Below are positions 1 to 34,298 of a DNA stretch of 34,298 nt, piece after piece. The stretch's first letter is position 1, and each line of letters opens with the position of its first letter. The notes beneath the pieces are model-generated. The model ran no database searches. It was not told the origin of the DNA and saw only the letters and a list, made by a program, of their open reading frames with translations. Both the position numbers and the translations under genes were made by a program. The DNA is from Verrucomicrobiota bacterium (lineage in GTDB: Bacteria; Verrucomicrobiota; Verrucomicrobiia; JADLBR01). The DNA lies in NCBI GenBank assembly GCA_029560585.1, contig JAKQKQ010000018.1, positions 1 to 34,298 on the forward strand, in the 5' to 3' direction.

Positions 1-559
1 CCGCTTCGTCCGTATTCCCCGATGATCCCCGCGATCTCCTCACGACCGCGCCGCTTCCGATGCCCGAATCCTCGTCTCGCCATGGCCCGAGCGTGCCGCC
101 ATCCGGCCCGCGCGCCTAGATGGGGTTGCCCAGATGCTTACATTACACCGCCCCTTCGCGCATCGGGGCGATCGTCAAGTTCGCGGCGCACATCCACTTG
201 CGTCGTGTCCGGAAACGGCCACTCGCGGCGGGGCCCAGCGCTCGCCCACCCGTAATATGCCGCCCATATGCGGTTTCCCCCGCCCGTGTTATACGACCGT
301 GTCACTCTGGCTCGGTTCAGCACCACGGCCCGCCCCTGAGCGCGATTCCGCGCTGTGGAATCGCTTGACCGTCGCTGCGCGCCGGGTCAGATTGACCCAA
401 TCGATCGGGAAACGGCTGTGACTTTACGCGGGCCAATATGCCCTTCGGGAACCGTGATATACGGCCGATCGGTGGGTATAATCAGAGGTTCGGCGGGGCA
501 CGACGATGGCCCGTGTCCTCTGGCGGGAAGCAAACGGCCATCAACAAGGAGCCATCGCA
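1..559. other. Left flank without a recognisable gene
   Basis: About 560 bases precede the first credible gene. Short open frames occur on both strands, but none has a plausible ribosome-binding site, a normal amino-acid composition or a recognisable motif, so I call none. The only signal I can point to is a possible promoter close to the first gene, listed separately. The stretch also contains several short CG-rich direct and inverted repeats of no clear function. Confidence 0.5.
454..482 (+). promoter_or_regulatory. Possible sigma-70-type promoter for the secreted-protein gene
   Basis: A perfect TATAAT box lies at 477-482. A weak GTGATA (4 of 6 matches to TTGACA) lies 17 bases upstream at 454-459. 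It is about 78 bases before the ATG at 560, in the right orientation. This is seen by eye only, and a TATAAT in high-GC DNA is suggestive but not proof. Confidence 0.35.
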
Positions 560-1828
560 ATGAAGGCACGTGTGCAGAATCTGTTGTGGGCGGGAATTGT
601 CTCAGGAACGATCATAGCCGCTTGGCCGCTCGATCTCCATGCGCAGGCAGTCCTCAGTGGAAAGACGGAGGCAAACCGAAGGAACCTCAACGCGGCTCAG
701 ATTGCTGCTGCGCCAAAGGACAACCCGACCGTTACAACAACGGGGGGGTACTTGGAAGAAGTTGTCGTGAACGACTCCGATGGCAAGCCCGTCCCCAGCG
801 AGAGAAAGAGAGCGATCCTTCAGTTTTTCAGTGATCACGGGCGTGAGGGACTGAAGGAGCGGACTGTGTGGTGCGATCGCGCCAACGTGCCCACATGGGA
901 AGCACAAGCGGCGATAAACGACGATGGGAGTTTCCCGGAGGACACGGGTATCACGGGCTTGAATGAGAACAGGGGCAGGACTGAATTGAGAAAGAAGAAC
1001 CAACCAACTGCATCAACCAACCAGGCGGGCATGCAGACTGAAACCTCCCTGCCCACTGCCGTTTCTGAGCGTCGCCCGGAACCGGAACAGAGCAGCAAGC
1101 GGAGCCGTACTTTCGACGACGCGTTACGCCTTCTAGGAACGTTCGACTCCGTCAACGCAACGCTCTTCTCGCCAGACATCAGTGCTGCGTCCGTAGAAGC
1201 GATTCAGGTTGCCCCACAGTCTGCTTCTGAACTCCTGCGTAACGGTGTTCCCCTGCAAGATATCGTTGCCAGAGTTAATCGTAAGTACCCGCAGGTCACC
1301 CTAATCTTCATGTCGCACAATAAGCCCGCGGTCAGTGACCTCACTGCTCTGCTTGGCCCAGCGAATGCAACGGAAGCGGGTTCTGACGGAATCGACACCT
1401 GGCACAAGTATGGGGGACTCGACTTCGGCGTTTCCGACGACAAGGTCATTGCCGTACGTGTGGCAGCGAAAGGCGGCGCCGATGCTGGCAACCCGACTAA
1501 CCGGCCCGCTTCCACAAGCATTGCAGACAGATTGCCGCCCTTTGCAGGAGAACTTCAGGGAGCGAATCCTGTGCGCGTTCGTAATCCAAACGACTTTGCT
1601 GTGGCCACGGGAATACGTCTGGGAACAAGGGGGAAGAACTTCAACGTTGCCGCCAACGGGGTGCAGACGGTGTACGTCCCGAACGGGAAATACGACATCT
1701 ACTTCGTCTATTCGGACAACCCGGACGCTCTGTTCCAGGGAGATTCGTTCACCCTCAACAACAATGGCGTAGAGATCCAGATCGTCAAGGTTGTCAATGG
1801 CAACTATGGTATTCGTCAGGTCAAATGA
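560..1828 (+). CDS. Secreted protein of unknown function with C-terminal beta domain
   Basis: This encodes 422 residues. I chose the ATG at 560 because AAGGAG lies about 8 bases upstream and because it begins a textbook Sec signal peptide: positively charged start, hydrophobic stretch to about residue 22, and a likely cleavage after the LHA at 26-28. The frame stays open upstream to 506, but that extension carries no signal. The mature N-terminal half is polar and low in structure, with a Gln/Asn/Thr/Arg-rich linker around residues 130-185. The last 80 residues form a compact, beta-rich domain containing VRVRNPNDF, VYVPNGKYDIYFVY and GNYGIRQV, resembling small exported beta domains I associate with Verrucomicrobiota. 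I do not recognise a catalytic motif and assign no function. It is the first of three same-strand genes separated by palindromes, so it may be the first gene of a cassette-like array. Confidence 0.75.
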   Translation: MKARVQNLLWAGIVSGTIIAAWPLDLHAQAVLSGKTEANRRNLNAAQIAAAPKDNPTVTTTGGYLEEVVVNDSDGKPVPSERKRAILQFFSDHGREGLKERTVWCDRANVPTWEAQAAINDDGSFPEDTGITGLNENRGRTELRKKNQPTASTNQAGMQTETSLPTAVSERRPEPEQSSKRSRTFDDALRLLGTFDSVNATLFSPDISAASVEAIQVAPQSASELLRNGVPLQDIVARVNRKYPQVTLIFMSHNKPAVSDLTALLGPANATEAGSDGIDTWHKYGGLDFGVSDDKVIAVRVAAKGGADAGNPTNRPASTSIADRLPPFAGELQGANPVRVRNPNDFAVATGIRLGTRGKNFNVAANGVQTVYVPNGKYDIYFVYSDNPDALFQGDSFTLNNNGVEIQIVKVVNGNYGIRQVK

Positions 1829-1843
1829 TGACATGACACTGGG

Positions 1844-1918
1844 GCCGAACCAGAGGCCGAATGGTACCGTTGCCCCGCTCGGACGCGGGGCAACGTCCGG
1901 TTAGCCTCGTCGTTCGCC
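1844..1918 (+). repeat. Imperfect 75-bp palindrome, attC-like
   Basis: This begins 16 bases after a stop codon and ends 15 bases before the next ATG. Its outer ends are GCCGAAC (1844-1850) and GTTCGCC (1912-1918). The core is a perfect 11-bp stem, CGTTGCCCCGC at 1868-1878 pairing with 1885-1895, around a 6-base loop. The arms between also partly pair, with GAGGC and AA in register. Size, placement and AAC/GTT termini resemble integron attC sites, but the end motif does not match the usual GTTRRRY, so this is a candidate only. A rho-independent terminator is less likely because no T-run follows the stem. Confidence 0.4.
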
Positions 1919-1932
1919 ATCAGGAAGCCTAT

Positions 1933-2382
1933 ATGATTGATGTCTACTGCTTCAGCTCCAGGAACCAGACGAACCTCTGGGCTGGTTACGGCGCCCGCAT
2001 GTGGGCAGTGTCGGATTGCGACAAGCAACAGATGGAAGCGCGAAAGACGAAAACCCTTTCCTTTCCTATTGGGGGATTTGGCTTGCTATATTGTTCTGCG
2101 GGGGAGTTCTTCACAATGCCGTTCAAGATCGCGTCGGAGCCTGCATGGCGTATGGAAGATAAGATCTGGCCCGAACCATGGGCGCTGCCCTTCAAAATAG
2201 AGCCTCTCGGATCACCCGCTGTCAGGATGACAAAAGACCATGCGAAGAGAGTCCTGGATTGCCTGAAGAGCGCGAGGAACTTGACAGATGTGTTCTTCAT
2301 CGGTGGTACATGCAACTTCACCCCATCGCATGTTCCGGACGACGACTGGGCGATAATACTGGAGGAGTTAAAGGGTCAATGA
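1933..2382 (+). CDS. Small PUA/EVE-like protein
   Basis: This is a 149-residue protein from the ATG at 1933. The frame is open from 1861, but the extra part is translated from the palindrome. It starts MIDVYCFSSRNQTNLWAGYG and has the rhythm of the PUA/EVE superfamily: a basic stretch (KTKTLSFPIGGFGLLY), a central strand ending in GEFFTMPFKI, then an acidic segment with paired tryptophans (AWRMEDKIWPEPWALPFKI). EVE-like domains bind modified bases and are common in anti-phage and RNA-modification contexts. The match is by pattern only. The C-terminal third (LDCLKSARNLTDVFFIGGT) has no known counterpart to me. It sits between two attC-like palindromes, as a mobile gene cassette would. No promoter is obvious. 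Confidence 0.5.
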   Translation: MIDVYCFSSRNQTNLWAGYGARMWAVSDCDKQQMEARKTKTLSFPIGGFGLLYCSAGEFFTMPFKIASEPAWRMEDKIWPEPWALPFKIEPLGSPAVRMTKDHAKRVLDCLKSARNLTDVFFIGGTCNFTPSHVPDDDWAIILEELKGQ

Positions 2383-2384
2383 GA

Positions 2385-2455
2385 GGCGAACCACACCGTC
2401 GAGCGAACGCTCCTTCGCTGTCGCTCCGGAGCGTCGCTGACGCGGAACGTTCGAT
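2385..2455 (+). repeat. Second imperfect palindrome, attC-like
   Basis: This begins 3 bases after a stop codon and ends 14 bases before the next likely start. The left end is GGCGAAC (2385-2391), the same motif (in complement) that ends the first palindrome. The right end is GTTCGAT (2449-2455). The inner arms CGAACGCTCC and GGAACGTTCG pair with one mismatch, and the centre holds the self-complementary CGCTCCGGAGCG. The repeated geometry of gene, palindrome, about 15 bases, gene is the reason for calling it. Confidence 0.35.
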
Positions 2456-2468
2456 GACGAGAGGAGGA

Positions 2469-2705
2469 ATGATGCGGATCGCCGGAACGACATGCAAACA
2501 GTGCGGACGAGGAATCTCAATCGCGACAGATGGGGTCGCATGCGAAAGCTGTAACGGGACGTGGCATAAGACCTGTGTTCAGGTTGATGACGGTTGTCCT
2601 GAATGCAAGCAGCCCTTTGGGCGGTGGGAGAACACTACATCATCACGATGGGGAACACTCAAGCTTAACAGCCCGTTGAAGAACGGGCGAGTTTGGGTTG
2701 GGTGA
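2469..2705 (+). CDS. Small RING-like zinc-binding protein, C-terminus running into an IS
   Basis: This encodes about 78 residues. ATGATG at 2469/2472 follows an AGGAGG (2462-2467); 2454 is an alternative start. It holds eight ordered metal ligands: two CxxC pairs, then H-x2-C, then CxxC (CKQC, CESC, HKTC, CPEC), the arrangement of prokaryotic RING-finger domains (Prok-RING type). Such domains are known in bacterial ubiquitin-like and other conflict loci. The last residues (from about LNSPLKNG) are translated from the end of the IS beginning at 2666, and the stop at 2703-2705 lies inside it. The natural C-terminus has therefore been lost or replaced. It may originally have been longer, possibly continuing into the truncated WD40 gene beyond the IS; that is a guess. 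Confidence 0.5.
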   Translation: MMRIAGTTCKQCGRGISIATDGVACESCNGTWHKTCVQVDDGCPECKQPFGRWENTTSSRWGTLKLNSPLKNGRVWVG

Positions 2706-4046
2706 GTGTGGCGGTGAAACTCCGGCGAAGCGCAACCCTTCGGCGACCGGAAGGCGGAGAAAGTCGCCGAATGCGCCACAAGCGGGGCGGATGCAGGTAT
2801 AGAGCCACAAGAAGGCTGCGCGCAGGGCATCAGCGGCCTGCCGGGGCTTTCCGGAACCGAGAATCTCGCGCATCAGAAGCCCGAGGTTGAATGCCATGCA
2901 CTTCATGAGGTGAAGTTTGGCCACGTCCTGGATGCCCTTGACCCAGGCGCGGCGTCCTCCGCCAGTTTCGCAGACATGGGCGAAGGATCGCTCGCAAATC
3001 TCGCTGCGGCGCCGCTGCAGCCGCTTGCCGCGCGCGCCTCGAATCCGCCGCCGGTTGGCGTGAACGGCTTGACGCTGCGAGCGGGGCCGTTTCTTCCAGT
3101 GCCTTCTGCCCTGTTTCTTTTCGGCCACGTAGGTGCGGATGCCGCAGCTCTGGAGTAGTGCCACCGCTTCGGCGCTGTGGTAGCCCTTGTCGGCGACCGC
3201 CTCGGTGGTGCCCAACTCGACCCCGACGGCCTCCATGTGGTTCTGTGCCTCAAGCACCGTCACCCCGATGGTGGCGGTGTCGCCGGTGTCCCCCGGGGCG
3301 ACGGTGGCCGCCACGATCGCCTGGGTGTCGAGGTCCACGGCGTGCTCGGCCTTGTAGGCAAGGCCCGTGGTGCCGTTTTTCATCTTCGTGATGCGCGCGT
3401 CCGGGTCGTGGGGGTTGTGCCAGTCGTCGTTGGAGACCTTCTTGGCCTTGCGCCGGCGGTCCAGCCGCCGGGCATCCTCGGCGGTGGGCTCGGCGATGCC
3501 CTCGGCTCTGGCCAGCCGCTTGAGATACTCCATCCAGCCCTCGCCGCCCTCGCGCCGCACAATGCTCTTCATCGCCGCGTTGGCCTCCAGCGTCGTGGCG
3601 TCCACCCCCAGGCTCTTGCCATCCAGCAGCCCCTTGTCCCGCAACAGAGCGAGCATCCACCGGAACACCTCGGTGTAAACCGCCTCCGGCAGCCGCCGGC
3701 GAATCACCGTCATGGAGGAGTGGTCCGGCACCGACTGGCTCATCCCAAGCCCCAGGAACTCCCGCAGGCTCATGCTGTCCGCACACCGCCACGCGATCCC
3801 GCGCTGAGTGCCGATGTCCTCGAAGAAACCAACCAACAGCATCCTGAAGTAAACCCCGGGCGGTATCCCAGGACGGCCGATCTTGGCGTAGTGCTCCTTG
3901 CAGAGCCCCTCCACCCACCGGTCAAAGCCCGCCTCCGCCAGAACCTCGTTGAGCTTCCGATAGAATGGGTGCCCCGGACCCCGCGCCACGCTGGCCGTCG
4001 GCACCCAGATGTCTTCCTGAAGTTCACCTCGCTCGCCCAGCGCCAT
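2643..4046 (-). CDS. IS1182-family DDE transposase
   Basis: This 467-residue enzyme catalyses cut-and-join of the IS ends. The N-terminal part (about 55-120) fits the DUF772 region typical of IS5/IS1182 transposases (GRPGIPPGVYFRMLLVGFFE, PDHSSMTVIRRRLP). The catalytic triad is visible as D149 (LGVDATTLEAN), D286 (VADKGYHS) and E352 (ICERSFAHV). A family-typical insert with NPHDPDARITKMKNG lies before the second aspartate. The frame contains no stop before the end of the element: the last seven residues (KLECSPS or so) and the TGA at 2643-2645 come from flanking DNA, so the C-terminus depends on the insertion site. Start at 4046 was chosen as the first ATG inside the IR; its ribosome site is weak. 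Confidence 0.9.
   Translation of the reverse strand: MALGERGELQEDIWVPTASVARGPGHPFYRKLNEVLAEAGFDRWVEGLCKEHYAKIGRPGIPPGVYFRMLLVGFFEDIGTQRGIAWRCADSMSLREFLGLGMSQSVPDHSSMTVIRRRLPEAVYTEVFRWMLALLRDKGLLDGKSLGVDATTLEANAAMKSIVRREGGEGWMEYLKRLARAEGIAEPTAEDARRLDRRRKAKKVSNDDWHNPHDPDARITKMKNGTTGLAYKAEHAVDLDTQAIVAATVAPGDTGDTATIGVTVLEAQNHMEAVGVELGTTEAVADKGYHSAEAVALLQSCGIRTYVAEKKQGRRHWKKRPRSQRQAVHANRRRIRGARGKRLQRRRSEICERSFAHVCETGGGRRAWVKGIQDVAKLHLMKCMAFNLGLLMREILGSGKPRQAADALRAAFLWLYTCIRPACGAFGDFLRLPVAEGLRFAGVSPPHSPNPNSPVLQRAVKLECSPS
2666..2686 (+). repeat. IS terminal inverted repeat (transposase 3' side)
   Basis: TAACAGCCCGTTGAAGAACGG matches the complement of 4090-4110 at 20 of 21 positions, the exception being G for A at position 16. 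It lies inside the extended transposase reading frame, which has no stop before the element ends. Confidence 0.85.
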
Positions 4047-4089
4047 ATCACTTTGACCCGCGCATGCCCCAGCGGTTCATTCGGATCGA

Positions 4090-4110
4090 CCGTTTTTCAA
4101 CGGGCTGTTA
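4090..4110 (-). repeat. IS terminal inverted repeat (transposase 5' side)
   Basis: Read on the minus strand this begins TAACAGCCCGTTGAAAAACG. The same end, continued for 98 bases without a visible difference, starts at 34201 on the plus strand. Confidence 0.85.
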
Positions 4111-4112
4111 GC

Positions 4113-5723
4113 ATGAGCCCAGATGGCCGCCGGGCGGTGTCAAGCAGTACTGATAAGACCCTGCGTGTCTGGGACGTGGAAACCGGGGATTGTCTTCGAG
4201 TGCTCGAAGGCCATCGCGATGAAGTCAATAGCGTTTGCGTCAGTCCGGACGGACGTCAGGCCGTTTCCGGAGGTGGCGGTAACTACAAACAGAATGACGA
4301 CACCGTTCGTGTCTGGGATTTGGAACGAGGCGTGTGCTTGCATGTGCTTCAAGGGCACGGCGACATTGTGAAGAACGTCTGCATGAGTCCTGATGGACGT
4401 CGGGCTGTGTCGGCAAGTTTCGACAAGACCCTTCGTGTCTGGGACTTGGAAACCGGGACTTGCTTGCGGGTGGTGCAAGGGCACAGCGATAGGGTGATGA
4501 GCGTCAGCGTCAGCCCGTCCGGACGCCGGGCAGTATCGGGGAGTATTGACACAACTTTGCGTGTTTGGGATTTGGAAGACGGGGTTTGCGAGCGATCGCC
4601 AGACGACGGGAGTGACCTTTCGTGGAATCTTAGTTTTGGCCGGTCCGGACGCTGGGCGGTAACAGGATCGCCTCCTCGTTTCTTGGACACAGAAACTGGG
4701 GAGTGGCTTCGGATACTCGATGGCCACAACGATTGGGTCAATAGGGTTAACGTGAGCCCGGATGGACGGCGGGCTGTGTCGGCAAGTTTTGACAAGACCC
4801 TTCGTATCTGGGACTTGGAAACTGGGGAGTGTCTTCAAGTGCTGGAAGGGCACGACGGTCGAGTAGTCGACGTTTGCGTAAGCCCGGACGATCGCCGGGT
4901 GGTGTCGGCAAGCTATGATAAGACCGTTCGTATCTGGGATTTGGAAAGGGGCGTGTGCTTGCATGTGCTTCAAGGGCACGGCGACATTGTGCAGAGCGTC
5001 TGCACGAGTCCTGATGGGCGTCGGGCTGTGTCGGCAAGTTTCGACAAGACCCTTCGTGTCTGGGACTTGGAAACCGGGATTTGCTTGCGGGTGGTCCAAG
5101 GGCACAGCGACACGGTGATGAGCGTCAGCGTGAGCCCGGACGGACGCCGGGCGGTGTCGGCAAGCCTTGACAAGACCCTTCGTGTCTGGGACTTGGAAAC
5201 TGGGGAGTGCCTTCGGGTGTTCAATGGCCACAGGGAAGGGGTCTTTTGCGCTGGGGTGAGCCCGGACGGACGTCAGGTGGTGTCGGCAGGCTTTGACAAG
5301 ACCCTTCGTGTCTGGGACGTGGAGAGCGGTGTTTGTCTTGCTGCTCACCTCCCGAATTCGCAGGTCTTGGCGTTTGCTATTTCCCCGCAAGCAGAACGGA
5401 TCGTCTTCGGCGCGGCAGACGGCCACATATATTTTCTCACGCCGATCAACTTCCCGCCGCCGGGTCCGGCTATTCTCACGGCGTTTGATTTTGGATTGCG
5501 GAATGCGGATTTCGGCATGAGCCCGGAGGGCCCCGCTGCCCGGTGTCCGTATTGCGCGACGTATTTCGAGCCTTCGGCGGAGGTTGTCTCCGCGATCCGC
5601 GAGCATTCCGGATTTCCGAATCCGACTTCCGAAATGTTCGACGACCCGCGCTTGCTTGCGGCGTGCCCCCACTGCGGCAAACCGCTGAAGTTCAATCCGT
5701 TCTTCGTGCACTGTTACGACTAA
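4113..5723 (+). CDS. WD40-repeat protein with C-terminal zinc ribbon, 5' end lost at the IS
   Basis: This is a beta-propeller scaffold of 536 residues from the first ATG after the IS. The sequence begins in the middle of a WD unit (MSPDGRRAVSS…), and the frame continues upstream only through antisense IS sequence, so the true N-terminus is missing. About ten WD40 units of roughly 41 residues follow (SPDGRRAVSASFDKTLRVWD is typical). Unit 5 is degenerate, and a last weak unit ends near residue 445. A linker containing FDFGLRNADFG, which looks repeat-derived, leads to a zinc-ribbon-like end with CPYC and CPHC pairs. In bacteria such propellers are often the sensor arm of STAND NTPases or kinases; whether that was so here cannot be seen. 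Without its own promoter and start it may be non-functional. The stop lies 26 bases before the next gene. Confidence 0.75.
   Translation: MSPDGRRAVSSSTDKTLRVWDVETGDCLRVLEGHRDEVNSVCVSPDGRQAVSGGGGNYKQNDDTVRVWDLERGVCLHVLQGHGDIVKNVCMSPDGRRAVSASFDKTLRVWDLETGTCLRVVQGHSDRVMSVSVSPSGRRAVSGSIDTTLRVWDLEDGVCERSPDDGSDLSWNLSFGRSGRWAVTGSPPRFLDTETGEWLRILDGHNDWVNRVNVSPDGRRAVSASFDKTLRIWDLETGECLQVLEGHDGRVVDVCVSPDDRRVVSASYDKTVRIWDLERGVCLHVLQGHGDIVQSVCTSPDGRRAVSASFDKTLRVWDLETGICLRVVQGHSDTVMSVSVSPDGRRAVSASLDKTLRVWDLETGECLRVFNGHREGVFCAGVSPDGRQVVSAGFDKTLRVWDVESGVCLAAHLPNSQVLAFAISPQAERIVFGAADGHIYFLTPINFPPPGPAILTAFDFGLRNADFGMSPEGPAARCPYCATYFEPSAEVVSAIREHSGFPNPTSEMFDDPRLLAACPHCGKPLKFNPFFVHCYD
4312..5160 (+). repeat. 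Internal duplication of WD40 units
   Basis: Bases 4312-4539 and 4933-5160 align at a fixed offset of 621 bases with about 15 differences over 228 bases by my count, covering two to three WD units. 621 bases is 207 codons, so the copy is in frame. This is much more similar than ordinary WD units are to each other and indicates recent duplication or gene conversion inside the propeller. Confidence 0.75.
5484..5515. repeat. Dispersed GGATTGCGGAATGCGG-type repeat inside the WD40 gene
   Basis: The run around TTGGATTGCGGAATGCGGAT (then TTCGG) encodes FDFGLRNADFG between the propeller and the zinc ribbon. A second, inverted-looking variant (TTCCGGATTTCCGAATCCGA) lies at 5603-5635 between the two cysteine pairs. 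These match the motif at 21654-21682. Confidence 0.5.
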
Positions 5724-5749
5724 TCCGAAACCCACATCGAGAGAAATCC

Positions 5750-8416
5750 ATGACTTCAACAGAGCCATCTCCTGTCACGACGCGCAAGATACTGATCACC
5801 GGCGACGCCGGTCCCGATTACGATCTATATATCCCATCCGATGCGGACAATCCGTCGCCGGGAGTGCCGCCGACCCGGATTGAGTGTTCGCTGGGGGGCG
5901 CCGGGTTGGCGCATCGTATTCTCGGCGCTTGGGCTGGAGAGCGGAGCGTCGAGCTGATCGGGTTTGCCCCGCCGTCCGCCGGTTCCCCGCCCACCTTTGC
6001 GGTGTGGCGTCCGCAGGGTTGGGGCAAACTGAAGCCGGACCGGCCCAAGGAGAGGGTCTGGCGGGTGGAGCGATCGATCAGTCCTGACCGCATCTTGACC
6101 GAGATGACCTTGCCCTCGCCGGCCCTGCCCGCCGGGGTCGATGCGCCATTCCGCGCAGGGGTGGTGGTGATCGTCGACAATTCGAACCGCTTCCGCCATT
6201 CGAAAGGCGCGGCGCTCCCGCACGAAACGATGTGGGCGGGTTCGGACGCGTTTGCGATCTGGAAAATGGCGCCACCGTTCTGTCGGGGCCAACTCTGGTG
6301 GCGGGCCGTCGAGGCCGGGGTGACGGAACGGGCGGCGGTGATCGTCACGCTCAAGCATCTGCGGACCGCGCCGATCCGTGTGAGCCGCCGTATCTCCTGG
6401 GAGCGGACGGCCCTGGAGGTCGCCAGGGAACTGGAGTGCAACCCGGCGCTCGCCGATCTCCGATCGTTCGCGCACGTGATCGTGACAATACACGGGGAGG
6501 GCGCGCTTTGGCGCCGGAAGTCTGGCGACCGTGGTGATTTCACGCTGTTCTTCGATCCCGCCCACATGGAAGGCGAATGGTGGCCGGGGACGGCCGCGAA
6601 GGGCGAGGCATATGGCTATGCCAGCGCCTTTGCCGCGGCGCTGGCGGCGGAATGCGCCATGCGGTCAGGATCCCCGGAAGGGGCGTTGGGGGCGGCCATC
6701 CCACGGGGCTTGCTCGCGATGCGGGTCCTGCAGGCGAATGGCCACGGCACGGCGGATGACAAGGCTACGCCGGCTTTCCCGGCCGCGCTTCTGGCGGATG
6801 TGATCCGCGACGGGGAGAAGGCGCTGAGGGGTTTCAAAGGAGGTGTGTTCGGCGGATTCGCGGCGCAGACCGTGCCGTCCGAAGCGATCGCGGACAGCGG
6901 TCCCAGGTGGCGGCTTGCGCTCGCGGGCGACAGGCGCCCCGCCGAGGAGCCTTTGTATGGGCTCGCGCGCCGCGTGGCGATCTTTGGCGAACGCGAACTG
7001 CGCCGCGTCCCTCACGCGCGATTCGGCAAGATCCTAACCGCCGACCGGGACGAGATCGAGGCGCTGCGCAATCTCAAGACGCTGATCGAGAATTACAGAG
7101 ATCCCAACGAGGCCAGGCCGCTTTCGCTCGCGGTGTTTGGTCCGCCGGGCGCGGGAAAATCCTTCGGCGTGAAACAGATTGTGCAGGAGGTCCTGGGCAA
7201 GGACGGGGCGGTGCTGGAGTTCAATCTGTCGCAGTTTGCCGACGCCGATCTGGCCGGGGCGTTTCATCAGGTACGGGACAAGCGGCTGGAGGGCAAGATG
7301 CCGGTCGTGTTCTGGGATGAGTTTGACTCCTCGGAATACAAGTGGCTCAGGCTGCTGCTTGCCCCGATGAACGACGGGGTGTTTCAGGAGGGGCAGATCA
7401 CCCATCCCCTGGGGCGGTGCATCTTCGTATTTGCCGGGGGGACGAGCTACGACATGGAGCACTTCGGTCCGGTCGAACCAGGCGAGGGGTTCCGCCGGGA
7501 GGCCGTCGATGCTTGGAACAGGTTCAAACTGGTAAAGGGACCGGACTTCAAGAGCCGGATCCATGGGTCGCTCGACGTCCTCGGTCCCAACCGGCGGATG
7601 GTTCCGGTCACGGGGGGCGCCGAGACCTTGAGATGGGGCGAGGACGACGGCGACGTTTGCTTCCCGCTGCGCCGGGCCATCCTCTTGCGGTCCATTCTGG
7701 GGCTTAAGCCCGATCAGCGGCTCGACATCGACGCCGGACTGCTCGGGGCCCTGATCGAGACTGGGAAGTATTCGAACGGCTCCCGCTCCTTCGAGAAGAT
7801 CCTCCGATCGATGGGCGATAAGAAGGACAAGGGCGCCCGGTACCGTCCTTCCGATCTCCCGTCCGACGATGTCCTGGCCATGAACGTCGCCGATCTCAAG
7901 GAATTCAAGGCGCTGATTGTGCGGGATGATGGATTCAAGGCGAAAGCACCGCTGCTGGCGAAGGCATTCCACGATGTCTGGCGGAGGGGCAAACGAGAGC
8001 AGAAGGGGAGAGAGGCCTTCAATTATGATTGTGAGTTCGAGGCGCTGCCCGCCAACAAGAAGAACGACAATCTAAACGCCGCGATGCGAATGCCCAGAAA
8101 CCTCATCTTGGCCGGGTTCTTTATCGTCCCCGCCAGGGATGCCGGATCAGCGGTGGTTTCCGAGATCCCGGAGGAACTCGTCGAGGTGATGGCGCAGGAG
8201 GAGCACTTCCAGTGGGTCGAAGATGCGCTGGCGGACGGTTTCCGCCAGAAGCGGGAGGGCGAGGAACGCAACGATGCCGAACTCATCCACGACTGCATTC
8301 TTCCGTGGGATGTTTTGCCCGAGGGCCAGCGGGACTACGATCGCTGGTTTGTTAGGAGCTACCCGAGGTTCGCGGGAAAGGCGGGGTTCGCGATTGTGGC
8401 GAAGAGGCCCAAATAA
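5750..8416 (+). CDS. Ribokinase-like / AAA+ ATPase / RyR-like three-domain protein
   Basis: This encodes 888 residues; ATG at 5750 follows GAGAGAAA, 26 bases after the WD40 gene. Residues 1-330 resemble the PfkB/ribokinase fold: KILITGDAGPDYDLYIP at the start, CSLGGAGLAHRIL in the substrate-loop position, VIVTIHGEGALWRR and KGEAYGYASAFAAALAAE near the end. The usual DTxGAGD catalytic motif is not intact, so it may bind rather than phosphorylate. An AAA+ module follows: Walker A GPPGAGKS at 464-471 and Walker B VVFWDEFD at 519-526. The last 85 residues look like a divergent RyR domain (EEHFQWVEDALADGF, LPEGQRDYDRWFVRSYP). RyR domains are the repeats of ryanodine receptors and also occur in bacteria near nucleotide-signalling genes. 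I infer a ligand-sensing, ATP-driven switch controlling the SLATT-like membrane protein downstream. Confidence 0.7.
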   Translation: MTSTEPSPVTTRKILITGDAGPDYDLYIPSDADNPSPGVPPTRIECSLGGAGLAHRILGAWAGERSVELIGFAPPSAGSPPTFAVWRPQGWGKLKPDRPKERVWRVERSISPDRILTEMTLPSPALPAGVDAPFRAGVVVIVDNSNRFRHSKGAALPHETMWAGSDAFAIWKMAPPFCRGQLWWRAVEAGVTERAAVIVTLKHLRTAPIRVSRRISWERTALEVARELECNPALADLRSFAHVIVTIHGEGALWRRKSGDRGDFTLFFDPAHMEGEWWPGTAAKGEAYGYASAFAAALAAECAMRSGSPEGALGAAIPRGLLAMRVLQANGHGTADDKATPAFPAALLADVIRDGEKALRGFKGGVFGGFAAQTVPSEAIADSGPRWRLALAGDRRPAEEPLYGLARRVAIFGERELRRVPHARFGKILTADRDEIEALRNLKTLIENYRDPNEARPLSLAVFGPPGAGKSFGVKQIVQEVLGKDGAVLEFNLSQFADADLAGAFHQVRDKRLEGKMPVVFWDEFDSSEYKWLRLLLAPMNDGVFQEGQITHPLGRCIFVFAGGTSYDMEHFGPVEPGEGFRREAVDAWNRFKLVKGPDFKSRIHGSLDVLGPNRRMVPVTGGAETLRWGEDDGDVCFPLRRAILLRSILGLKPDQRLDIDAGLLGALIETGKYSNGSRSFEKILRSMGDKKDKGARYRPSDLPSDDVLAMNVADLKEFKALIVRDDGFKAKAPLLAKAFHDVWRRGKREQKGREAFNYDCEFEALPANKKNDNLNAAMRMPRNLILAGFFIVPARDAGSAVVSEIPEELVEVMAQEEHFQWVEDALADGFRQKREGEERNDAELIHDCILPWDVLPEGQRDYDRWFVRSYPRFAGKAGFAIVAKRPK

Positions 8417-8506
8417 GCAGGGGCGGCCGGGTGATTGGGATCGCCCGGACCCGACAAGTCGGCCGGCTCTTCGTTTGGCTGGACGGACTTGGAAACCTGA
8501 TGTCCA

Positions 8507-9640
8507 ATGGCGCATGTGGACTCCTGCGCGAAGGGCCTTGAGCAATTCGAGAGTGATCTTAGGTCGGGTCTGAGCAACGAAGGTCGAGATGGCGACTACG
8601 ACCTAGATGACGCGCCCGACTGGGCTGCGTTGGATCGGGAGGAGCCGCTCCGGCGGGCGCTCGATGTGTTGATGGCGAGGTTGTTGCCCGTGTGGAGAGA
8701 GGCGGATTCTGCATCTCTGGCGTTTCAGGGGCGTCACCGCAGGCTCGCGAAGATTGCTATAGCTGCTGGAACCTGCTCGGTGGTGCTGGCGATCTTCCAA
8801 ATCGCGGTCGCCTATCAGGCACCGTCCCTGATGTGGCTTCCGCTGGGACTTGAGGCGCTGGCGGTTCTCGCGGGTTTCATCGCCGTTGGGATCGGGCTCA
8901 AGACGCAGGGAGACAAGAAGTGGCTTTGCGAACGGTACCGCGCCGAGCGTTTGCGCATGCTAAAATTCAAGTCGCTGGCCTGGGAGGAGTTCGCGACGGG
9001 GGACCATCGGGCGTGGGAGACGCGGTTGGAGGCTCGGGTAAAGGCGCTTTCTCCGCCGGCGACCGCCGCTACAGTCAAGGCGTGGCTTCAGGACGATGAG
9101 CGTCCCGGGGATGCTGTCGTTCCGGTGCCTGAGGGCTTGGGTGCGAGGACATGGGACGTGTTGCGCAGATACTACTGTTGGAAGAGGCTGGCATTCCAGA
9201 GAGAGTACTTCCGTGATCGCGCAGAGCGTCACTTGGGCGCCTCGAAACCATGGCGGAATCTGAGCATGCCGGTGTACTTTACTGCCACCGGGTTTGTCTT
9301 GGCCCACTTCCTGGCCGGGGGACTCTTGCATTTCCAGGTTGGGGGGACCAATGCGGCGCCTGTATGGAATAGCATCGAGATATGGGCGCTGGCGCTGGCG
9401 GCAACGATCCCGGTGGTTGGATTGGGTGCGCGCGTCTGGCTCGGGGCATTTGAGCCCCATCGCAGCGCGAATTTGTTTGCGGCGAAACATCGGACGGTCG
9501 TGGCGATGATCGAGAGGTTCGAGTCGCTCGGAGCAGATGCCCACAAGGTTCGGGAGGAAATCACGCGCTCTGAGGCATTCTTTGAGAATGAGCACAGGGA
9601 GTGGCTCCGCTTGATGCTCGAGACCGAGTGGATGCTCTGA
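8507..9640 (+). CDS. Four-TM SLATT-like membrane protein (candidate effector)
   Basis: This 377-residue protein has two membrane-hairpin modules. Segments at about 82-103 and 108-131 form the first; 254-276 and 291-313 form the second. After the first hairpin comes KKWLCERYRAERLRMLKFKS, and before the second YCWKRLAFQREYFRDRAERH. These W/R/AE-rich helices are typical of the SLATT family (2TM effector domains associated with SMODS and SLOG; also DUF4231), which are predicted membrane-disrupting effectors in bacterial conflict systems. The tandem arrangement suggests duplication of the 2TM unit. It follows the AAA+/RyR gene by 90 bases on the same strand and is probably cotranscribed. ATG at 8507 is taken as start; its ribosome site is weak and a later start before TM1 is possible. 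Confidence 0.65.
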   Translation: MAHVDSCAKGLEQFESDLRSGLSNEGRDGDYDLDDAPDWAALDREEPLRRALDVLMARLLPVWREADSASLAFQGRHRRLAKIAIAAGTCSVVLAIFQIAVAYQAPSLMWLPLGLEALAVLAGFIAVGIGLKTQGDKKWLCERYRAERLRMLKFKSLAWEEFATGDHRAWETRLEARVKALSPPATAATVKAWLQDDERPGDAVVPVPEGLGARTWDVLRRYYCWKRLAFQREYFRDRAERHLGASKPWRNLSMPVYFTATGFVLAHFLAGGLLHFQVGGTNAAPVWNSIEIWALALAATIPVVGLGARVWLGAFEPHRSANLFAAKHRTVVAMIERFESLGADAHKVREEITRSEAFFENEHREWLRLMLETEWML

Positions 9641-9718
9641 GCGCTCGGCTCGGAAGGTTTTCGGCCCGTGTTCGCTTCCGCGTAGCTTCTGGTGGTCTGC
9701 CGCGGGAGGCTTGGCGAG

Positions 9719-10681
9719 TCATTTGCGATTGAGCAATTCCAATATCTGATTTGCCAGGGCGGGGTCCTTAGCGGCGACGAAGGGGGTGCGCTTGGGGTGT
9801 TGGGGGTCGCGGCGGAAGGTGGCGAAGATGTCGTCGATGTCCAACTGGGCGGTGAGGGGGCGGCCGTCGAGGTCGAGGATGGTGAGGCCGGTCTTGAGGC
9901 CGATGTAGAGGCCGGGGAGGATGTCGTAGGTGGCGAAGCCGCGGTCGAATTCGATGGCGACGTCGGCGTGCCCGGCGGCGACCTGGAGGAGGGTGTTGGA
10001 GCCCCAGGCGAGATTGACGCGGCCATCGGCGGCGCGGATGGCGTCCAAGAGGCGGGTCTGTTCGGAGAGGGCCCGGTAGCGGTCCACCTTGGTGGTGAGC
10101 ACGTTGACCCGGGCGCCCTCGATGGTGGTCTTGGGCTGGGCGCCGCCATCGAGCCGAAACCACGAATGCGTGATGAAATCGAGGCACTCCGGATAGCCCG
10201 TCTTCGATGCCCAGTAGAGCCGGTCGAGGAAGATGTCGCCGGCGACCGCGGCGAGGACCTCGTTCGCGCGCCGGTCATAGACGGCCACGAGCGTCCAGCC
10301 GCCCTGGAGGGACTCGGCGAATTCCGTGCCGTCGATTGGGTCGATGAAGACGACCAGGTCGGCGTCGGTCTCGGCTGCGCCCTCAGGGAACGTGCGGATC
10401 CCCATCTCCTCAGAGAAAATCGTGTACGCGCGGATGCCGCGGATCTTCGCGAACTTGCATTGCAATTCGCGCACGATCAGGTCCTCCGCCTCCCGGTCGA
10501 TCGCCGTGGTCGGGTTCTCGTCGGACTTCTGCACGTTCGTATTTCCGACGCGGCAGCGCAGCGCGGGCAAATTCTCCTCCCGCATCCGGCCCCGCACATG
10601 GTCCATCGCCTGCATCACCACCTGCCGGCAGTAGCGGAGGACCAGGTGGTCGAGGGTGAGGGAGGGCAAGTCAGGGTTCAT
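9719..10681 (-). CDS. Inositol monophosphatase-family phosphatase
   Basis: This encodes 320 residues from the ATG at 10681 (a 17-codon upstream extension is open but lacks signals). It is a metal-dependent phosphatase of the IMPase/FBPase/CysQ superfamily. Metal and substrate motifs are visible: FSEEMG, then FIDPIDGTEFAE (family DPIDGT), GDIFLDRLYWA, and near the C-terminus FATYDILPG in place of the family WDxAAG. Substrates in the family include inositol phosphates, 3'-phosphoadenosine 5'-phosphate and NADP(H); the sequence does not tell which. The substitution in the last motif is unusual. It converges with the SLATT-like gene (78 bases between ends). In this neighbourhood, removal of a phosphate from an adenine nucleotide is an attractive but unproven role. 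Confidence 0.8.
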   Translation of the reverse strand: MNPDLPSLTLDHLVLRYCRQVVMQAMDHVRGRMREENLPALRCRVGNTNVQKSDENPTTAIDREAEDLIVRELQCKFAKIRGIRAYTIFSEEMGIRTFPEGAAETDADLVVFIDPIDGTEFAESLQGGWTLVAVYDRRANEVLAAVAGDIFLDRLYWASKTGYPECLDFITHSWFRLDGGAQPKTTIEGARVNVLTTKVDRYRALSEQTRLLDAIRAADGRVNLAWGSNTLLQVAAGHADVAIEFDRGFATYDILPGLYIGLKTGLTILDLDGRPLTAQLDIDDIFATFRRDPQHPKRTPFVAAKDPALANQILELLNRK

Positions 10682-10700
10682 GGGTACGATGGGTTTCTCC

Positions 10701-10723
10701 CGCAGAGGCGCAGAGGCGCGGAG
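10701..10723. repeat. Short CGCAGAGG tandem
   Basis: CGCAGAGGCGCAGAGGCGCG then GAG is an imperfect 9-base tandem in the stretch upstream of the phosphatase gene. A related tandem occurs at 21342-21373. Similar arrays are widespread in intergenic DNA of several bacterial groups; function unknown. Confidence 0.4.
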
Positions 10724-10792
10724 TTGGGCCATTCAGCGGCTTGGGGTGCGGTTGTCTGCACCGCTGTCGAGGTGTCAAAGATGCGGTGGGTT

Positions 10793-10999
10793 TCATGCGA
10801 GTTCCGCGAGTTGCTTCTTCACGGCGACAACCCAGGGATGCTGTTCGCCGTGGCCTTTTAGCAGCAGGCGCAGGGCGTTGGCGAGGTGCTCTTTGGCTGT
10901 GGCTGCGTCCTCGGAACGACCCATGTTGAGCAGCAATAAGGGCAGATTGTTCACGCTGGCCTACGTATCGGGATAGCCCGGTTTGCGCCTTCTGCCAAC
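10793..10999 (-). pseudogene. Remnant of a TPR-protein C-terminus
   Basis: Downstream of the TIR-NB-ARC-TPR stop, the same minus-strand frame again reads like TPR sequence: YPDT, then a TAG (10961-10963), then ASVNNLPLLLLNMGRSEDA, continuing through KEHLANALRLLLKGHGEQHP and ending with QLAELA and TGA at 10793-10795. Intact TPR units here have TLASVNNLA-like sequence at this point, so the TAG appears to replace a sense codon. The codon usage and motif are clearly those of the end of a kinesin-light-chain-type TPR gene. It has no start and an internal stop, so it is most likely debris from an earlier STAND gene or from exchange between paralogues. Confidence 0.55.
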
Positions 11000-13939
11000 T
11001 TACATGGAAATGGCAAACCCGTAACGGGCGGCCATTTCTGAAAGGTCGCACTGAATCTGTTCCACGCTCTGGCCCATGGCGTGCAGCAGACCTGCGTAGC
11101 TCTCCATCGCTTTCTGCAAAGACGGATGAGGAGATCCTGTGGCGAGACGGCAGTTCAGCAGGATGACCAGGTGCCGCCGCATCAACGGTTCGGCCTCTGC
11201 CAGGCGATTGCGCGCTCTCAGCAATTGGGAAAGATTATTGAGATCCGCAGCTACAGTCGGGTGGTCCCTGCCCAGGGTGGCCTCATCAATGGCCAGGGCG
11301 CGGCGCATCAGCGACTCGGCTTCGGCTGGACGGTTTGTGGCTTTCATCAACTGGCCGAGATTGCCAAGGACGCGGGCCACATTGGGATGGTCTGGTCCAT
11401 GGCTTGTTTCAAAAATGTCCAGGGCGCGGCGCATCAACTGCTCGGCTTCGGAGAGCCGATCTGCCGCGGCCAACAAACTGCCCAGGTTCATCAAGGCGAT
11501 GCCGACCTGCGGATGTCCGCTTCCGAGATTGCGTTCGAAAATGGACAATGCCCGGCGCACGAGAGGTTCGGCATGCCGAGGACGGTTCGTGGTTTCCAGC
11601 ACTCCCGCGAGATTGATCAGGCCGACAGCGACATTGAGATGTTCATGGCCGAGGTTTCGTTCCCAGATCTCCAGTGCGCGTCGCATGAGGGGTTCGGCTT
11701 CGTGCGGTCGATCCGTTTCCTGAAACACCTGGGCCAGATTGTTGAGGGAGATGGCGACCTTCGGATGGCTGTCCCCGAAGGCCGCCTCGTCAATTGCCAG
11801 TGCCTGCCGCATCAGCGGCTCGGCCTCCGCCAGACGATGGGTCGCCCGGAACACTTGCGCCAGGTTGTTGATGCTGTTGGCGTTCCTTGGGTGAGCTTTT
11901 CCGTGATTGGTTTCATCGATTTCCAATGCAAGGCGCGCGTATGGCTCGGCTTGGTCGTAACGACCGATGCTGTGCAGCAAGGATGCAAGATTGGTCAAGG
12001 CTGTTGCGACATGGGGATGATTCTCACCCAGGCCAGCCCTGTAAACTTCCAGGACCCGCTCTAACAATGGGAGCGACTTCGTCCACTCCGCCAAGTCTCG
12101 CCTGCACAATCCTGCGACATTGAGAAACCAACCCGCCTTTTCACAGTCACCAGGACGGGCATTCCTTCCGTTCAGAGCTTCGGCCCATTGCCAGGCAAGG
12201 GCTTCAAAGGGGTCGAGTTCCCAGCGTGCTTCCTGCCAATGGGTTTCTGCGATCAAAGCATCACCGCGTTGCCGGAGAAGGTCCTCCAGATGCCCGCTGG
12301 ATATCTCCCTCCCTACCGCCAGCTCGTTTTCCAACACCCGCTGGAGAATGCGGTGCATGGTCGCAACGCGCGGCTCGGGAGTGGGTTGGAACAGTCTCAT
12401 GCCGATCAATCCCCGGATCAGCTGCGTCCACGGATCGCTTTCCCCGGTGGCGGCATCGGCGGCCAGTTCCGGATGGCGTTGTCCGGCAATCGCGCGTACC
12501 CACGGCAGCGCCACGCCGTCAGGTGCAAGCAGGGAGGCAATTTGCAGAACTGTCCGCGCCGGAGCATCCAGCCGGGCCAGCGTAGGCCGCAGCGTGGCCG
12601 TGACTTCGCGCAGTTGGCTCATCACGCCTTCGCTGCCGCCGGTTTTCAGGTCTTCACGGAGCTTGTTGAGGTAATTGCGCACGTCCACCGCATACTGCGG
12701 GTCGGTCACGCGCGGATCGCATTGCCCCAGATAGACGGCCGCCGTCTCCACGGCGAGGGTGAGTCCGCTCAACTCGCGGACGATCTCGCGGGCACCAGCC
12801 TCGTGTTCGGGTGAGGCAAACGCCTGTCCCGGTTGGTAGCGGCGGACCAGGTCAACGGCCTGATTCTCCGGCAGCCGGTCCAAATCCAACGCATGAATCG
12901 CGGCACCGGCCTTGGTGAAGTCGTTCGGAGCCAGCCGGGTGGTGTAGAGCACGCGCGCCCACGGCTGGTCGGCCAGCAGCTGCATCTGCTCCTGCGCCAG
13001 CAACGCGGGATGGTCCACGTTGTCGAGCAGGAACAACGCCGTGCCGCGCGCACGCAGCACGTCGAACACCCGTCGCACGGCCCTGGCATCGTCCAGCTTT
13101 TCCTCGTCGGTCAGCTCGATTTCGAGTTCGGTCACGAGCGTGCGGAAGACGGTGAGCAGCCGGTCGCGGCCTTCGCATCGCAGCAGCCAGCAACCGCCGG
13201 AAAAGGCATCGGCTTCCTTGTAAGCGAAGGCTTGCGCGAGCGCGGTCTTGCCCATGCCGCCGACGCCGTGGATGCCCGCCGGGGATGATTCCGGCGCATC
13301 GAGCAACGCGGCGCGCAGGCTGGCCAGTTCCGGTTCGCGTCCGACGAAGTTCGCGTTTGGCCACGGCAGGTTGCCCTGGCGGGCGCGATCCAGCGTGAGC
13401 AAGCGCAGTCGTTGCGCGACGTGCTCGGTGAGTTGCTGCAATTCGGAACGCGCCGCCGCATCGAGGAAGTTGCCGTGGTCGTCATGCCGCCATTCGTGGC
13501 ATTGGATGTGGAAGCGCTGGAGTAAGTCGCCCTGCCAACGGCGGAGCAATGCGGCGTCCTCCGGCGCGTCGAGGTCTTCGAGTTTCACGAACCACAGCGA
13601 CGCAGCGCCCTGGCCGACGAGGCCGTGTTCGAGTTCGTGCCGACACCATTCCTCCCATTCCCAGCGGCAGGCATCGCTGCGCAGGTAGCTGCGCGAGAGA
13701 CAGGCGATGAAGAAGCGCGAGTCGCGCAAAGCCCGATGGCAGCGCACCTGCCAATGGTCGAAGTCCTTGATGTCCTCCTTGTCGAAGAAGATCTCCAGAT
13801 CGCGGCCGAAGCGGCGGCGAAAACCGGCTTCCAGTTCACGATGTAGCCGGGCGACTAAAGCAGTCACGGATTCACGGGAAGTATTGTCGCCTTGATGCGC
13901 GTAGGAGATGAAGAGGTCGTAAGGCATACGATGTCTCAT
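11000..13939 (-). CDS. TIR-NB-ARC-TPR STAND protein
   Basis: This 979-residue protein has the architecture of plant TNL-like bacterial immune switches. The TIR domain occupies about 6-150 (YDLFISYAHQGD, IFFDKEDI); the likely catalytic glutamate lies around E94 in the CRWEWEEW segment. The NB-ARC part has P-loop GVGGMGKT at 225-232, Walker B LFLLDNVD at 302-309 and a TMHRILQ segment in the MHD position. From about residue 600 there are seven or more 42-residue TPR units with NLA and EAEPL(M/V)RRAL patterns, the presumed ligand sensor. TIR domains of this kind often cleave NAD. The ATG at 13939 overlaps the Nudix stop as ATGA, indicating coupling; an alternative ATG is at 13927. It ends in TAA at 11000-11002, followed by a TPR remnant. 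Confidence 0.9.
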   Translation of the reverse strand: MRHRMPYDLFISYAHQGDNTSRESVTALVARLHRELEAGFRRRFGRDLEIFFDKEDIKDFDHWQVRCHRALRDSRFFIACLSRSYLRSDACRWEWEEWCRHELEHGLVGQGAASLWFVKLEDLDAPEDAALLRRWQGDLLQRFHIQCHEWRHDDHGNFLDAAARSELQQLTEHVAQRLRLLTLDRARQGNLPWPNANFVGREPELASLRAALLDAPESSPAGIHGVGGMGKTALAQAFAYKEADAFSGGCWLLRCEGRDRLLTVFRTLVTELEIELTDEEKLDDARAVRRVFDVLRARGTALFLLDNVDHPALLAQEQMQLLADQPWARVLYTTRLAPNDFTKAGAAIHALDLDRLPENQAVDLVRRYQPGQAFASPEHEAGAREIVRELSGLTLAVETAAVYLGQCDPRVTDPQYAVDVRNYLNKLREDLKTGGSEGVMSQLREVTATLRPTLARLDAPARTVLQIASLLAPDGVALPWVRAIAGQRHPELAADAATGESDPWTQLIRGLIGMRLFQPTPEPRVATMHRILQRVLENELAVGREISSGHLEDLLRQRGDALIAETHWQEARWELDPFEALAWQWAEALNGRNARPGDCEKAGWFLNVAGLCRRDLAEWTKSLPLLERVLEVYRAGLGENHPHVATALTNLASLLHSIGRYDQAEPYARLALEIDETNHGKAHPRNANSINNLAQVFRATHRLAEAEPLMRQALAIDEAAFGDSHPKVAISLNNLAQVFQETDRPHEAEPLMRRALEIWERNLGHEHLNVAVGLINLAGVLETTNRPRHAEPLVRRALSIFERNLGSGHPQVGIALMNLGSLLAAADRLSEAEQLMRRALDIFETSHGPDHPNVARVLGNLGQLMKATNRPAEAESLMRRALAIDEATLGRDHPTVAADLNNLSQLLRARNRLAEAEPLMRRHLVILLNCRLATGSPHPSLQKAMESYAGLLHAMGQSVEQIQCDLSEMAARYGFAISM

Positions 13940-14421
13940 TCTGTGGTCTTCATCTTAGCATTCCGTCCCAGGAACCACTGGAGCAGGGCCCAGGTCTTCA
14001 TGTCGTGGATGGGGGTGCGGGCCAGATCCTTGACGGGGATGAAGCGGCGGGCGATGGCTTCGCCTTCGGCGCGTTCCCCATACAACCGCTTCGCGGGGTC
14101 GATGCGGTCGGAGGTCACCTCGACGTAGGCGAGGTACTGCCGTTCGGTGAGGACGCCGGGCGAAAGGGCGAGGGGAATCCCGTCGTTGAGGATTTGGATT
14201 TCCGATTCGTCGGCCGTGACGCCGAGTTCCTCCTTGAGTTCCTTCACGACGAGTCCCCTGACGCCGAGGTTCGTGTCGAAGCGGCCGGCCGCGACTTCGA
14301 GGATCGTGCCTGTCGGGTTGTCGGGTCGCATCATGGGTGCGCGGTCCTGCGTGGCGAAGAGGAGTTCGTCGGTGTCCTGGTTGTGCACGAGGAAAGCGAC
14401 AGAGTCCGTGGCCACCACCAC
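13936..14421 (-). CDS. Nudix hydrolase (open part), preceded in frame by an amber codon
   Basis: This is the open 161-codon part, from GTG at 14421. Nudix enzymes hydrolyse nucleoside diphosphates linked to another moiety, ADP-ribose being common in this subgroup. Fold signals are VAFLVHNQDTDELLFATQDR, LEVAAGRFDT, and a Nudix box ending KELKEELGV, which keeps the metal-binding EELKEELG core. However the box has Leu where the consensus has its first Glu and Lys for the Arg, so activity could be altered. The apparent true start is the GTG at 14493 with a good ribosome site, and a TAG at 14449-14451 then interrupts codon 15. The stop overlaps the start of the TIR-NB-ARC-TPR gene (ATGA), suggesting one functional unit in which the hydrolase could limit a TIR product (inference). 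Confidence 0.75.
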   Translation of the reverse strand: MVVATDSVAFLVHNQDTDELLFATQDRAPMMRPDNPTGTILEVAAGRFDTNLGVRGLVVKELKEELGVTADESEIQILNDGIPLALSPGVLTERQYLAYVEVTSDRIDPAKRLYGERAEGEAIARRFIPVKDLARTPIHDMKTWALLQWFLGRNAKMKTTE

Positions 14422-14448
14422 CTCGCGCGGACCGGCGGGAGTTTCGAC

Positions 14449-14493
14449 CTAATCGACCTTGACGAAGCCGTCATGCACGCGCGCGCTCTTCAC
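14449..14493 (-). other. N-terminal codons of the Nudix gene cut off by TAG
   Basis: GTG at 14493 is preceded by TAGGAGAG about seven bases upstream. It opens VKSARVHDGFVKVD, then TAG (14449-14451), then VETPAGPREVVVATDSVAF in the same frame. The sequence HDGFVKVD…VETP is what ADP-ribose-pyrophosphatase-type Nudix proteins show at their N-terminus, so both sides of the TAG look coding. Either the gene is damaged, the TAG is read through, there is a base-call error, or translation starts again at 14421. Confidence 0.6.
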
Positions 14494-14881
14494 GATCGCT
14501 CTCCTATGATCGCCGGTTTTTCGCAAGGCAACATCATGCGCCACTTTGTCGTCACGGAGAAGGGGCCATCTGGGATTTGTCCCTGCTGTTTTTTTGGTTG
14601 CCAGGAGGCTATCAGATCGCCTTGCGGAGGGAAGGAGGGAGAGGAGGGGGATTGGGGTCGGTGTGGTGGGTTGAGTCTGGCAAGAGGGTCTGAAATTGTG
14701 GAACAATGGCACACATCAAATGGCGGAAATGGGTGGTGGTGTGCGAATGGCAATGGGTTGCTGGGTTGGGATCTGAGGGCGATTGAGGTGGCATCGTAGG
14801 ATTCCTGACCCATCGATCCGGCGGCCTGCAAAAGATGGGGTGGATGCGGGGAGGGCGGGGGTGCAGGGTGGGGAGCGGCGT
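14494..14881. other. Divergent intergenic region
   Basis: About 390 bases lie between the divergently read Nudix/TIR unit and the GlnD-like gene. It should hold promoters for both. A ribosome site for the Nudix start is at its left edge and GGGGAG precedes the ATG at 14882. The middle is G-rich on the plus strand, and open frames on either strand there have skewed composition and no motifs. No convincing promoter or structured RNA was identified by eye. Confidence 0.4.
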
Positions 14882-17500
14882 ATGGATGCGGAGGAGGCAC
14901 GGGTCGTGGAGGCGATCGACCGGCTGGGGCCGTCGGAGGCGTATCGGCAACGGATTGGCGAGAATGACGCGTGGATCGCCGGCCCCGATCTGGGGAATGG
15001 GCGGGCGATCGCGCGGGCGCGGACGGCGATCCACACGGCGCTGGTTGCGCGGTGGGCGGGGGAGCAGCATCGGGGCTTTGGATACGACCGGCCGTTCGCG
15101 GTTGTGGCGCTCGGGGGAACGGGCCGTGGGGAGATGACGCCGTGCTCGGACAACGATTTCGCATTTCTCTTTGATGGGGCACTGGAGGGGAATGCGTTCT
15201 TGTTGGAATTGCAGCGGCAGATCCTCCACACGGCCGAGTTCAGGGAGCGCCACGGGTTCACGCTCATGGCGCTGCCCTTCAGTCTGGATGACGCGCCGGA
15301 CATCACCGGGAAGCAACTGAACTCCTTCTTGGACATGAGGCCGGTGTACGACCCTGGCGGGCTGGCGGCGGCATTCCGGGATCGGATCCGGGCGACGTTT
15401 GACCCGTTCGAGCATTTCCTCCACGTGCGGGGTTTCTGGAAGGGGCGGTGGGAGCGGGCGGCGGGCGAATGCGAACGCGTGGATCAATTCGACATCAAGG
15501 ACGACGGCCTGCGGCTGTTCTTGGCCGGTATCTGGACTCTGGCGGGGCGGGGCTTTCTGCACAGCCATGAGGTCTATGAGGGATTGGAGGATCGCCGCGA
15601 TCTGGAGGCCTACGAGTTCCTGCTTCGGATCCGCGCCTTCATCCACCTGCGGCGCCAGCGGGAGGCCCGGGGGGACGGGGCCGGGAAGCGATCGCCCGAC
15701 ATTCTGAAATTCGATGATTTCATCTCGTTTGGCGAGATGCTGGGGCCGGATGCGAAATTGGAGGAGCGATTCGCTTTCGGCAACGAGGTGCGGGGGCGAC
15801 TCCTGTCGGCGCGGCGCCGGGTGGGGCGATTCGCGAAGGGCATCATCGAGGGGGAATTGGGGCGTGGCCGCAGGGTGGGATCCAGCAGCCCGATCGTCTA
15901 TGGGGCCGGTGGCCTGCGGCATTCGGGGGCCGCGGACTCGATCGCGGCCAGGGACAAGAGCCGGGCGTCGCTCTCCCTGCTGCTGGCCTCCCAGCGCTAT
16001 GGCGTTCCCATCGACCCCGCCGAACTGGAGGGGACCTTCCGAAACGCCGGGGATTGGCTCGTGCGGGCGCCGGAGCTGTCGGGGCTTTTCTATGAGCCGA
16101 AGGGGAGCCTGGCCGATTCTTTCGAGTTCCTGAGCCAGATCGATGGTGCCACCGAACGGCTATTCCCGGGATACGCAAAGTATGAATCGTCTCTGGATGC
16201 GCGGGTGATGGCGGAGCGCAAAAGCCTGCGGGGGGCCCTCGAGCGCCAGAAGATGCGCGCGCTGGAGAGGTACGTCCGCGATGGCCGGGCGCGCCTCGAT
16301 GCCGCGCTGTCGGCGAGCGGCGCGGGCGGCGGCGATGGCGAGGTGTCGGTCGAGATCGAGGCGGCGATGCTGGATGCCGACCATCTCGCCGCCGTCAAAC
16401 TCGCGCTCAAGACCAAGCGCCTCCCGGCGACGCCGGACGATCTCGCGAAGCGCCAAGACCAAAGCCTGCCGCTGCACGAACGCCATTCCAGCGGGTTCTC
16501 GGGTATCCTCCTGGAGGCCTACTTCCAGCCGTATGGTGACGAGTGCGACTTCACGCGGGAGACGCTGCGGGTTGCCGAGTTCCTCGTGGCCCATCGGAAG
16601 GCGTTCAAGGAGGGGGCGCGCGCCGCCATGAACGACGCCCGGCAGGTCGAGGAATTCGCCGGTATGTGCGGTAGCGAGCAAATGTTGCGCGCGCTTTTCG
16701 TGTTCACGTGCGCGGACCGGGTGGACTGGGAGTCGGAAAGGAGCGACCCCGCGCGCTGGTTCAACACCCGGGAGCTATACGCGAAGGCGATGCGGGTCTT
16801 TCGCCCGGGGCCGGACCCGGGGCAGTCCCTGCGGGTGGCCGGGTTCGCCCCGGAACAGCTGAGCATCCTGCGGGACTTTGGGGAGGACTTCTTCGCCGGT
16901 GGGTATCGTCGCTACGCGATCCGCTTCGGGGAGCATTTGGCCCGGATGGTCGAAGAGCCGAAGGCGCCGGGCGCGAAGGCCGCCCTCCTGCGCGAGGGGC
17001 AGTCGGTGATCCTGGGCGCGGCCGCGCGGGACTATCGGGGGTTGGCGGCAACGATCAGCGGCGCGCTCTGGAGCAAGGGGATCGACATCCAGCAGGCCCA
17101 CCTCTTTTCGGCCGCGCACTATGGTCTGGCGATGGATTTCTTCCACATTGCGCCGGGTGACAGGCCCGCGCCGGCCGACCTTCCCGCGGTCGTGCAGGAG
17201 GCCATCGGCGAGCGGCGCTTCATCGATGGCGGGGCGGGCCCGGGATTGCCGCGCGTCGATGGGGCTGTTTCGCTCGTGGAATGGAGACCGGGACAGTGGT
17301 GCCTCCGCGCCGAAACCGCCGACGGCGGGAGCGGCATCATTTTCGCCCTGACCTATCGGACCTTCCGATATCTCCGGGGCAACATCTTTGGTCTCACCGC
17401 CCACCGCATCCGGGGCCGGGCCTACGTGGCTGTCTACCTGAGCCTGCCCGAGGATCTGTCGCCCGACGAGGCGAGGGGAATCGTGGGGAAGGAGTTTTGA
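14882..17500 (+). CDS. GlnD-like nucleotidyltransferase with ACT domain
   Basis: This is an 872-residue protein with the layout of PII uridylyltransferase (GlnD). The nucleotidyltransferase signature GGTGRGEMTPCSDNDF is at 78-93, with the two metal-binding aspartates D90 and D92 (GlnD usually SDIDL). A GlnD/GlnE-type helical region follows (residues 190-330). The part where GlnD has its HD uridylyl-removing domain can be aligned by its later motifs (VAEFLVAHRKAFKEGARAAM, QVEEFAGMCGSEQMLRAL, CADRVDW), but the HD metal ligands are not evident; HERHSSG is at that point. A C-terminal ACT-like unit starts ISGALWSKGIDIQQAHLFSA. It may be a paralogue that only transfers nucleotides. It is not next to glutamine synthetase or PII genes. 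The ATG at 14882 follows GGGGAG. Confidence 0.7.
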   Translation: MDAEEARVVEAIDRLGPSEAYRQRIGENDAWIAGPDLGNGRAIARARTAIHTALVARWAGEQHRGFGYDRPFAVVALGGTGRGEMTPCSDNDFAFLFDGALEGNAFLLELQRQILHTAEFRERHGFTLMALPFSLDDAPDITGKQLNSFLDMRPVYDPGGLAAAFRDRIRATFDPFEHFLHVRGFWKGRWERAAGECERVDQFDIKDDGLRLFLAGIWTLAGRGFLHSHEVYEGLEDRRDLEAYEFLLRIRAFIHLRRQREARGDGAGKRSPDILKFDDFISFGEMLGPDAKLEERFAFGNEVRGRLLSARRRVGRFAKGIIEGELGRGRRVGSSSPIVYGAGGLRHSGAADSIAARDKSRASLSLLLASQRYGVPIDPAELEGTFRNAGDWLVRAPELSGLFYEPKGSLADSFEFLSQIDGATERLFPGYAKYESSLDARVMAERKSLRGALERQKMRALERYVRDGRARLDAALSASGAGGGDGEVSVEIEAAMLDADHLAAVKLALKTKRLPATPDDLAKRQDQSLPLHERHSSGFSGILLEAYFQPYGDECDFTRETLRVAEFLVAHRKAFKEGARAAMNDARQVEEFAGMCGSEQMLRALFVFTCADRVDWESERSDPARWFNTRELYAKAMRVFRPGPDPGQSLRVAGFAPEQLSILRDFGEDFFAGGYRRYAIRFGEHLARMVEEPKAPGAKAALLREGQSVILGAAARDYRGLAATISGALWSKGIDIQQAHLFSAAHYGLAMDFFHIAPGDRPAPADLPAVVQEAIGERRFIDGGAGPGLPRVDGAVSLVEWRPGQWCLRAETADGGSGIIFALTYRTFRYLRGNIFGLTAHRIRGRAYVAVYLSLPEDLSPDEARGIVGKEF

Positions 17501-17533
17501 GAGCAGGGGTGTGTGACGGGATGCCCGTTTCCC

Positions 17534-17770
17534 TTAGTTCCTGTGGATTTCGCCGTCTTCGGCGATGCAGAATCGCCCCTCGCAGAACGGGCACCTAACC
17601 GATAGGAGGATCTGTTTCTTGATCACCCCGTTTTGGATTTGTGTCATGTAGGCGATCCCCTTGGAACGGTGCCATTGCCGGGGGCGATGTCGTGCCAGGG
17701 CGATGGCCGCGATGGCCGCACCCACGGCCGTGCCTACGAGGAAGATCATTGTGCCGGATATGAGGGTCAT
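17534..17770 (-). CDS. Small membrane protein with zinc-knuckle-like motif
   Basis: This 78-residue protein has one N-terminal membrane segment (about 3-26, MIFLVGTAVGAAIAAIALA), a basic stretch (RHRPRQWHRSKG), and CPFCEGRFCIAEDGEIH near the end. The cysteine pair resembles half of a zinc ribbon and could bind metal as a dimer. Its ATG overlaps the upstream stop as ATGA, so it is the last gene of a leftward operon headed by the HSP90-like ATPase. It converges with the GlnD-like gene, 33 bases between ends. No function assigned. As a membrane protein at the end of a chaperone-type operon it could be the effector, but this is speculation. Confidence 0.6.
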   Translation of the reverse strand: MTLISGTMIFLVGTAVGAAIAAIALARHRPRQWHRSKGIAYMTQIQNGVIKKQILLSVRCPFCEGRFCIAEDGEIHRN

Positions 17771-17941
17771 GGCGTGTTGTCCGCACCGCGGTTCAGTCGG
17801 GTGGCCTCCGTCTTGTGGATCATGAGCGAATCCATTCGGTGTTGCAGGATCTTGCGCCAAGAGGTGACTTGGAGTCGAACGTCTTCCGCGGCGGCGATGG
17901 GCAGGCTCGTGCGGTGGCGGTTCCTCGGTTTCCGGGCTCAT
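17767..17941 (-). CDS. Small gene with apparent +1 frameshift
   Basis: The ATG at 17941 overlaps the previous stop as ATGA and opens MSPETEEPPPHEPAH. After a CG-rich run (about 17885-17900) the coding signal moves one base, reading AAAEDVRLQVTSWRKIL and HRMDSLMIHKTEATRLNRG, and ends in TGA at 17767-17769, itself overlapping the next ATG. By my count about three quarters of codons in the shifted frame end in G or C, against about 40% in the unshifted frame, supporting the shift. Total length is one base over a multiple of three. The product would be about 58 residues, charged and helical, with no recognised family. It may be a base-call error, a pseudogene, or a programmed shift. Confidence 0.4.
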
Positions 17942-19072
17942 GAGGGGCGCGGATGTAGGGTGAGGACGGGATCGCCGACCAAGGTTTCGGCGTGTCGGCG
18001 ACGGAGGCCGGCGGCGCGGGAGAAGGCATCGGTTTCGAGGCGGGCGTCCTCGGCGTTGGCGATGCGATCGAGGGAGGCCTGCGCCTCGCGAAGCGTGGCG
18101 CGCTCGTCGTTGGTGATATCGGTGGTGGCGCCGTGGCACGCATCGGTGGGTGGCCAATCGAGATCGGCGTCCCAGGGGAGGAGGCCGGCGCGCGCGGAGG
18201 CGGTTGATCCGCGAATCCGCGGCCAATGCGGCGCGGTGGAAATGGAAGAGATGTCTTGGTGGCTCGGGCAACCGGGCGATGGCCTTGGGCTCGCCGGCGA
18301 GGATGAAGGCCCGGGCGATCTCGAAGATCTCCTCGAAGCCGGGGTCCCTGGGCATGCGCGCGCGGGCCGCGGCGTGCGCGGCATCGCGGAGCTGTTCGCG
18401 GAGCGCGGGGTCATCGGCGAGGGTGAGGGACAGACGAAGGTCGAGGAGTTGCGCGCACCGGGCACGGAGTTCGTCGGCGACCATGCCCTTGGGCATGCGG
18501 GCCATCCGTTCGGCGTGTTCGCGCAGCGCCTCGTGCCGCCGCAGGGAGAAGAGGGGCCGCACGATCCACTTCTCGTGGGCGAAGGCCGAGTAACCGGGCG
18601 AGCACTCATGATGTTCGGAGAGCCGCTTGGCGAGCAGGGCGTGCTCCAGGGCCTGGTCATGCCGGCCCCGCGTCCAGTCGAGGAAGGCGCGGAGGAGATG
18701 CGTGCGCTGGCGCATGCCGGGGCGACCGACGCCGTCGCAGTACGCCTCCGCCTCGGAGAGGCGGTCGAGGCAGTCGGCGAGCGAGGCGTGGTGCAGGGCG
18801 ATCATGATGACGTCGGCCCTTGCCGCGATGATCGTGTCCGGCGCGATGTCGGGACGGTCGCAACTGGCGATGGGAAGGAGGAGGCGAAGGGCCTCCTCGT
18901 GCCGGGCATTCCACATGAGCGTGTGGCCCTGGCGGCGGCGTATGGGCAGTATGAAAGCCATGGTTCCCGCGACGCCGGCGGCCTGCTCGTACAGCCGGGC
19001 GGCCAGGCCGGTCTGACCGTTGCGATAGGCGTGGTCGGCGAGCGCGACGAGGAGAGTCGGAGGCTGGTTCAT
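17938..19072 (-). CDS. Helical-repeat (TPR-like) protein with apparent frameshift
   Basis: The ATG at 19072 overlaps the HSP90-like stop as ATGA. The product starts MNQPPTLLVALADHAYRNGQ and consists of helix pairs resembling TPRs (GQTGLAARLYEQAAGVAG, ARHEEALRLLLPIAS, GRHDQALEHALLAKRLSEHH). Around 18190-18215, in a CGCGCGCG run, the coding frame moves by one base: upstream the frame reads HFHRAALAADSRINRL, downstream the other frame reads ARAGLLPWDADLDWPPTDAC and carries very high third-position GC to TGA at 17938. Loss of one CG pair or gain of one base would explain it. The complete protein would be about 378 residues and may act as adaptor of the HSP90-like ATPase. Confidence 0.6.
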
Positions 19073-21207
19073 GGCGCTGAGGTGGGTGGCGAGAGCATGC
19101 CGAGCATGAGGCGCGCGAGTTCCTCGTCGGAGGCTCGGGCGACGCGCTCGCGGAACTCGGCCGGGGAGCGCCCGAAGGAGATGGCCGCCGCGGCGGCCCA
19201 GTCCTCGCCCGAGAGGGATTCGGTCCTTCCTCGGAGGACTCGGCGGAGCGCCGCATTCTGGCGCGCGGCGCGCGAAGCGCTGGCCTCGGCAAGCAGCATC
19301 TGTTCCAGGGCTTCTGTCAGGTGGTTGTGGATGGCCTGCGCATTCGAGGCGGAGAGCCTCCCCTTCGAATGAAGCAGCGCGGAAAAGTAGAGACCCAGGA
19401 GGGCGGTGCCGGTGGCGGTTGCCGTCGGACCGCGTGATGCTGCGGATGAGGGATGGGTGTCTTCCGCGTGTGACGAGGGCATCGCCGGTCGCGCGCCCTC
19501 GATGAGCGCGGTCTCCCGCTGGGCCAGTTGGACCACGAGGGGATTGGCGGCGTTGAGCAGGAGTACGCGCGGCTGCTCGTCGAGTTCGGCGTCCATGGCT
19601 GCCGACAGGCCATCCAGTCCCTTTTGCACGAAGGGGTGATGGAGGAGGAAACGGAGACGATCGCAATTCTCCTGGCGGGGATCCTCGATGAGCGCCGAAC
19701 AGACGCGCGCGGGTTCGAACCGCCGGATGCCGACCGAGACGTGCTTCAAGTTCGCGCCATCGAGCGCCGCGCGGACGGCGTCGAGGAGTGGGCCGAAGGC
19801 CTCGGCCTGTTCATCGGGCAGGCGCGCGTAGAGCTCCTCGCTCTCGAGCGTATCGAGCTTGCGGAGGGTCCACTCCGCGGGGTGGCGGGCGACCAGGCGG
19901 TGCAGCAGTTCCTCCTCGAAGCATTTCCCGGCGCTGATGGCGATCAGGTTGCGCATGCGGCAGATCTCGTAGAAGCGCGCGGCGTCGGCCTCGTCGGTGA
20001 AATAATAGACCGCGGTGGGCGCGCCCGCGGGGGTGGCGGCGCGCTTGCGGTATGCGTCGAGGGTGAGCGAACCCTCGCTCGTCTCGAAGGGCAGGCGCAG
20101 GATGAGCCGGTCGAAGACCCGGTCATCCTGAAGGGCTATGCCCTTGAGGTGGAAGTGGTGCCACTCGGCCAGCCGTGCGAAATAGGCCGGGCTTTCCTCC
20201 GACAGGCGCAGGATGGTCTCGATGATCCGCTCGCCCAAGGCGCGGCGGAGGGCCTGGTACGCGGCGTTGCGGTGGACGTTGTCGCGGGCCGCGGTGGGCT
20301 GGAGGTCGCGGCTGTCGATGATCCCGCGCACGAAGCGCGCCCACTCGGGCAAGAGCTCGGTGTCGCGGGGGCGGATCGACATCCGGTTTTGGAAGAGGTC
20401 CACGCAACCGCTGGTGCCAATGCCCGGCACGCGCTGGTCGGTGACGTAGAGGAGGCCCTGCGTTCGGAGCGCGGGAAGCTGCACGGGGATGACCAGCAGC
20501 GGGAAGTCGCGGTACCGATTGGATAGGTATTGCGTGAGGTACTCCTCGCGCTGGCTGTGGGGCAGGGCCGCCGCCACCTCCCAGGGCGGGCGCACCGCGT
20601 TCACCGGCCCCCGGCCGTTGAGGAAGATCGGCACCGGCAGCAGGTCGGCGTGCTTGCGGATCGCCCCCTCGATGCGCTCCTCGTCGAGGAACTCCGTGAA
20701 GTCGCGGTGGACCGCGGCGATCACCTGCGTGCCCACGTGGGGCATCTCGGAGGTCGGCTCCAAGGTGTACTCGTCGTCGCCGGTGTTGACCCAGTGCCAC
20801 GCCTCGCCGGTGGCGCCATGGCGCGTGTACACGTCCACCCGCTCGGCCACCACGAACGCCGAGAGCAGCCCGATGCCGAACTGCCCGATCGTGGCGACGT
20901 CGATGTTTGCTGACTGTCGCAGCTCGGCGGTCATCGTCCCGGTCCCGGACGAGCCGATGGTGGAGAGGAACTCCTCGATCACAAAACGGTCCATGCCGGG
21001 GCCGTTGTCGGTGAAGGTCACCGTCCGCGCCTCGCGGTCCACGGTCACCTGGATCTCGCCCGCGTGCTCCGGATCGCGCGCGCACCGCAACTGGATCCCG
21101 TCGTGCGCGTTCTGGATCAATTCGCGGACGAAGGCGTCCGCCTCGGGGTACAGGTTCTTGGCCAGCAGCGTGACCAATCCCCGGAAGTTGGACTTCATCT
21201 TCGGCAT
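19069..21207 (-). CDS. HSP90-like (HtpG-type) GHKL ATPase
   Basis: This is a 712-residue protein with a clear GHKL ATP-binding domain: RELIQNAHD at 28-36 (E29 catalytic, N33 Mg-binding), DNGPGM at 67-72, and GQFGIGLLSAF near 108. A middle domain with ARDNV-type arginine loop (PTAARDNVHRNAAYQALRR) follows, as in HtpG. The C-terminal third is not typical of HtpG and has an Ala/Ser-rich stretch. HtpG is about 620 residues, so this is an enlarged paralogue. HSP90-like ATPases of this sort are found in bacterial conflict loci as well as in chaperone roles. A strong ribosome site (AAGGAAG) precedes the ATG at 21207. The stop overlaps the next gene by ATGA, starting a four-gene leftward operon. Confidence 0.85.
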   Translation of the reverse strand: MPKMKSNFRGLVTLLAKNLYPEADAFVRELIQNAHDGIQLRCARDPEHAGEIQVTVDREARTVTFTDNGPGMDRFVIEEFLSTIGSSGTGTMTAELRQSANIDVATIGQFGIGLLSAFVVAERVDVYTRHGATGEAWHWVNTGDDEYTLEPTSEMPHVGTQVIAAVHRDFTEFLDEERIEGAIRKHADLLPVPIFLNGRGPVNAVRPPWEVAAALPHSQREEYLTQYLSNRYRDFPLLVIPVQLPALRTQGLLYVTDQRVPGIGTSGCVDLFQNRMSIRPRDTELLPEWARFVRGIIDSRDLQPTAARDNVHRNAAYQALRRALGERIIETILRLSEESPAYFARLAEWHHFHLKGIALQDDRVFDRLILRLPFETSEGSLTLDAYRKRAATPAGAPTAVYYFTDEADAARFYEICRMRNLIAISAGKCFEEELLHRLVARHPAEWTLRKLDTLESEELYARLPDEQAEAFGPLLDAVRAALDGANLKHVSVGIRRFEPARVCSALIEDPRQENCDRLRFLLHHPFVQKGLDGLSAAMDAELDEQPRVLLLNAANPLVVQLAQRETALIEGARPAMPSSHAEDTHPSSAASRGPTATATGTALLGLYFSALLHSKGRLSASNAQAIHNHLTEALEQMLLAEASASRAARQNAALRRVLRGRTESLSGEDWAAAAAISFGRSPAEFRERVARASDEELARLMLGMLSPPTSAP

Positions 21208-21341
21208 GGCATTCTTCCTTTCCCGCGCCGCGGGATGTGCTGCACCGCGCGGCCGGAGGGAACCTATGCTGGGATGATCGCGCCGTGTACTTCAGGGATT
21301 GCAGGCGGGCTGATCGGGGGGACAGGGGAGAGAAACACTCG

Positions 21342-21373
21342 CGCAGGGACGCAGGGTCGCAGGGAAAAGAAGG
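21342..21373. repeat. CGCAGGGA-type tandem repeat
   Basis: CGCAGGGACGCAGGGTCGCA followed by GGGAAAAGAAGG lies in the gap between the GYF_2-TIR STAND gene and the HSP90-like gene. Units of 9 bases resemble those at 10701-10723. No function is known. Confidence 0.4.
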
Positions 21374-21430
21374 ATACGGCTCGGAATTCGTTCTCTTGGG
21401 TGCGCGGGTGTCCTTGGGCGATAGCGCGCC

Positions 21431-24400
21431 TCAATTCAACCCTCGGGGAGTGGCGTCCCGCCACGCCGGGAAGGCATCGAGGGCAGGCAGGTTCTTGACG
21501 TCGCTCAGCGCGGCGACGAGGGCGGCGAGCAGGGCGTGGGCGTCCGGGGTCAGATTCGCGCGCAGGTGTTCCAGCACTGGGCCCATGGACCATTCCATGT
21601 GAGCGCCCTCGGCTTGGAGCGCGGTCTTGAGGCGACCGAGAAGAATTGCGGAAGTGGGATTTCGGATTTCGGAATGCGGATTGGTCAAAAGATCGCAGGC
21701 CAGTTGGAGCCAGAGGATTCGCGGGACGACGTAGGGCGGGGCCTCGGCGCGGTGCTCCCACGCCTCGCGCGCGTGTTCCCGCGCGTCGTCGAAGCGATCG
21801 GTGAGGAGGCCGATGCGCGCCAAATGGCAGTGGGTGCCGGGGATTTCGAAGCCTCTCGCGAGAACGCGTTCCAGCAGGGCGATGGCTTGGGCGCTGTCTC
21901 CCAGCTTGTAGCTATCCAACGCCGCGGTGCGGAGCTGAAGGGGTGTTGCATCGGGTTTTCTCGCCACAGCGGCAAGCGCCCGAAGGCGCAGCGGGCGGGC
22001 GTCAGCGGCGCGGCCGGTCTTCTCGAGAACGTCGGCCAGTGCCTGGACGCTGGCGAGGGTGTCGGGATGCTCCGGCCCCAGGACCCGCTCGCTCGCCTCC
22101 AGCGCGCGCTGGTAGAGGGGCAGCGCCCCGGCGTAGTCCCCCTTGCTCTCCAGCAGAGCGGCGAGGTTGTTGACGCTGTCGAGGGTGGAGGGATGCTCCG
22201 GCCCCAGGACCCGCTCGCCGACCTGCAGGGCCTGGCGAACGAGCGGCTCCGCCTCTGTCAAGCGGGCCATGGCATCTAAGCGCACCATGACCCTGTTGGC
22301 GATGGGCGGAGCCGTCGTTCGCCCTTGATCGAGCCAGTGGGTTGCGAGCGCGGCGAGGGGTTCGACCTCCCAGCGGTTGTCCCAGTCCAGCCAGCCCTTT
22401 TCGAGAAATCCGAGCCGGCCATGAACGAGTTGCTCGATGGCGCCGATGCGGGCATCCCATTTTGAGGCGAGCGCTGGATCGGTCGCGGCATTCTCGTCGG
22501 GGGGCTCCGCAACGACCTTCTGCACGAGGCGGTGCATGCGCATGACGCGGGGCCGCCGGTCGGGGTCGACGTCCACGACGCTGGGGAGCAGACGGAGGCC
22601 GGCGAGCCGGCGAACGACGCCATCGTGCCAGGGATCGGGGCGCCCCGGGCCGAGGGCGGCGCCGAGTTCGGGGAATGTCTTGGCGACGAGCGCGCGCAGC
22701 CAGGGGATCACCACCTGATCCGGCGGCAGGAGAGCGGCGAACTCGACCGCGAGGCGCTCGGGCGGGGTGAGGCGGTCGAGGGTCGGGCGGATCAGGCGGC
22801 CGAGGAGTTTCTCGTGGTTGTGCCGGCGCAGTTCGACTGAGGCGTCGGCACCGAGGACGTCGAGGACGGGCAGGACATTGGCGCGGATGTCTTCGAGCAT
22901 CGCCTTGCAGGAGAGGTTGGGCTCGTTGGCGAGATGGACGGCGATCGTTTCGATCGCCAGCGCGAAGCCGCCAAGGTCGGCGGCGATCTGGCGGGCGGCG
23001 GCCCGCTCGGATGCGTCGGTGAAGGGGCGGTGCTTCTCGATAAGGCGCACCGCGTCGTCGGGGGGCAGCTCGTCAATGGCGAGCCAGGCGGTGGTTTCGT
23101 GGGCCGCGGCGCGAACCCCGGAGCGTTGCGCGGCGGGCGGCGGCTCCAGCCGTGTGGTGCCGAGCAGGTGCACGATGTCCTGGCCGAGATTGAGGAGGTC
23201 GGTCTGCTGTTTGGATAGCAGCTCGCGGCGATCCACGTTATCGAGCACGAGGAGGACGCGGCCCTTCTCGCGGCCCCAGCGGGCCAGTCCGGCGCGGATC
23301 TTCGGGAAGGACAGATCGAGGCTCTTCTTCTCGTCGTCGGTGAATTCGACGCCGATGTCGGGGGCGAGGTCGCACAGCACGGCGCGCAGGTCGTCGCGCC
23401 CCTCGCAGCGGAGCAGGTAGCGCCCGCCAGGGTACTCGTGGGCGAAGGCGTGGGCGTAGGTGAAGGACAGCTCGGTCTTGCCCATGCCCCCGAGGCCGTG
23501 TACGGCCGCCACCACGCCCATGCGGCGGAGCGAGAGCATTTCGAACAGGGCGTCCAGTTCGCGGAGCCGCCCGACGAAGCAGGGATTGTAGTCGGGAACG
23601 GTGTTCGGCGAGGCCGCGGCCCGGTCCACCCGCTCGGTCCGCTCGCGGATCAGGCGTTCCAATTCAGCGAGGCGGGCCCGCAGGGCTTCGTGGCGCAGCG
23701 CTTCGACGCCCTGCGGCACGAAGGGGTGAAGGTCAAAATGCTGGCGGCGCCGGTAGTTGCCCATCCACGCGGCGTTCTCCTGGTCGGCGGCATCCGGAAA
23801 ACCCGGCACCTCGACGAAGTAAACCGGCGTGATGCCCTCGCTGAGCACGTGGCGCGCGATCTCGTGCTCGACCCACGCCTCCCATTCCCTGCGGCACCAT
23901 TCGCTCTTGAAGTAGTTCGGCGAAAGGAACGCCAGCAGGAGCTTCGACTCGCGCAGGCCCCGGCCGATGCGCCATTCCCAGTTGTCCGACGGCCGGATGT
24001 CTTCCTTGTCGAAAAAGACCCTCAGTTCGTGGCCGCCGGTGGCACGCCGGTGCTCGGCCTGCAGCGCCTCGATGAACGCGGTGACCCAGCCGGCTTCACC
24101 GGGGCGCGCGGGCTGGTTGTCTTTCCGGGCATAGGAAATGAAAAGGTCCCATGGCCCCTCACCAAGCGGCGAGTCGGCGGGTGCTGCGGGTTGGGACGAT
24201 GCCAGCTTCGGCTGCGGGGAGGCGGCGGGCACCTGCGGGGTCTGCGGCGCCGGCGCCATGCCGAAGAGTGTGGCGAGGGTCCGGGAATTGGCATCGCCGG
24301 GCCGCCACGCGACGGCCTCGGGGTGGAGCTGGCCTTCGGCGAGGGCTTGATGGATTTCGTAGAGACAGACGCCTTCGGTGGTCCGGTCATCCTGCGAGAC

Positions 24401-24574
24401 GTTCCATTCCTCGATGAGCCACGATGCGGGGACCGATTGGGGCGCGCCGTCGTACCAGACGAGGGTTTCGGGTGGGATGGCCCCGGCGGCAATGCGCGCG
24501 CGGAGGTCGTCGAGGGGGATGGGGCCGTGGGTGCCGCCGGGGGTTTGGAAGAACCAGCGTGGTTCGGCGCTCAT
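21431..24574 (-). CDS. GYF_2-TIR-NB-ARC-TPR STAND protein
   Basis: This encodes 1047 residues. Residues 4-60 match GYF_2 (WFFQTPGGTHGPIPLDDLRA, then TLVWYDG), and a shorter GYF_2-like half (IHQALAEGQLHPEAVAWRPG) ends near 103. A Pro/Ala linker leads to a TIR domain (WDLFISYARKDN at 142-153, FFDKEDI, SEWCRREWEAW with probable catalytic E230). NB-ARC: P-loop GLGGMGKT at 360-367, Walker B LLVLDNVD about 441-448, MRMHRLVQ in the MHD position. Two clear TPR units follow (VNNLAALLESKGDYAGALPL). The last 170 residues are a domain shared with the DUF4062 STAND gene in this window. GYF_2 domains are thought to bind peptides or attach to membrane proteins, here possibly recruiting the TIR. A short dispersed repeat is embedded near the C-terminus. 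The start follows no strong ribosome site. Confidence 0.88.
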   Translation of the reverse strand: MSAEPRWFFQTPGGTHGPIPLDDLRARIAAGAIPPETLVWYDGAPQSVPASWLIEEWNVSQDDRTTEGVCLYEIHQALAEGQLHPEAVAWRPGDANSRTLATLFGMAPAPQTPQVPAASPQPKLASSQPAAPADSPLGEGPWDLFISYARKDNQPARPGEAGWVTAFIEALQAEHRRATGGHELRVFFDKEDIRPSDNWEWRIGRGLRESKLLLAFLSPNYFKSEWCRREWEAWVEHEIARHVLSEGITPVYFVEVPGFPDAADQENAAWMGNYRRRQHFDLHPFVPQGVEALRHEALRARLAELERLIRERTERVDRAAASPNTVPDYNPCFVGRLRELDALFEMLSLRRMGVVAAVHGLGGMGKTELSFTYAHAFAHEYPGGRYLLRCEGRDDLRAVLCDLAPDIGVEFTDDEKKSLDLSFPKIRAGLARWGREKGRVLLVLDNVDRRELLSKQQTDLLNLGQDIVHLLGTTRLEPPPAAQRSGVRAAAHETTAWLAIDELPPDDAVRLIEKHRPFTDASERAAARQIAADLGGFALAIETIAVHLANEPNLSCKAMLEDIRANVLPVLDVLGADASVELRRHNHEKLLGRLIRPTLDRLTPPERLAVEFAALLPPDQVVIPWLRALVAKTFPELGAALGPGRPDPWHDGVVRRLAGLRLLPSVVDVDPDRRPRVMRMHRLVQKVVAEPPDENAATDPALASKWDARIGAIEQLVHGRLGFLEKGWLDWDNRWEVEPLAALATHWLDQGRTTAPPIANRVMVRLDAMARLTEAEPLVRQALQVGERVLGPEHPSTLDSVNNLAALLESKGDYAGALPLYQRALEASERVLGPEHPDTLASVQALADVLEKTGRAADARPLRLRALAAVARKPDATPLQLRTAALDSYKLGDSAQAIALLERVLARGFEIPGTHCHLARIGLLTDRFDDAREHAREAWEHRAEAPPYVVPRILWLQLACDLLTNPHSEIRNPTSAILLGRLKTALQAEGAHMEWSMGPVLEHLRANLTPDAHALLAALVAALSDVKNLPALDAFPAWRDATPRGLN
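21654..21682. repeat. Dispersed GGATTTCGGAATGCGG-type repeat inside a gene
   Basis: The run GGGATTTCGGATTTCGGAAT followed by GCGGATT lies within the GYF_2-TIR STAND gene and encodes NPHSEIRNPTSAI. It breaks the alignment with the paralogous C-terminal domain of the DUF4062 gene exactly at a variable linker. Related sequence occurs at 5484-5515 and 5603-5635. Confidence 0.5.
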
Positions 24575-24730
24575 TGGGGGAGAGGATTAGCGGGGTGTTG
24601 CGGGGAGGGAAGGCGGAATGCGGTGGGCTAACACGCGCGTTCGTTTGGTGGGGTAAGGATGAGGCGAGGCGCCCGGGGCCCTATTTTGATAGGGCGATGA
24701 TGGAAATGGGTGATGTGGCGGCCTCTCCGT

Positions 24731-24833
24731 TCAGAAACTCCGCAGCCAAGCGCGCACCCCGTCGTGTGTCATCACATCGAAGGCGGTGAGCAGCCCCTTT
24801 TCGACGAGGAAGATGATCCGGTGGAGAATTATA
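24731..24833 (-). pseudogene. Orphan C-terminal coding fragment
   Basis: The minus strand reads HIILHRIIFLVEKGLLTAFD, then VMTHDGVRAWLRSF and TGA at 24731-24733. Most codons end in G or C and the sequence looks like real protein, but there is no in-frame ATG or GTG with a ribosome site, and upstream it runs into the 3' end of the next gene in another frame. It may be the tail of a lost gene, or the natural C-terminus of the membrane protein upstream after a frameshift. I do not recognise the family. Confidence 0.35.
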
Positions 24834-24842
24834 TGACCCGCA

Positions 24843-26054
24843 TCACCGCACAGACATCGCTGCCTCCGATGGACTGTGTGGGCGCGCGCTCAGGCTGATA
24901 GGGCTGATCTCGCGTGCCAACTCCCGCTCGTAGGCCCCGTATCCGCATATGTAGCAATAGGGCGAAGCCTCGATGAATCGGACCAGTAACCCAGCCACAA
25001 AGGTCTCGCTATCGTCGCGCAGCTCCCTTCGTGCTGATCGGGTGAGTTCATCCATCTCCCAAGACATGCCTGATCCGGGTAGGGGCCCATATTTTCGAAT
25101 GGCCATGGCGACCGTCTCGGTGGCTTGCAGATTCGAGACGATCCCCACGCGTCGGATCCACATGGGATAGCGAACGGGAAGTGATCTGGTGGAGATGATT
25201 ATTATGAACCACGCTATTGCGGCAGCGATGGTTCCGACCAAGATCCTCAGTCCCCAACGCAGGACCGTGTGCAAGATGCGTTGGCCTCGGTCGGTCTTGA
25301 GCAGCTCTGGAACGTCGAGCAGTCCAACGGCTTGCCCCGGGGTCTCGGGTAGTGCCTCGGGCGACCTGAGGGCGCCGCCAGCGACAGAGGGCTGCGGGCC
25401 GTCGCCGCCGAGGCCTGAAGCAGGCCTTAAATCCTCTTCGGGTTGTCCCATTTGCGCGGCGTGGCGTTGCCGAAGGGGTTCTGACGTTGCCGGAGAAGTC
25501 GGATCAGCGTAACCCAACGATTGCAGGAGCTCGTGCGGTATCGAGGCGATTGGCAACCTCAGGACACCCGTGGATGTCATGACCACGATGGCATCCGGCT
25601 CGGTCCGGAGGACCTTGACATCGGCGCGCGTTGTCCCGTCCGAATCCGTGAACGTGATCGTCCTATCCTTGATCGCGCCATGGGGGCGCGGTGCGGTCTG
25701 GGCGACTGGTGATGGGATCGTCGATCTGCCCAAGCCCCACGCGGTCAACACGTCGCCAGGCACAGTGTCGATGGGAATTCTCAGGACGCCGGTGGAGGTC
25801 ATGACGACGACCACGCCCGCTTCCGCGCGGAGTAGTTTCGCGTCCACATGTTCGCGCCCCCGCGAGTCGGTGAACGTCAGGGCAGCGGCCTGGGGTCCGG
25901 CCTGGCAGTGGACACCGGAGAGGCTGACGAGGCACAAGATGATCCCGATGGTTATGATCGGGGCGCGGCCGCTCGCCCCGGCACCGAATCGGCGTAGCCC
26001 GAGGCCGCCACGCGGTGGGTGATTGGACTGGGGTTGGCTTTTGGCGCTCGTCAT
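24843..26054 (-). CDS. Membrane protein with two tandem small beta domains
   Basis: This 403-residue protein has an N-terminal hydrophobic segment (about 32-50, IITIGIILCLVSLSG), probably a signal peptide or anchor. Two related units of about 50 residues follow: LTFTDSRGREHVDAKLLRAE and TITFTDSDGTTRADVKVLRT, each followed by VVMTSTGVLR(I/L)PI. Such modules occur in exported PVC proteins. After a Pro/Gly-rich linker there is one strong membrane segment (about 268-290, GTIAAAIAWFIIII) and a cytoplasmic-looking tail with a CYIC pair. It lies between two STAND genes and reads with them, 268 and 244 bases away. No function assigned. A frameshift at its 3' end is possible (see the fragment at 24731-24833). 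Confidence 0.65.
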   Translation of the reverse strand: MTSAKSQPQSNHPPRGGLGLRRFGAGASGRAPIITIGIILCLVSLSGVHCQAGPQAAALTFTDSRGREHVDAKLLRAEAGVVVVMTSTGVLRIPIDTVPGDVLTAWGLGRSTIPSPVAQTAPRPHGAIKDRTITFTDSDGTTRADVKVLRTEPDAIVVMTSTGVLRLPIASIPHELLQSLGYADPTSPATSEPLRQRHAAQMGQPEEDLRPASGLGGDGPQPSVAGGALRSPEALPETPGQAVGLLDVPELLKTDRGQRILHTVLRWGLRILVGTIAAAIAWFIIIISTRSLPVRYPMWIRRVGIVSNLQATETVAMAIRKYGPLPGSGMSWEMDELTRSARRELRDDSETFVAGLLVRFIEASPYCYICGYGAYERELAREISPISLSARPHSPSEAAMSVR

Positions 26055-26298
26055 GCGCCGTCTCCTGTGAAGCCAGTGCGTGGGACCGTCTTGGGTTCGA
26101 CGGGGCTCAAGCTCAGGAATTTTTACGAGAAGCTGGTTCGCCCGTCAAGGGGAGGCTCCGGGCCGCTTCTGGCATGGAACGCGCCGTAACAGGGCCGTCG
26201 CGCGGCTCGCTCACGCTCGCCGCTGCCCAGCTGTCGCGGAAGAGCACGGATTAGGGACGCGCGCTCGTGGTGGGGGCGCCTTACGGTCGCGTCTCCGG

Positions 26299-29200
26299 TC
26301 ACTTCAGTGGTCTTGGCCTCGCCTCTCGCCACTCGCGGAATCCCTCGAGGTGCCGCAAGTTGGCCTGGGCGGCAAAGGCATCGGCGAGGGCGGCGAGCAG
26401 AGCGATCTCCTCCGGACGCAGCTTGGACTTCAAGTGATCGATGACCGGCCGCATGGACCACTCCATGTGGGCGCCGCGTGCCTTTAGCGCGGTCTTGAGC
26501 ATGCCGAGCGTGCTGTCGATTGGCGCGCCGGTGTCGTCCTGCTGATGGCGGCCTCCCACCATCATCGCCGCCAGCCGCAACCACAAGATCCTGGGGATGA
26601 CATGCGGGGGTGCCTCCGCGCGGTGGAGCCATGCCGTGGCGACATTCTGTTGCACCGCGGCGATATCGTCGTTTAGGAAAGCGATGCGGGCGAGGTGGCA
26701 GGCGGTTCCGGGGATCTCAAATCCGGCATCGAGGACTCGGCGCAGAAGTTCCTGTGCCATCGGGTAGTCACCCAGGATGTAGCTGTCGAGGGCACACATC
26801 CGAAGGTCCTGCGGGGTCGCCTCGGGCTTATTCGCCAGGACTTTCAGACGGCGCACGCGAAGAGGGCGGGCCTCGGCGGGGTGCCCCCTCCTCTCCAAGA
26901 CGTCCGCTAGACTTTGCATGCTCGCGAGGGTGTCCGGGTGTTCTGCCCCAAGGGCGCGGACGTTGGCTTCCAGCGCCCGGCGAAACAGGGTCTCAGCGCC
27001 CTCGAGATCGCCTTTGCGCTGCAGCAGTCCGGCGAGGCAACAGATGTTGACGAGTGTATTGGGATGCTCCGGGCCCAGCACCCGCTCGTTGATCTCGAGC
27101 GCCTGGCGGTATAGCGGCTCGGCGCCGGCGAAGTCGCCTTTGCGCTCCAGGGCGTACGCGAGGCCGTTTACGCTCATGAGGGTATCGGGATGTTCTGGCC
27201 CCAAGACGCGTGCGCGGGCATCGAGGGCGCGGCAGTGAAGGGCTTCGGCGCCGGCGTAGTCGCCCCTCTTCTCCAGCACGAGGGCGAGGTTGCTTGCGCT
27301 GGTCAGGGTCTCCGGGTGATCTGGGCCTGATGCGCGTTCCCTGGTCTCCAGCGTTCGGCGGTGCAGGGACTCTGCGTCCGCATAGCGGCCCATGCGCTCA
27401 AGAAGGAAAGCCAGGTTGTTGGCCGTGACCAGCGTGCTGGGATGGTCCGGGCCCAGGGCGCGCCGACTGGCCTCGAGGGCCTTGCGAAGGAGCGGCTCAG
27501 CGGTGCGGTGGTCGCCCTTGAGCTGCAGGAGGGAGGCGAGATTATTGGCGATCACGAGCGTATCGCGATGTGCCGGACCCAGCGAGCGCTGACAGATCTT
27601 GTGTGCCTGGCGCAACAGGGGCTCGGCTGACGAATAAAGTCCGTTGTCGGATAGGAACTGGCCGACCAGCGCCGGGATGACGTGATCCCGCGAATTCTCG
27701 GGGATCTTCAGCCAGCGGGAACATGCCGACGCGTAGTCTTCGCCCATGTTCCTGCCGGCCTGCCTCAGAGGATGCCAATAGCGGGTGAGCTCCCACTGCG
27801 TCTCGGGTTTGTAGAGCGTCAGGAAGAGCGGTATCCGGGTGAGGCAGTCTCCGAGACGGTCCCAGGCGCGTGCGGCATGGAGCTGAAATGGCCACTCCGC
27901 CGCCTTGCGGGAACTTATCCCTCGCTGGCTCGGGTGGTCATCGAAATAATTCGCTATCGCGAGGTGTGCGGACTCCCCGTCTTCCGCGGAGGGGAGCAAC
28001 TCATCTTCGATCGCCTGCCTCAGAAAGTCGTGGCCGGGGACCCAGAGTCCCGTGTGCTGGGTCAGATGGGCGACGGTGGCCAAGAAGAGCGGGCGCCAGG
28101 ATTGGCGGTCCATGGGACCCCGTTCGTCGGCGAGCAGTTCCAGCCATTCGCTTTCAGAGAGTCCTTGGCGGGCCGCCCAGAGGAACCGCAATGATCGGGT
28201 GACGATGTCGCGTCCCCCATGGAAGTCGGTGGACCAGCGCCGGATCACGTGCCGGAAGAGCGCGGCAGGGTTGTCGGCCTTGAGGTATTCGTGGACCTTT
28301 TCCGGGAGACGATCGAAATCACCGAACTGGCGCAATTCGTCGAGGACGGTCCGGAGAAAGAGAGGGTTCGCGCAGCCGGGGGCATCGGCAATCTGGTCCC
28401 GGAGAGCCGGACTGAGCTTCTTGCGATAGATGTTCAGGAAAGAGTCGATCATGCGCCGGCGTTCGTCCGCCTCGGCCAGGGGGAGCGAGTGCAATGGCCA
28501 CTCACGTTCGCGCAAGGCATCGAGAGCGGGTCCCGGCAGGCACGAAGCGACGACCCGGACATGGGGTGGCAGCGGGTGAGGGAACCAGGATAGGTTTCGC
28601 TCGGAAGGGTCGCCAGCGATCTGGTTGAGCGCATCGAGGACAAGAACGATTCGGGGGACCCGTCCGGACGCCTGCCCCAGCCAGAGGGGCAGGACTTCGG
28701 CCATCTTGTCGGGCTTTGCTGGGATCTCGTCTCGGATGCCCGCAAGGCGCCTGATCTCGCCCAGCAGGCGATACAAGAAGTGCGGGATCGATGCGCTCTC
28801 GGCGGTCGCCCCAAAGTAGTGCTCCAAAAGGAAGTGATCGGGGTAGGCTTCGCGATATCGGGATGCCCACGCGGCCAGAAGTGCGGTCTTGCCACAGCCG
28901 GACTCGCCAATGACGACGAGCCCGCGCTTCCCGTTATCCGAGGCCGCGAAAGCGTCCAGCGCGCACAGGTGGATTGGGCGTTCGACAAATGCCAGGAGTT
29001 TCCTTCGCGCGTACGCGCGGTGGGCGTTGGCCTCTTGTTCGAGTGCGCCGGGGACTTTCTCCCCCGGGTACAGCTCGTTGATCAGGTCCAAGAATTGCCT
29101 GTGGACGATGCGGGCGAGTTCGGGCGGATCGCGGTACGGATCGACCAGCGGCACTCCGCTGGCGCGGATGGTCTTCTTGAGCGCCGCGAGTTTTGCGATG

Positions 29201-29835
29201 CGCTCGCGCGTGCGTCGGGCGGCGCCTTCGGGTCCAAACGCGCGGACATCCTCCGGGATGTCGCGCTCGACCATCTCTTGCCGATCCTCGGTTGAGAGGG
29301 TGGCGATGTAGGCCGGGTCTCGGAAGTAGAAGAACGCGTGACCGGACATGCCCGGGTTGCGGAGGACCCCGTACAGAATCTCAAGCTCCGTGACCGATGT
29401 CCGTTCCTGAACGTGTTCCTGTATCCATCGCTCCTTGGCGAGAACCTCGGCGGGCACTGTGGCGGGAATCCAGCCATAGCGTTCGCCGAGGATGCCAATG
29501 AAATAGGGGCGGCAAGCATTGATCTCCTCCAAGCAGAGCGGAAGGACTTTCCCCTCGGCCTGCTCCTCGCGGGTGATGCCCCATCGCAGGTCGACCTCGG
29601 TGAACGAGACGAAGCGTTCCTCGCAAATCCTGCGCAGTTCGGGGAACACGTGCTTGACGAGCAATTCGCGCTCCTCGCGCATATCGCGGAATGTCGAGGA
29701 GATGAAGATGCGGATTTCTCGTCGCGCGAGGTGGTTTGACTCGGGGGACAGAGGTTCGCCGGATGGCGCCAAGGGCGAGGGGTCGGATGACGGGAATGAC
29801 GGGGTGCCGGGTTGCTCCGGCGACTCATCGCTCAT
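26299..29835 (-). CDS. DUF4062-NTPase-TPR STAND protein (nephrocystin-3-like layout)
   Basis: This 1178-residue protein starts with a disordered Ser/Pro tail, then DUF4062 at about 41-130 (IRIFISSTFRDMREERELL), a domain with a TIR-like alpha/beta outline found in front of STAND ATPases. A P-loop GESGCGKT lies at 310-317, with Walker B IVLVLDALNQ near 395. TPR units from about 740 number six to seven (TLVIANNLASLLQLKGDHRT type). The last 170 residues (LDSYILGDY…, FEIPGTACHLARIAF, AEAPPHVIPRILWLRLA, GAHMEWSMRPVIDHL) match the C-terminus of the GYF_2-TIR STAND gene closely. DUF4062-NTPase-TPR is the layout of animal nephrocystin-3 and TEP1-like proteins. It diverges from the RyR gene. Start at 29835 is the first ATG. 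Confidence 0.87.
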   Translation of the reverse strand: MSDESPEQPGTPSFPSSDPSPLAPSGEPLSPESNHLARREIRIFISSTFRDMREERELLVKHVFPELRRICEERFVSFTEVDLRWGITREEQAEGKVLPLCLEEINACRPYFIGILGERYGWIPATVPAEVLAKERWIQEHVQERTSVTELEILYGVLRNPGMSGHAFFYFRDPAYIATLSTEDRQEMVERDIPEDVRAFGPEGAARRTRERIAKLAALKKTIRASGVPLVDPYRDPPELARIVHRQFLDLINELYPGEKVPGALEQEANAHRAYARRKLLAFVERPIHLCALDAFAASDNGKRGLVVIGESGCGKTALLAAWASRYREAYPDHFLLEHYFGATAESASIPHFLYRLLGEIRRLAGIRDEIPAKPDKMAEVLPLWLGQASGRVPRIVLVLDALNQIAGDPSERNLSWFPHPLPPHVRVVASCLPGPALDALREREWPLHSLPLAEADERRRMIDSFLNIYRKKLSPALRDQIADAPGCANPLFLRTVLDELRQFGDFDRLPEKVHEYLKADNPAALFRHVIRRWSTDFHGGRDIVTRSLRFLWAARQGLSESEWLELLADERGPMDRQSWRPLFLATVAHLTQHTGLWVPGHDFLRQAIEDELLPSAEDGESAHLAIANYFDDHPSQRGISSRKAAEWPFQLHAARAWDRLGDCLTRIPLFLTLYKPETQWELTRYWHPLRQAGRNMGEDYASACSRWLKIPENSRDHVIPALVGQFLSDNGLYSSAEPLLRQAHKICQRSLGPAHRDTLVIANNLASLLQLKGDHRTAEPLLRKALEASRRALGPDHPSTLVTANNLAFLLERMGRYADAESLHRRTLETRERASGPDHPETLTSASNLALVLEKRGDYAGAEALHCRALDARARVLGPEHPDTLMSVNGLAYALERKGDFAGAEPLYRQALEINERVLGPEHPNTLVNICCLAGLLQRKGDLEGAETLFRRALEANVRALGAEHPDTLASMQSLADVLERRGHPAEARPLRVRRLKVLANKPEATPQDLRMCALDSYILGDYPMAQELLRRVLDAGFEIPGTACHLARIAFLNDDIAAVQQNVATAWLHRAEAPPHVIPRILWLRLAAMMVGGRHQQDDTGAPIDSTLGMLKTALKARGAHMEWSMRPVIDHLKSKLRPEEIALLAALADAFAAQANLRHLEGFREWREARPRPLK

Positions 29836-30046
29836 TTGGGACGGTTTCTAGCATGGCCACCGCGGTGGGAGGAATGCAATTCGCGCTCGCCCGCGATCCG
29901 CACGAGGGGCGCGAGAGGGCGTGATGCGGAATGGTGCGGTAGGGAGAGGGCTGTCGGACGATTCGGTTGCCCACTGGCGCCGTGGCCGGTCGGGCAGCCT
30001 TCCAGAATTGCAGGTGACATCGTCTGGGTTGGTGCGAGAAGTGAGC

Positions 30047-30337
30047 ATGGATTACGAGCCGAAGCCGATCGGGACGGGCGGCATCGAACTGCCGAAGGAG
30101 CTGCTGGCGCTGACGGAGAAGCTGGCGGAGCACGCGCACGACGTTTGGGCGCGGCAGCGGATGTCGCAGGGGTGGACGTATGGCCCGAAGCGGGACGACG
30201 GGGCCAAGCAGCATCCCTGCCTGGTGCCGTATGCGGATCTTCCCGATTCGGAAAAGGAGTACGACCGTCAGGCGGCGCTCGGGACGCTCAAGGCGATCCT
30301 CGCACTGGGGTACCGGATCGAGGGTAGTAGAGGGTAG
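30047..30337 (+). CDS. Stand-alone RyR-domain protein
   Basis: This 96-residue protein is essentially one RyR domain. ATG at 30047 is preceded by GAGAAG. The match to ryanodine-receptor repeats is strong: VWARQRMSQGWTYGPKRDD, then HPCLVPYADLPDSEKEYDRQ and LKAILALGYRIE. In ryanodine receptors these repeats lie on the cytoplasmic cap; bacterial versions are uncharacterised to my knowledge and are suspected nucleotide or ligand sensors. It begins a rightward set with a small basic protein (93 bases on) and a TIR-like protein, and diverges from the DUF4062 STAND gene. It is the second RyR domain in the window, the other being the C-terminus of the AAA+ protein at 5750-8416. Confidence 0.88.
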   Translation: MDYEPKPIGTGGIELPKELLALTEKLAEHAHDVWARQRMSQGWTYGPKRDDGAKQHPCLVPYADLPDSEKEYDRQAALGTLKAILALGYRIEGSRG

Positions 30338-30429
30338 GGAAGACGGTCTCTTTCTCTTGGCCGCAGCTGGGATCGCGTTCGGTCGACAGATTTCTTGCGG
30401 TGTGTTGCTGCCGATGGCAAAGTTTGATC

Positions 30430-30633
30430 ATGGTCAGGGACAAGACAAAGCGTGCTGGCATCCAGACCTTCTCAGGGAGAAGGCTGAAGCTGCGGCGGGC
30501 CAAGAGCGGCGCCGAGATCCGAAGGGCGCTGAACCTTGGGGATGTGCGGCACTATCGTATCCATGCTTTGCTTGAGCGGTCCTTTGCAAAGAAGACGATC
30601 CGTCGGAAGTTGGCATCGACTGCGGCGGATTAG
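30430..30633 (+). CDS. Small basic protein of unknown family
   Basis: This 67-residue, lysine/arginine-rich protein starts MVRDKTKRAGIQTFSGRRLK and ends KKTIRRKLASTAAD. The middle part (AEIRRALNLGDVRHYRIHAL) could be helical and nucleic-acid binding. Its TAG stop is 18 bases before the ATG of the TIR-like gene and overlaps a possible GTG start of that gene. Codon use is less GC-biased than its neighbours. It could be a regulator or antitoxin-like partner of the TIR-like protein. No homologue is recognised, so confidence is moderate that it is a gene and low for any role. Confidence 0.45.
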   Translation: MVRDKTKRAGIQTFSGRRLKLRRAKSGAEIRRALNLGDVRHYRIHALLERSFAKKTIRRKLASTAAD

Positions 30634-30650
30634 TGGGTGTCGGGGGAAGC

Positions 30651-31241
30651 ATGGCGGGACGAGAGGCCGGCGGGGATTCTGTTTTTCTCAATGTTCCGTA
30701 CGACAGAGGCTATGAAAGGCTCTTCGTCGCGCTCATTGCGGCCGTCGTGGCTGCGGGGTTGAAGCCGCGGTGCGCCCTTGAGATTCCCGAGCAAGGGGAG
30801 GGTCGTCTTGCGCGGATTTTGGGCCTACTCGAGGAGTGTCGTCTTTCCATTCACGACTTGAGCCGTGTGGGAACGCCGGCGCGCTTCAACATGCCGTTTG
30901 AATTGGGTCTCGCAGTTGCCATTTGCCGACTCAAGCACAGGGACCACGGATACATCGTTATGGAGGCGCTTGAAGGCAGGATGGCCAAGACCCTGAGCGA
31001 TTTGCCGGAGGGGCCCACGATCATTCACCGGGGTAGCCCACGCCGACTCATCGCGGAACTGTTCGATAATCTGCGTGGGAGTCGTCCGGGTGACGCCGAG
31101 AAGGTCTATCGCCGGCTTATCCAGCAATTGCCAGAGGTTCGCAAGGCGCATCGGTCTGAGGGAATCGTTCGACGAGCTATTTTCAACGAGCTTGTGGCTG
31201 GGGCGACGTTCGCCGCCTCAAAGCTGGATGTCTTGCAATGA
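30651..31241 (+). CDS. TIR / nucleoside-deoxyribosyltransferase-like protein
   Basis: This is a 196-residue protein. ATG at 30651 with GGGGGAAG upstream is preferred over the GTG at 30633. The pattern is SVFLNVPYDRGYERLFVALI, a GLKPRCALE segment, RLARILGLLEECRLSIHDLS, then RFNMPFELGLAVAI. The strand-helix order and the glutamate in PFELG match the TIR/deoxyribosyltransferase superfamily, where a glutamate at that point is catalytic for N-glycosidic bond cleavage, including NAD. This DLSR…RFNMPFELG family is widespread in bacteria with unknown function. It follows the RyR and small basic genes closely and is the likely enzyme of that set. Confidence 0.65.
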   Translation: MAGREAGGDSVFLNVPYDRGYERLFVALIAAVVAAGLKPRCALEIPEQGEGRLARILGLLEECRLSIHDLSRVGTPARFNMPFELGLAVAICRLKHRDHGYIVMEALEGRMAKTLSDLPEGPTIIHRGSPRRLIAELFDNLRGSRPGDAEKVYRRLIQQLPEVRKAHRSEGIVRRAIFNELVAGATFAASKLDVLQ

Positions 31242-31345
31242 AGAAGCGAGAGAGATGAGTTGTCCGGCTGGCGCGCGAAGCGTGAAACGACTGACTCCTG
31301 CATTTCTTCTTTTCGAGAGGCGTCCGCCCCGATAACGGATGTGGC

Positions 31346-32263
31346 GTGAAATTCGTCCGGTTGTTTGGCGAGAAGGGGCTGTCGCTGGAGCGGCTACGGT
31401 CGCTGGTGGAAGTGGACGAGGCGGGCAGCATCGCGGCGGCGGCGCCGGATGACGAGTCGCGCCAGAGCCAGATCAGCCGCCAGCTGAAGCAGCTGGAGCA
31501 GTTTTTCCACGTCGAGCTCAAACGGAAAGCGGGTAAGACCGTGCGGCTCACGGCGGAGGGGCGGGAGTTGGCACGGCTGGCGCGGGGGCACCTGCGCTCG
31601 CTGGAGGAATTCGGGCGCCACTGCGTGGGGCAGCCCGGCGAGGTGACGCTGGGCGCCGGCGATAGCCTGCTCCATTGGGTGGTGCTGCCGCGGCTGAAGA
31701 AGTTGCGCGAGGCCCTCGGGGGATGCGTCGTTCATCTGCATGATCGGCGGAACTTGGACACATGCCAGGCGCTTCAGGACCACGTCATCGATCTCGGCCT
31801 GCTGCGTTCAGATCTGGTGCGGCCACCGCTGACGGGGACAAAGGTCGGATCATTTGGGTATAGCCTTTTCGTGCCGGATCGGCTGTGGCCCCGGCGGCAG
31901 AAGGCGACCGAAGAGCAGCTGCTCCAGGAGCTGCCGCTGGCGACGCAGGGGAGGAACACGCTTTTCCAGCGTCGGCTGGAGGAGTTAGTCGCCAGCCGCG
32001 GGTGGCGGATGAACGTGCGGCTCTTCACGGAATCGTTCCCGCAGGCGGCGCAGGCCCTGGGGACCGGTGAGGTGGCCGCGATCCTGCCAGATCTCGCCCG
32101 GCTCTCCTTCGCGGTCGAGAGCACCTGGGTCATGCCGCTGAAGTCGTTGTCGGAGTTGCGGCGCGATATCGTCCTCGCCTGGCATCCGCACCATCTGGAG
32201 ACCCGGCCGCACGTGGGTAAGGTGGTCGAGAAGGTCGCGAAGGTGGTCGAGTTTCGGTGCTGA
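31346..32263 (+). CDS. LysR-type transcriptional regulator
   Basis: This 305-residue protein starts at GTG 31346 (MKFVRLF…). The winged helix-turn-helix is SLERLRSLVEVDEAGSIAAA followed by QSQISRQLKQLEQFFHVELK and RKAGKTVRLTAEGRELA, as in LysR regulators. The rest fits the periplasmic-binding-protein-like effector domain but with little similarity I can name. The recognition helix is preceded by an unusual AAPDDESRQ insertion. It follows the TIR-like gene by 104 bases on the same strand and converges with the TIR gene at 32323. LysR proteins often control a divergent neighbour; here none is divergent, so its target is unclear. Confidence 0.8.
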   Translation: MKFVRLFGEKGLSLERLRSLVEVDEAGSIAAAAPDDESRQSQISRQLKQLEQFFHVELKRKAGKTVRLTAEGRELARLARGHLRSLEEFGRHCVGQPGEVTLGAGDSLLHWVVLPRLKKLREALGGCVVHLHDRRNLDTCQALQDHVIDLGLLRSDLVRPPLTGTKVGSFGYSLFVPDRLWPRRQKATEEQLLQELPLATQGRNTLFQRRLEELVASRGWRMNVRLFTESFPQAAQALGTGEVAAILPDLARLSFAVESTWVMPLKSLSELRRDIVLAWHPHHLETRPHVGKVVEKVAKVVEFRC

Positions 32264-32322
32264 GGGGAATGTACGAAGGGAGATCTCGCTGGTCGATGAC
32301 GTTGCGACAGATCGACAGCAGC

Positions 32323-32934
32323 CTACCACGTTCGACCTTGTGAAATCCAAGAACCCCAAGGCCCGACGTATTTTCCGTGATCCCAGATTTCGAGGTCGCT
32401 GGGTTTTTCGTGGGACATTCCTGCGTCCTTGACCTCAGGATAGATGTCAAAATACTCCTGCCCTTGGAAACTCGACGCATCGGTGATGGGAAGAACAGCG
32501 GCTTTGCCGTCCTTCCAGCCATCAGAGAAACCTAGTTCCCATGGGACCCATTGGGACTTTGGGGTGTTGTCTGTGGTGCAAACGAACAGTGAACGGGATT
32601 GCGCCATTCGATATCGCAAGGTCCGAGCGGTCCCCTGACTGACGCGCGAACGGTCGAGTTGTGGATCGCAAATGCGGTCAAGGTAAACACTGTATCCACG
32701 GTCCGTCAGTGTGAGGAAGATCCCGTAGATTAGGCGGGCATCGAGGGAACTGTGCGATAGGAAGATGTCGTACGCTGCTGTCGGAGTTTTCGAAAAATCG
32801 GGTGCTGCAACTGCCCGTGCCGCCTTGGCCATCCCTGTCGAGGCAAGGCTCTCTGACATTGCGGTAGTCGTGGTGTTCAACCGTCGGGCGGCCGCTTCGA
32901 AAACTCGCGAAGGTGAGAAGTATGGCATGCGCAA
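32323..32934 (-). CDS. Small TIR-domain protein
   Basis: This encodes 203 residues with an N-terminal extension of uncertain extent: starts at 32934, 32859 and 32832 are all possible and none has a good ribosome site. The TIR domain begins AAYDIFLSHSSLDARLIYGI, continues with YSVYLDRICDPQLDRS and RYRMAQSRSLFVCTTDN, and reaches WVPWELGFSDGWKDG, where the glutamate is in the position used for NAD cleavage. The short tail has GKYVGPWG. It resembles stand-alone TIRs that make nucleotide signals in Thoeris-like systems, but no SLOG-domain partner is next to it. It is transcribed alone on the minus strand, converging with the LysR gene. Confidence 0.75.
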   Translation of the reverse strand: MRMPYFSPSRVFEAAARRLNTTTTAMSESLASTGMAKAARAVAAPDFSKTPTAAYDIFLSHSSLDARLIYGIFLTLTDRGYSVYLDRICDPQLDRSRVSQGTARTLRYRMAQSRSLFVCTTDNTPKSQWVPWELGFSDGWKDGKAAVLPITDASSFQGQEYFDIYPEVKDAGMSHEKPSDLEIWDHGKYVGPWGSWISQGRTW

Positions 32935-33099
32935 ATTTGGCGATGGATGGAGCTCAAGTCGAGATGTTCGAGTGTTAAGATTTTGTTTCGCATTGGTGCG
33001 TTGCAGACATGACGACGAGCCCTAGTGATTTCCGCTTAGCAGCCAGGTGCTGATTAGCCCCTGACCCTTCGGTCAGGCGGCCTGTGATCTCCGAAGTGC

Positions 33100-34203
33100 A
33101 TGCGTGGGCTTCGCTTGGGCATGGTGGTTCCAGCGACCAAGGACATTGGCCTGGTCGAGGGAGTGCTGGGAATGATCGAAGAGGCTCAGTCTGTTGGGGT
33201 GGCGCAATCCTTCTCAGGGGGCGGGGCGACGAGCGTGGCGGGGATCGGCGGCGCCATTCGGGCCCAGACCGATGTCCGTTTGGAATGGCCGTCGAGAATC
33301 CCCCTGATTCGCGGGTTCGATCGATGGTGGGGGGTGGCGGCGAGGGCGCGGAGGATCAGGGAGATCCGCGGGGCGCAGTCGGGGCTCTGGAGCTTCGCGG
33401 GGGAGGGACCGGGGGAGAACATCTTCATCGATATCCGGCACATCGCGTGGGTGTATCATCCGCGCGTGGGGACATTGCGAGCGATCTTTGCCGAGCGGGC
33501 ATGGCTCAAGAGTTACGGCGAGCGCAGGGACGTCGGGATGTGGAGCGCCGCCCTTGGGTCGGCCTCGATGCCGCAATCCCTGCCCCGCACGGTCATTCTT
33601 TTCCTTCAAGATCTCGAGGAGCAGGCGCGCGGGATGGTGATGACGTTGCGTGGGCGGCGGCCATTTGTCCCCTTGAGATCTTGGAATCCTCATCGGAGGG
33701 ACGGGGCCCATTTCCCAAGGGTGTGTGAGGCGGCGCAGCGGGTGGTGCGGAGGCACGAGGTCGAGGGCGTTTCGGACGCGCGAGCGGTTCGCGCGTACTG
33801 CGACATGGTGCTGAACCATGAGATCGACCACAAGGTGCGAGAGATCGCGACCGATGCGGGTCGTGCGGGCGAACATCTGGCGGATCTGCATGCCATGGCC
33901 TGCGGCCGGGGGGCGTTCTTCGCCCTGGAGCATTTCCTCATCAATCTGGAGATCGACGGCCCAGCGTATAGGGCCCTGGGGCGCGAACTGGGATCGCCGT
34001 TCTCGGCGTCGAGTGCGGCAGAGTGGGCGGATTGGGTGCTTTCGTCGGGGTTGCTGGATCTCTCGCGCGAAGATCTTGCCGCAGTGGCGAGCAGAGCCCA
34101 CGCGTCTCTGGTTCAGTACCACCACGTCGATAAGGGATGGGCATTGCCCCCGGAGATCAAACGGGTGGGGGCAAAGTGGCCGCGGGAGGAATACGCACCT
34201 TAA
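33100..34203 (+). CDS. Putative HExxH zinc metallopeptidase-like protein, 3' end at the IS junction
   Basis: This encodes 367 residues. ATG at 33100 or 33121, neither with a clear ribosome site. The family is not recognised, but residues 237-263 carry VLNHEIDHKVREIA and GEHLADLHAMA. HEIDH at 240-244 is a zinc-peptidase HExxH motif and EHLAD at 258-262 fits the third-ligand ExxAD pattern of minigluzincins and M48-like enzymes. The N-terminal 200 residues have no signal peptide or membrane segment. The coding frame ends exactly at the second IS copy: the stop TAA at 34201-34203 is the first three bases of the IS inverted repeat, so the original C-terminus is probably missing. Confidence 0.5.
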   Translation: MRGLRLGMVVPATKDIGLVEGVLGMIEEAQSVGVAQSFSGGGATSVAGIGGAIRAQTDVRLEWPSRIPLIRGFDRWWGVAARARRIREIRGAQSGLWSFAGEGPGENIFIDIRHIAWVYHPRVGTLRAIFAERAWLKSYGERRDVGMWSAALGSASMPQSLPRTVILFLQDLEEQARGMVMTLRGRRPFVPLRSWNPHRRDGAHFPRVCEAAQRVVRRHEVEGVSDARAVRAYCDMVLNHEIDHKVREIATDAGRAGEHLADLHAMACGRGAFFALEHFLINLEIDGPAYRALGRELGSPFSASSAAEWADWVLSSGLLDLSREDLAAVASRAHASLVQYHHVDKGWALPPEIKRVGAKWPREEYAP

Positions 34204-34298
34204 CAGCCCGTTGAAAAACGGTCGATCCGAATGAACCGCTGGGGCATGCGCGGGTCAAAGTGATATGGCGCTGGGCGAGCGAGGTGAACTTCAGGAAG
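34201..34298 (+). mobile_element. Second IS1182-like copy, truncated by the window end
   Basis: From TAACAGCCCGTTGAAAAACG onward, all 98 bases equal the complement of 4013-4110 as far as I can read. The copy is opposite in orientation to the first, with its transposase reading rightward out of the window. Confidence 0.85.
34265..34298 (+). CDS. Start of IS1182-family transposase (partial)
   Basis: The first eleven codons, MALGERGELQE, equal the start of the transposase at 2643-4046. The rest lies beyond the window. Confidence 0.8.
   Translation, partial: MALGERGELQE

What the first reader, a model, noticed from the sequence alone, without database searches (positions are those of the whole stretch)
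21431..29835. Two different STAND proteins share a distinctive 170-residue C-terminal domain
The GYF_2-TIR-NB-ARC-TPR and DUF4062-NTPase-TPR proteins differ in N-termini and ATPase type but end alike: ALDSY(K/I)LGD, GFEIPGT, CHLARI, HRAEAPP, VIPRILWL, (R/A)GAHMEWSM. The TIR-STAND at 11000-13939 lacks it. A shared end suggests module exchange or a common partner.
Basis: seen in the sequence. Interest (0 to 1): 0.6.

Follow-up and report, generated by a model that had tools for sequence, protein, structure and literature searches.

The report
Shared tail on two immune-type receptors
Two neighbouring bacterial immune-receptor-like proteins with different front ends share a rare, previously uncatalogued 172-residue helical tail that also turns up alone and on enzymes related to the Pup-tagging ligases, so it is a reusable recognition module and not just the end of a repeat array.

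Summary
Residues 876-1047 of the TIR-NTPase-TPR protein (window 21434-21949, minus) and 1006-1178 of the DUF4062-NTPase-TPR protein (26302-26820, minus) are 55% identical; the third TIR-STAND of the window, a paralogue, ends after its TPRs without it. No Pfam or NCBIfam model covers the segment beyond weak TPR matches to its first ~60 residues. AlphaFold2 (pLDDT 92) shows an all-helical continuation of the TPR solenoid plus a terminal cap. It is not an ordinary TPR ending: it is rare (genome scan: four loci in three genomes), occurs as a free-standing 171-residue protein, and is the C-terminus of two Pup-ligase-family (PafA/Dop) proteins that have no TPR array. In one Verrucomicrobia MAG the free-standing copy lies ~5 kb from an E1-E2-Ubl-JAB-AAA-Pup-ligase operon. 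Best reading: a transferable TPR-like adaptor/sensor module on two STAND receptors whose TIR and DUF4062 heads are probably both NADases, binding a shared, conserved protein or peptide. Module reuse is shown; exchange between the two receptors is suggested only (AU p 0.14); the shared partner is inferred; a link to Pup/Ubl conjugation is a testable speculation.

The parts
21434..21949 (-). Shared C-terminal domain, copy A (residues 876-1047, 172 aa)
   Evidence: 55% identical to copy B; profile full-length match
26302..26820 (-). Shared C-terminal domain, copy B (residues 1006-1178, 173 aa)
21431..24574 (-). Protein A, 1047 aa: GYF_2 (7-51), TIR (145-283), NB-ARC-like STAND NTPase (P-loop GLGGMGKT 360-367), short TPR stretch, CTD
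   Evidence: Pfam, NCBIfam FxSxx_TPR/FxsC partial matches, motifs
26299..29835 (-). Protein B, 1178 aa: DUF4062 (42-142), AAA_16/NACHT-like NTPase (P-loop GESGCGKT 310-317), NPHP3-type TPR array, CTD
   Evidence: Pfam, motifs
24843..26054 (-). 403-aa protein between A and B, apparent transmembrane stretch, no family match
19069..21207 (-). HSP90-family protein gene directly downstream of A on the same strand (224 bp gap)
   Evidence: NF010683 E 3e-99, below its curated cut-off; HSP90 Pfam E 1e-10
11000..13939 (-). Third TIR-STAND-TPR, a paralogue of A without the CTD (natural control)
   Evidence: Pfam; 37-42% identity to A by domain, ends after TPR; no CTD profile match

Best explanation
The shared segment is an autonomous TPR-like C-terminal module: about two regular and further degenerate helical hairpins that continue the solenoid, plus a terminal helical cap. 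It acts as a recognition/adaptor end on two STAND (NLR-like) receptors. Inferred working: in the resting receptor the TPR plus CTD solenoid holds the NTPase inactive; binding of a protein or peptide in the concave groove of the CTD releases it, the NTPase oligomerises, and the N-terminal TIR (A) or TIR-like DUF4062 (B) hydrolyses NAD+. Because the same module, with the same groove residues, sits on both receptors, as a free protein and on PafA/Dop-like ligases, it most likely binds one conserved class of partner in all of them. Shown: module, boundaries, contexts, fold model, conserved residues. Inferred: autoinhibition, groove binding, common partner, NAD+ hydrolysis by these particular proteins.
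For: Occurrence without any TPR array: C-terminus of two Pup_ligase proteins (PF03136 E 3e-67 and 3e-89) and a 171-aa stand-alone protein, whose edges fall on the same boundary. High-confidence helical model, pLDDT 92.4, aligned with kinesin light chain TPR domains up to about CTD residue 110, with the last ~60 residues largely beyond that match. Invariants R7, C41, H42, R45 of the CTD fall on TPR helix-A positions 5, 5, 6, 9 in the register of the Pfam TPR matches; positions 5 and 9 line the groove of known TPRs (own knowledge). The CTD is the best conserved part of A against its closest TIR-STAND homologue: 55% against 50% TIR, 47% NB-ARC, 43% arm, as expected for a conserved partner. TIR proteins and DUF4062 proteins are NADases in characterised cases (DUF4062: Swarozyc, PMC13174449); P-loops and candidate catalytic Glu motifs (SEWCRREWE; TSVTELE) are present.
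Against: No partner was identified; no experiment. Two proteins can keep a domain for folding or capping alone. The Pup-ligase fold job failed (pLDDT 33), so placement of the CTD on the ligase is unseen. Only six clear members are known.
Confidence: 0.55

Rival explanations
1. Structural cap only: the segment ends the TPR solenoid and stabilises it, with no binding role; it is a lineage-specific member of a broader TPR-terminal cap family.
For: Model continues the TPR superhelix. Distant relatives sit at the C-terminus of other TPR proteins: L037 (E 5e-7), L038 ParA-TPR (E 3e-6), hhalign 97.9% probability over 144 columns.
Against: It occurs on proteins with no TPR array (Pup ligases) and alone. 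Invariants include polar, non-scaffold residues (R7, E35, H42, R45, R77). Paralogous and distant TPR-STANDs end without it.
Confidence: 0.25
2. Docking module of a Pup-ligase/ubiquitin-like pathway: STANDs carrying the CTD are coupled to, or guard, a conjugation system (the CTD binds the modifier, a ligase partner, or a tagged substrate).
For: CTD fused to PafA/Dop-like PL2 in L010 and L011; free-standing CTD, whose nearest relative is the L011 CTD (44%; 94/97 support), about 5 kb from an E1-E2-Ubl-JAB-AAA-two-Pup-ligase operon in G007, which also has a TIR-STAND with CTD on the same contig.
Against: No Pup ligase in the window's own genome, 96% complete; no classical Pup in any of the four genomes tested; in G419 only the CTD-fused ligase was found.
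Confidence: 0.2
3. Ordinary extension of TPR arrays present in most TPR-STAND proteins.
For: First ~60 residues give weak TPR matches.
Against: Absent from the third STAND in the window, from the G007 DUF4062 STANDs read here (which end in WD40 repeats or are incomplete), and from nearly all genomes searched.
Confidence: 0.03

Closest known systems
STAND NTPases / bacterial NLR-like receptors (TIR-NB-ARC-TPR; FxSxx_TPR model NF040586)
   Same: Effector-NTPase-TPR layout, P-loop, NB-ARC or NACHT-like domain
   Different: Carry an extra uncatalogued C-terminal module; scores lie far below the FxSxx equivalog cut-offs
Swarozyc DUF4062 TIR-like NADases and NPHP3/TEP1-type DUF4062-NACHT proteins (PMC13174449)
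   Same: DUF4062 head in B; DUF4062-NTPase order as described for the human proteins
   Different: Characterised Swarozyc uses a winged-helix auxiliary domain; B has NTPase, TPR and the CTD
Kinesin light chain TPR domains (PDB 3zfw, 5ojf, 7ai4)
   Same: 42-residue-type TPR solenoid, best structural match (Z 15-18)
   Different: Match ends before the terminal cap; a shared repeat fold shows no shared function
PafA/Dop Pup ligase-depupylase family
   Same: Catalytic part of L010, L011 and L070 PL2 is PF03136 with the GhExE motif (motif from PMC2588565)
   Different: Add a TPR-like C-terminal extension; no classical Pup detected; linked to ubiquitin-type genes

Membership tests
STAND NTPase receptor (A and B) | P-loop STAND-type NTPase between effector and repeat domains | tested here: met
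   NB-ARC E 8e-4 (A, under gathering score), AAA_16/NACHT E 3e-5/4e-4 (B, under gathering scores); P-loops GLGGMGKT and GESGCGKT
TIR NADase (A) | TIR domain with catalytic glutamate in WCxxE region | tested here: met
   TIR_2 E 4e-17; SEWCRREWE residues 224-232; activity not tested
DUF4062 TIR-like NADase (B) | DUF4062 domain | tested here: met
   PF13271 E 6e-14
DUF4062 TIR-like NADase (B) | Conserved catalytic Glu (E97 of KpSwz) | tested here: inconclusive
   Candidate TSVTELE; not aligned to the published protein
Swarozyc system | DUF4062 plus winged-helix portal-binding auxiliary domain | tested here: not met
   B has NTPase-TPR-CTD instead; auxiliary domain described in PMC13174449
TPR repeat (CTD) | Pfam TPR match over the gathering score within the CTD | tested here: not met
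   Best TPR_16 E 6e-4, 20.6 bits against a 32.7 cut-off, first 63 residues only; copy B none
TPR-like helical solenoid (CTD) | Antiparallel helical hairpins continuing a TPR superhelix | tested here: met
   AF2 model pLDDT 92.4 and KLC alignments
Pup ligase/depupylase family (L010, L011 hosts of the CTD) | PF03136 domain with GhExE motif | tested here: met
   motif from PMC2588565
Classical Pup-proteasome system | Pup protein (PF05639) in the genome | tested here: not met
   No match in G419, G420, G007, G000

The most novel reading that the evidence does not exclude
The CTD is a shared docking module that couples NAD-depleting NLR-like receptors to a bacterial hybrid ubiquitin-fold/Pup-ligase conjugation pathway, so the receptors monitor or are controlled by protein tagging; the conserved basic groove would bind an acidic tail such as that of a modifier.
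Probability: 0.18. Interest if true: 0.85.

Novelty: new variant of a known kind. Interest (0 to 1): 0.55.

Why it matters
STAND receptors are usually sorted by effector and NTPase while the sensing end is left as 'TPR'. Here is a defined, nameable, transferable end present on two predicted NADase receptors and on Pup-ligase-family enzymes, with boundaries fixed by nature, which makes partner hunting practical. If the partner is shared, it would connect bacterial NLR-like immunity with protein tagging, a link familiar in plants and animals but, as far as I know, not established for bacterial STANDs.

Tried and rejected
Viral contigs, phage and plasmid collections: no CTD. PDB sequence search with the CTD profile: no real match. 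Many genome-search hits over only the first ~60 model positions are generic TPRs, and C-half profile hits L043/L044 are PTS enzyme I, false positives at E 6e-5 to 1e-3. L016 is a chance frame. Pup-ligase plus CTD structure prediction failed, pLDDT 33, so no fold search was made with it. Recent gene conversion between A and B rejected by third-position divergence. Formal proof of tail exchange failed (AU p 0.142 and 0.132). Literature searches found no description of this domain or of a CTD-Pup-ligase fusion in the open library; subscription papers are not covered, and the hybrid Ubl/Pup-ligase operon itself may be described there.

Full report
Observation. Protein A (21431-24574, minus) and protein B (26299-29835, minus) are intact ORFs. 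Pfam gives GYF_2, TIR, NB-ARC and TPR for A, and DUF4062, AAA_16/NACHT and NPHP3-type TPRs for B. Their last 172 and 173 residues (A 876-1047, B 1006-1178) are 55% identical; in a six-frame search of the 7.06 Mb genome the query finds only these two places, E 5e-113 and 2e-50. BLASTP alignment between A and B starts earlier, in the last TPRs, so the question was whether the tail is separate from the repeat array.

Is it separate? A profile of the tail does not match the TPR units of A or B, nor anything in the third TIR-STAND of the window. That third protein is a paralogue of A (TIR 38%, NB-ARC 42%, arm 37%) that ends right after its TPRs, a natural control. Pfam sees only sub-threshold TPR matches in residues 1-63 (up to 70) of copy A, and none in copy B. 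NCBIfam has no model for it.

Relatives. One scan of 84,980 species genomes gave four loci in three genomes: L008, a TIR-NB-ARC-TPR-tail protein in a Verrucomicrobia MAG; L009, a 171-residue stand-alone tail in the same MAG; L010 (Gammaproteobacteria MAG) and L011 (Acidobacteriaceae MAG), in which the tail is the C-terminus of a Pup_ligase (PF03136) protein without a TPR array. That scan finds close relatives only. Sampling of whole genomes shows rarity: 2 of 57 relatives, and few further genomes in 286 of the class, 388 and 289 of the phylum, 396 of the Acidobacteriaceae MAG's phylum and 369 of the Gammaproteobacteria MAG's class, where most additional matches cover only the generic TPR-like first third or are chance. 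Three distant relatives look real because they sit at the C-terminus of TPR proteins: L036 (DUF4062-NTPase-TPR, E 2e-10), L037 (E 5e-7) and L038 (ParA-like ATPase plus TPR, E 3e-6); a two-row profile of L037/L038 aligns with the tail at 97.9% probability over 144 columns. So the strongly conserved tail is one distinctive branch of what may be a wider family of TPR-terminal caps.

Structure. The A segment 760-1047 is predicted with mean pLDDT 92.4, all helical. Kinesin light chain TPR domains align from the last TPRs into the tail up to about tail residue 110 (Z 15-18), leaving the last ~60 residues largely as a cap. Residues invariant in the six clear members include R7, C41, H42, R45, W64, P76, R77 and W120.

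Exchange. In the N-terminal DUF4062-NTPase tree, B pairs with L036, 100/99, with 73% identity in DUF4062 falling to 50% in the arm, but only 26% in the tail, whereas B's tail is 55% identical to A's. No bootstrap tree unites the two DUF4062 tails, yet the AU test does not reject uniting them (p 0.142). Exchange is suggested, not shown. DNA identity of the tails is 58.6% with 51% third-position identity at shared residues, so any exchange is old.

Link to Pup ligases. L011 is nearest to Dop and PafA among solved structures (Dop E 3e-51, PafA 1e-41), L010 and L011 match both NCBIfam models below cut-off, and both keep the GhExE motif described for PafA (PMC2588565). The MAG that has L008 and L009 carries, on the same contig, an operon with ThiF/E1-like, a protein read by eye as E2-like, a small protein read by eye as ubiquitin-like (weak SAMP1 match), JAB, a proteasomal-type AAA ATPase and two Pup ligases; the stand-alone tail gene lies about 5 kb from the second ligase. 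The Acidobacteriaceae genome has a similar operon (L071) plus the ligase-tail fusion, and the ligase part of that fusion is 44% identical to the second ligase of the first MAG. No classical Pup was found, and the window genome has no Pup ligase. Therefore the tail is associated with this ligase type, but the STANDs of the window probably do not depend on a Pup ligase in their own cell (the assembly is 96% complete).

Mechanism. DUF4062 has been reported as a TIR-like NADase used in phage defence (Swarozyc, PMC13174449, a preprint). The tail is the best conserved part of A compared with the L008 protein (55% against 43-50%), which fits a conserved partner more than a fast-changing phage trigger. 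I therefore favour a groove-binding adaptor/sensor module with one conserved partner class (0.55), over a purely structural cap (0.25) and a specific Ubl/Pup-ligase docking role (0.2; a special case that overlaps the first). NAD+ hydrolysis, activation by binding, and the partner are inferred.

Surroundings. The island also holds an HSP90-family gene next to A, a RyR-domain AAA protein, and a GlnD-like nucleotidyltransferase, consistent with a conflict/defence island; this was not followed further.

Noticed in passing
window 19072-21207 (-): HSP90-family protein gene 224 bp downstream of the TIR-STAND; HSP90 beside a TPR-bearing NLR-like receptor recalls the plant NLR-HSP90 pairing. It lacks a terminal MEEVD-type tail.
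   Followed up: no
window 5543-8413 (+): 957-aa AAA/MoxR-like ATPase with a C-terminal RyR domain (PF02026 E 8e-9).
   Followed up: no
window 14783-17497 (+): 905-aa protein with a GlnD/DUF294-like nucleotidyltransferase region.
   Followed up: no
window 2646-4046 (-): IS-type DDE transposase (DUF772) near the island.
   Followed up: no
L070:7142-17508 and L071:1202-7360: Operons combining E1 (ThiF), apparent E2-like and ubiquitin-like proteins (by eye; E1 not seen in L071), JAB, a proteasomal-type AAA ATPase and Pup-ligase-family enzymes (two in L070, one in L071), without classical Pup: a hybrid of ubiquitin-type and Pup-type conjugation.
   Followed up: partly
L011:2372-4096 (-) and L011:8531-9481 (+): SLATT_1-bearing protein (SLOG-like N-terminus by eye) and a TIR-like protein (by eye) flank the Pup-ligase-tail fusion in the Acidobacteriaceae MAG.
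   Followed up: no
L040:3-2969 (-): In the second MAG the TIR-STAND with the tail is divergently adjacent to a DUF4062 STAND that runs into WD40 repeats, so TIR- and DUF4062-STAND genes are near neighbours in both genomes.
   Followed up: partly
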